This document shows, one piece after another, positions 1 to 35,502 of a DNA stretch of 35,502 bases. The stretch covers positions 1 through 35,502 of the forward strand of contig NZ_BJYS01000057.1 in assembly GCF_007991635.1 (NCBI RefSeq). The letters run 5' to 3'. Origin of the DNA: Adhaeribacter aerolatus (lineage in GTDB: Bacteria > Bacteroidota > Bacteroidia > Cytophagales > Hymenobacteraceae). The position numbers were made by a program, and so were the translations under genes. Under the pieces are notes generated by a model. That model did no database searches, had not been told where the DNA came from, and saw only the letters and a program-made list of their open reading frames with translations. How positions within the stretch are numbered: the first letter of the stretch is position 1; each line of letters opens with the position of its first letter.

Positions 1-18
1 ATTTACACCTAAGATGAA

Positions 19-2199
19 GTGAAGAAAATAGCTGTTTTTATATTGTTGTGTTTAAGCATACCTTCTTTGGGGCTGGCTCAAATTACCCCTGACAGCCTCA
101 AAGCACAACAACTAAGGGAAATTGAGGTTACAGGGCAAAAGCCCACCATCCAGCGCTTAGCTAAGGAAAAAGATACGTTTATTTTTGCCGGCAAGAAAAC
201 CGAAGTTATTCAGCTGGAGAACCTCAACGCCAACATTACGGAGAAAACACCCCGTCAGCTGTTTGCCAAAGTACCGGGTGTTTTCGTCTACGACATGGAT
301 GGCTCGGGTAACCAGGTCAATATTGCTACCCGCGGCCTGGACCCGCACCGGGGCTGGGAGTTTAATATCCGCAAAAACGGCATCATCACCAACTCCGATA
401 TGTACGGCTACCCCGCCTCCCATTACAGCATGCCGATGGAAGCGGTGCAAAGGATAGAAATCGTCCGCGGCACGGGCTCGTTGCAGTACGGCGCGCAGTT
501 TGGTGGCATGCTCAATTACGTTTCCAAGCAACCAGATTCTACCAAGGCTATTGGCCTGGAAAGCATTGCGGCCGCCGGTTCCTTTGGCCTGTTAAGTACT
601 TATAATGCCATCAGCGGCACCGTTGGTAAGCTAAGTTATTATGCTTATTACAGTAAGCGCATCTCGGACGGTTACCGGGATAACAGCCAGACGGATTATG
701 ATGCCCAGGGCGTTATTCTGCGGTACCAACCCACCAAGGCCCTGCGGGTTTCAGCGGAGTTAGCCCGCTCTAACTATATCTACCAGATTCCGGGGCCTTT
801 AACCGATAGCATGTTCCGGGCTAATCCCCGGATGGCCACCCGGAGCCGGAATTATTTCAATCCCGATATCTATGTTCCTTCCCTTACAGTAGACTATCAA
901 TTTTCAGACCGCACCCAGTTGCAGTGGACCACCTCCGCCGTGCTGGGAAACCGCAACAGCGTGCAGTTTGATAAACCGGCTAACGTAGTCGATACAATTG
1001 ACCCGCAAACCCTGACTTATGCTCCCCGGCAGGTAGATATTGACCAGTTTCATAGTTATACTGCCGAACTTCGATTACGGCACCGCTACCAGCTAGGAAC
1101 CCTGCCGGCGACTTTAGTTACAGGCCTACAGCTGATGCGTAACAACTTACATCGCTCTCAATTAGGCAAAGGTACTACGGGTACCGACTTTGATTTAACT
1201 TTAAGTCAACCAGGTTGGGGAAGAGACCTTAATTTCAACACAAAAAATATTGCCTTCTTTGCTGAGAACAGGCTGCTGTTAAGTCCTAAGTTTTCCCTAA
1301 GTCCCGGTCTCCGGCTGGAAAGTGGGCAATCTGATATGAGTGGCCAAATTACGTATTATCAAGCGCAGCAGCTGCCCAATACCATCAAGCACCGTTTCCC
1401 ACTACTGGGTATCAATGCCGATTATGAGTGGCGGACCGGGCATAATTTCTACGCCGGCTTTTCCCAGGCTTACCGGCCCGTTATCTTCAAAGATATTATT
1501 CCGGCTTCCACTTTCGAGCGGGCGGATAAAAACTTGAAAGATGCTACCGGTTATAACCTGGAGGCGGGTTATCGGGGGCACCTGGCTTCCTTTACTTGGG
1601 ACATCAGTTTGTTCCAATTACGTTACAATAACCGGCTGGGAAGTTTAATGCAAACAGATGAAGCCGGTGAATTTTATCTGCTCCGTACCAATACGGGTAA
1701 CTCCTTAACCCGAGGGCTGGAGTTCTTCACCGAGTACCAGCAGGCGCTTGCCCCGGACTGGCATTTTTCCGCCTTTACTTCTACTTCCCTGATGGAGGCG
1801 CGGTATCTCCAGGCACAGGTACGGCAAGGCAACGAGAATAGGTCGATTAAGGGCAACCAGGTGGAAGCGGTGCCGCGGGTAATCAGCCGCAATGGCATGA
1901 CTATTCGGCACCAGCCGTTCAGCCTTTCTTTGCTTTACAGCTATACCGCCAAGAGTTATGCCGACCCGCTGAATACGGTAACTCCCTCGGCTAACGGGGC
2001 AGTTGGGCTGGTGCCGGCTTATGGCATTCTGGATGTGAATGCGGCTGTTCGGATTTCCCGGCAGATTCAGCTCAAGGTTAACCTGAATAATGTCTTTAAC
2101 ACTTCTTACTTCACCAAGCGCCCCAGCTTTTATCCGGGCCCTGGTATTTGGCCTTCGGATGGCAGAAGCTTTAATGCCTCGATTGGTATCAAAATTTAA
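19..2199 (+). CDS. TonB-dependent outer-membrane receptor (FecA-like)
   Basis: Outer-membrane TonB-dependent transporter for a metal complex or siderophore; substrate not deducible. The 726-residue product opens with a signal peptide (about residues 1-20, ending GLAQ), followed by a plug domain (about 45-175, with LFAKVPGVFVYDMDGSG and the VQRIEIVRGTGSLQYGAQFGG segment) and a long beta-barrel ending in SIGIKI, the usual short C-terminal strand. There is no carboxypeptidase-like N-terminal extension, so it is not a SusC protein. The start is GTG at 19, because the frame is closed by TAA at 10-12; a two-codon ATG-AAG-TGA overlaps it. It lies at the window edge, so its promoter is not visible. 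Its place beside a copper island suggests metal uptake or scavenging, but this is inference. Confidence 0.9.
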   Translation: MKKIAVFILLCLSIPSLGLAQITPDSLKAQQLREIEVTGQKPTIQRLAKEKDTFIFAGKKTEVIQLENLNANITEKTPRQLFAKVPGVFVYDMDGSGNQVNIATRGLDPHRGWEFNIRKNGIITNSDMYGYPASHYSMPMEAVQRIEIVRGTGSLQYGAQFGGMLNYVSKQPDSTKAIGLESIAAAGSFGLLSTYNAISGTVGKLSYYAYYSKRISDGYRDNSQTDYDAQGVILRYQPTKALRVSAELARSNYIYQIPGPLTDSMFRANPRMATRSRNYFNPDIYVPSLTVDYQFSDRTQLQWTTSAVLGNRNSVQFDKPANVVDTIDPQTLTYAPRQVDIDQFHSYTAELRLRHRYQLGTLPATLVTGLQLMRNNLHRSQLGKGTTGTDFDLTLSQPGWGRDLNFNTKNIAFFAENRLLLSPKFSLSPGLRLESGQSDMSGQITYYQAQQLPNTIKHRFPLLGINADYEWRTGHNFYAGFSQAYRPVIFKDIIPASTFERADKNLKDATGYNLEAGYRGHLASFTWDISLFQLRYNNRLGSLMQTDEAGEFYLLRTNTGNSLTRGLEFFTEYQQALAPDWHFSAFTSTSLMEARYLQAQVRQGNENRSIKGNQVEAVPRVISRNGMTIRHQPFSLSLLYSYTAKSYADPLNTVTPSANGAVGLVPAYGILDVNAAVRISRQIQLKVNLNNVFNTSYFTKRPSFYPGPGIWPSDGRSFNASIGIKI

Positions 2200-2252
2200 G
2201 AACCAAAAATCGGTTAATTGATTAGCTGCCAATAACGCAAATAGGTCTATAA

Positions 2253-2393
2253 GTGCCTTTATGTTCAACAAGTAAGGAAATCAAGAATCAAGTCGGTAGG
2301 GAATACCTGAAGCAACCAGAAGAGCGTGTAGAACTGGCCTTTAGGACCTTCACTAAAGGATTTATAAATGAGAAAGCCCTGCAAGCAGCATAA
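2253..2393 (+). other. Short coding-like ORF, possible gene remnant
   Basis: A 46-codon ORF starting at GTG and ending at TAA, just after the TonB receptor gene. Its C-terminal part (QPEERVELAFRTFTKGFI, then NEKALQAA) looks like real protein, but it has no convincing start and I do not recognise a family. It may be the tail of a decayed gene. The rest of 2200-2475 shows nothing I can name. Confidence 0.2.
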
Positions 2394-2475
2394 AGCAAAG
2401 GGGAAAAATATTTCCGTAGACAGGGTCTCATATAATCCAATTCTAATAGCAGGGCGCTTACAATATTAACGCTAA

Positions 2476-3024
2476 CTAGCGTCCGCCCCGTCTGTTTATT
2501 CTCGAAAGCAGAAATCGAACCCCCATAATGACAAGCGGGACAAAGAGGGCTAACAGCGAAGCCGCTCTTTTGACGGATGTTACATAGGGGAGAATCCCTG
2601 CCAAGAGATGCATGCGTTGTGGATAGTTGTTCAAGAGAACCAAAACCGCAACATTCTCGGCAAAGTCAAATATCACATAAGTAAACGGTAAAGAAATTAG
2701 TAAGACCCGGAGGGAACGGTTGAGTTGAAGTGATGTTACCGCACGGAGCATTAGCACAAAAAGAAAAGGCAGCACGCTCAGGGGTAAGAGAATGTCAACA
2801 GTAAGGTTTCTAAAGGCATAACTCTTGCGTCCCTCTTCTTCATAATCCGAAAGGCGCTGGTAAGTTGCCTCTACTGTAAAAGAAGGAACTTGATCGAGCA
2901 AAATTCCACCGTTGCTCAATTCCAGGAAGCGCGGTACACTTCCAGGAAAATCAAGGAAATGGATGGCGAACACGACCAGAAAGGCCCAAGCAGTAGCAAA
3001 CGCAAGTGTGCTGTTCTTTGTCAT
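2476..3024 (-). CDS. Hypothetical integral membrane protein
   Basis: A small membrane protein of about 182 residues with four predicted hydrophobic segments: one near the N-terminus (AFATAWAFLVVFAIHFL), two in the middle (ILLPLSVLPFLFVLML and LLISLPFTYVIFDFA) and one at the end (AASLLALFVPLVIMGV). A soluble loop of about 45 residues follows the first segment, and the C-terminus is basic (RINRRGGR). The frame can be extended to a TTG at 3039, but the ATG at 3024 gives a more normal N-terminus and is preferred. No metal-binding motif is visible and I do not recognise the family. It stands alone. Confidence 0.6.
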   Translation of the reverse strand: MTKNSTLAFATAWAFLVVFAIHFLDFPGSVPRFLELSNGGILLDQVPSFTVEATYQRLSDYEEEGRKSYAFRNLTVDILLPLSVLPFLFVLMLRAVTSLQLNRSLRVLLISLPFTYVIFDFAENVAVLVLLNNYPQRMHLLAGILPYVTSVKRAASLLALFVPLVIMGVRFLLSRINRRGGR

Positions 3025-3374
3025 CCGTGTTCTACTCAATGTCTTGTCAGCACCATAGTAATTTATTTAAATTTAAAATAACCTTTAATTCTAATACGCT
3101 CCTGTTCTTGTATCAGCTAAACTTACAATTAAGGAACAGGGCTATGATGCACTTTAGCCTTCGCGTTGGTTCCTTTTAATTTTAGCTCCTAAATTAAAAA
3201 GTTACTCCATAACTTATGTAACCACCATGGACAAAGCTATTATTTATTTCCCTAAAAAACGGAGACTTCGTGCAAGCCAGGTTTTTCCGGGCGGGTACGA
3301 AGGCGATTTCAGAGCAGGAGCAAGCCAACACAATTGCGTGGCAGGGCACGAAACCTATATTTGATTTTACGATT
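3025..3374. other. Intergenic stretch without a convincing gene
   Basis: About 350 bases. The only coding-like element is a 45-codon plus-strand ORF from ATG 3227 to TGA 3364 (starting MDKAIIYFPKKRRLRASQ). It resembles no family I know and may be chance. A longer minus-strand frame overlapping the downstream beta-propeller gene looks like a shadow. Confidence 0.3.
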
Positions 3375-4454
3375 TTAAGGTAAAACTGTAGCGACAATCT
3401 TCCCTTCTGATTCCCAAACACTTAATACTTTTTGATTGGCTAAGGTTGTTAACCGTGGATAGATACCGGCACCAATTATTTGGGTACTTAATTGATTGGG
3501 GGTAAGGGCCATAATATTATCGCCTTGTTGCCAAACCAGGTAATTTCCTTTGCTTGTTTTGGTTAAACTGCTCGCCCGTCCTTCTCCCATTTTTTGTTCC
3601 ATGCCCCCCGGCTCCGCGTAGTAAATAGTGTTCTCGCGCCGCCAGGTAGTGCCCACTTTACCCTTGGCATCCAAGGCAATGGCGCCACCGTCCATGGGGC
3701 AGCCTTTCAGGTTCCAGGTGCCCTTTCCTAACTTTTGCGCCGGGCTGAAACTTTTGCCGCTATCTTTGGAATGCGCTAAATACATATCGCGGTTACCGCC
3801 TAACTCATTGCGGAACATCACATAAACATTGCCTTTCTGGTCGGCCGTAATAGAAGGACGGCAGCAAGGGCACACCCGTCCTTCCGGGGATTTGTAAACT
3901 AACGTGCTCTTCGACCAGGTTTTACCACCATCCGGAGAAGTAGCACTGAATATATTGTTTTTCTTATCCAGGCGCATATCTAGCCAAGTGGCATACACGG
4001 TATTGTCTTTACCCGGCGCTAAGGCCACAAACCCTTCTTTAGCCGTGGTATCACCTTTTAGAATATTAACCGGTTCTCCCCATTTCGTTTCCCCGTTTTT
4101 CAGGCGGTATGCCATTATTTTACCGGTATGCGCTGCCGCTGCAATTACCGTATAATCTTTGGTCGTAGTAATCTGGGGCCCCCTCGTCATGCCTAAGGCC
4201 AGTTTATCTTGGGTGGCGATGCGTTGCGGCTTTACAAAGTATTTGCCTTCATCTTTGGAATAGGTATAGAATATTTCTTTATCCTGGCCAAAAACCACTT
4301 TGATGTTATTGGCTTTATCAACCGCCATCGTGGGTTGCTTGCCAAAAGTGCTAATGGTCGTAATAGCTATTAGGTAATCCTTTTTCAGCTTAAACCCGGA
4401 ATACAACGCCGTTATGAAAAGAAGAGTACCCAGTAGAATAATAGAATAGCGCAT
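3375..4454 (-). CDS. Secreted sialidase-like beta-propeller with CPCC motif
   Basis: A 359-residue exported protein of the sialidase/BNR superfamily. An N-terminal hydrophobic segment (residues 3-20) acts as signal or anchor. Two Asp-boxes are clear, SPDGGKTW (173-180) and SKDSGKSF (229-236), which mark a beta-propeller. Proteins of this kind are commonly called exo-alpha-sialidase, but I see no evidence for glycosidase catalysis. Distinctive are CPCCRPS at 195-201, NELGGNRDMYLAHS soon after, and CPMDGG at 252-257; the clustered Cys residues suggest a bound metal or cofactor (inference). The gene is divergent from copA, with 177 bp between the two start codons, so the two may share regulation. 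Function beyond a periplasmic or surface propeller is unknown. Confidence 0.8.
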   Translation of the reverse strand: MRYSIILLGTLLFITALYSGFKLKKDYLIAITTISTFGKQPTMAVDKANNIKVVFGQDKEIFYTYSKDEGKYFVKPQRIATQDKLALGMTRGPQITTTKDYTVIAAAAHTGKIMAYRLKNGETKWGEPVNILKGDTTAKEGFVALAPGKDNTVYATWLDMRLDKKNNIFSATSPDGGKTWSKSTLVYKSPEGRVCPCCRPSITADQKGNVYVMFRNELGGNRDMYLAHSKDSGKSFSPAQKLGKGTWNLKGCPMDGGAIALDAKGKVGTTWRRENTIYYAEPGGMEQKMGEGRASSLTKTSKGNYLVWQQGDNIMALTPNQLSTQIIGAGIYPRLTTLANQKVLSVWESEGKIVATVLP

Positions 4455-4547
4455 AGCAGTTATAATAATTTAATCCTTTAAGATAAGTAGTTACCAGGAA
4501 TAATTAAACAATTGGAAAAATAAAGAATTAAGTAAAGTGCAAAATCT

Positions 4548-4603
4548 TATTACTCTTTCTTTAAATTCTGTAACATGACCGGCTTTCCGGCAGATTATCT
4601 TTG
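4548..4603 (+). promoter_or_regulatory. copA promoter: 21-bp direct repeat plus -7 box
   Basis: Half-sites TATTAC (4548-4553) and TGTAAC (4569-4574) start exactly 21 bp apart. After 21 bp comes TATCTTTG (4596-4603), an exact match to the Bacteroidota -7 consensus TAnnTTTG. The second half-site occupies the -33 region, which lacks its own consensus, as expected for an activator-dependent promoter. The predicted transcript starts near 4610, about 20 bases before the ATG at 4632. The same spacing recurs at 11760-11815 and 32565-32620. Confidence 0.7.
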
Positions 4604-4631
4604 TCGTATTATTTCATACAAAATTGTATTT

Positions 4632-6899
4632 ATGAAAAGTGATATAGCTATTCCAACCGCTCCTTTAAAAACAGCGGATACCACAACTGCCCAGGTTTCG
4701 ATGCCGGTTACCGGTATGACCTGCGCCGCTTGTGCGGTAAGTGTTGAATCGATGGTAGCCAACACCCCAGGTGTTGCACAGGCGAACGTAAACTTTGCGA
4801 CCCAGACTTTACAGGTTACTTATAATCCAAAACAGGTTAAAGTAACCGATATGCAAAAGGCTTTGCAGTCCGTGGGCTATGACTTGATTATTGATACCGA
4901 AAATGCCCAGGAAATCCAGGAACAAACCCAGCAATCCCAATACCAGGCCTTAAAGAAGAAAACCTTGTTGGCCGGGCTGCTTACCTTACCCGTGGTTGTC
5001 ATTGGCATGTTCTTGATGGATTTGCCCTACGGTAACTGGATAATGATGGCTTTAAGTGCACCGGTACTGTTCTATTTCGGTCGTAACTTTTTTGTCAATG
5101 CTTTCCGGCAAGCCCGGCATGGCAAAGCCAACATGGATACCTTGGTGGCCCTAAGCACCGGTACCGCTTTTGCTTTTAGCGTTTTTAATACCCTTTATCC
5201 GGCGTTTTGGCACGCGCGCGGCTTGCATCCCCACGTTTATTTTGAAGCTTCGGCCGTGGTGATTGTTTTTATATTACTAGGCAGGTTGCTGGAGGAACGG
5301 GCGAAATCCAATACTTCCTCGGCCATTAAAAAGCTCATTGGTTTGCAGCCGAAAACCGTTTGGCTCGTGGAGGGCGACACCGAGCGGGAAGTGCCGGTTT
5401 CCACTATCCAAAAAGGTAACATTTTATTAGTGCGGGCCGGCGAAAAAGTGCCGGTAGACGGAGAGGTGTCTTTTGGATCCTCTTTTGTGGATGAAAGCAT
5501 GATTAGCGGCGAGCCGGTTCCCGTTGCAAAACAAGCGGGCGATAAAGTGTTCGCTGGTACCATCAATCAAAAAGGCAGCTTTCGGTTTGTTGCGGAAAAA
5601 GTGGGCAGTGAAACGTTACTGGCACAAATTATTAAGTTGGTGCAGGATGCCCAGGGTTCCAAAGCTCCCGTGCAGAAACTAGTCGATAAGATTGCCGGTA
5701 TTTTTGTGCCAATTGTATTTGTACTGGCGCTTATAAGCTTAACTACCTGGATAATTTTAGGGGGCGACAATGGTCTGACCCAAGGGTTATTAGCTTTTGT
5801 TACCGTGCTGGTAATCGCTTGCCCCTGTGCGTTAGGTTTGGCTACTCCCACCGCGATTATGGTAGGCGTAGGTAAAGGCGCAGAACAAGGCATTTTAATT
5901 AAAGACGCGGAAAGTTTAGAGCAGGCGTATCGCCTAAACGCCCTGATTTTAGATAAGACTGGTACCATTACCGAAGGAAAACCGGTGGTAACCGAATTAG
6001 TCTGGTCAGAGGAGGATCGCCTGCGGCAAATGGAGCTAAGTTCGGTATTGCTTTCCATTGAGCAGCAATCCGAACACCCATTGGCGGAGGCAGTTGTACG
6101 GTATTTACGGGACCAGGTAGGTTCATCGGTTGTGTTAGACAGCTTTGAGAGCGTAACGGGTAATGGCGTAAAAGCAAGCTGGCAAGGCCATCTTTACCAA
6201 ATTGGCAGCCCTAAATATATCAAGGCCCAAGGGATTTCTCTATCTGATGAGCTTTCCAGTTTAGCAGATACCTGGGCAGCGGCCGCTAATACCGTTATTT
6301 ATTTTGCTGAAGAAGGAAAGGCTATTGCCGTTCTGGCCATTGCCGATAAAGTTAAAGACACATCCGCCAAAGCAGTGCAAGCCCTGCAGCAACAGGGTAT
6401 TGAGGTTTACATGCTCACGGGTGATAATGCCCGGACCGCAGCTTCGGTGGCACAGCAAGTTGGCATAAAGCATTTTCAGGCAGAGGTAATGCCGGGTGAC
6501 AAAGCAGATTTTGTGAAAAAGCTCCAGGGCCAAGGCAAAGTGGTCGGGATGGTGGGCGACGGTATTAATGATTCCCAGGCACTGGCCCAAGCAAATGTTA
6601 GTATTGCCATGGGTAAAGGTTCGGATATTGCGATTGATGTAGCAAAAATGACTTTGATTACCTCCGATTTGCAATTGCTGCCAAAGGCGCTGAAACTATC
6701 CCGTTTAACGGTAAATGCCATTCGGCAAAACTTATTCTGGGCTTTTATTTATAACCTCATTGGCATTCCGATTGCCGCCGGCGTGCTCTACCCGGTCTAC
6801 GGATTTTTATTGGACCCAATGATTGCCGGAGCGGCGATGGCGCTGAGTTCGGTATCGGTGGTAGCTAATAGCTTGCGCTTAAAAGCCAAAAAGCTTTAA
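4632..6899 (+). CDS. copA: Cu(I)-exporting P1B-1-type ATPase CopA
   Basis: Inner-membrane pump that exports cytosolic Cu(I) (or Ag(I)) using ATP. The 755-residue product has one N-terminal HMA domain (GMTCAAC at 28-34), an actuator segment (DESMISGEPVPV, near 290), the transport motif CPCALG (397-402, the P1B-1 signature), the phosphorylation site DKTGT (441-445), SEHPLAEAV (Wilson-type HP motif), GDGIND, and the late membrane segments YNLIGIPIAAGVLYP and MALSSVSVVANSLRL typical of Cu(I) ATPases. The frame extends upstream to an ATG at 4575, but that lies before the -7 promoter box; ATG 4632 fits the predicted transcript start. It is monocistronic and divergent from the CPCC beta-propeller gene. 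Confidence 0.96.
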   Translation: MKSDIAIPTAPLKTADTTTAQVSMPVTGMTCAACAVSVESMVANTPGVAQANVNFATQTLQVTYNPKQVKVTDMQKALQSVGYDLIIDTENAQEIQEQTQQSQYQALKKKTLLAGLLTLPVVVIGMFLMDLPYGNWIMMALSAPVLFYFGRNFFVNAFRQARHGKANMDTLVALSTGTAFAFSVFNTLYPAFWHARGLHPHVYFEASAVVIVFILLGRLLEERAKSNTSSAIKKLIGLQPKTVWLVEGDTEREVPVSTIQKGNILLVRAGEKVPVDGEVSFGSSFVDESMISGEPVPVAKQAGDKVFAGTINQKGSFRFVAEKVGSETLLAQIIKLVQDAQGSKAPVQKLVDKIAGIFVPIVFVLALISLTTWIILGGDNGLTQGLLAFVTVLVIACPCALGLATPTAIMVGVGKGAEQGILIKDAESLEQAYRLNALILDKTGTITEGKPVVTELVWSEEDRLRQMELSSVLLSIEQQSEHPLAEAVVRYLRDQVGSSVVLDSFESVTGNGVKASWQGHLYQIGSPKYIKAQGISLSDELSSLADTWAAAANTVIYFAEEGKAIAVLAIADKVKDTSAKAVQALQQQGIEVYMLTGDNARTAASVAQQVGIKHFQAEVMPGDKADFVKKLQGQGKVVGMVGDGINDSQALAQANVSIAMGKGSDIAIDVAKMTLITSDLQLLPKALKLSRLTVNAIRQNLFWAFIYNLIGIPIAAGVLYPVYGFLLDPMIAGAAMALSSVSVVANSLRLKAKKL

Positions 6900-6934
6900 T
6901 GACAAAAGGGAAGAAAGATTGTATTTACCTGGTA

Positions 6935-7639
6935 CTATCGTTGAACAGACTGCCGCGAAAGAGCCTTCTTCAAAGCGCGGTTAAAGAGGTAATATAAACC
7001 GAAAACGGATATGGCGATGAGGGCGATGACAAGTAGTTTCCCGCTGGTACCCGTATCAGAATCTTGCAGTAAGAGGATAATATCCTGAGCTTGGGTACCG
7101 AGCCAAAAGAAAAATAAAGTGCGGGGTAACATCCCTACAATACTGGCCAATAAAAATTTACGCTTGTTTACCTTCATCATGGCCAGGATAAAAGTCATTA
7201 AAGCAAAAGGCAGGACCGGAGATATACGGGTTAATATAATTAAGCTCCAGCTTTGGTGTTTAAGTTCTTCCATTACCGCAGCCGCTTTTTCGAAGTGGTT
7301 AACAAACTTAAGTAGTTTGCCCTGGTCAATTATTTGGGCTAATTGGTACCCGATTAAGGAAGCCAGGGCATACGATATCACTACGCCCGGAAAACCGGCC
7401 CAGCCCAAGTAAAAACCGGTAAGTAAAGCAATAAAGGTGGTAGGAGTCAAGGCAAAAGCCATGGTTAAAGAAACAACCAGGAAATAAAGTATAATTTGGC
7501 TTACGGTTAAATTTAGAAGCAAGTCCTGGTATTTATATAGTAAAACAGCTAAGGTTGAACTAACCGAAACCGGCACAATTACCAGCAGCGCCATGGAAAT
7601 AAAGCTCCCTAAATTTTTTTGAAAAAGCTGTTTAAGCAT
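6935..7639 (-). CDS. TVP38/TMEM64 (VTT-domain) membrane protein
   Basis: A 234-residue polytopic membrane protein of the TVP38/TMEM64 (DedA-related, SNARE-associated/VTT) family. The family signatures are visible: GFYLGWAGFPGVVISY near residues 75-90, and TRISPVLPFALMTFILAM (137-154) followed by LLASIVGMLPRTLFFFWLG. About six hydrophobic segments are present. Members are thought to be lipid scramblases or transporters, and several bacterial homologues sit next to mercury or copper genes, but no metal-binding residues are seen here. It converges on copA, with 35 bp between the two stop codons, and lies 177 bp downstream of fbaB, so it may have its own promoter. Confidence 0.88.
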   Translation of the reverse strand: MLKQLFQKNLGSFISMALLVIVPVSVSSTLAVLLYKYQDLLLNLTVSQIILYFLVVSLTMAFALTPTTFIALLTGFYLGWAGFPGVVISYALASLIGYQLAQIIDQGKLLKFVNHFEKAAAVMEELKHQSWSLIILTRISPVLPFALMTFILAMMKVNKRKFLLASIVGMLPRTLFFFWLGTQAQDIILLLQDSDTGTSGKLLVIALIAISVFGLYYLFNRALKKALSRQSVQR

Positions 7640-7816
7640 ATTTTTGCTATTAAAATCGAGGGTTGAATTAATTGTTTAATCGGCTTTTATTACGAACTAC
7701 TTTCGTTCATATTAATCTCGCCAGGTAAGTCCAGGTGGCATCCTTTTTAATCATCCTTTAAGTTAGCAGGTAGCCGCTGGAACGCGGAAAGGATAAGCGA
7801 AGACAGGAAAACTGAT

Positions 7817-8875
7817 TTAGGCCAGGGTAATCGTTTGGTCAGCATAAACATCCTGAACCAGGTTAAGCAGGTTGATGCCTTCTTTTAGGGGTCTTTGAAA
7901 CGCTCTTCGGCCTAATATTAAACCCATGCCACCAGCGCGTTTATTGATTACCGCCGTCCGTACCGATTGCTGTAAATCGGTATCTCCTTGCGATTCCCCA
8001 CCAGAATTTATTAATCCGGCCCGGCCCATATAACAATTTAAAACCTGGTAGCGGCATAAGTCAATCGGGTGATCCGTAGCTAATTTATTATACATGTCCG
8101 GGTGCCATTTAGAAAAGTTGATGGCCTGAAAGCCACCGTTATTCTCCGGCATTTTCTGCTTGATGATATCGGCCTGAATGGTAACGCCCAAGTGATTCGC
8201 CTGACCGGTTAGGTCGGCAGCTACGTGATAGTCTTTATCATTTGTCTTAAAAGCGGCATTCCGGGTGTAGCACCACAAAATAGTAGCCATGCCCAACTGG
8301 TGCGCCCTTTCAAAAGCTTCCGCAACTTCTATCAACTGGCGGTTTGATTCTTCGGAGCCAAAATAAATGGTGGCCCCCACGGCCACTGCCCCCATGTTCC
8401 AGGCTTCTTCTACCGAACCAAACATAATCTGGTTGTGCTTGGTGGGGTAAGTAAGGAGTTCGTTATGGTTTATTTTTACCACAAAGGGAATCTTGTGGGC
8501 GTACTTGCGGGCCACCATTCCTAAATTTCCGAAGGTCGTAGCTACGGCATTGCACCCTCCTTCTATAGCCAGTTTAATAATATTTTCCGGGTCAAAATAA
8601 ATGGGGTTGGGGGCGAAGGAAAAACCAGCCGTATGTTCAATATCCTGGTCGATGGGCAAAATGGACAAATAGCCGGTTCCAGCTAAGCGGCCGTGGTTGA
8701 ACAAGGTGGCCAGGCTGCGAAGGACGGGTATGCTGCGGTTGGTTTGTAAAAAGACCCGGTCTATAAAATCCGGTCCGGGTACCTGCAGCAAGTCTTTGGT
8801 CACGGTAGACGAAGTATATTGAAGTAAGTCTTCGGCATCCGTACCTAATATATCCATTATTTTCTGTTGTGGCAT
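7817..8875 (-). CDS. fbaB: Class I fructose-bisphosphate aldolase (FbaB type)
   Basis: Cytosolic enzyme cleaving fructose-1,6-bisphosphate to DHAP and glyceraldehyde-3-phosphate through a lysine Schiff base, without a metal. At 352 residues it matches the length of E. coli FbaB and shares long identical blocks: [13 protein letters not shown], the [14 protein letters not shown] block, [33 protein letters not shown], and [19 protein letters not shown]. The likely Schiff-base lysine is K239 in [11 protein letters not shown] (by comparison with E. coli FbaB). It lies 70 bp downstream of the 106-residue gene, in the same direction as copB, so it may be co-transcribed with copper export genes. A metal-independent aldolase would suit cells whose metal-dependent class II enzyme is at risk (inference). 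Confidence 0.95.
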
Positions 8876-8945
8876 AACTCAATGGTTTAGTGATTCTAAT
8901 TTAAAAGAATGAACCGCAATGCCCGGTTCTTTAACGCCCTTTTAG

Positions 8946-9266
8946 CTAGACAGCAGCTTTTAGCTTCTGGGCCATTTCCGGGGTGAGTGATTCGGCATAT
9001 ACCCCATACGCATCTACTAATATGCCTTTCAAATCCGGGGGAGAGGATACCGCATAAATAACCGAACTGTCATCGGGGTTACTCTGGCCTTCAAACCGGT
9101 AGGTTTCGTCTACGGTGAACTGTTCGGGCCTTAATTCCAGGTTTAGACGCGGACAAGCCAGGCAAAACGGCTTTAAGTTGAAATCTTCGGTATACCCCCG
9201 ATGCTTTAAATCGTCAATGGCCTCCGAAAGGCTGTCATAGCTGTGTCTTTCCATAGTATTTATCAT
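8946..9266 (-). CDS. Conserved small protein, misnamed PRPP synthetase family
   Basis: A 106-residue soluble protein, unknown function. From memory, close relatives in Bacteroidota are often labelled phosphoribosylpyrophosphate synthetase, but it is far too short for that enzyme and has no PRPP-binding loop. Recognisable segments are SLSEAIDDLKHRGYTEDFNL, a CLACPRLNLEL stretch with a CxxC pair, and YRFEGQSNPDDSSVIYAV followed by GILVDAYGVY. The CxxC could bind metal or be redox-active. The start may be ATG 9266 or the second ATG (MERHSYDSL) 12 bases later. It begins 13 bp after the copB stop, which strongly suggests one operon with copB and probably fbaB. Confidence 0.8.
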   Translation of the reverse strand: MINTMERHSYDSLSEAIDDLKHRGYTEDFNLKPFCLACPRLNLELRPEQFTVDETYRFEGQSNPDDSSVIYAVSSPPDLKGILVDAYGVYAESLTPEMAQKLKAAV

Positions 9267-9279
9267 TTTTAGGTCTGGT

Positions 9280-11388
9280 TTAATGCTTCATCTGGGTCTT
9301 TAGTAATTGGGCATTAATCGCCACGATTACAGTACTTAAACTCATCAAAACGGCCCCAATGGCCGGCGACACCATGATACCTTGCTGATACAAAACACCC
9401 GCTGCCAAGGGTAGCGCAATGACGTTATAACCCGTTGCCCAAATAATATTTTGAATCATCTTCCGGTAGGTAGCTTTCCCAAACAGCACCAAAGAGGCAA
9501 TGTCCTGTGGATTGCTATTAACCAGGATGATGTCCGCTGTTTCTGCTGCTACATCGGTGCCGGAGCCTACGGCAATGCCTACATCGGCCTGGGCCAGGGC
9601 CGGTGCATCGTTTACCCCATCTCCGGTCATGGCCACAAATTCTCCTTTGGCTTGCAGCTCTTTAATTTTTTCTTGCTTTTCGTGGGGCAATACATTCGCC
9701 AGAAAACCATCCATTTTTAAAGCCTCGCTCACACTTTTGGCCACCCGGTCATTATCGCCAGTGAGCAATAGGTTTTTAATGCCGTTCTCCTTTAATATCC
9801 GGATAGCCTCCGCCGATTCAGGCCGGATTTGGTCTTTTAGACTGATGAAGCCAACCACTTTATCCTGCACTAGGATGTAAACCACCGTTTCTACGCCATC
9901 TTCGGCGTTGCTGGCCGGCACCTGAATACCAAATTCTTGCATATAATTAGGGCCTACGACCTTGACCGATTTTCCTTCTACGATGCCTTCCAACCCTTTT
10001 CCGGGCAAATAATTAAACTGATCCGAAGCAGGAACCACAATCTTTTGCTCCTTTGCCTTTTTCAAAACTCCCTGCGAAATATAGTGCTCGGAATTCTGTT
10101 CCACGCCGGCCGCTAAGCGCAGCAGTTCTTGCTCAGCGTATTCCGTAGCAAAGGAAACCACTCGGGCTACTTCGTGGGAGCCTTGCGTTAAAGTGCCGGT
10201 TTTGTCGAAAATAATGGTGGTAATTTTACGGGAATTTTCGAAAGCGGTACGGTTCCGGATTAATAAGCCATTGTTGGCCGAAATAGCCGTGGAAATAGCC
10301 ACCACCAGCGGCACGGCCAAACCCAGGGCATGAGGACAAGAAATCACCATTACTGTTACCATGCGTTCCAGCGCAAAAGAAAGTTCAGCTCCCACGGCCA
10401 GCCACACGGCGAAGGTACCAAAGCCGGCAAAAAGGGCAATGTAGGTCAGCCAGCGGGCCGCTTTATCGGCCAGGTTTTGCGTTTCGGATTTGGTTTTCTG
10501 CGCTTCCTGCACCAGGTTAATCACTTTATTTAAATAACTCTCCGCGCCTGTGTTCTGTACCGTAACTTTTAAAGAACCATTGCCATTGATGGAGCCACCA
10601 ATAACCTTGTCATCTTTGGATTTTTGAACCGGTTTGCTTTCCCCCGTCAGCATGCTTTCGTTCAGGTAACTTTCCCCTTCCACAATCAGCCCGTCAGCCG
10701 GTACTTTTTCCCCCGGCTTAACTAAAATAAGGTCACCCTTTTGTAGGGCATCAATGCGGACATTCACCGTTTCCGGCCCCCGTATCAAGTGGGCTTCGGA
10801 AGGCATCATGCTTACTAGCAGCTCCAAAGCGCGCGAAGCCCCCATCACCGACTTCATTTCAATCCAATGGCCTAATAACATAATGACAATCAAAGTGGCC
10901 AGCTCCCAGAAGAAGTCCATGCCTTCTAAGCCAAAAACAATAGCCGTACTGTACACATAAGCCACGGTAATGGCAATCGCAATCAAGGTCATCATCCCCG
11001 GCGAGCCTTTCTTCAGCTCATCTTTTAGGCCGGTTAAAAAGGGCCAGCCGCCGTAGAAAAATATTATAGTAGAAAGCACCAAGGAGATATACATGTTATA
11101 AGGTATATTCAGCTGGTAGCCCAGAATTTGCTGCACCATCGGACTAATAATAATAACCGGCAGGGATAGTAGCAGCGAAATCCAGAATCTTTTCCGGAAA
11201 TCATCAATCATCATGGCATGATGGTCGTGGCCGTGTTCCCCGTGCCCTGGAGCAGTATTGCCCTCCTGGGGCATGGCGTGATTATGAGCGTGAACAGTTT
11301 TCTGGGCCAGATGCCCTTGCGTACTTTCCTGTAGGTCTTTGGCCTTGGCCTGCGAATTAGAGGAATGGTGATGATGGGAATGGTCCAT
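9280..11388 (-). CDS. copB: Copper-exporting P1B-3-type ATPase CopB
   Basis: Inner-membrane heavy-metal ATPase, 702 residues. It has no HMA domain; instead the N-terminus is His-rich (MDHSHHHHSS, then HAHNHAMP, then HGEHGHDHH, residues 1-60), as in CopB. Motifs in order are LTGES (247-251), CPHALG (351-356; CPH marks the P1B-3 class), DKTGT (395-399) and GDGVNDAPALAQADVGIAVG. The usual SEHP motif reads SEHY (in EQNSEHYISQG); the key His is kept but the Pro is replaced. P1B-3 members export Cu(I)/Cu(II) or Ag. It follows the HMA chaperone gene by 82 bp, which contains a hairpin that could reduce readthrough, and leads into the 106-residue gene and fbaB. Confidence 0.94.
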   Translation of the reverse strand: MDHSHHHHSSNSQAKAKDLQESTQGHLAQKTVHAHNHAMPQEGNTAPGHGEHGHDHHAMMIDDFRKRFWISLLLSLPVIIISPMVQQILGYQLNIPYNMYISLVLSTIIFFYGGWPFLTGLKDELKKGSPGMMTLIAIAITVAYVYSTAIVFGLEGMDFFWELATLIVIMLLGHWIEMKSVMGASRALELLVSMMPSEAHLIRGPETVNVRIDALQKGDLILVKPGEKVPADGLIVEGESYLNESMLTGESKPVQKSKDDKVIGGSINGNGSLKVTVQNTGAESYLNKVINLVQEAQKTKSETQNLADKAARWLTYIALFAGFGTFAVWLAVGAELSFALERMVTVMVISCPHALGLAVPLVVAISTAISANNGLLIRNRTAFENSRKITTIIFDKTGTLTQGSHEVARVVSFATEYAEQELLRLAAGVEQNSEHYISQGVLKKAKEQKIVVPASDQFNYLPGKGLEGIVEGKSVKVVGPNYMQEFGIQVPASNAEDGVETVVYILVQDKVVGFISLKDQIRPESAEAIRILKENGIKNLLLTGDNDRVAKSVSEALKMDGFLANVLPHEKQEKIKELQAKGEFVAMTGDGVNDAPALAQADVGIAVGSGTDVAAETADIILVNSNPQDIASLVLFGKATYRKMIQNIIWATGYNVIALPLAAGVLYQQGIMVSPAIGAVLMSLSTVIVAINAQLLKTQMKH

Positions 11389-11427
11389 GGTATAATTATT
11401 AAGTTTATTAAAAGCGGATTAAAACAG

Positions 11428-11457
11428 AAAAGGATAACCTTTTTAGATTATCCTTTT
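11428..11457 (-). terminator. Hairpin between hma and copB (terminator or attenuator)
   Basis: A perfect 10-bp inverted repeat, AAAAGGATAA at 11428-11437 and TTATCCTTTT at 11448-11457, with a 10-base loop and T-runs on both strands. It sits just downstream of the hma stop codon and 40 bp before copB. As copB has no promoter I can see of its own, this is probably a partial terminator that lets the small chaperone be made in excess of the pump. Confidence 0.65.
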
Positions 11458-11470
11458 TAGAAGTGGTCTT

Positions 11471-11683
11471 TTAGGAGAGCGGCTCGATTTTAAAGCCAGC
11501 CTTCTCAATGGCTTCTATTACTTCTTCCTCGTTGACGGCACTGCCTTCCACGGTTAATATTTTATCTGGATTATTCGTATCTACCTGCCATTTTTCAATG
11601 CTCTTCTCCTGGTTCAGAAAGGGCGTTACCGTAGCTACACAACCGCCACATTTAATGTTGGTTTTGAATTTTAAAGTTTCCAT
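11471..11683 (-). CDS. HMA-domain copper chaperone-like protein
   Basis: A 70-residue single heavy-metal-associated domain. The metal-binding loop reads IKCGGCVATVTPFLN, so the usual GMTCxxC is replaced by KCGGC, a version common in Bacteroidota. The remainder (beta-strand with ILTVEGSAV, helix with EEEVIEAIEKAGFKIEPL) completes the ferredoxin-like fold. It probably carries Cu(I) in the cytosol to CopB or CopA. It is the first gene after the operator-promoter at 11760-11815 and is followed by a hairpin, then copB. Confidence 0.9.
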   Translation of the reverse strand: METLKFKTNIKCGGCVATVTPFLNQEKSIEKWQVDTNNPDKILTVEGSAVNEEEVIEAIEKAGFKIEPLS

Positions 11684-11759
11684 AATTAATAATATTCATT
11701 TAGTTGTCCATTAGAATCCGCTGAACTAGATTTTAACCTATGCGTTTTCTTTTCTTTAA

Positions 11760-11815
11760 CAAAGATACCGGGTAGGCGAAGGGAATATGTGATATAATTC
11801 GGATAAAGTGTTATA
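11760..11815 (-). promoter_or_regulatory. hma-copB promoter: 21-bp direct repeat plus -7 box
   Basis: On the minus strand TATAAC (11815-11810) and TATCAC (11794-11789) start 21 bp apart, followed after 21 bp by TATCTTTG (11767-11760), identical to the copA -7 box. The promoter again lacks a -33 consensus; the second half-site lies there. The predicted start is near 11753, giving a 5' leader of about 70 bases before the hma ATG at 11683. Total length is 56 bp, as at the copA and HYC_CC_PP promoters. Confidence 0.75.
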
Positions 11816-11842
11816 TGATTTTGCTTATAGCCTGCGCGATAT

Positions 11843-11873
11843 AAAAACGCCTCTGCCAGTAAGACAGAGACGC
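11843..11873 (-). terminator. Rho-independent terminator of the csp-DUF305 operon
   Basis: On the minus strand an 8-bp stem (CGTCTCTG pairing with CAGAGGCG, one G-U pair) with a 9-base loop is followed by TTTTT. It begins 22 bases after the stop codon of the DUF305 gene and ends before the hma operator, separating the two operons. Confidence 0.7.
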
Positions 11874-11895
11874 TTTAACCAAACAAACACCAACT

Positions 11896-12522
11896 TTAAT
11901 ATTCTTTATGTTCCAGTAGCCACTCTTGTAATTCTTTTATATCCATCATTTGGCTATCGATAATTTTTTGGGCCATTGTTTTTATAACCGGGCTATTGCC
12001 GTGTTCTATGACCGATTTGGCATTTTCCATGGCTGCTTGGTGGTGCGGAATCATCAACTGAGCAAAATCCTGATCCGTATCACCGGTAATTACCCGTAAA
12101 TCACTTTCCCGCCCCATTTTCTCCATGGATTCCATTACTTCCATATGGAACGCCATGTTCATGGGCTGGTCTGCTTGATAGGAGGCCAAAAAAGTATTGA
12201 ATTCCTGAATTTCTTTTTCCTGTTCACTTTTTATCTTCTGGGCAATAGCTATCATTTCGGCGTCTTTGCCATTGGCAATTTCTTCCTGGGCCATGTTAAT
12301 GGCACCCTGATGGTGCATCACCATCATCTTGGCAAAATCAATGTCAGGTTCACTATTCATGGGCATGGCCTCCATTTGCGTCATCATCTGGTGCATGATA
12401 GTCATCATTTTGTTTTGGTCATGCGGCTGGGTTTCCAACCCCTCTTCCTGTTCACAGGAAGCTAAAAATAAACTGGCGGTTAAGAGCATTGCCCATGAGC
12501 GAATAATAAAAAAGTTTTTCAT
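11896..12522 (-). CDS. DUF305 copper-binding-type lipoprotein
   Basis: An exported lipoprotein of 208 residues (lipobox LASC, Cys23) with two DUF305 repeats, each carrying a paired His: DFAKMMVMHHQGAINMAQEE (His70-71) and DFAQLMIPHHQAAMENAK (His160-161). It is rich in Met and His; the linker starts with MMTIMHQMMTQMEAMPM. DUF305 proteins include CopM, a periplasmic copper-binding protein, so this one probably sequesters copper in the envelope. It is the last gene of the csp > DUF6122 > DUF305 operon, 32 bp after the DUF6122 gene, and is followed by a terminator at 11843-11873. A second DUF305 lipoprotein lies at 18782-19453. Confidence 0.9.
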   Translation of the reverse strand: MKNFFIIRSWAMLLTASLFLASCEQEEGLETQPHDQNKMMTIMHQMMTQMEAMPMNSEPDIDFAKMMVMHHQGAINMAQEEIANGKDAEMIAIAQKIKSEQEKEIQEFNTFLASYQADQPMNMAFHMEVMESMEKMGRESDLRVITGDTDQDFAQLMIPHHQAAMENAKSVIEHGNSPVIKTMAQKIIDSQMMDIKELQEWLLEHKEY

Positions 12523-12554
12523 AGTATTTAATATATTTTAATTGCAAATGCCTG

Positions 12555-12845
12555 CTATAAACAAGCGATATAATCCAAAACCATATGTATCAGAAAGCCC
12601 CAGGCAAACGTGCGTACCTTGGGAATACTTAATAAGATTACATAAACAGCAATAGCCGGGTAAGTATGCAAAAAGTGAAAACCTATGCTGCACCGGTCCG
12701 GGTCATACAGGGGTACGGCAAATAAATGGTCTACGTCCAGTATTATCCCGGTTGCTAACATAGCCCAAGCCTTTAACCAATTATCCCGGTAAAAGAGGTA
12801 TGCCGCACCGGCTGGCACCAGGACATGCAGTATTAGGTGTATCAT
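12555..12845 (-). CDS. DUF6122-family small membrane protein
   Basis: A 96-residue membrane protein with about three hydrophobic helices. I recognise it as DUF6122-like from the block GIILDVDHLFAVPLYDPDRC, followed by FHFLHTYPAI and the C-terminal GFLIHMVLDYIACL. The conserved DxDH, HxxHTYP and HMxLD residues could form a membrane metal site, reminiscent of YdjM/LexA-regulated metal-dependent hydrolases, but this is inference. The role in a copper operon is unknown. It lies between the Csp gene (52 bp) and the DUF305 gene (32 bp), all on the minus strand. Confidence 0.8.
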   Translation of the reverse strand: MIHLILHVLVPAGAAYLFYRDNWLKAWAMLATGIILDVDHLFAVPLYDPDRCSIGFHFLHTYPAIAVYVILLSIPKVRTFAWGFLIHMVLDYIACL

Positions 12846-12897
12846 AGATTTTTAAACTATTCTATGATGAACCAGACCAGCGGGCATACTCAATTTG

Positions 12898-13242
12898 CTA
12901 GTAAATTTTACCAGCAAGGGAGCGGCAGGCCTCTTCGCACCGGCGGCAAGCTTCGGCACATGCCCGGCAGTGGTCCATGTGTTGGGCGTGCTTTTCGCAT
13001 TCTTCGCCACAGGCGGCGCAAATGGCGGCACAGGCATCCAAAAACACCTGGACATTTTCTGAATTGCGGGCTAAGGCATCGGCTGTAGTACGGCAAATGG
13101 CGGAACAATCGCGATCTAATTGAATGCACCGGATCATCATTTTAACATCTTCTTCTTGCAAACAGGCGGTAGCACAATGCTCACATTCGGCCGCACAAGC
13201 CACTAAAGCATCAATAATTGGTTTATACTGGGAATTATGCAT
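12898..13242 (-). CDS. Cys-rich four-helix-bundle copper storage protein (Csp3-like)
   Basis: A 114-residue protein with 16 Cys, spaced mostly three or four residues apart as CxxxC and CxxC along helices: Cys16, 20, 23, 27, 39, 46, 50, 71, 75, 78, 82, 92, 95, 99, 102 and 106. This is the pattern of the Csp family (DUF326), in which Cys line the core of a four-helix bundle and hold many Cu(I) ions. There is no signal peptide, so it is a cytosolic store like Csp3. It heads a three-gene operon and has a copper-operator-like direct repeat (13340-13366) about 100 bp upstream. Confidence 0.92.
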   Translation of the reverse strand: MHNSQYKPIIDALVACAAECEHCATACLQEEDVKMMIRCIQLDRDCSAICRTTADALARNSENVQVFLDACAAICAACGEECEKHAQHMDHCRACAEACRRCEEACRSLAGKIY

Positions 13243-13339
13243 AATTAGGTTATTTGTGGTAAAACATAAATATTCATTAGCCAGAAATATTTCATCGCCG
13301 GCATATCTTATTGTTTTACCCCAATTTGAGGTAATCCGT

Positions 13340-13366
13340 TTTATACAATCTCTGAAAAGAGTTATA
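13340..13366 (-). promoter_or_regulatory. 21-bp direct repeat upstream of csp
   Basis: On the minus strand TATAAC (13366-13361) and TATAAA (13345-13340) start 21 bp apart; the second is preceded by ATTG exactly as at 32594. At the position where the other promoters have TAnnTTTG this site has TAAAACAA, so only the operator part is conserved. It lies 97 bp before the csp start and could also act on the divergent lipoprotein gene at 13482. Confidence 0.5.
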
Positions 13367-13481
13367 TCTTTTGGGTTTGTAATAAGGTGCTTTTGCCAGA
13401 TTTTCCCTTTCCCCTTACCTTTAATAGATAAAAATTTTATTCTATAAAGCCTAAAAGGCCTTTAAACCTAATTGAAATAGA

Positions 13482-14252
13482 ATGCGCTATCTTCTTGGTT
13501 TGCTTTTATTAATAGCTGTTTTAACAGGCTGTAATTCCCATAATTCCGGCAAAGAGGCTGTTTTCGAGAAAAGTACAAACGACCCACAGGCAATTATAGA
13601 CAAAGCTATAGCTGCCCACGGTGGCGATAAATTTTTGCAATTGCAAGTAGCTTTTGACTTCCGGGATAAGCACTATGAAGCTTCCCGCCAGGATGGACTT
13701 TATTCCTATACCCGTTCTTTTACCGATTCAACCGGCCAGGTAAAAGATGTATTAACCAATAAGTCCTTTACCCGGACCATCAATGGCCAGGTAAAGGACC
13801 TACCGGCAGAGCGGGTGAAAGCATTTAGTGCCTCGGTTAACTCCGTTATTTATTTTGCCCTACTTCCCTTTGGGTTGAATGACCCAGCCGTACAAAAGCA
13901 GTACCTGGGCAGCGCTACCATCAAGCAAATCCCTTATCACAAAATAAAGGTTACCTTCAAACAGGAAGGTGGTGGAACTGATTTTCAAGATGAATTCCTC
14001 TACTTTATCAATCAGAAATCGTTTACGATGGATTATTTTGCTTATACCTACGTTACGGATGGCGGTGGTATCCGCTTCCGTCAAGCAATTAATCCCCGTA
14101 AAGTTGAGGGCATCTTATTTCAGGACTATATCAATTTTGAACCGCTGGATACTATTAATTTCTGGAAGATTGAGCAAGCCTTCACTGCCGACCAGTTAAA
14201 AGAACTTTCCAATATTGAGTTAAAGAATATCCGGATAAATATCCTGCACTAG
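13482..14252 (+). CDS. DUF6503-like lipoprotein
   Basis: A 256-residue lipoprotein: hydrophobic leader with lipobox LTGC (Cys17), then DPQAIIDKAIAAHGG, a phrase shared by outer-membrane-lipid-type and DUF6503 proteins, and a long beta-rich body (DFRDKHYEASRQDGLYSYTR, TVTF-like strands, MDYFAYTYVTDGGGIRFRQA). I believe it belongs to DUF6503, a Bacteroidota family without known function, probably with an LolA/LolB-like lipid-binding fold. No metal motif is present. It is divergent from csp, with 239 bp between the two starts, and convergent with the triple-HMBD gene. It may be unrelated to copper. Confidence 0.7.
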   Translation: MRYLLGLLLLIAVLTGCNSHNSGKEAVFEKSTNDPQAIIDKAIAAHGGDKFLQLQVAFDFRDKHYEASRQDGLYSYTRSFTDSTGQVKDVLTNKSFTRTINGQVKDLPAERVKAFSASVNSVIYFALLPFGLNDPAVQKQYLGSATIKQIPYHKIKVTFKQEGGGTDFQDEFLYFINQKSFTMDYFAYTYVTDGGGIRFRQAINPRKVEGILFQDYINFEPLDTINFWKIEQAFTADQLKELSNIELKNIRINILH

Positions 14253-14275
14253 TTCCAACCTGAAAAAATCAAGAA

Positions 14276-14782
14276 TTAATTTTTGGTATGCCCTTTATAG
14301 TTTTTCGGGTTTTTCTCTTCGGATAAGGGCATTCGTTTTTCGGTTAGTGGCTTTTTACAAACCGGACAAGTTCCCGGAACAGCACTAGCCACATTTACGT
14401 GGTCGGGGCAGACATAAACGTTTTCGGTTCCAGTTACCTGGCCTTTGTAGTTTTTTACCGGCACTTGAACCAAGGCCATTCCACATTGGGAGCAGGAACC
14501 AGCTTCTTCTTTTACTTCAGTTGGGTGTTTTGGGCACCTATAGACGGTTTTGGTGAGTACCACTACCTGACCTTTGTAGTTTTTCGCCGTTTCTTTTACT
14601 AAAGTCTTGCCGCATTTAGAGCATTTACCAGGGGTATTACTAATTTCATTCGGATGGTCCGGACAGCTGTAGCTTATAGCCGCCACTTGCTGTTTAATGG
14701 CATTGTTTTTTTGGTTGCCCTGGCCTTGAATTTGGCTAATGGTTATCAGGGCTAGTGCTATTGTTAATAGGAGCGTTTTCAT
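14276..14782 (-). CDS. Secreted protein with three heavy-metal-binding domains
   Basis: A 168-residue exported protein (signal peptide about residues 1-20, ending QIQG). It contains three tandem heavy-metal-binding domains (HMBD, the short YTCPMHP...CPxCGM zinc-ribbon-like unit): SYSCPDHP...CSKCGK near 37, VYRCPKHP...CSQCGM near 79 and VYVCPDHV...CPVCKK near 123. Each is followed by a KNYKGQ or KNYKGH linker, so the protein arose by internal triplication. Only the middle copy keeps the CGM; the outer two have lost the Met. It probably binds Cu/Ag in the periplasm. It has its own promoter region (14819-14948) and lies downstream of the first split cusA. Confidence 0.85.
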   Translation of the reverse strand: MKTLLLTIALALITISQIQGQGNQKNNAIKQQVAAISYSCPDHPNEISNTPGKCSKCGKTLVKETAKNYKGQVVVLTKTVYRCPKHPTEVKEEAGSCSQCGMALVQVPVKNYKGQVTGTENVYVCPDHVNVASAVPGTCPVCKKPLTEKRMPLSEEKNPKNYKGHTKN

Positions 14783-14818
14783 AATTCCTTAAGTATAAAT
14801 GGCAGGTTTTGTTTTGGA

Positions 14819-14862
14819 TAAAGGTAGGTGTCAAAGGGGTTTAAAAACATGATTAACATCAA
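14819..14862 (-). promoter_or_regulatory. Putative promoter with CRP/FNR-like box (triple-HMBD gene)
   Basis: On the minus strand TTGATGTTAATCAT (14862-14849) matches the FNR-type box TTGAT-N4-ATCAA at 9 of 10 positions. Overlapping its right end is TGTT, then 19 bp, then TACCTTTA (14826-14819), one mismatch from TAnnTTTG. The box would be centred close to -42, the class II activation position. The predicted leader to ATG 14782 is about 30 bases. A near copy lies at 18451-18494. Confidence 0.5.
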
Positions 14863-14921
14863 GGCAATGAGTGCTTTAAATCAATAACCGCCGTTGATTT
14901 AGACTGGTAATAAACAAAATT

Positions 14922-14948
14922 TGTATAATTAAGGAGAATGTTGTTATA
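14922..14948 (-). promoter_or_regulatory. 21-bp direct repeat upstream of triple-HMBD gene
   Basis: On the minus strand TATAAC (14948-14943) and TATACA (14927-14922) start 21 bp apart, both preceded by AAT. The site lies 95 bp upstream of the -7 box at 14819-14826. Similar site and similar distance occur before the first cusA (18553-18579). It is a divergent member of the set seen at copA and hma. Confidence 0.4.
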
Positions 14949-15033
14949 ATTCTGGCAGTTTAAAATTCTCACCTTCTGAAATCCGCTATCCAGGTTTATT
15001 CCTGGTTTGAATTTTGAATTAAACGCGTTTCGT

Positions 15034-16926
15034 TTAATCTTTTAATTCGGCAATGATTACTTTGCCTCTTTTTTGCAGTTCGTTTTCGCGAACCAAAGCA
15101 TACATGGCGGGCAGAACAATTAAAACAAAAAAAGTTGAGGTGACTAGGCCAAATACAAAAGGAATAGCAATGGGCTTCATGACATCGCTCCCGGTTCCGG
15201 TAGCTAGCAAGAGTGGTATTAAACCCAATATATCCACCAAAACCGTCATCAATTTGGGGCGTAACCGCAGGGCCGCACCTTCATAAACCGCTTCCTCAAT
15301 GTCAATTTTATTCAGGCGACCACTAGTTTTTTTGCGTTCGGAAACCTTGTTGTATAAAGCATTATTCAGATACACGAGCATCAGTACCCCCGTTTCAACG
15401 GCTATCCCAAACAAGGCAATAAAGCCCACGGCCACCGCTACCGAAAAATTTACGTCAAAAAAGAAAAGGGAATAAGCACCTCCTACCAGGGCTACGGGAA
15501 TACTGGAGAGGACGATTAATACCTCCCGGTAAGTGTGAAAGGTAAAATATAAAATGACGGTAATAAGGACCAGAACAATGGGAATGAGAATCTTTAACCG
15601 CTGTTCAGCCCGTACTTGGTTTTCGTACTGTCCGCTCCACTGAATATAGTAACCTTTGGGCAACTTTTGAACGAGGCTTGCCAGTTCTTTTTTAGCCTCT
15701 GCCACCGTACTGCCGATATCTCTTTCCCGCACGTTAAAGAGTAACGTGCCCCGCAGCATGGCATTTTCCGAGTTAATCATGGGCGGGCCTTCTGCTAAAT
15801 ACACATCCGCCACGGCAGACAAGGGAAGCGGACCAACCGGACTGGTCACCAGTAGTGACCTTAAACGGGGTAGACTATTGCGGAAATCCTCAGCAAAACG
15901 TGCATTCACCGCAAAGCGTCGCCGGCCTTCTACGGTAGTAGTTAAATTCATGCCCCCAATGGATGATTCAACCACTAGATTTACATCATCCACACTTAAA
16001 CCATAACGGCCAATTTCATCCCTTTTAATGTTTATTTCCACATACTTTCCGCCCACTAAGGGTTCCACATTTAAATCTTTAATTCCGTCTATACCCGTTA
16101 AAGCCGCTTTAAACTGTTGGGCTAAAATATTAATGGAGTCCAGGCTTTGACCATAGATTTTCACCCCTACATCCGTCCGGATGCCGGTGGAAAGCATGTT
16201 GATGCGGTTAATGATGGGCTGGGTCCAGGCATTAATTACCCCCGGAATCTGGAGCTTCTTATTTAATTCTTCAATAATTTTGTTCTTGGTCATGCCGTCG
16301 CGCCATTGAGATTGGGGTTTTAACAAAACAATGGTTTCTATCATGCTGAGCGGGGAATTGTCGGTGGCGGTGCTGGCTCTTCCGGCTTTGCCTAATACAT
16401 TGACCACCTCCGGCACCGATTTAATCAGTCTATCCTGCACCTGCATAATCCGTTTTATTTCGGTATTGGAAACATCCGGCAGCGTAATCGGCATAAATAA
16501 CAGGGAGCCTTCGTCCAACGGCGGCATAAACTCCGAACCTAAGCGCAGGACAAAGGGAATGCTGGCGGCCACCAATACAAAAGCAATGGCAATGGTTATC
16601 TTCTTCCAGCGGAGACACCACCGGATAACGGGATTATAAAGCCAGAGGAAAAACCGGGATACCGGATGGGTTTTCTCGGAGCGTATCTTTCCTTTTAGCA
16701 ACAGGGCCATCAGCACCGGTACCAGAAAAATTGCCACCAAAGCCGACCCCATCATAGCAAAGGATTTGGTAAGGACCAGGGGGGTAAATAACTTTTTTTC
16801 CTGACCTTCCAAAAAGAGGATGGGGGCAAATGAAACCAAGGTAATCAATATAGAATTGAAAACTGCCTTCCCCACTAATACAGAGGATTTTTCAATGCGT
16901 CTTAGCCTTTCCGCTTCTGCAATCAT
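15034..16926 (-). CDS. cusA: CusA/CzcA-type RND pump, C-terminal half (copy 1)
   Basis: The second part of a heavy-metal RND inner-membrane pump, 630 residues. It starts in the cytoplasmic loop after TM4 (MIAEAERLRRIEKSSVLVG) and covers TM5 onward: FLEGQEKKLFTPL, the second periplasmic porter region (EFMPPLDEGSLLFMP, TATDNSPLSMIETIVLLKP, INMLSTGIRTDVGVKIYG, VEGRRRFAVNARF) and the last six membrane segments (VAVGFIALFGIAVETGVLM). The Met residues in SMIET and INMLSTG are retained, consistent with a Cu/Ag CusA. A full CusA has about 1040 residues; N- and C-parts together give 1050, so nothing important is missing. It follows the N-half by 7 bp in a shifted frame. No adaptor or outer-membrane channel gene is adjacent. 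Confidence 0.9.
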   Translation of the reverse strand: MIAEAERLRRIEKSSVLVGKAVFNSILITLVSFAPILFLEGQEKKLFTPLVLTKSFAMMGSALVAIFLVPVLMALLLKGKIRSEKTHPVSRFFLWLYNPVIRWCLRWKKITIAIAFVLVAASIPFVLRLGSEFMPPLDEGSLLFMPITLPDVSNTEIKRIMQVQDRLIKSVPEVVNVLGKAGRASTATDNSPLSMIETIVLLKPQSQWRDGMTKNKIIEELNKKLQIPGVINAWTQPIINRINMLSTGIRTDVGVKIYGQSLDSINILAQQFKAALTGIDGIKDLNVEPLVGGKYVEINIKRDEIGRYGLSVDDVNLVVESSIGGMNLTTTVEGRRRFAVNARFAEDFRNSLPRLRSLLVTSPVGPLPLSAVADVYLAEGPPMINSENAMLRGTLLFNVRERDIGSTVAEAKKELASLVQKLPKGYYIQWSGQYENQVRAEQRLKILIPIVLVLITVILYFTFHTYREVLIVLSSIPVALVGGAYSLFFFDVNFSVAVAVGFIALFGIAVETGVLMLVYLNNALYNKVSERKKTSGRLNKIDIEEAVYEGAALRLRPKLMTVLVDILGLIPLLLATGTGSDVMKPIAIPFVFGLVTSTFFVLIVLPAMYALVRENELQKRGKVIIAELKD

Positions 16927-16933
16927 TATGCTG

Positions 16934-18196
16934 TTATTCCGTTTCTTCTGTAATTGATTTTAAAGCATTTTCAACCATTACAATGCCGGCATCTACCAGG
17001 TCTCCTACGGCCAGGGCCACGCCGGCCAGCGACATAATGTTGGAGCTCACCTGAAACCAATTCATCATAATAAAGGAGATTAACACGCTCATGATAATGG
17101 TGATGACCACTATTAATGCACTCCGCACATGTAACAGGAAGATGAACAGTACAACCGAAACCACCAGAATCTCTTCCAATACGGCTTCTTTTAAAGTAGC
17201 AATCGTCGCCTCTATCAAATCTGACCGGTCGTAAGCCACCTTTAGTTTTACCCCCGGAGGCAAACCGGTTTCCACGTTTATTAATTTTTCTTTTACCTGG
17301 TCAATTACCTCTTTAGCGTTTTCTCCATAACGCATTACCACTATTCCCCCCACCTTTTCGCCTTCTCCATTTTCTTCTACAATTCCTAAGCGCAGTTCGC
17401 CGCCCATTTGTACCGTGGCAATGTCTTTCACCCGGATGGGAATAGAGCCTTGGGTTCTTAAAGGAATTTCTTCAATGTCTTTTATTTGGGTGAGGTAACC
17501 AACCCCTCTGATGATGTATCCCATATCGGCCATCTCAAATTTTCTCCCACCAACGTTATTATTGTTGGCCCTTACTTTTTGGACAACTTCATTTAAAGGA
17601 ATGCCGAAATAGTTCAGCTGGACCGGATTGATGACAATCTGATATTGTTTTTGAAAACCCCCAAAGGAGGCTACTTCACTAACCCCAGGGACTGTCTGCA
17701 AAGCAAATTTGATGTACCAGTCCTGCAAGGCGCGCAGTTCTCCCAAATCATAACCGGGTGCATCCAAGGTATACCAGAAAATGTGTCCCAGGCCGGTGCC
17801 ATCTGGTCCTAAAGTAGGCGTTACTGCTTCGGGTAACAGTCGTTGGGCATAATTAAGCCGTTCCAATACTCTGGTGCGGGCCCAGTAGACGTCTACGTTA
17901 TCTTCAAAAACTACGAAAACAAAGCTCATCCCGAACATAGAATTAGCTCGGATGTTTTTAATTTTAGGAATGCCCTGGAGGTTGCTTACTAACGGGTAAG
18001 TCACTTGGTCTTCCATAATTTGGGGGCTGCGACCCATCCATTCGGTCAATATGATAACCTGGTTTTCCGATAAATCCGGAATGGCATCTACTTTCGTTTT
18101 ACTTACGGAATAGAATCCATAGGCGCCTATTACGGCTGCTATCAGCAGCACAATTAAGCGGTTCTTTAAGGCCCATTTGATAAATTGTCCAATCAT
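16934..18196 (-). CDS. cusA: CusA/CzcA-type RND pump, N-terminal half (copy 1)
   Basis: The first part of a heavy-metal RND pump, 420 residues: TM1 (KNRLIVLLIAAVIGAYGFYS), KTKVDAIPDLSENQVIILTE, the first porter region (GRSPQIMEDQVTYPLVSNLQ, ARTRVLERLNYAQRLLPE, GTGLGHIFWYTLD, ASFGGFQKQYQIVI) and TM2-TM4, ending ALAVGDLVDAGIVMVENALK-SITEETE just after TM4, which carries the proton-relay Asp (VDAG). The stop is TAA at 16934-16936; the C-half begins 7 bp later in another frame. The split falls in the TM4-TM5 cytoplasmic loop, the same place as in copy 2 (30136). An unusually long leader and a 62-codon ORF lie upstream. Confidence 0.9.
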   Translation of the reverse strand: MIGQFIKWALKNRLIVLLIAAVIGAYGFYSVSKTKVDAIPDLSENQVIILTEWMGRSPQIMEDQVTYPLVSNLQGIPKIKNIRANSMFGMSFVFVVFEDNVDVYWARTRVLERLNYAQRLLPEAVTPTLGPDGTGLGHIFWYTLDAPGYDLGELRALQDWYIKFALQTVPGVSEVASFGGFQKQYQIVINPVQLNYFGIPLNEVVQKVRANNNNVGGRKFEMADMGYIIRGVGYLTQIKDIEEIPLRTQGSIPIRVKDIATVQMGGELRLGIVEENGEGEKVGGIVVMRYGENAKEVIDQVKEKLINVETGLPPGVKLKVAYDRSDLIEATIATLKEAVLEEILVVSVVLFIFLLHVRSALIVVITIIMSVLISFIMMNWFQVSSNIMSLAGVALAVGDLVDAGIVMVENALKSITEETE

Positions 18197-18450
18197 AATT
18201 CTTTACCTAGGCAGAAGGGCTTTCATTATATTCGGCTGATTTCCATTGATACATTTCATTAAAATACCCCTTGCTTTTGATGAGAAGGAATATGCAGGTA
18301 TAACAACTTTAGCTTCATTAAGAAGCGTGCAGGAATGCTTGATATAAGCCTTGTTATTAATCAATCCTGATTTATCCCGGAGTTCCAGCATTGATGAAAG
18401 CTTCAGAAAAGATTAAAATACGGCAAGCAACAGCTGGTTTTTCGTTATTA

Positions 18451-18494
18451 TAAATATAGGCCCCTTAAGGATTTACTAACATGATTAAAGTCAT
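18451..18494 (-). promoter_or_regulatory. Putative promoter with CRP/FNR-like box (cusA copy 1)
   Basis: On the minus strand the palindrome ATGACTTTAATCAT (18494-18481; ATGA...TCAT arms) overlaps TGTT, which is followed by 19 bp and TATATTTA (18458-18451), one mismatch from TAnnTTTG. Box-to-(-7) spacing equals that at 14819-14862, and the flanking bases align well, so the two promoter regions are probably duplicates. The predicted leader to the cusA start at 18196 is about 245 bases. Confidence 0.45.
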
Positions 18495-18552
18495 CTAAGG
18501 GCCTGTATTAAATCAGCGATTACTTTTGATTGACCCGGCAAATAAATGAATT

Positions 18553-18579
18553 TGTATAATTTGTGATAACAGTGATATA
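18553..18579 (-). promoter_or_regulatory. 21-bp direct repeat upstream of cusA copy 1
   Basis: On the minus strand TATATC (18579-18574) and TATACA (18558-18553) start 21 bp apart, each preceded by AATT or AAT. It lies 94 bp upstream of the -7 box at 18451-18458, nearly the same distance as in the homologous region before the triple-HMBD gene. Confidence 0.4.
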
Positions 18580-18781
18580 ATTCTGTCTATTTTAGAATCC
18601 TAACATTTAAATCCGGCACCATTATTTTTCAAAAGTCCGCTTGTTTAGTCAATCGGCTACTTTTTCTTTCCCTTTTGTACTAAGACCTCTTTTATTCGAC
18701 TTTTATCCCAAATAACTTCACCTAAAGAGGAACGTATGATAATATAGCTAATACTTAATACTACTTGACTAAACTTAAACT

Positions 18782-19453
18782 ATGAAAACTAAGAAGAGTA
18801 ATTGGAACCTGGCTATCTGGCTGTGTAGTGCAACCTTGTTTTTTAGCGCTTGTAACCAGAATTCCGGTAAGACCGAAACGGCAACCACGGAACAAACAGG
18901 GGATCATGCAGGTCATGATATGGCAGCAGGCAGCTCCAACAATAAAATGATGGACCTGATGCATGAGAATATGACCGCCATGCAGGAGATGAAAATGACC
19001 GGCGACGTTGACCATGATTTTGCCCAGATGATGGCTATCCACCACGAAGGTGCGCTGACCATGGCCCAGGAAGAGGTTGATAATGGTCAGGATTCTATGT
19101 TAGTTAATATGGCCAAACAAACCTTATCCGCCCAAAAAGAAGAACAAGAAAAGCTGCAAAAGTTTGTTAGCAGCCACCAGCCTGCTGCGGCTGATACAGC
19201 CGCTTCCATGAAGTTGATGCAGCCCATGAAAACCATGATGACCAGTATGGACCATAACATGAAAGGAACAACCGACCATCATTTTGCCAGTTTAATGAGC
19301 ATGCACCACCAAAGTGCTATTGATATGGCCAACGCCTATTTACCTAATGCCAAGGTGCCGGAAATTAAAGCCATGGCCCAGAAAATCATAAAGGACCAGG
19401 AAAAAGAAATTCAGCAATTGGATACCTGGTTGCAAGCGCATCCTCAGCAATAA
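18782..19453 (+). CDS. DUF305 copper-binding-type lipoprotein
   Basis: A 223-residue exported lipoprotein (lipobox FSAC, Cys24) with a His/Met-rich linker (GDHAGHDMAAG, MMDLMHENMTAMQEMKM) and two DUF305 repeats: DFAQMMAIHHEGALTMAQEE (His87-88) and HFASLMSMHHQSAIDMANAY (His175-176). It is a paralogue of the lipoprotein at 11896-12522, with the same two-repeat layout. By analogy with CopM it would bind copper in the periplasm. It is divergent from the first cusA and is followed by a clear terminator at 19474-19504, so it is monocistronic. Confidence 0.9.
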   Translation: MKTKKSNWNLAIWLCSATLFFSACNQNSGKTETATTEQTGDHAGHDMAAGSSNNKMMDLMHENMTAMQEMKMTGDVDHDFAQMMAIHHEGALTMAQEEVDNGQDSMLVNMAKQTLSAQKEEQEKLQKFVSSHQPAAADTAASMKLMQPMKTMMTSMDHNMKGTTDHHFASLMSMHHQSAIDMANAYLPNAKVPEIKAMAQKIIKDQEKEIQQLDTWLQAHPQQ

Positions 19454-19473
19454 TTTTATTGTTTTTATACCTG

Positions 19474-19504
19474 AAAAGGGATTCTCGTCAAAGAATCCCT
19501 TTTT
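19474..19504 (+). terminator. Rho-independent terminator after DUF305 gene
   Basis: Inverted repeat AAAAGGGATTC (19474-19484) and GAATCCCTTTT (19493-19503) with an 8-base loop, ending in a T-run, 20 bases after the DUF305 stop codon. Confidence 0.85.
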
Positions 19505-19594
19505 AATTTGGCTTGAATAGAAGTTTATATTTGGTTATCAGCTTAGCGGCAATAATTTTCAATTCCAGGAAATAAAAATGATTCTTATATTCAT

Positions 19595-19873
19595 ATGGAA
19601 ACTAATTTAGACACATTAAAATTGGCGCAATCAGCTTCCGCTCTGGGTGCAGGCATTCTTGGATTTGGCCTGGGTGCTAAGTGGGGTTTGGATATCGCCA
19701 ATTATGCGCTCCTGATAATAGTTATAGGGGGCATTCTTCATGTTTCAGGCATGTATGTAATGCAAATGAAAAATAAATCCTATAAATCATATGGAGTAGC
19801 TAGAGCTCTTTGGATTTCGGCGTGGATTTGCTTGGTAGCTCTGGTAGCTCTTGTTATTTATTTGCTCGTTTAG
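19595..19873 (+). CDS. Hypothetical small membrane protein
   Basis: A 92-residue protein with three hydrophobic segments (ASALGAGILGFGLGAKWGL, YALLIIVIGGILHVSGMYVM, ALWISAWICLVALVALVIYL) and a short basic loop KNKSYKSYG before the last helix. There is no obvious metal motif apart from scattered Met. The ATG is preceded by an A-rich leader. It is separated from the DUF305 gene by a terminator and converges on the 379-residue gene, so it is transcribed alone. I do not recognise a named family. Confidence 0.65.
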   Translation: METNLDTLKLAQSASALGAGILGFGLGAKWGLDIANYALLIIVIGGILHVSGMYVMQMKNKSYKSYGVARALWISAWICLVALVALVIYLLV

Positions 19874-19964
19874 AAGCGTTAAGGTGAGCCCATCACTCAT
19901 TAAGATATTGCTAAAGGATGTCTTAACAGCACAGCATCAGCTAAGCTGATATTGGTTAGTAACA

Positions 19965-21104
19965 TTATCTATTATTCACCTTCAGCTTTTCTTTTAAATT
20001 CTTGAAAATGCTTACCGGATAAGGGGTTCCAATATTAAAACCTAAGTCTTTAATGTCTTCTAAAATGGTCATTTTTGCACCGGGACTAACCTTTTCCCAG
20101 ATAGAAGGCTTTAAAAACCAATGGTCCGTACCACGTATCATCCATGTTTCTACCATAGTCAGGATAGATATTCCGTCCTTTAGCACAGCGTTGAGATATA
20201 CTTTAATGTAGTCTTCGTCTTTTTTTAACCCGGAGATGGTGATAGTGGTTTTATCTTTTTGGGGTAAGACATTTATCATAACGATTATGTTTTTCTCGGT
20301 TCCATCATGATTAATTTTAAAATTAGCTCGTCCCGCTAAGCAGACAGGTATTTGTATGTCCACTTGGTAGGCAGTGCCCCAAAAATCGTCTTTACCTGCC
20401 AGCAGATCGGTTCCTTTTCTATAATAGGTGTGTATTTTGCTAATTTCCTTATCCAAGTGCGTTAATTCCTTCGCAATTGATTTTTCAAAAGTGTCTGGGA
20501 AAGAATATTTTAATTCCTGAATCTTAACTCCTTTCGATGCTAAGAATTGGAAGAAATAATCTTCTCTGTACTTTTTCAGAAGAGCCTCCTCTCGAAATTC
20601 TTTGTATGTCGCCAGTAATTGACTATAAATTTGCTTTTGGTATTTCTTAATGAAATATTCTCTGCAAATAGTTCTATAAAGCTGAAGGTTAAAGTGCTGC
20701 GGGGTGTTAAATTGGTTCTTTTCTTCAAAATCCTGAAAAAGTGTTTCGTGTACGGTACAAAATCCAGGAAAAGTTGAAGCTAGATTAACACCAATTTTAT
20801 CCAAGATAAAGGAGCCGGAAGCGTGATCAAATTTTGGTCTTAATACATGCCCATCTTCTTCAATAGCGCCTAAAAATAGCTTTTTAGAAATGGTATGAGA
20901 ACTCTTAATAGACTTTCTTTTGCAATCCAGGTAAATGCAATCGTGATTACTCCGATATAGTTTTAAGCTGTTGCTAACATGTTCAAAAAATAAACTCTTT
21001 CTAAGGTTCTCGGTTAAAACCTCATCCGGGTTTTCATGAAATGAAGTAATTACTTTATCAATACTTTCTGTTAAAAGCTGCTCAAATAACTCATTTATAT
21101 CCAT
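19965..21104 (-). CDS. Hypothetical protein with putative N-terminal zinc-finger-like motif
   Basis: A soluble 379-residue protein that I cannot assign. The N-terminal third has possible zinc ligands, Cys56-x4-Cys61 in CIYLDCKRKSIKSSHTISKK with His70, and Cys116-x2-His119 in ASTFPGFCTVHETLF. I recall this layout (C..C, SHxI, GxV, IGVxxASTFxGFCxxH) from many bacterial hypothetical proteins, some near defence genes, but have no function for it. A middle helical region (about 135-235) is rich in Lys, Glu and aromatic residues, and a beta-rich C-terminal domain follows. It is the last gene of the cus array, 26 bp after the HMA-AraC gene, yet its AT-rich codon use looks unlike its neighbours and suggests separate origin. 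Confidence 0.6.
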   Translation of the reverse strand: MDINELFEQLLTESIDKVITSFHENPDEVLTENLRKSLFFEHVSNSLKLYRSNHDCIYLDCKRKSIKSSHTISKKLFLGAIEEDGHVLRPKFDHASGSFILDKIGVNLASTFPGFCTVHETLFQDFEEKNQFNTPQHFNLQLYRTICREYFIKKYQKQIYSQLLATYKEFREEALLKKYREDYFFQFLASKGVKIQELKYSFPDTFEKSIAKELTHLDKEISKIHTYYRKGTDLLAGKDDFWGTAYQVDIQIPVCLAGRANFKINHDGTEKNIIVMINVLPQKDKTTITISGLKKDEDYIKVYLNAVLKDGISILTMVETWMIRGTDHWFLKPSIWEKVSPGAKMTILEDIKDLGFNIGTPYPVSIFKNLKEKLKVNNR

Positions 21105-21130
21105 GTGCTTTTAAAAGTGGTATAAAGTCA

Positions 21131-21733
21131 TTATGGGAGCGGCTTTTTTAAACTATCCAGGGGTAAACGGTCCCGAATTGCTAGTTTCTTATAATCAGAA
21201 GGGGTATAACCGGTAATGGCTTTAAACTGCTTCGAAAGATGGCTTAAACTGCTGTAATGTAAACGGGTCGCTATTTCTCCCAACGATAATTCTTCATAAT
21301 CCAGCTGCGCTTTAATGTATTCAATCTTTTGCAGAATAATAAACCTTTCAATGGTCATGTGTTCAACCGAAGAAAAGGCATGGCTCAGGGTGCTGTAATC
21401 TTTTCCAATAGCCTGGCTTAAATAAGTTGAATAATTGGTGGTTATCTTCTCGCTTTTATAATGGATTAAATCGATGAGCACCGTTTTAATCTGTTCTACC
21501 AACTTCAATTTTTTATCCTCTAACAGCTCAAAGCCATAATCCTCCAACACTTCTTTTACCTTTTCTTTTTCTGCTGCTTCTAGAGGCCGGGCTAGTTCTA
21601 CCCAGCCCAGTTGCACCTCCAGAACCGGCAGTTCCAGGCGGGCAAATTGTTCTTGTATTATCCGGATACACCGCGGGCATACCATATTTTTAATATTTAA
21701 GGTAGCCCGGCTTTCGGTGCCTTGTGGTTCCAT
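21131..21733 (-). CDS. HMA-AraC family metal-responsive regulator (putative)
   Basis: A 200-residue cytosolic protein joining a heavy-metal-associated domain (about residues 10-75, loop NMVCPRC with Cys19 and Cys22) to an AraC-type DNA-binding domain (about 100-185: LSLGEIATRLHYSSLSHLSK is the first helix-turn-helix area, then QFKAITGYTPSDYKKL). HMA loops bind Cu(I), so it is a likely copper sensor and transcriptional activator. AraC proteins usually bind direct repeats about 21 bp apart, which is exactly the spacing found upstream of copA, hma, HYC_CC_PP and three other loci here. It is the eleventh gene of the cus array, 63 bp after the DUF2911 gene. Target assignment is inference. Confidence 0.88.
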   Translation of the reverse strand: MEPQGTESRATLNIKNMVCPRCIRIIQEQFARLELPVLEVQLGWVELARPLEAAEKEKVKEVLEDYGFELLEDKKLKLVEQIKTVLIDLIHYKSEKITTNYSTYLSQAIGKDYSTLSHAFSSVEHMTIERFIILQKIEYIKAQLDYEELSLGEIATRLHYSSLSHLSKQFKAITGYTPSDYKKLAIRDRLPLDSLKKPLP

Positions 21734-21796
21734 GTTATCAGGATATAGAGTGGAGCGTTTAATGAAATAAAGCTGATATTGAAATATAGCAGGGTT

Positions 21797-22426
21797 TTAC
21801 AACGCTACCGGAACGGGAATGCGTAAACGCTCCCAATGCATCTCTATCGTTCCTTTATTCTCGCCTGCTGCCTTTACCACGTAGCGGAGGCGTTCTTGGG
21901 GTTTATCTGTTTTTTCAACCTGAACCGGAAGGCGCAGAATATCCTCTTTCGCAGAATATTCATCGGCCAGGTGCTGTTCCCAATTCTTATTCAGGATTAC
22001 GGTCCATTCCTTCTCGCCTGGTATGGTAAAAAAGGCATACTTGCCGGCCGGTATTGCCTGGCCGCCTATCTGGATAGGGCCATCGGTTTCAATAGTCGTC
22101 GCGGAGTGCGCGCCAGTTACCCAAACTTGGTCATAAGGAACCAGGCCACCCCAAACTACCCGTTTGCGAACGGCTGGTGAATGATAGTTTATAACCACGT
22201 TGACCGAACCAATCTGGCCGGTAGCTACGGCTTTCAGACTGCCTTTTAACGTGTCCGGCTCCGGTTGCTCGGCAATCGTGACCGCATCTTCCGGATTGGC
22301 TGTCGTAGGTGCCGCAGTAGGTTTTTCTATCTCTTGCTTTTGGGTTGTTTCCGGCTTTTGGTTGCAGAACGTGAAGGAAAAGCTAATGGCTACGAGGGCA
22401 AAGTAATGAGTGAATTTTAGTGACAT
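21797..22426 (-). CDS. DUF2911 lipoprotein-like protein
   Basis: A 209-residue exported protein, probably a lipoprotein (hydrophobic leader ending FTFC, Cys21; the -1 and -3 residues are atypical), then a Pro/Thr/Glu-rich spacer and a DUF2911 domain: VNVVINYHSPAVRKRVVWGG, LVPYDQVWVTGAHSATTIET, IPAGKYAFFTIPGEKEWTVI and LNKNWEQHLADEYSAKEDIL. DUF2911 is a Bacteroidota envelope family of unknown function. It lies 40 bp after the DUF2231-like gene and 63 bp before the regulator, within the cus array. Confidence 0.88.
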   Translation of the reverse strand: MSLKFTHYFALVAISFSFTFCNQKPETTQKQEIEKPTAAPTTANPEDAVTIAEQPEPDTLKGSLKAVATGQIGSVNVVINYHSPAVRKRVVWGGLVPYDQVWVTGAHSATTIETDGPIQIGGQAIPAGKYAFFTIPGEKEWTVILNKNWEQHLADEYSAKEDILRLPVQVEKTDKPQERLRYVVKAAGENKGTIEMHWERLRIPVPVAL

Positions 22427-22466
22427 CGGTTAGTTATTTGATGAGTTGAATAAGACAGATGAAGTA

Positions 22467-23159
22467 TTAATGCTGATGCTGTTCCAGGAATTTTCCTTGT
22501 GGTCCTACTCCTTCTATATGGACCAACTGGGCACCGTAATGGCCCGCCATGCTGACGGCATAACCGGCACCAATCAAAATCACGGCGGCAACGGCTATGC
22601 TCCAGCGCTGGCCCCGGAAAACCAACACGCTTAGCAGCTGGGCTAATAATCCAAGGCCGGCCAGGTAAACCGTGTAATCAGCATATTTATCGTGCTGTTC
22701 TAAGACGAGCTCCGCGTGGGCAGAAAGCCCGGAGGTATGCGGGTGCGACCAATGAGAGGAGGCGTATGCCGTCACAAAACCAACCAACACCATGATGGTC
22801 ACGGCCCAATTGAGTTCTTTCTTCTGAAACAGAATATTGAGAAATTGCATGGCTGCCGCAATCATTAGCAGCATTATTGGGAAATGGACAATCAGCGGGT
22901 GGATGTGCGGAAAGTCCGCGAAAGAGGCATGTACGGTCCGGGGATTGGCTTCGTGGCCGGCGTGCTCCGCCGGGGTTACATCATTTAAAACTATCGTATC
23001 ACGGAAAGCCTTGGGTTCTTGTTTGATGGTATCAGCCGGGGTAGGTTTGGCTTTTTTCTCGTGTTTTTCACCCCCGTGCGCCATAACCCCCGGCGGATTT
23101 AAAATTAGGGTCAGGCACAAAAAGGAAAGCAGGAAAAGAAAAAGGTTGGTTGGTTTCAT
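22467..23159 (-). CDS. DUF2231-like membrane protein with His-rich N-terminus
   Basis: A 230-residue protein: signal sequence (about 1-27), an exported linker with several His (AHGGEKHEKK, AEHAGHEANP), then a four-helix membrane domain beginning with FPHIHPLIVHFPIMLLMIAA (HPxxVHFPI at 87-95 is the DUF2231 signature). Further His lie in the loop ASSHWSHPHTSGLSAH and at the C-terminus (EQHQH). The His pairs could bind metal or haem; related domains resemble cytochrome b-type modules. It lies 36 bp after the beta-propeller lipoprotein gene in the cus array. Function unknown; metal handling at the membrane is likely from context. Confidence 0.82.
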   Translation of the reverse strand: MKPTNLFLFLLSFLCLTLILNPPGVMAHGGEKHEKKAKPTPADTIKQEPKAFRDTIVLNDVTPAEHAGHEANPRTVHASFADFPHIHPLIVHFPIMLLMIAAAMQFLNILFQKKELNWAVTIMVLVGFVTAYASSHWSHPHTSGLSAHAELVLEQHDKYADYTVYLAGLGLLAQLLSVLVFRGQRWSIAVAAVILIGAGYAVSMAGHYGAQLVHIEGVGPQGKFLEQHQH

Positions 23160-23195
23160 TAAGTTGTTGAAGTTTAAAGATTGGGGAAAATGATT

Positions 23196-24272
23196 TTAGG
23201 GCCGGATAACTAAACCATTCGGTTTTTTACCGACCGGAACCGTAGCGGTCACCAGATGATCGACAACCTTAATGACGGACACGGTATTGGCCCCCTGGTT
23301 GGTGACGTAAGCCGTTGTGCCATCCGGGGAAAAGGCAATGGCGTGCGCATCGGCTCCGGTGGTAATGCTGCCTTTCAGGTTCCACTGACCGTTATTTTCC
23401 TGGTAATAAACAATTTTTCCATTGGTGGCATCGCTTACCCATAATTCCTGTTGGGCGGGATGATACGCGACATAGCCGGGTTTAAAGCCCAGCGGAATAG
23501 TTTCGGTAGCAGTGCCGGAAGCTACGGCAATTTCCGTCACGGTGCCCTCTGTTTCATTGTCCACGTACATGAAGCCATTGGCGGCTGGCCAGGCTCCTAC
23601 CGGGTCTTTGCCTACCGGCACGGTGCCCAGTACCGTTTTGGTATCCGGGTTGATGATAGAGACCGTCGCATCCATGGTATTGGCGGCAAATACTTTGGTG
23701 CCATCGGCGGAGAAAGTAACTTCTGACAAGCCTTTGCCGACCAGGATGGTATTTTTCAGGCTCCAGTTACCGGTATTGTAAACCAGCACATGGCTTTGCT
23801 GTTCATCCTCCTGCGCAATCCATAATTCAGAGCCATCCCGGTTAAAAACACCGTTATGGGGCATTTTGGGCAGCATGAGTTCTTTTTCAATTTTCCCGGT
23901 GTAGCTATTGAGCACCATGACCTTGAAACCGCTCATGCCCCCCATGCCGCCGGAGTCGTGGCCACCGCTTAAATCGGTACTGGTAATGGCAACGGCCAGC
24001 TTTGTTTTATCCGGACTGATATTAATATGGTGCGGGAATGTAGCTCCGTTCAATGATAGTTGCTCCTTTTTGGAGAGGTCGTTTAAATTAAGCACCTCGA
24101 TGTTGTTTGATTCGCCATTCACCACATAGGCTGCCGGGTAATCAATATTCTTTTCTTCCCCACCGCCCATATCATCCATGTCGTCCATGTCGGCTTCGGT
24201 ATGGAAGTTACAGGCCGTAAAGCCGAAAATTAAAAGAGCTCCTGCCAGTGCTTTTTTTATTTTGAAAAGCAT
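23196..24272 (-). CDS. YncE-like beta-propeller lipoprotein
   Basis: A 358-residue lipoprotein (lipobox FTAC, Cys21) with an acidic, Met-rich spacer (DMDDMDDMGGGEE) and seven-bladed propeller repeats of the YVTN/YncE type: YVVNGESNNIEVLNLNDL, LPKMPHNGVFNRDG, KVFAANTMDATVSIINPDTK, GYVAYHPAQQELWVSDATNG, and TAYVTNQGANTVSVIKVVDH. The frame runs on to 24407, but that extension lacks a signal peptide and overlaps the 39-residue gene; ATG 24272 gives a proper lipoprotein signal. Such propellers are common in Bacteroidota metal operons. The Asp/Met spacer may bind copper (inference). Confidence 0.88.
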   Translation of the reverse strand: MLFKIKKALAGALLIFGFTACNFHTEADMDDMDDMGGGEEKNIDYPAAYVVNGESNNIEVLNLNDLSKKEQLSLNGATFPHHINISPDKTKLAVAITSTDLSGGHDSGGMGGMSGFKVMVLNSYTGKIEKELMLPKMPHNGVFNRDGSELWIAQEDEQQSHVLVYNTGNWSLKNTILVGKGLSEVTFSADGTKVFAANTMDATVSIINPDTKTVLGTVPVGKDPVGAWPAANGFMYVDNETEGTVTEIAVASGTATETIPLGFKPGYVAYHPAQQELWVSDATNGKIVYYQENNGQWNLKGSITTGADAHAIAFSPDGTTAYVTNQGANTVSVIKVVDHLVTATVPVGKKPNGLVIRP

Positions 24273-24295
24273 GATTCCTGCGGTTAATCGCTGGG

Positions 24296-24415
24296 TTATT
24301 GACTTAACTGTTGTAGGACTACAAAACCAATCAGACTGGCTATTAAGGCATACCAGGCAAGTCGCAGGTATGGCTTGTTCTTTTTGGGCGGTTCGGTTTG
24401 ACAACATGATTTCAT
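24296..24415 (-). CDS. Small CC-motif membrane peptide in cus array
   Basis: A 39-codon gene too small for ordinary ORF cut-offs. The product starts MKSCCQTEPPKKNK, with a vicinal Cys pair at residues 4-5 and a basic stretch, and ends in a single hydrophobic helix (about 19-34, LAWYALIASLIGFVVL). It begins 7 bp after the stop of the upstream CusB-like gene and ends 23 bp before the propeller gene, which is ideal operon packing. Short CC plus one-helix proteins of this style occur beside cus genes in other Bacteroidota, from memory. The cytoplasmic CC could bind Cu(I) next to the RND pump (inference). Confidence 0.65.
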   Translation of the reverse strand: MKSCCQTEPPKKNKPYLRLAWYALIASLIGFVVLQQLSQ

Positions 24416-24422
24416 TCGTTTA

Positions 24423-25643
24423 TTAATGGTTATGGCCGGCCATCTGGTCAGTGCCTTTCTTTAAAACATATTCGCTGTAGAGTAAATAAGCGCCCGTTAC
24501 CACTACCGTATCGTTGGGGCTTAGTCCGCTGGCAATAGCTACCTGGTTCGCACTTTCGGGCCCCAGGGTAACCATTTTGGAGTTGAAGGTATTCTCGCCC
24601 GTTTTTACCCAAACGTGCGCCCCCCGGGAATCCCGGATAACGGCATCGAGCGGCAGGGTAAGCGCCTGATTCGTGGGAGCCGGCAGGTTAATGGTCGCCT
24701 GCGTGCCGGGAATTAATGCTCCTTTGGGATTAGGCAGTTTAGCCCGGGCGACCACTACCTGGCTGTTCTGGCGGAACTCCGGATTGATAAAACTTACTTT
24801 GGTTTTAATAGGAGCCGGCTGGCCCGGCACGGTCACTTCAATGGGGGTGCCCACCTGTATTTGCCCGGCTTCCTGCGCGTATAATTCCGCTTCTACCCAA
24901 ATGGTATTAAAGCGGCTCAGGCGGTAAAGCAAACTGCCTTCGGCCACATAAACGCCTTCGGCCGCGGCTATCTCCGTCACGATGCCGGACGTTGGTGCCA
25001 GGAAGGTAATGCGGGCATCTAACTGCCGGGTGTGGGCCACCCGGTTAACCTGGGCCGGCGATAAGCCCATGAGCAGGAGTTTCTTTTTGGCTGCCGCCAG
25101 CACAGAAGCAAACTGTTTCTCTCCCGGAAAGGCTTTCACCTGGTCCAGGGCTAATAAATATTCCTGTTCCAGGGTCAGCAACGATTCGCTGTACAAATCA
25201 TAAAGCGGCTGTCCTTTTTGGATACGCCGCCCGGTTTCTTTGACATACAACCTTTCAATACGACCGGCTGCGCGGCTGCTGATTAAATCCGCCTGGGTTT
25301 GGTCCACCGCTAAGCGCCCGGTCAGGATGGTATTACTGCCTACTTGCCCCATCTGAACCGGCCGGGTAGAAATATTGCCCAGTTGCATCTGCGTTTCGCT
25401 GAGCATGATGCTGCCGGCGTTCTTTTCCGTAGCCGGTTGTTTTTTGACCGGTACCAGGTCCATGCCACAAATCGGGCACGAGCCGGGTGCACTTTCCACG
25501 ATTTGCGGATGCATGGGGCAAGTGTAAGTGGTACCTGTTCCGGCCGTATCAACCTCATGGTGCTCGTGTTTATCTTTATTGGTACAGGCGACTATCAGAA
25601 GAGCCACGAGCCATACGCCTGCTGTTTTTAGAATCTTTTTCAT
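24423..25643 (-). CDS. cusB: CusB-like RND adaptor with N-terminal HMBD (second of two)
   Basis: Periplasmic membrane-fusion protein linking the RND pump to the outer-membrane channel, 406 residues. Lipobox IVAC (Cys20), then His-rich KDKHEHHE, then an HMBD (YTCPMHPQIVESAPGSCPIC, followed by GMDLVPV; about 40-66), then the adaptor core: ISSRAAGRIERLYVKETGRR (lipoyl/barrel-sandwich), an alpha hairpin with LEQEYLLALDQV, FLAPTSGIVTEIAAAEGVYV and the beta-barrel/MP domains. The C-terminus is AGHNH, another possible metal ligand. Its start overlaps the stop of the preceding adaptor gene by 4 bases, so the two are translationally coupled. Confidence 0.93.
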   Translation of the reverse strand: MKKILKTAGVWLVALLIVACTNKDKHEHHEVDTAGTGTTYTCPMHPQIVESAPGSCPICGMDLVPVKKQPATEKNAGSIMLSETQMQLGNISTRPVQMGQVGSNTILTGRLAVDQTQADLISSRAAGRIERLYVKETGRRIQKGQPLYDLYSESLLTLEQEYLLALDQVKAFPGEKQFASVLAAAKKKLLLMGLSPAQVNRVAHTRQLDARITFLAPTSGIVTEIAAAEGVYVAEGSLLYRLSRFNTIWVEAELYAQEAGQIQVGTPIEVTVPGQPAPIKTKVSFINPEFRQNSQVVVARAKLPNPKGALIPGTQATINLPAPTNQALTLPLDAVIRDSRGAHVWVKTGENTFNSKMVTLGPESANQVAIASGLSPNDTVVVTGAYLLYSEYVLKKGTDQMAGHNH

Positions 25644-26995
25644 CTGTTATTTTCTGCTACCCGAATAAAACTTTCGCTATCTACCAGGAACTGAGCATTG
25701 GTGGCTATCACATCCTGGGCCTTCAGTCCCGATAGTACTTCTACCATCCCATCGGCCCGTTGGCCAGCCTGCACGCTGATGGGCTTGAAGACCCCGTTCA
25801 CTTTCAGAAAAGCTACGGACTGCGTGCCAATGTCCAGCACCGCTTCTTTGGGCACCCAGAGGGCGGTACCAGTACTGTAAGTAGCTTTACCGGTGAGGAG
25901 CTGGCCAATGAGCGTGGATTTATTCTCCGCTGGTAAGGAGGCCCGCACCTGGGCAAAATTCTCTCCGGCCTCGTAAATTGGTTCCACCAATAATACCTTA
26001 GCGGGCACCGGCTCCCCTGGCAATTGGTTAAAAGTAATGGTGATAGGCGTTCCTATGGTGAGTTGCCCAGCCTGGCTGCCGGGCACGTTGAACTGGGCCC
26101 AAACCTGCGAAGCATCCACTACTTTTAGCAAAGCTTGCCCGGTAGTCACGTACATTCCTTCCCGGATGGCAAAACCACTATTTGGGGTTGGTGCCGCCGG
26201 GCTGGTTCCGCCGCCACCGCCAGCACTCCCCGCGCCACCCATACCACCCATACCATCTCCCCCGGCTGCTGGAGCAGCGGAAGCGGGTGCCGTGGGAGTA
26301 GGCGCGGCGCTTACCGCCGGGTCCAGCACATAGCCGGTGTAAGGGCTGTACACGGAAAAGGTATAGGTCTCCTGGCCGCTCCGGGCCAGTTGTTTTATTT
26401 GGCCTTCCGTAGCTCCTAATAATTGTAGTTTTTGCTTTGCGCCCTGAATCAGGGAAGTATTAGTGGGGTCATTTTGCAGCAGGTAAAGCAATTCTTTCTG
26501 GGCGGTTACCAGTTCCGGGCTGTAGATGTCGTACAGCTTTTGCCCTTTGCGTACCGGCTGATAGTTGAATTGCACATATAATTTTTCAATCCGCCCCCCG
26601 AAGCGGGCCGGAATAAGGTATTGCTGGCGGGTATCATAGGTCACCACGCCGCTCATAATAATTTCGTTCTGTACCTGCTTTTGCACCGGTTGGGTGGTCT
26701 TGATACGAGAGACCACCGTTTGGTTCGCGGGCTGCAGCAAGTAGTTTAAATCCGAACTCACGGGGGCAGCGGGCGCATTAGCGGTTCGCTTGGCTACCAG
26801 GTCCATGCCGCAGATGGGGCAGGAACCCGGCTCGTCCCGGACAATTTGCGGGTGCATGGGGCAGGTGTATGCTACCTCGGGAGCCGTCGCTCCCTGCTCC
26901 CCTCCCTGGCCGGGCTTATCATTACAGGCCGTAAAAGTGAACGGCAGCAGTAAAATCAATAGCCCGATTAACTTATTTTTCCAGTTCTTTCTCAT
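25640..26995 (-). CDS. cusB: CusB-like RND adaptor with N-terminal HMBD (first of two)
   Basis: A second periplasmic adaptor, 451 residues. Lipobox FTAC (Cys24), HMBD (YTCPMHPQIVRDEPGSCPIC, followed by GMDLVAK; about 43-69), then the adaptor core (LIPARFGGRIEKLYVQFNYQ, an alpha hairpin with LVTAQKELLYLLQND, and FSVYSPYTGYVLD). Inside the barrel-sandwich region, before GFAIREGMYVTTGQALLKV, it has a low-complexity insertion of about 45 residues of Ala, Pro and Gly with Met (GGDGMGGMGGAGSAGGGGG), absent from its neighbour. Its start overlaps the TolC-like gene by 23 bases and its stop overlaps the next adaptor start by 4 bases. Two different adaptors may form mixed trimers or serve the two RND pumps. 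Confidence 0.93.
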   Translation of the reverse strand: MRKNWKNKLIGLLILLLPFTFTACNDKPGQGGEQGATAPEVAYTCPMHPQIVRDEPGSCPICGMDLVAKRTANAPAAPVSSDLNYLLQPANQTVVSRIKTTQPVQKQVQNEIIMSGVVTYDTRQQYLIPARFGGRIEKLYVQFNYQPVRKGQKLYDIYSPELVTAQKELLYLLQNDPTNTSLIQGAKQKLQLLGATEGQIKQLARSGQETYTFSVYSPYTGYVLDPAVSAAPTPTAPASAAPAAGGDGMGGMGGAGSAGGGGGTSPAAPTPNSGFAIREGMYVTTGQALLKVVDASQVWAQFNVPGSQAGQLTIGTPITITFNQLPGEPVPAKVLLVEPIYEAGENFAQVRASLPAENKSTLIGQLLTGKATYSTGTALWVPKEAVLDIGTQSVAFLKVNGVFKPISVQAGQRADGMVEVLSGLKAQDVIATNAQFLVDSESFIRVAENNR

Positions 26996-28220
26996 AATTT
27001 ACCCCTATCAGGTACAGTTGCTCTAAGTTGTTGAGGTATTCCATTTGGGCCATGTTCAGCGCTTCCCAGGCATCAATCACCAGGGGTAATTGGCCGGTAT
27101 TTTGTTCGTAGCTGAGCAGAGTGGTTTCGTAGTTGCGCCGCAGGGCCGGAATGATTTTGGCTTCGTAATTCTGTACCTGGGTCCGCTTGGTTTGCAATTC
27201 CAGCGCCATGCTTTTTACCATGCTTTGGGCTTCGTTCAGGATATTTTCCCGGCCTTTTTGCATACCCGCAATTTCCAGCTTCATGGCTTTGATGTTAGAC
27301 TTGTACATTTTCGAAGACCAAGGGGCAATAGGAATAGAAACCATGCCCATGGCGGTAAACGTCTGGGCCATCATCTTATCGCGAGGCATCATGTTTTCCA
27401 GGCGGATGCTAAAATCCGGTAGCCGTTGCAGACTTTCCAGGCGCAGGTTGAGCCGCATCGATTCAATGGTCTGGTCTATTTGCCGCACATCGCTGCGAGT
27501 GGTACGCAGTTCCGCCGTGTCGGCTAAGGCAATCGGTTCCGGTACCCGAACCAGGGTGTCCACAGCAAAACGGTTCTCCTGGGGCAGGTTCATCAGCATA
27601 TTAAGCTGAATGTTTTTCATGCCAATTTCACTGTCATTCATGAGCAGCATATTTTCGACTTCGGCCAATCGGCCTTCCGCTTTGTAGATGCTCCCCAACG
27701 AGCTTTGGTTATAAGGGTAGCGGACCCGGGACAGCTTCAGCATAAACTGCATGATGCGCTGACTTTCCAGCAGCACCGATTTTTTCTTTTCCAGCACCAC
27801 CCATTGCAAATAGGCGGTTTTGGCCTGGGCCCGCAATTGGTTGTAAGTAACATCCCGCCCGGCTTCTTCAATGGCCGCTTTAGAACGCTGGTAATTTTGC
27901 CGGGCCTTGAGTTTCGCCGGGTTGGTAATTTCCTGCTCTACGGACGTCATCACCATGCCTCTGTCCTGTCCCTCCATAATCATTTGGCCCGGATAAGGGA
28001 CCATGAATACCCCCGCTCCGACCATGGGCGCCATCTGGCTGATGGCTCCCTCGGCCATGGCGTTCTGGGCCTGGCCCCTTAACCGGAATTCCTGCAGCAT
28101 CGGGTTATTCTGGGATATTTTGCTAAGTACCGAGTCCAGCGGGAGCACCGGTACCTGCGCCTTGGCGGTTGTTCCCAGCAACAGCAGCCAAGCCATTATA
28201 TATAATCTAGTGGTTAACAT
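26973..28220 (-). CDS. cusC: TolC/CusC-like outer-membrane efflux protein
   Basis: Outer-membrane channel component of the tripartite efflux system, 415 residues. It has a signal peptide (ending TTAKAQ), then the two-fold TolC layout of long amphipathic helices: LDSVLSKISQNNPMLQEFRL near the N-terminus, ITNPAKLKARQNYQRSKAAI, TAYLQWVVLEKKKSVLLESQ, and in the second half KGRENILNEAQSMVKSMALE and NYEAKIIPALRRNYETTLLS. Met-rich patches (MIMEGQDRGMVMTSVEQ, NMMPRDKMMAQTFTAMGMVS) fit a copper channel. The listed start overlaps the cusA C-half by 14 bases; an internal ATG at 28196 would avoid the overlap and still leave a signal peptide. It lies between the RND and adaptor genes. Confidence 0.9.
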   Translation of the reverse strand: MLTTRLYIMAWLLLLGTTAKAQVPVLPLDSVLSKISQNNPMLQEFRLRGQAQNAMAEGAISQMAPMVGAGVFMVPYPGQMIMEGQDRGMVMTSVEQEITNPAKLKARQNYQRSKAAIEEAGRDVTYNQLRAQAKTAYLQWVVLEKKKSVLLESQRIMQFMLKLSRVRYPYNQSSLGSIYKAEGRLAEVENMLLMNDSEIGMKNIQLNMLMNLPQENRFAVDTLVRVPEPIALADTAELRTTRSDVRQIDQTIESMRLNLRLESLQRLPDFSIRLENMMPRDKMMAQTFTAMGMVSIPIAPWSSKMYKSNIKAMKLEIAGMQKGRENILNEAQSMVKSMALELQTKRTQVQNYEAKIIPALRRNYETTLLSYEQNTGQLPLVIDAWEALNMAQMEYLNNLEQLYLIGVNYEKELEK

Positions 28221-30105
28221 CGTAAATCTCCATTTTACCGTGTTTCTTTAATTCGTATTCTTTTGTCATTTCAAACACCACCGGAGTCACCAGCAGAATA
28301 TGAATGGAGGAGGTAAACACCCCGCCTATCAGGGGCAGCACAATGGGCAGCATCACATCCGTGCCCACTCCGGTGGCCCACAGCACCGGAATTAAACCAA
28401 ACAGCGAAACCGAAACCGTCATGATTTTGGGGCGCAGGCGCTTAACGGCCCCCATGAAAACATAATCCCGGATGTCCTGCTTGGTAATGGTCTCGCTCGA
28501 ATTACCCTTTTCCGCTACCAGCTGGTTCATGGCTTCGTTCAGGTATACCACCATCACCATAGCCGTTTCTACCGCCAGTCCAAACAAGGCAATAAAGCCC
28601 ACCGCCACCGCTACCGACAGGTTAATGCCGTAGAAATACACAATAAACACCCCGCCGATTAAGGCAAAAGGAATGGTTATTATATTCAGCAGGGCCTCCT
28701 TAAAAGAATTAAAGGAGAAGTACAGAATCAGGAAAATGATGATCAGGACCAAAGGGATAATAAATTTGAGCGTTTGATTGGCTCGTATCTGGTTCTCCCA
28801 CTGCCCGCTCCATTCCAGCCGGTAACCATTGGGCAAATTGGTTAACTCGCCGTTTAACTTTTGAATGGCTTCCTGGACGGTGCTGCCTAAATCCCGGTCA
28901 CGCACATTAAACAAAACAGCACCCCGCAGCTGGGCATTCTCCGAAGCAATCATGGGCGGGCCATCCACAAACCGCACATCGGCTACCGCCGAAAGCGGAA
29001 CAGTGCCCGCCGAACCGGTCTGCAGGGGAATGCGCCGGATGCGGTCCAGGCTGTTGCGGTACTCCTGGGCCAGGCGCAGGTTAATGGAAAAGCGTTGCCG
29101 CCCTTCCACCGTATTCCCTATCGGGAGCCCGCCCAAGGCCGATTCCACAACGGCATTCACATCATTTACCGAAAGCCCGTAGCGGCCGAGCTCATCACGC
29201 CGGGGTTGGATTTCCAGGTATTTGCCCCCCGTAACCGGTTCAATGTATAAATCTTTGATGCCCGGAATATTCTGTAAGTTATTGCGCACCTGCTCCGAAA
29301 CCAGGGCAATAGAATCCAGGTTTTGGCCATAAACCTTTACCCCCACGTCCGTGCGGATACCGGTGGCCAGCATGTTGATGCGGTTAATAATGGGCTGGGT
29401 CCAGCCGTTAATTACCCCCGGAATCTGGAGTTTTTGGTCCAGTTCCGCGATAATTTTGGCTTTGGTCATGCCCTCGCGCCACTGGGCTTCCGGTTTCAGC
29501 AAAATAATGGTTTCAATCATGCTGATGGGCGAATTATCAGTAGCCGTACTGGCCCGCCCGGCTTTGCCCAACACCTGGTCTACTTCGGGCATGGATTTAA
29601 TAATCTTGTCCTGCACCTGCAAAATGCGCTTGGCCTCCGCATTGGAAATGTCCGGCAGCGTGACGGGCATAAACAAAATAGAGCTTTCATCCAACGGCGG
29701 CATAAATTCCGACCCTAAGCGGAACAGCATGGGGATGGCGATGAGTAAAGCCAGGATATTGATGCCAATAGTAGTCTTCCGCCAAGCCAGGCACCAGCGT
29801 AAAATAGGACCATAGACCCGCTCCAACCCCCGGTTAATAGGATTACTGCTCTCGGGCTTAAAATTACCTTTCAGTAAAAGAGATAGCAGCACTGGAGTTA
29901 CTGTAATGGCCACGAAAGCATCGACAATCAGAATAAAGGTTTTGGTCCAGGCCAACGGGCTGAATAATCTTCCTTCCTGGCCGGTGAGTAGAAAAACCGG
30001 CAGGAAAGAGGTAATAATAATAATGGTACTCCAAAACACGCTGGGACCAACCTGCTTCGTAGCTTTTTCAATTATTTTAATTCTTTTGGATTTAGATAAT
30101 TTCAT
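28207..30105 (-). CDS. cusA: CusA/CzcA-type RND pump, C-terminal half (copy 2)
   Basis: Second part of the main heavy-metal RND pump, 632 residues, beginning MKLSKSKRIKIIEKATKQVG in the loop after TM4. It then has LLTGQEGRLFSPLAWTKT (TM5-TM6 area), the second porter region (GSEFMPPLDESSILFMPVTL, TATDNSPISMIETIILLKP, INMLATGIRTDVGVKVYGQ, VEGRQRFSINLRLAQEYRNS) and six terminal membrane segments (LSVAVAVGFIALFGLAVETA). SMIET and INMLATG keep the Met residues expected in CusA. It starts 30 bp after the N-half stop in the same frame, but two in-frame TAA codons (30136-30138 and 30109-30111) intervene. Together the halves give about 1058 residues, a normal CusA. Confidence 0.92.
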   Translation of the reverse strand: MKLSKSKRIKIIEKATKQVGPSVFWSTIIIITSFLPVFLLTGQEGRLFSPLAWTKTFILIVDAFVAITVTPVLLSLLLKGNFKPESSNPINRGLERVYGPILRWCLAWRKTTIGINILALLIAIPMLFRLGSEFMPPLDESSILFMPVTLPDISNAEAKRILQVQDKIIKSMPEVDQVLGKAGRASTATDNSPISMIETIILLKPEAQWREGMTKAKIIAELDQKLQIPGVINGWTQPIINRINMLATGIRTDVGVKVYGQNLDSIALVSEQVRNNLQNIPGIKDLYIEPVTGGKYLEIQPRRDELGRYGLSVNDVNAVVESALGGLPIGNTVEGRQRFSINLRLAQEYRNSLDRIRRIPLQTGSAGTVPLSAVADVRFVDGPPMIASENAQLRGAVLFNVRDRDLGSTVQEAIQKLNGELTNLPNGYRLEWSGQWENQIRANQTLKFIIPLVLIIIFLILYFSFNSFKEALLNIITIPFALIGGVFIVYFYGINLSVAVAVGFIALFGLAVETAMVMVVYLNEAMNQLVAEKGNSSETITKQDIRDYVFMGAVKRLRPKIMTVSVSLFGLIPVLWATGVGTDVMLPIVLPLIGGVFTSSIHILLVTPVVFEMTKEYELKKHGKMEIYDVNH

Positions 30106-30135
30106 GGTTTAAGGTTGAATGAGCCACGCCATTTC

Positions 30136-31416
30136 TTATAAAAATGATTTCTCGTCATGCTGCGCATCGGCTAAGTGCCGGTAAGCATTCTCCACCATCA
30201 CAATGGCATCATCCACAATCACCCCAATAGACAGCGCTATTCCGGTCAGCGACATAATGTTGGAGGAAATGCCGAAGGTATTTAACAAGATGAAGCCAAT
30301 AGCCACGGAAAGCGGGAGCTGAATAATGATGATTAAAGCGCTCCGCCAGTGAAAAAGAAAGATGAATACGATTAAGGAGGCTACTACCATCTCTTCAATG
30401 AGCGTAGTTTTTACCGAATTAACCGAATCATTTATCAGACCACTGCGGTCGTAAACAATATTAAATTTTACCCCTTTGGGTAAACCAGCCGAAACTTCCT
30501 GCATTTTGGCTTTCACCTTTTCGATTACTTCGGCCGCATTTTCACCGTAGCGCATCACCACAATGCCGCCCACGGCTTCGCCTTCCCCGTTTAAATCAAA
30601 AATGCCTAATCGGCTTTCCCCGGTCATTTGCACGGTGGCAATATCCCCTATCCGGACCGGAATGGTATTCTGGGTGGTGATGGGAATATTCTCTATTTCT
30701 TCGGTGGATTTGAGGTAGCCAGTCGTTTTAATAATGTACCCGATATCACTCATCTCAAATTTGCGGCCCCCGCTCTCGTTATTGTTGGCCCGCACGGCGG
30801 TCATTACCTGGGGTACCGACAGGTTAAAATAGGTTAGTTTATTAGGGTCCAGGGTAACCTGATACTGTTTCTGAAAGCCGCCGAAAGAAGCAATTTCACT
30901 CACGCCGGCTACATTCTGGAGTGAGAATTTTACGTACCAATCCTGGATAGCCCGCTGCTCACCCAAATCCATGCCGGGTGCATCGAGGGTGTACCACAAG
31001 ATATGCCCCACACCAGTGCCATCCGGGCCTAAAGTGGGGACCGCTCCTTCGGGCAGTAAGCGGTTGGCGTAATTTAGGCGTTCCAGTACCCGTTCCCGCG
31101 CCCAGTAAATGTCAGTTTGGTCTTCAAAAATGACGTAAATAAAACTCATGCCGAACATGGACACGCCCCGCACATACTTCACCTGGGGCATTCCCTGCAG
31201 GTTCGTCACCAGCGGGTAGGTCACCTGATCTTCGATAATTTGCGGGCTACGGCCCATCCACTCGGTAAAAACAATTACCTGGTTTTCCGATAAATCCGGT
31301 ATGGCATCTACTTTATTGGTGCTTACCGAGTAGATACCCCAACCAAACAGACCGGCGGCGATGAGCAGCACAATCATGCGGTTGCGCAGAGAAAATGAAA
31401 TTAGTTTACCTATCAT
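30136..31416 (-). CDS. cusA: CusA/CzcA-type RND pump, N-terminal half (copy 2)
   Basis: First part of the main RND pump, 426 residues: TM1 (RNRMIVLLIAAGLFGWGIYS), NKVDAIPDLSENQVIVFTEW, GRSPQIIEDQVTYPLVTNLQ, the ASFGGFQKQYQVTLDPNKLT block and TM2-TM4, ending with IALSIGVIVDDAIVMVENAY and then RHLADAQHDEKSFL. The proton-relay motif is VDDA, while copy 1 has VDAG, so the two pumps differ in their TM4. The break is after VENA plus 15 residues, in the TM4-TM5 loop. Two pieces meeting in a cytoplasmic loop could assemble without loss of fold. It follows the HMBD lipoprotein gene by 55 bp. Confidence 0.92.
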   Translation of the reverse strand: MIGKLISFSLRNRMIVLLIAAGLFGWGIYSVSTNKVDAIPDLSENQVIVFTEWMGRSPQIIEDQVTYPLVTNLQGMPQVKYVRGVSMFGMSFIYVIFEDQTDIYWARERVLERLNYANRLLPEGAVPTLGPDGTGVGHILWYTLDAPGMDLGEQRAIQDWYVKFSLQNVAGVSEIASFGGFQKQYQVTLDPNKLTYFNLSVPQVMTAVRANNNESGGRKFEMSDIGYIIKTTGYLKSTEEIENIPITTQNTIPVRIGDIATVQMTGESRLGIFDLNGEGEAVGGIVVMRYGENAAEVIEKVKAKMQEVSAGLPKGVKFNIVYDRSGLINDSVNSVKTTLIEEMVVASLIVFIFLFHWRSALIIIIQLPLSVAIGFILLNTFGISSNIMSLTGIALSIGVIVDDAIVMVENAYRHLADAQHDEKSFL

Positions 31417-31471
31417 GGTCTATAGGAGATTGCCCTCCCGGCCTTGGAGACCAGGAGGAATAATTAAATAA

Positions 31472-31747
31472 TTAATGTTGTTCGCCTGCTTCGTGCTGAT
31501 GGGCGGCAGCGGAATCCGTCTGGATACTGGCAGTAACTTCTTCCAGGTTCATGCCGCATTTCGGGCACTTGCCCGGTTCGGTGCTGGTAACTTCCGGGTG
31601 CATGGGGCAGGTGTAGGTAATGCCGGCCACCTCTTGTTTGGTTTCGGTTTGCTCCGTGGCATTTTGATCTGTTCCGCCGCTATTACAGGCCGTAAAAAAA
31701 GTTAAACCAAAAAGGGACAAGCCAATATTTAAGATAAGCGCTTTCAT
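31472..31747 (-). CDS. HMBD lipoprotein heading the cus array
   Basis: A 91-residue lipoprotein (lipobox FTAC, Cys21) with one complete HMBD (YTCPMHPEVTSTEPGKCPKC followed by GMNLEEV, about 45-71) and a His-rich tail (AAAHQHEAGEQH). This is the smallest form of the domain that also opens both CusB-like adaptors. It probably binds Cu/Ag in the periplasm and may pass it to the efflux complex. It is the first gene of the twelve-gene minus-strand array. No member of the 21-bp repeat set was found in the 344 bases upstream of it. Confidence 0.88.
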   Translation of the reverse strand: MKALILNIGLSLFGLTFFTACNSGGTDQNATEQTETKQEVAGITYTCPMHPEVTSTEPGKCPKCGMNLEEVTASIQTDSAAAHQHEAGEQH

Positions 31748-32091
31748 ATTGATGAATAATTTTAAAAATGGTTAAATAGCTATGCTCTCCTGCTAGGTCC
31801 AGCAAGGCCATTGAAAAGACTATAATACAGGCCGCCTGATGCGTCTGAACTAATATTTAAACGATTTAAAATGAAGGGGAAGATTTCGTAAAATCCGGAT
31901 TCAAAGTGGCCTGCTTAGCCGTAGGCTAAGGAAACAAAGTACAGGAAAGGTTACACTTGCTGCTTAAGCGATAAGCTACAAGGGCTAACGAAGCCAACCG
32001 ATACGGGCAAATTTATTTGAATTGGATTTACGTTTTAGAAGGCTACCCCAGGGGAACAGGTTGGCAGTCTCTTCTAAAAAAGAGGGGAAAA
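31748..32091. other. Intergenic region upstream of the cus array
   Basis: 344 bases with no ORF of note. It should contain the promoter of the cus array. CAAATTTA at 32008-32015 is the complement of a perfect -7 box (TAAATTTG) facing the array, but it is 260 bases from the first start codon and no half-site pair lies at the expected distance. Confidence 0.3.
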
Positions 32092-32487
32092 CTAAATAAT
32101 AAAGGTTTGATGTAAAATGCCGATAGACCTGCCGGACATTGGCGGTGGCAAAGTGAAATGCGGAAGTGTTTCCAGGATGGCTGGCCGGATGCTTGCGGTA
32201 AAGCTGGGATAAGTCACCGGTTCTTTGGCGAACTTGGCTGCCTGTTGGGTAGCGGAATTAAAGTTGATTGGTGAAGCTACGCCCCGCTGCATGACACAAG
32301 TCATATCCTGGCAGGATTTCCGGGGGCTTTTAGCCGCTTTGCCGCAGCAACAGCTTGGGTCGGCAAACAGGCTAATGGAACCGCCCTCTTCTCCAGAGCA
32401 ATGCGCTATAGTCACACGAAAGCCCATAGAAGCCAATAGAATGGCTACCACTAAGCTCAGGTGAATAAATTTTTGCACTGCCTTCAT
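32092..32487 (-). CDS. HYC_CC_PP family small secreted Cys-rich protein
   Basis: A 131-residue exported protein with a hydrophobic leader (about 8-22). The family name describes three patches: HYC, CC and PP. Here they read AHCSGE (Cys30; the Tyr is lost), CCCGKAAKS (Cys46-48, with Cys59 and Cys64 following in SCQDMTC) and LPPPMSG near residue 115. I recognise it as HYC_CC_PP by this layout and by its position near efflux genes. The Cys patches probably bind Cu(I) in the periplasm. It has the clearest copy of the shared copper operator-promoter (32565-32620), so it is predicted to be copper-induced. Confidence 0.85.
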   Translation of the reverse strand: MKAVQKFIHLSLVVAILLASMGFRVTIAHCSGEEGGSISLFADPSCCCGKAAKSPRKSCQDMTCVMQRGVASPINFNSATQQAAKFAKEPVTYPSFTASIRPAILETLPHFTLPPPMSGRSIGILHQTFII

Positions 32488-32564
32488 CTGGCGAGATTTA
32501 GAATTAACTAGCTGTTAAAAAACTATTAGCTATAACGGAAGTTGTCGAACTTTAATTCAACTTA

Positions 32565-32620
32565 CAAAACTAAGGATGTTTTTAGAGTTTGGTGTTATAC
32601 AATTTTGGTTAAATGTTATA
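32565..32620 (-). promoter_or_regulatory. HYC_CC_PP promoter: 21-bp direct repeat plus -7 box
   Basis: On the minus strand two perfect TATAAC half-sites (32620-32615 and 32599-32594) start 21 bp apart. After 21 bp comes TAGTTTTG (32572-32565), an exact TAnnTTTG -7 box. No -33 consensus is present. The predicted leader to ATG 32487 is about 70 bases. This is the best-conserved member of the three 56-bp sites. Confidence 0.75.
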
Positions 32621-32755
32621 TAAATTGGTCAAAAATGAAACCATTATTTTAACTGGATCCTACAAATAAACGGGTTGGCTCATAAGTCCAGTTATGTTTA
32701 ATCGAGCTCTGCATACCCTGAAAGGCTTTATCTAAAATATTTTAGTACCAGGTAT

Positions 32756-33157
32756 TTAGCTCAATAACCATGTCTCTGCTTCCGGTCTGTTATCGAACTC
32801 CCGGCAAGCGAAAGGACACTTACCCGCATAAATTACTTGCTGCAGGATGGTAGACAAACCATACGTATACCCGTCTAAAGCATTTACTTGGGCTATCTTC
32901 TTTAATTTACTTGCCAAAGGAATAAAGATAGCTGTCCATTCTTGAACGGTCCAAGACTGGTCTGTTTGTCGAACCTGGCCAGACAGCGCTTGGTCATCCA
33001 GCCAGCGCCTTATCTTATATTTTTGTATGATGTTGGCATAAGTGTTCAGACAATCCCGGTAATCCGGACTGGAGCAAGGCCCCTTCCAACTAGTTTCTAG
33101 GAGCTGGTCCTGGAGCAAGTAATGGATTTCCAAATAAGTCGTTCGAAAAAGAACCAT
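32756..33157 (-). CDS. STAS/SpoIIAA-like hypothetical protein
   Basis: A 133-residue soluble protein. I place it in a loose Bacteroidota family of STAS/SEC14-like small proteins from the central SWKGPCSSPDYRDCL stretch, the following KIRRWLDDQA, WTVQEW, and a C-terminal EAETWLLS. The related protein at 34761-35195 has the matching TTWLQHPPSREAF and EAQDWLLNY. Such proteins are thought to be signalling or stress proteins, without known mechanism. It stands alone between the HYC_CC_PP promoter region and a long non-coding gap. Confidence 0.6.
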   Translation of the reverse strand: MVLFRTTYLEIHYLLQDQLLETSWKGPCSSPDYRDCLNTYANIIQKYKIRRWLDDQALSGQVRQTDQSWTVQEWTAIFIPLASKLKKIAQVNALDGYTYGLSTILQQVIYAGKCPFACREFDNRPEAETWLLS

Positions 33158-33823
33158 AATCTATTTTAGGTAGAATAACTACATGGCCAAACTACCAACA
33201 ACAGGAGCCTTGTCAATTGGTCAACCTGCTTTGGTTTAACTACAGACTGGTTAACCACCTAAAAAGATTAATGTTTTAACCCTAAACACTTCTTTCACCA
33301 GGTAATAGGTATCTCCCTCCTTTTTCACATAACCCTGTTTATCCGACAGCTTCTATAAAGCCTAGAAATGCTGTTTTGTAAAATAGATTTAGAAAAGTTG
33401 GTCTCATACCTACTTTATGGTATTTACTCTTTCATTTCTCTGTAATCAGTTTTGTTTCCCCCTGAAACAAAGAAGGGCACCATATTTGGCACCCTAAAAT
33501 ATAATCGAAAACAGTTGTACATTAAGAATCTACCGCTCTTAAATAGTGCCATTATTCGGTCCTAGAGCCTGTTTGTCTTGCCTGCTCTTACAAAAAGGTT
33601 CAGGAAGTTACTTGCCGGCTGGTTAAGTCCTTATTCCTGTAATATCTTTAAATACAGTACTATATATCATCTTAACAGCTTTTTTTTCTTCCTGTCGCAG
33701 GTTGTTCAGCCGGTAATTTATTTATCCACAAATAACGCCTTTGTCACTTTTGTGACATCTAGTTCTCCTAGTAAGCCGTATTACATAATCTACTTAAAAT
33801 AGGATTATTTTATACAATCTGTT
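33158..33823. other. Long non-coding region upstream of ECF sigma gene
   Basis: 666 bases without an intact gene. It contains the decayed minus-strand fragment at 33251-33352 and the presumed promoter of the sigma-factor gene, for which I see no clear box. A plus-strand 74-codon ORF (33578-33802) is hydrophobic-aromatic and Ser-rich without protein-like character, and is taken as chance. Confidence 0.4.
33251..33352 (-). pseudogene. Decayed C-terminal gene fragment
   Basis: A minus-strand open stretch of 33 codons ending in TAA, with strongly protein-like sequence (KLSDKQGYVKKEGDTYYLV then KEVFRVKTLIFLGG) but closed upstream by TAG and with no ATG. The adjacent frame upstream also looks coding (FYKTAFLGFIEA), suggesting a frameshifted gene remnant. 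The DKQGYVKKEGDTYYL phrase resembles the wing of a winged-helix protein, but this is weak. Confidence 0.3.
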
Positions 33824-34381
33824 ATGACCCAAGACTACCCGGAAGAAGTACTTATCACGCGTTTGCAGGAGCGGGATACAACAGCACTTACACTTTTATA
33901 CGACAAGTATTCGGCGAGTTTATATGGGGTCATTCTGCGGATTGTAAAAGATGAGCTCGTGGCCGAGGAGGCCATGCAGGATTGTTTTGTAAAAATTTGG
34001 TCTTCTTTTGCTTTCTACGATAAAGATAAAGGTCGTTTGTTTACCTGGCTGGTGACAATTGCCCGCCATGTAGCCATTGATAAACTCCGTTCCCATGCTT
34101 ATCGCCAGAGTAGGTTAAATCAAAGTTTGGATAGTGTACTGACTGTTAATTTAAGAGAAACGCACCCGTACCGGCCGGAGTTCATTGGGGTAAAAGAACT
34201 AGTTGCTACTTTAACTTCTGACCAAAAGAAAGTAATTGACCTGGTCTATTTTGAAGGGTATTCCCACGCAGAAGCGGCGAAAGCATTAGCTATTCCGTTG
34301 GGTACTGTCAAAACTAGAGTGAGATATGCCCTGCAACTATTACGTAAGCTGATGGTAGAGCCCGACGTATTAGCCGCCTGA
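33824..34381 (+). CDS. ECF-type RNA polymerase sigma factor
   Basis: A 185-residue sigma-70-family factor. Region 2 spans about residues 20-85 (LYDKYSASLYGVILRIV, EEAMQDCFVKIWSSF, GRLFTWLVTIARHVAIDKLR) and region 4 about 125-178 (LTSDQKKVIDLVYFEGYSHA, EAAKALAIPLGTVKTRVRYA). The domain order and length fit the SigK-like ECF group of Bacteroidota. Such genes are normally followed by an anti-sigma gene; here 379 bases without an ORF follow, so it is an orphan or its partner was lost. There is no visible link to copper. Confidence 0.92.
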   Translation: MTQDYPEEVLITRLQERDTTALTLLYDKYSASLYGVILRIVKDELVAEEAMQDCFVKIWSSFAFYDKDKGRLFTWLVTIARHVAIDKLRSHAYRQSRLNQSLDSVLTVNLRETHPYRPEFIGVKELVATLTSDQKKVIDLVYFEGYSHAEAAKALAIPLGTVKTRVRYALQLLRKLMVEPDVLAA

Positions 34382-34760
34382 AGAAGAAAAGGAAGCTAGC
34401 GGTGCTTAAAAGAAATAGGATGCAATCCCCACTAATTAAAAGAATAACGACATGGATAGCGCGAAAAGCTATTTATGCTATATCAGCTTATAAGTACACT
34501 TAGGTTAAAAAAGGGAGTATTGCTAGTTTTTGCTGCTATTTAGGGTGAACCTACCAAGCAATTTTCTTTACTACTTCGCTAGTCAAAGCACAGCAAAAGA
34601 AAACCTGCTTAAAATAATGGAATAAGGGCTTTTCTGCCGGCTTCAGAAGTTTAACCCTATGTTTTAGGGATAGCTTTATACTTAGCGGGGAATTATAATC
34701 TACCCTTTAGTTTTTTATTCATCAGATAAAATTAATATTAGTAAAAAAGGATGTAAACAC
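34382..34760. other. Non-coding region after ECF sigma gene
   Basis: 379 AT-rich bases with frequent stops in all frames and no recognisable anti-sigma remnant, RNA or repeat. The last 40 bases are A-rich and probably form the leader of the gene at 34761. Confidence 0.4.
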
Positions 34761-35195
34761 ATGACTCGTTTGAAGCTTATCTACCACAGCGACCTGACGA
34801 CCATAGAGGTAAACAAAAAAAGTCGATATCTTCAAACGACCTGGCTCCAACACCCTCCCAGCCGTGAAGCGTTCCAAAGCGAAACCCGCCTCAGTGCTAA
34901 TTATATCCTTGCCTACCAGGCGGATAAAGTACTCTTTGATGTGCGGAAAAGATTATACCTGGATAATGCCGACCAATTAGCCGACCAAAATTGGCTGGAG
35001 CAGGAAATAGCGCCTTTATTTCAGGATAAAGGTCAGCTCCGCTTTGCTTACCTGGTAACCCCGGATAGCTACCAAACCATGTACGCCAATCAGGTACACG
35101 GCTTAATTCTGGAGCGGTCCGAATTCTTTAAACACGTAGAAGTTGGTGTTTTCCTGGATGTTAAAGAGGCCCAGGATTGGTTGCTGAATTATTAA
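34761..35195 (+). CDS. STAS/SpoIIAA-like hypothetical protein
   Basis: A 144-residue soluble protein, distantly related to the product at 32756-33157. Features are an N-terminal strand (LKLIYHSDLTTIEVNKKSRY), TTWLQHPPSREAFQSE, ILAYQADKVLFDVRKRLYLD, NWLEQEIAPLF, then FAYLVTPDSYQTMYANQV and a C-terminal VFLDVKEAQDWLLNY. The alternation of strands and helices fits a STAS/SEC14-like fold. The ATG is preceded by AAAAAAGGATGTAAACAC, which includes a GGATG patch but no strong Shine-Dalgarno. Function unknown. Confidence 0.65.
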   Translation: MTRLKLIYHSDLTTIEVNKKSRYLQTTWLQHPPSREAFQSETRLSANYILAYQADKVLFDVRKRLYLDNADQLADQNWLEQEIAPLFQDKGQLRFAYLVTPDSYQTMYANQVHGLILERSEFFKHVEVGVFLDVKEAQDWLLNY

Positions 35196-35502
35196 AGGAA
35201 AAAAAAGAACAAATGATACCTTTAATTTTATCTCCCTTCATCCACCGCAAGTATTAACAGATTGGTTGATTGTCGTTCATGATGGCTAATAGCTAAATAG
35301 ATTTTGTGATACGGCAGAACAGCTAATAAGCGCTTATGATACTTGCTACTAAATTCCAGCGTATACATGACTTTGGGTAAAACCATTTAAGTAGTGATAG
35401 GTAAAACAGGGGGCTATTCTACATGAACTGTGATAAACAAAGGTCAATTTCTGACTTTGTTATATTGGGGAAGATATAATGGGAGTACTGAAATCAAACC
35501 TA
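35196..35502. other. Right-end stretch without a gene
   Basis: 307 bases to the window edge. No ORF, RNA gene, repeat or promoter that I can support was found. Confidence 0.4.

Follow-up and report, generated by a model that had tools for sequence, protein, structure and literature searches.

Three promoters of copper-type genes in Adhaeribacter aerolatus (Hymenobacteraceae) share a 56-bp layout, which raises the question of which protein reads it and in response to which signal. They lie in a stretch of 35,502 nt, here called the window (assembly GCF_007991635.1, contig NZ_BJYS01000057.1, positions 1-35,502), and an initial annotation had described them as two half-sites 15 bp apart followed, after 21 bp, by a -7 box, with identical spacing at the three loci. 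Positions and spacing proved exact to the base:

4548-4603, plus strand, site 1, copA promoter, TATTAC-N15-TGTAAC-N21-TATCTTTG
11815-11760, minus strand, site 2, hma-copB promoter, TATAAC-N15-TATCAC-N21-TATCTTTG
32620-32565, minus strand, site 3, HYC_CC_PP promoter, TATAAC-N15-TATAAC-N21-TAGTTTTG

All three sites carry the exact TAnnTTTG -7 box of sigma-A promoters, as had been claimed, and the TTTG -33 box is absent, with neither TTTG nor TTG occurring within any N21; the main text of PMC7366714 treats the general importance of the -33 box as doubtful. The pattern has 3 matches in the window against 0.15 expected (up to 3 mismatches), a statistic that is circular because the pattern was derived from the same three sites.

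The second half-sites had been described as ATTnTRTMAC. The half-sites are longer than that: in a gap-free alignment of 46 sites they form a direct repeat of CAAAATTnTRTAAC, each unit about 14 bp long and the pitch 21 bp, and the operator ends 21 bp 5' of TAnnTTTG. Before the first core, C is found at -7 in 34 of the 46 sites, A at -4 in 43, A at -3 in 32 and T at -2 in 31. The equivalent positions before the second core, 21 bp on, have A at 17 in 34 sites, A at 18 in 45 and T at 19 in 39, with C at 14 in only 20, and conservation extends to CT at 8-10, with T at 10 in 38 sites. These flanking positions were not imposed by the search pattern, which imposed the cores and the -7 box, the first core being free in 14 of the 46 sites. 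L117 (plus) and L156 (minus), two of the 16 sites from the phylum, were left out of the matrix training set as evident chance matches before any counts were made, and 14 of the 46 training sites come from the same 80 loci that were later scanned. With a leave-out matrix, built without the window sites and near-identical sites, the three operators score far above the maximum of 22.1 bits reached in 200 dinucleotide shuffles:

4540..4578, plus strand, copA operator, two half-sites in direct orientation with cores TATTAC 4548-4553 and TGTAAC 4569-4574, 45.5 bits
11785..11823, minus strand, hma-copB operator, cores TATAAC 11815-11810 and TATCAC 11794-11789, 44.8 bits
32590..32628, minus strand, operator ahead of HYC_CC_PP and the run of Cus-type genes, cores TATAAC 32620-32615 and TATAAC 32599-32594, 53.3 bits

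The main text of a Flavobacterium psychrophilum study (PMC9723704) puts the -7 box between -12 and -5, and the transcript starts expected in the window follow from setting the box in the same way:

4596..4603, plus strand, copA -7 box TATCTTTG, transcript start expected at 4608
11760..11767, minus strand, hma-copB -7 box TATCTTTG, transcript start expected at 11755
32565..32572, minus strand, HYC_CC_PP -7 box TAGTTTTG, transcript start expected at 32560

The starts predicted in the initial annotation (4610, 11753 and 32558) lie within 2 bp of these. Given this placement, the two cores occupy -60 to -55 and -39 to -34, much as araI1-I2 is arranged for AraC, which is the geometry of an AraC-type class II operator, with half-sites at a 21-bp pitch and, for the start position so predicted, the nearer one over the -35 region.

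The genes behind the three sites, together with the candidate regulator that one of them leads to, are as follows:

4632..6899, plus strand, copA, P1B-type copper ATPase (TIGR01511 over cut-off; start at 4632, not 4575, by comparison with relatives)
11471..11683, minus strand, 70-aa HMA protein (Pfam HMA)
9280..11388, minus strand, copB-like P1B ATPase with a His-rich N-terminus
32092..32487, minus strand, small Cys-rich protein of HYC_CC_PP type (label of the initial annotation)
19965..31747, minus strand, co-directional run behind site 3, with an HMBD protein, a split CusA, CusC, two CusB, others, the HMA-AraC gene and the gene 19965-21104
21131..21733, minus strand, HMA-AraC regulator, proposed operator binder, 200 aa with a CopZ-like domain and an AraC-type domain
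19965-21104, minus strand, next gene after HMA-AraC, encoding 379 aa without a Pfam match

The claim that all downstream genes are copper genes stands for their copper-type context and less firmly for the HYC_CC_PP protein, which matches no Pfam or NCBIfam family and is given a copper role because Cus-type genes lie behind it. From 32487 to 19965 the gaps between genes are at most 63 bp, except for 344 bp after HYC_CC_PP, and the gene order is kept in two related loci (L271, L272), so the run behind site 3 is probably one operon. If so, the regulator would be autoregulated; on contig C14 of the same genome, a regulator gene again lies behind a site-bearing gene. The CusA-type RND pumps of the window (28207-31416 and 15034-18196, minus strand) are each split in two genes at about position 417 of ACR_tran. 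In L271 (with an overlap of a few bases), L267 and L272 the first pair is divided at the same point, and this conservation makes it look like a two-gene CusA pump rather than a frameshift.

Further operators of the same kind may stand before other genes of the window:

13336..13374, minus strand, fourth operator, before the Csp1-like gene, cores TATAAC 13366-13361 and TATAAA 13345-13340
12898..13242, minus strand, Csp1-like copper storage protein with DUF326 (passes the cut-off of Pfam but not that of NCBIfam)
18551..18577, minus strand, possible fifth operator, before the second CusA-type gene pair, operator part 18.4 bits

The operator part of the fourth scores 30.1 bits, where shuffles reach at most 19.7, and the whole site, in which TAAAACAA makes a poor -7 box at the 21-bp distance, scores 15.1 bits, under the shuffle maximum of 22.1; the matching position in a related locus (L270) is also operator-like, with 24.6 bits. 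The possible fifth is within reach of chance, its 18.4 bits being above the 95% point of the shuffles (13.9) and under their maximum (19.7), and it has no -7 box at 21 bp.

The protein encoded at 21131..21733 joins two parts. Its C-terminus has the roughly 100 residues with two helix-turn-helix motifs that define the AraC/XylS family and matches the Pfam models HTH_18 (58 bits, cut-off 33.6) and HTH_AraC (43.8 bits, cut-off 26.6). Its N-terminus has the beta-alpha-beta-beta-alpha-beta order and CxxC of an HMA domain, the cysteines forming a putative copper site; the window copy carries MxCxxC, and Pfam HMA leaves the window regulator unmatched at E 0.001. An AlphaFold2 model from a 53-row alignment (pLDDT 93, pTM 0.83) has an E-H-E-E-H-E domain followed by seven helices. 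Profile matches link positions 2-64 to CopZ and to HMA domains of copper ATPases and positions 77-182 to AraC, SoxS, GadX and YesN, and among the 17 matches listed no sequence aligned over both the CopZ-like and the AraC parts. Foldseek returned AraC-type structures first (GadX, AraT, AdpA, MarA-type) and, weakly, CopZ (2qif, E 0.011). The genome has three HMA-AraC paralogs, none with an NCBIfam model over cut-off. The third is accompanied in two genomes of genus g1 (L092 9394-10281, L091 9754-10702) by a gene for a small basic membrane peptide in front, and has no site above 5 bits nearby.

Taken together, the 56-bp layout is probably the operator-promoter of a copper regulon under an HMA-AraC class II activator that would be switched by Cu(I). 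This reading draws on the sites, their spacing, the gene context, the architecture of the regulator, its co-occurrence with the motif and the linkage of the two, all taken from sequence; binding, metal sensing, activation, autoregulation and the transcript starts are predicted from these. In the proposed mechanism, two HMA-AraC protomers would sit head-to-tail on the direct repeat CAAAATTnTRTAAC, and since a pitch of 21 bp is two helical turns, both would lie on one face of the DNA. The core of the downstream half-site, at about -39 to -34, would occupy the position of the -33 element beside TAnnTTTG, so that the bound regulator would act as a class II activator. The signal would be Cu(I) or a different thiophilic metal, whose binding to the CxxC of the CopZ-like domain would switch the regulator on. 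The activated protein would induce copper export (CopA, CopB and Cus) and the small HMA protein, and probably Csp1 storage and, via the site-3 promoter, its own gene.

Random placement of the layout in the genome had been named in the initial annotation as evidence against it, and enrichment ahead of copper genes in related genomes as evidence for it. Scanning all 6,678,525 bases of the assembly (95 contigs) turned up 5 exact matches, all ahead of copper-type genes; the two outside the window precede a second copA-type gene (C1:405086) and an HMA gene (C14:151077). Allowing 2 mismatches added 10 matches, against 6 for the pattern read backwards, and only one of the ten, C14:153748, is taken as credible. 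It scores 37.6 bits and lies before a Lactamase_B/Rhodanese gene that is followed by the HMA-AraC gene of contig C14. The sites of that region (L093 9523-9578, 9755-9810 and 12194-12249) surround this second HMA-AraC gene, and two of them stand in tandem before one HMA gene. Fusions of Lactamase_B and Rhodanese are found in two copper loci of the genome (L093 10664-12115, L265 10004-11338) and possibly connect copper with sulfur metabolism.

In 150 genomes of the family, 38 exact matches were found in 22 genomes, against 1 match for the backwards control. Of these, 33 lie outside the A. aerolatus genome, and all of the 28 for which loci were available precede copper-type genes: 14 of copA type, 10 of HYC_CC_PP type, 2 small HMA genes, 1 of copB type and 1 multicopper oxidase, most of them named by comparing translations with the window proteins and the multicopper oxidase by Pfam. 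A further exact match (G041), outside the 28, likewise stands before an HMA gene. The annotation's proposal of an undescribed copper operator in activator-dependent promoters is supported by these scans, at the level of sequence.

Exact matches occur in 7 of the 8 genomes of the window's own genus (g1). The same 150-genome scan gave none in genera g4 and g5, and the idea that these lack the system was rejected, as they have a diverged version of the operator, CAAATTA-TGC... N15.GTACY N21 TTnCTTTG. The 15/21 spacing is kept in all 12 fetched loci of these genera, which were selected by a good regulator match and in which copA lies beside an HMA-AraC gene of a distinct clade, a joint divergence of operator and regulator that speaks for the HMA-AraC reading. 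By the family profile, a homologue of the regulator is present in 149 of the 150 genomes, the exception being a genome that is 78% complete.

Beyond the family, 80 phylum loci (1.33 Mb) were retrieved with the window regulator aligned to 13 relatives. Nearly all are labelled Bacteroidota; one locus is from Melioribacteraceae, and three HMA-AraC genes lie on contigs labelled Acidobacteria (L105), Rickettsiales (L135) and Amaricoccus (L157), which are either mis-binned or contaminating contigs or cases of transfer. Over these loci, the distance from TRTMAC to TAnnTTTG, counted from 8 to 39 bp, has 16 matches at 21 and 0-3 at each other value, and the distance from TRTMAM to TRTMAC, counted from 4 to 39 bp, has 24 matches at 15 and 3-12 at each other value. 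The matrix finds 68 sites above 9 bits in 55 of the 80 loci, where a single round of shuffling yields 1; the 25 regulator loci left with no site count against the HMA-AraC reading. In 35 of the 68 cases, the site starts 8-389 bp 3' of the stop codon of the regulator gene, on the same strand. The proteins chosen downstream include 40 with E1-E2 ATPase, 49 with HMA and 4 with HMBD domains (overlapping counts) and 5 more that are Cys-rich and of HYC type by motif. These tallies are inexact because the automatic choice passed over small HMA genes at L094, L109, L132 and L154 and an HYC-type gene at L098. Four of the 68 sites precede genes with no obvious copper link (the second site of L138, L144, L147 and L156). 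Proteins with DUF4396 are encoded directly behind sites in two loci (L156 9636-10163, L097 9626-10312) and are possibly a new copper-related family.

In a tree of 84 regulator sequences, in which the nearest relative of the window protein is from Rufibacter hautae, loci with and without a site are intermixed throughout, with 16 label changes against a shuffled mean of about 23. The labels being spread over the whole tree, the site is not limited to one clade. Several paralogs occur in some other genomes too, which makes the pairing of sites with paralogs ambiguous and counts against the assignment. It is somewhat probable that the HMA-AraC proteins are phylum-wide, previously undescribed one-component copper sensors and that the regulon is ancient in Bacteroidota, the 15/21 geometry being retained as the half-site letters and the regulator drift together.

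The 80 loci cannot test the link between regulator and operator because they were selected for the regulator. Co-occurrence was therefore examined in the same 296 phylum genomes with a profile of the regulator (threshold E 1e-20) and with the motif relaxed to allow up to 1 mismatch. Of the 142 genomes that have the regulator, 67 contain the motif, compared with 10 of the 154 that lack it (Fisher p 2.6e-16, for genomes that are related to each other). The backwards control is found in 10 of the regulator-bearing and 14 of the regulator-free genomes, a level which places the motif at background where the regulator is absent. A match to the relaxed pattern is missing from 75 of the 142 regulator-bearing genomes, which speaks against the link.

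The promoters of copA were then compared in 30 of the 154 regulator-free genomes, including all 10 motif-positive ones, and in 30 of the 142 regulator-bearing genomes, 13 of them motif-positive; copA was matched in 27 and 29 of these, respectively, and 30 loci were obtained from each set, as three genomes and one genome, respectively, gave two. Upstream of copA, 15 of 30 regulator-bearing loci have a site above 5 bits against 0 of 30 regulator-free loci, 13 against 0 above 9 bits and 10 against 0 above 15 bits, for sets that were hand-picked from non-independent genomes and in which the regulator-free copA is on average more distant from the query. Two pairs of genomes, each pair from one genus, differ as predicted, with 39.3 bits in G224, which has the regulator, against -23.8 in G259, which does not, and 35.6 bits in G377 against -16.8 in G385. 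A second copA of the regulator-bearing G377 has no site, which counts against the link, as do the 15 of 30 regulator-bearing loci with nothing above 5 bits, and a third genus pair (G162 with and G183 without the regulator) has no copA site in either genome.

These data also bear on other readings of the layout. That it is an A+T-rich promoter pattern over-fitted by chance to three sites is hardly credible: TAnnTTTG is indeed frequent in the phylum and three sites were the source of the pattern, but the backwards controls (1 against 38 in the family), the spacing maintained across the 80 loci, the scores beyond those of 200 shuffles and the absence of a site from all 30 regulator-free copA promoters compared led this reading to be rejected. 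It is quite unlikely that the operator is real and read by another protein, such as CueR or another MerR-type protein, CsoR or a two-component response regulator, with HMA-AraC a mere neighbour in copper islands. The genome does have a CsoR-family gene over cut-off and MerR-type genes, and the regulator-bearing genomes that lack the relaxed motif fit this reading. Against it, the motif tracks the presence of HMA-AraC and lies just behind its gene in about half of the cases, and the sites of CueR and CsoR are inverted repeats, not direct repeats with a 21-bp pitch. The survey of other candidate readers covered the MerR and CsoR families. The best match to CueR (TIGR02044) in the whole genome has 65.2 bits for a cut-off of 147.4, and the best MerR gene lies in a 12-kb stretch with neither a recognised copper gene nor a site above 5 bits. 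The sole CsoR-family gene, on another contig, adjoins its own distantly related P-type ATPase, with no site above 5 bits in the 20 kb around it. CueR and CsoR were set aside as binders, the former for failing the cut-off and the latter for its site-free region.

An HMA-AraC operator that serves a repressor, or whose main signal is another thiophilic metal (silver, zinc or mercury) or a redox change sensed via the CxxC, is unlikely too, if a little less so than another reader. A half-site beside the -7 box could equally block the polymerase, and HMA domains bind several soft metals. The genes behind the 68 phylum sites are mainly of copper type, with P-type ATPases and HMA domains prevailing, and AraC, when it activates, is likewise arranged on a 21-bp direct repeat lying at about -60 to -34; both points favour a copper-switched HMA-AraC activator.

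The literature searched, made up of open-licence papers and with most subscription papers and preprints outside it, has no description of the operator or of HMA-AraC regulators and nothing on how Bacteroidota switch on copper genes; neither 'copper' nor 'AraC' occurs in the main texts of PMC9723704 and PMC7366714. What appears to be new in this proposed activator-operator system of AraC type is its sensing domain and a predicted copper regulon that spans the phylum. The system offers a candidate sensor, an operator and a regulon that can be tested directly, and the matrix can be used to annotate copper genes in gut, marine and soil Bacteroidota. If true, it would stand as a clear example of a transcription factor whose sensor derives from a metallochaperone domain, and the promoters could possibly serve as copper-inducible promoters for Bacteroidota.

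Among known systems, AraC of E. coli acts at araI1-I2 as a class II activator on tandem direct half-sites with a 21-bp pitch beside the promoter. The system described here is alike in its tandem 21-bp direct half-sites by the promoter and in its AraC-type DNA-binding domain, and differs in having a CopZ-like HMA sensor instead of a cupin, other half-site letters, the Bacteroidota -7 box and copper targets. CueR, of the MerR family, and CsoR control export genes of copA type, which are targets here as well, but they belong to different protein families and their operators are inverted repeats. The N-terminal 64 residues of the regulator match CopZ and the HMA domains of copper ATPases, and while CopZ/Atx1-type proteins are chaperones, here the HMA domain is fused to a DNA-binding domain. 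The three main sites have the same exact TAnnTTTG as Bacteroidota sigma-A promoters, the box of the g4 and g5 relatives being TTnCTTTG, and differ from these promoters in that a tandem operator fills the -33 region.
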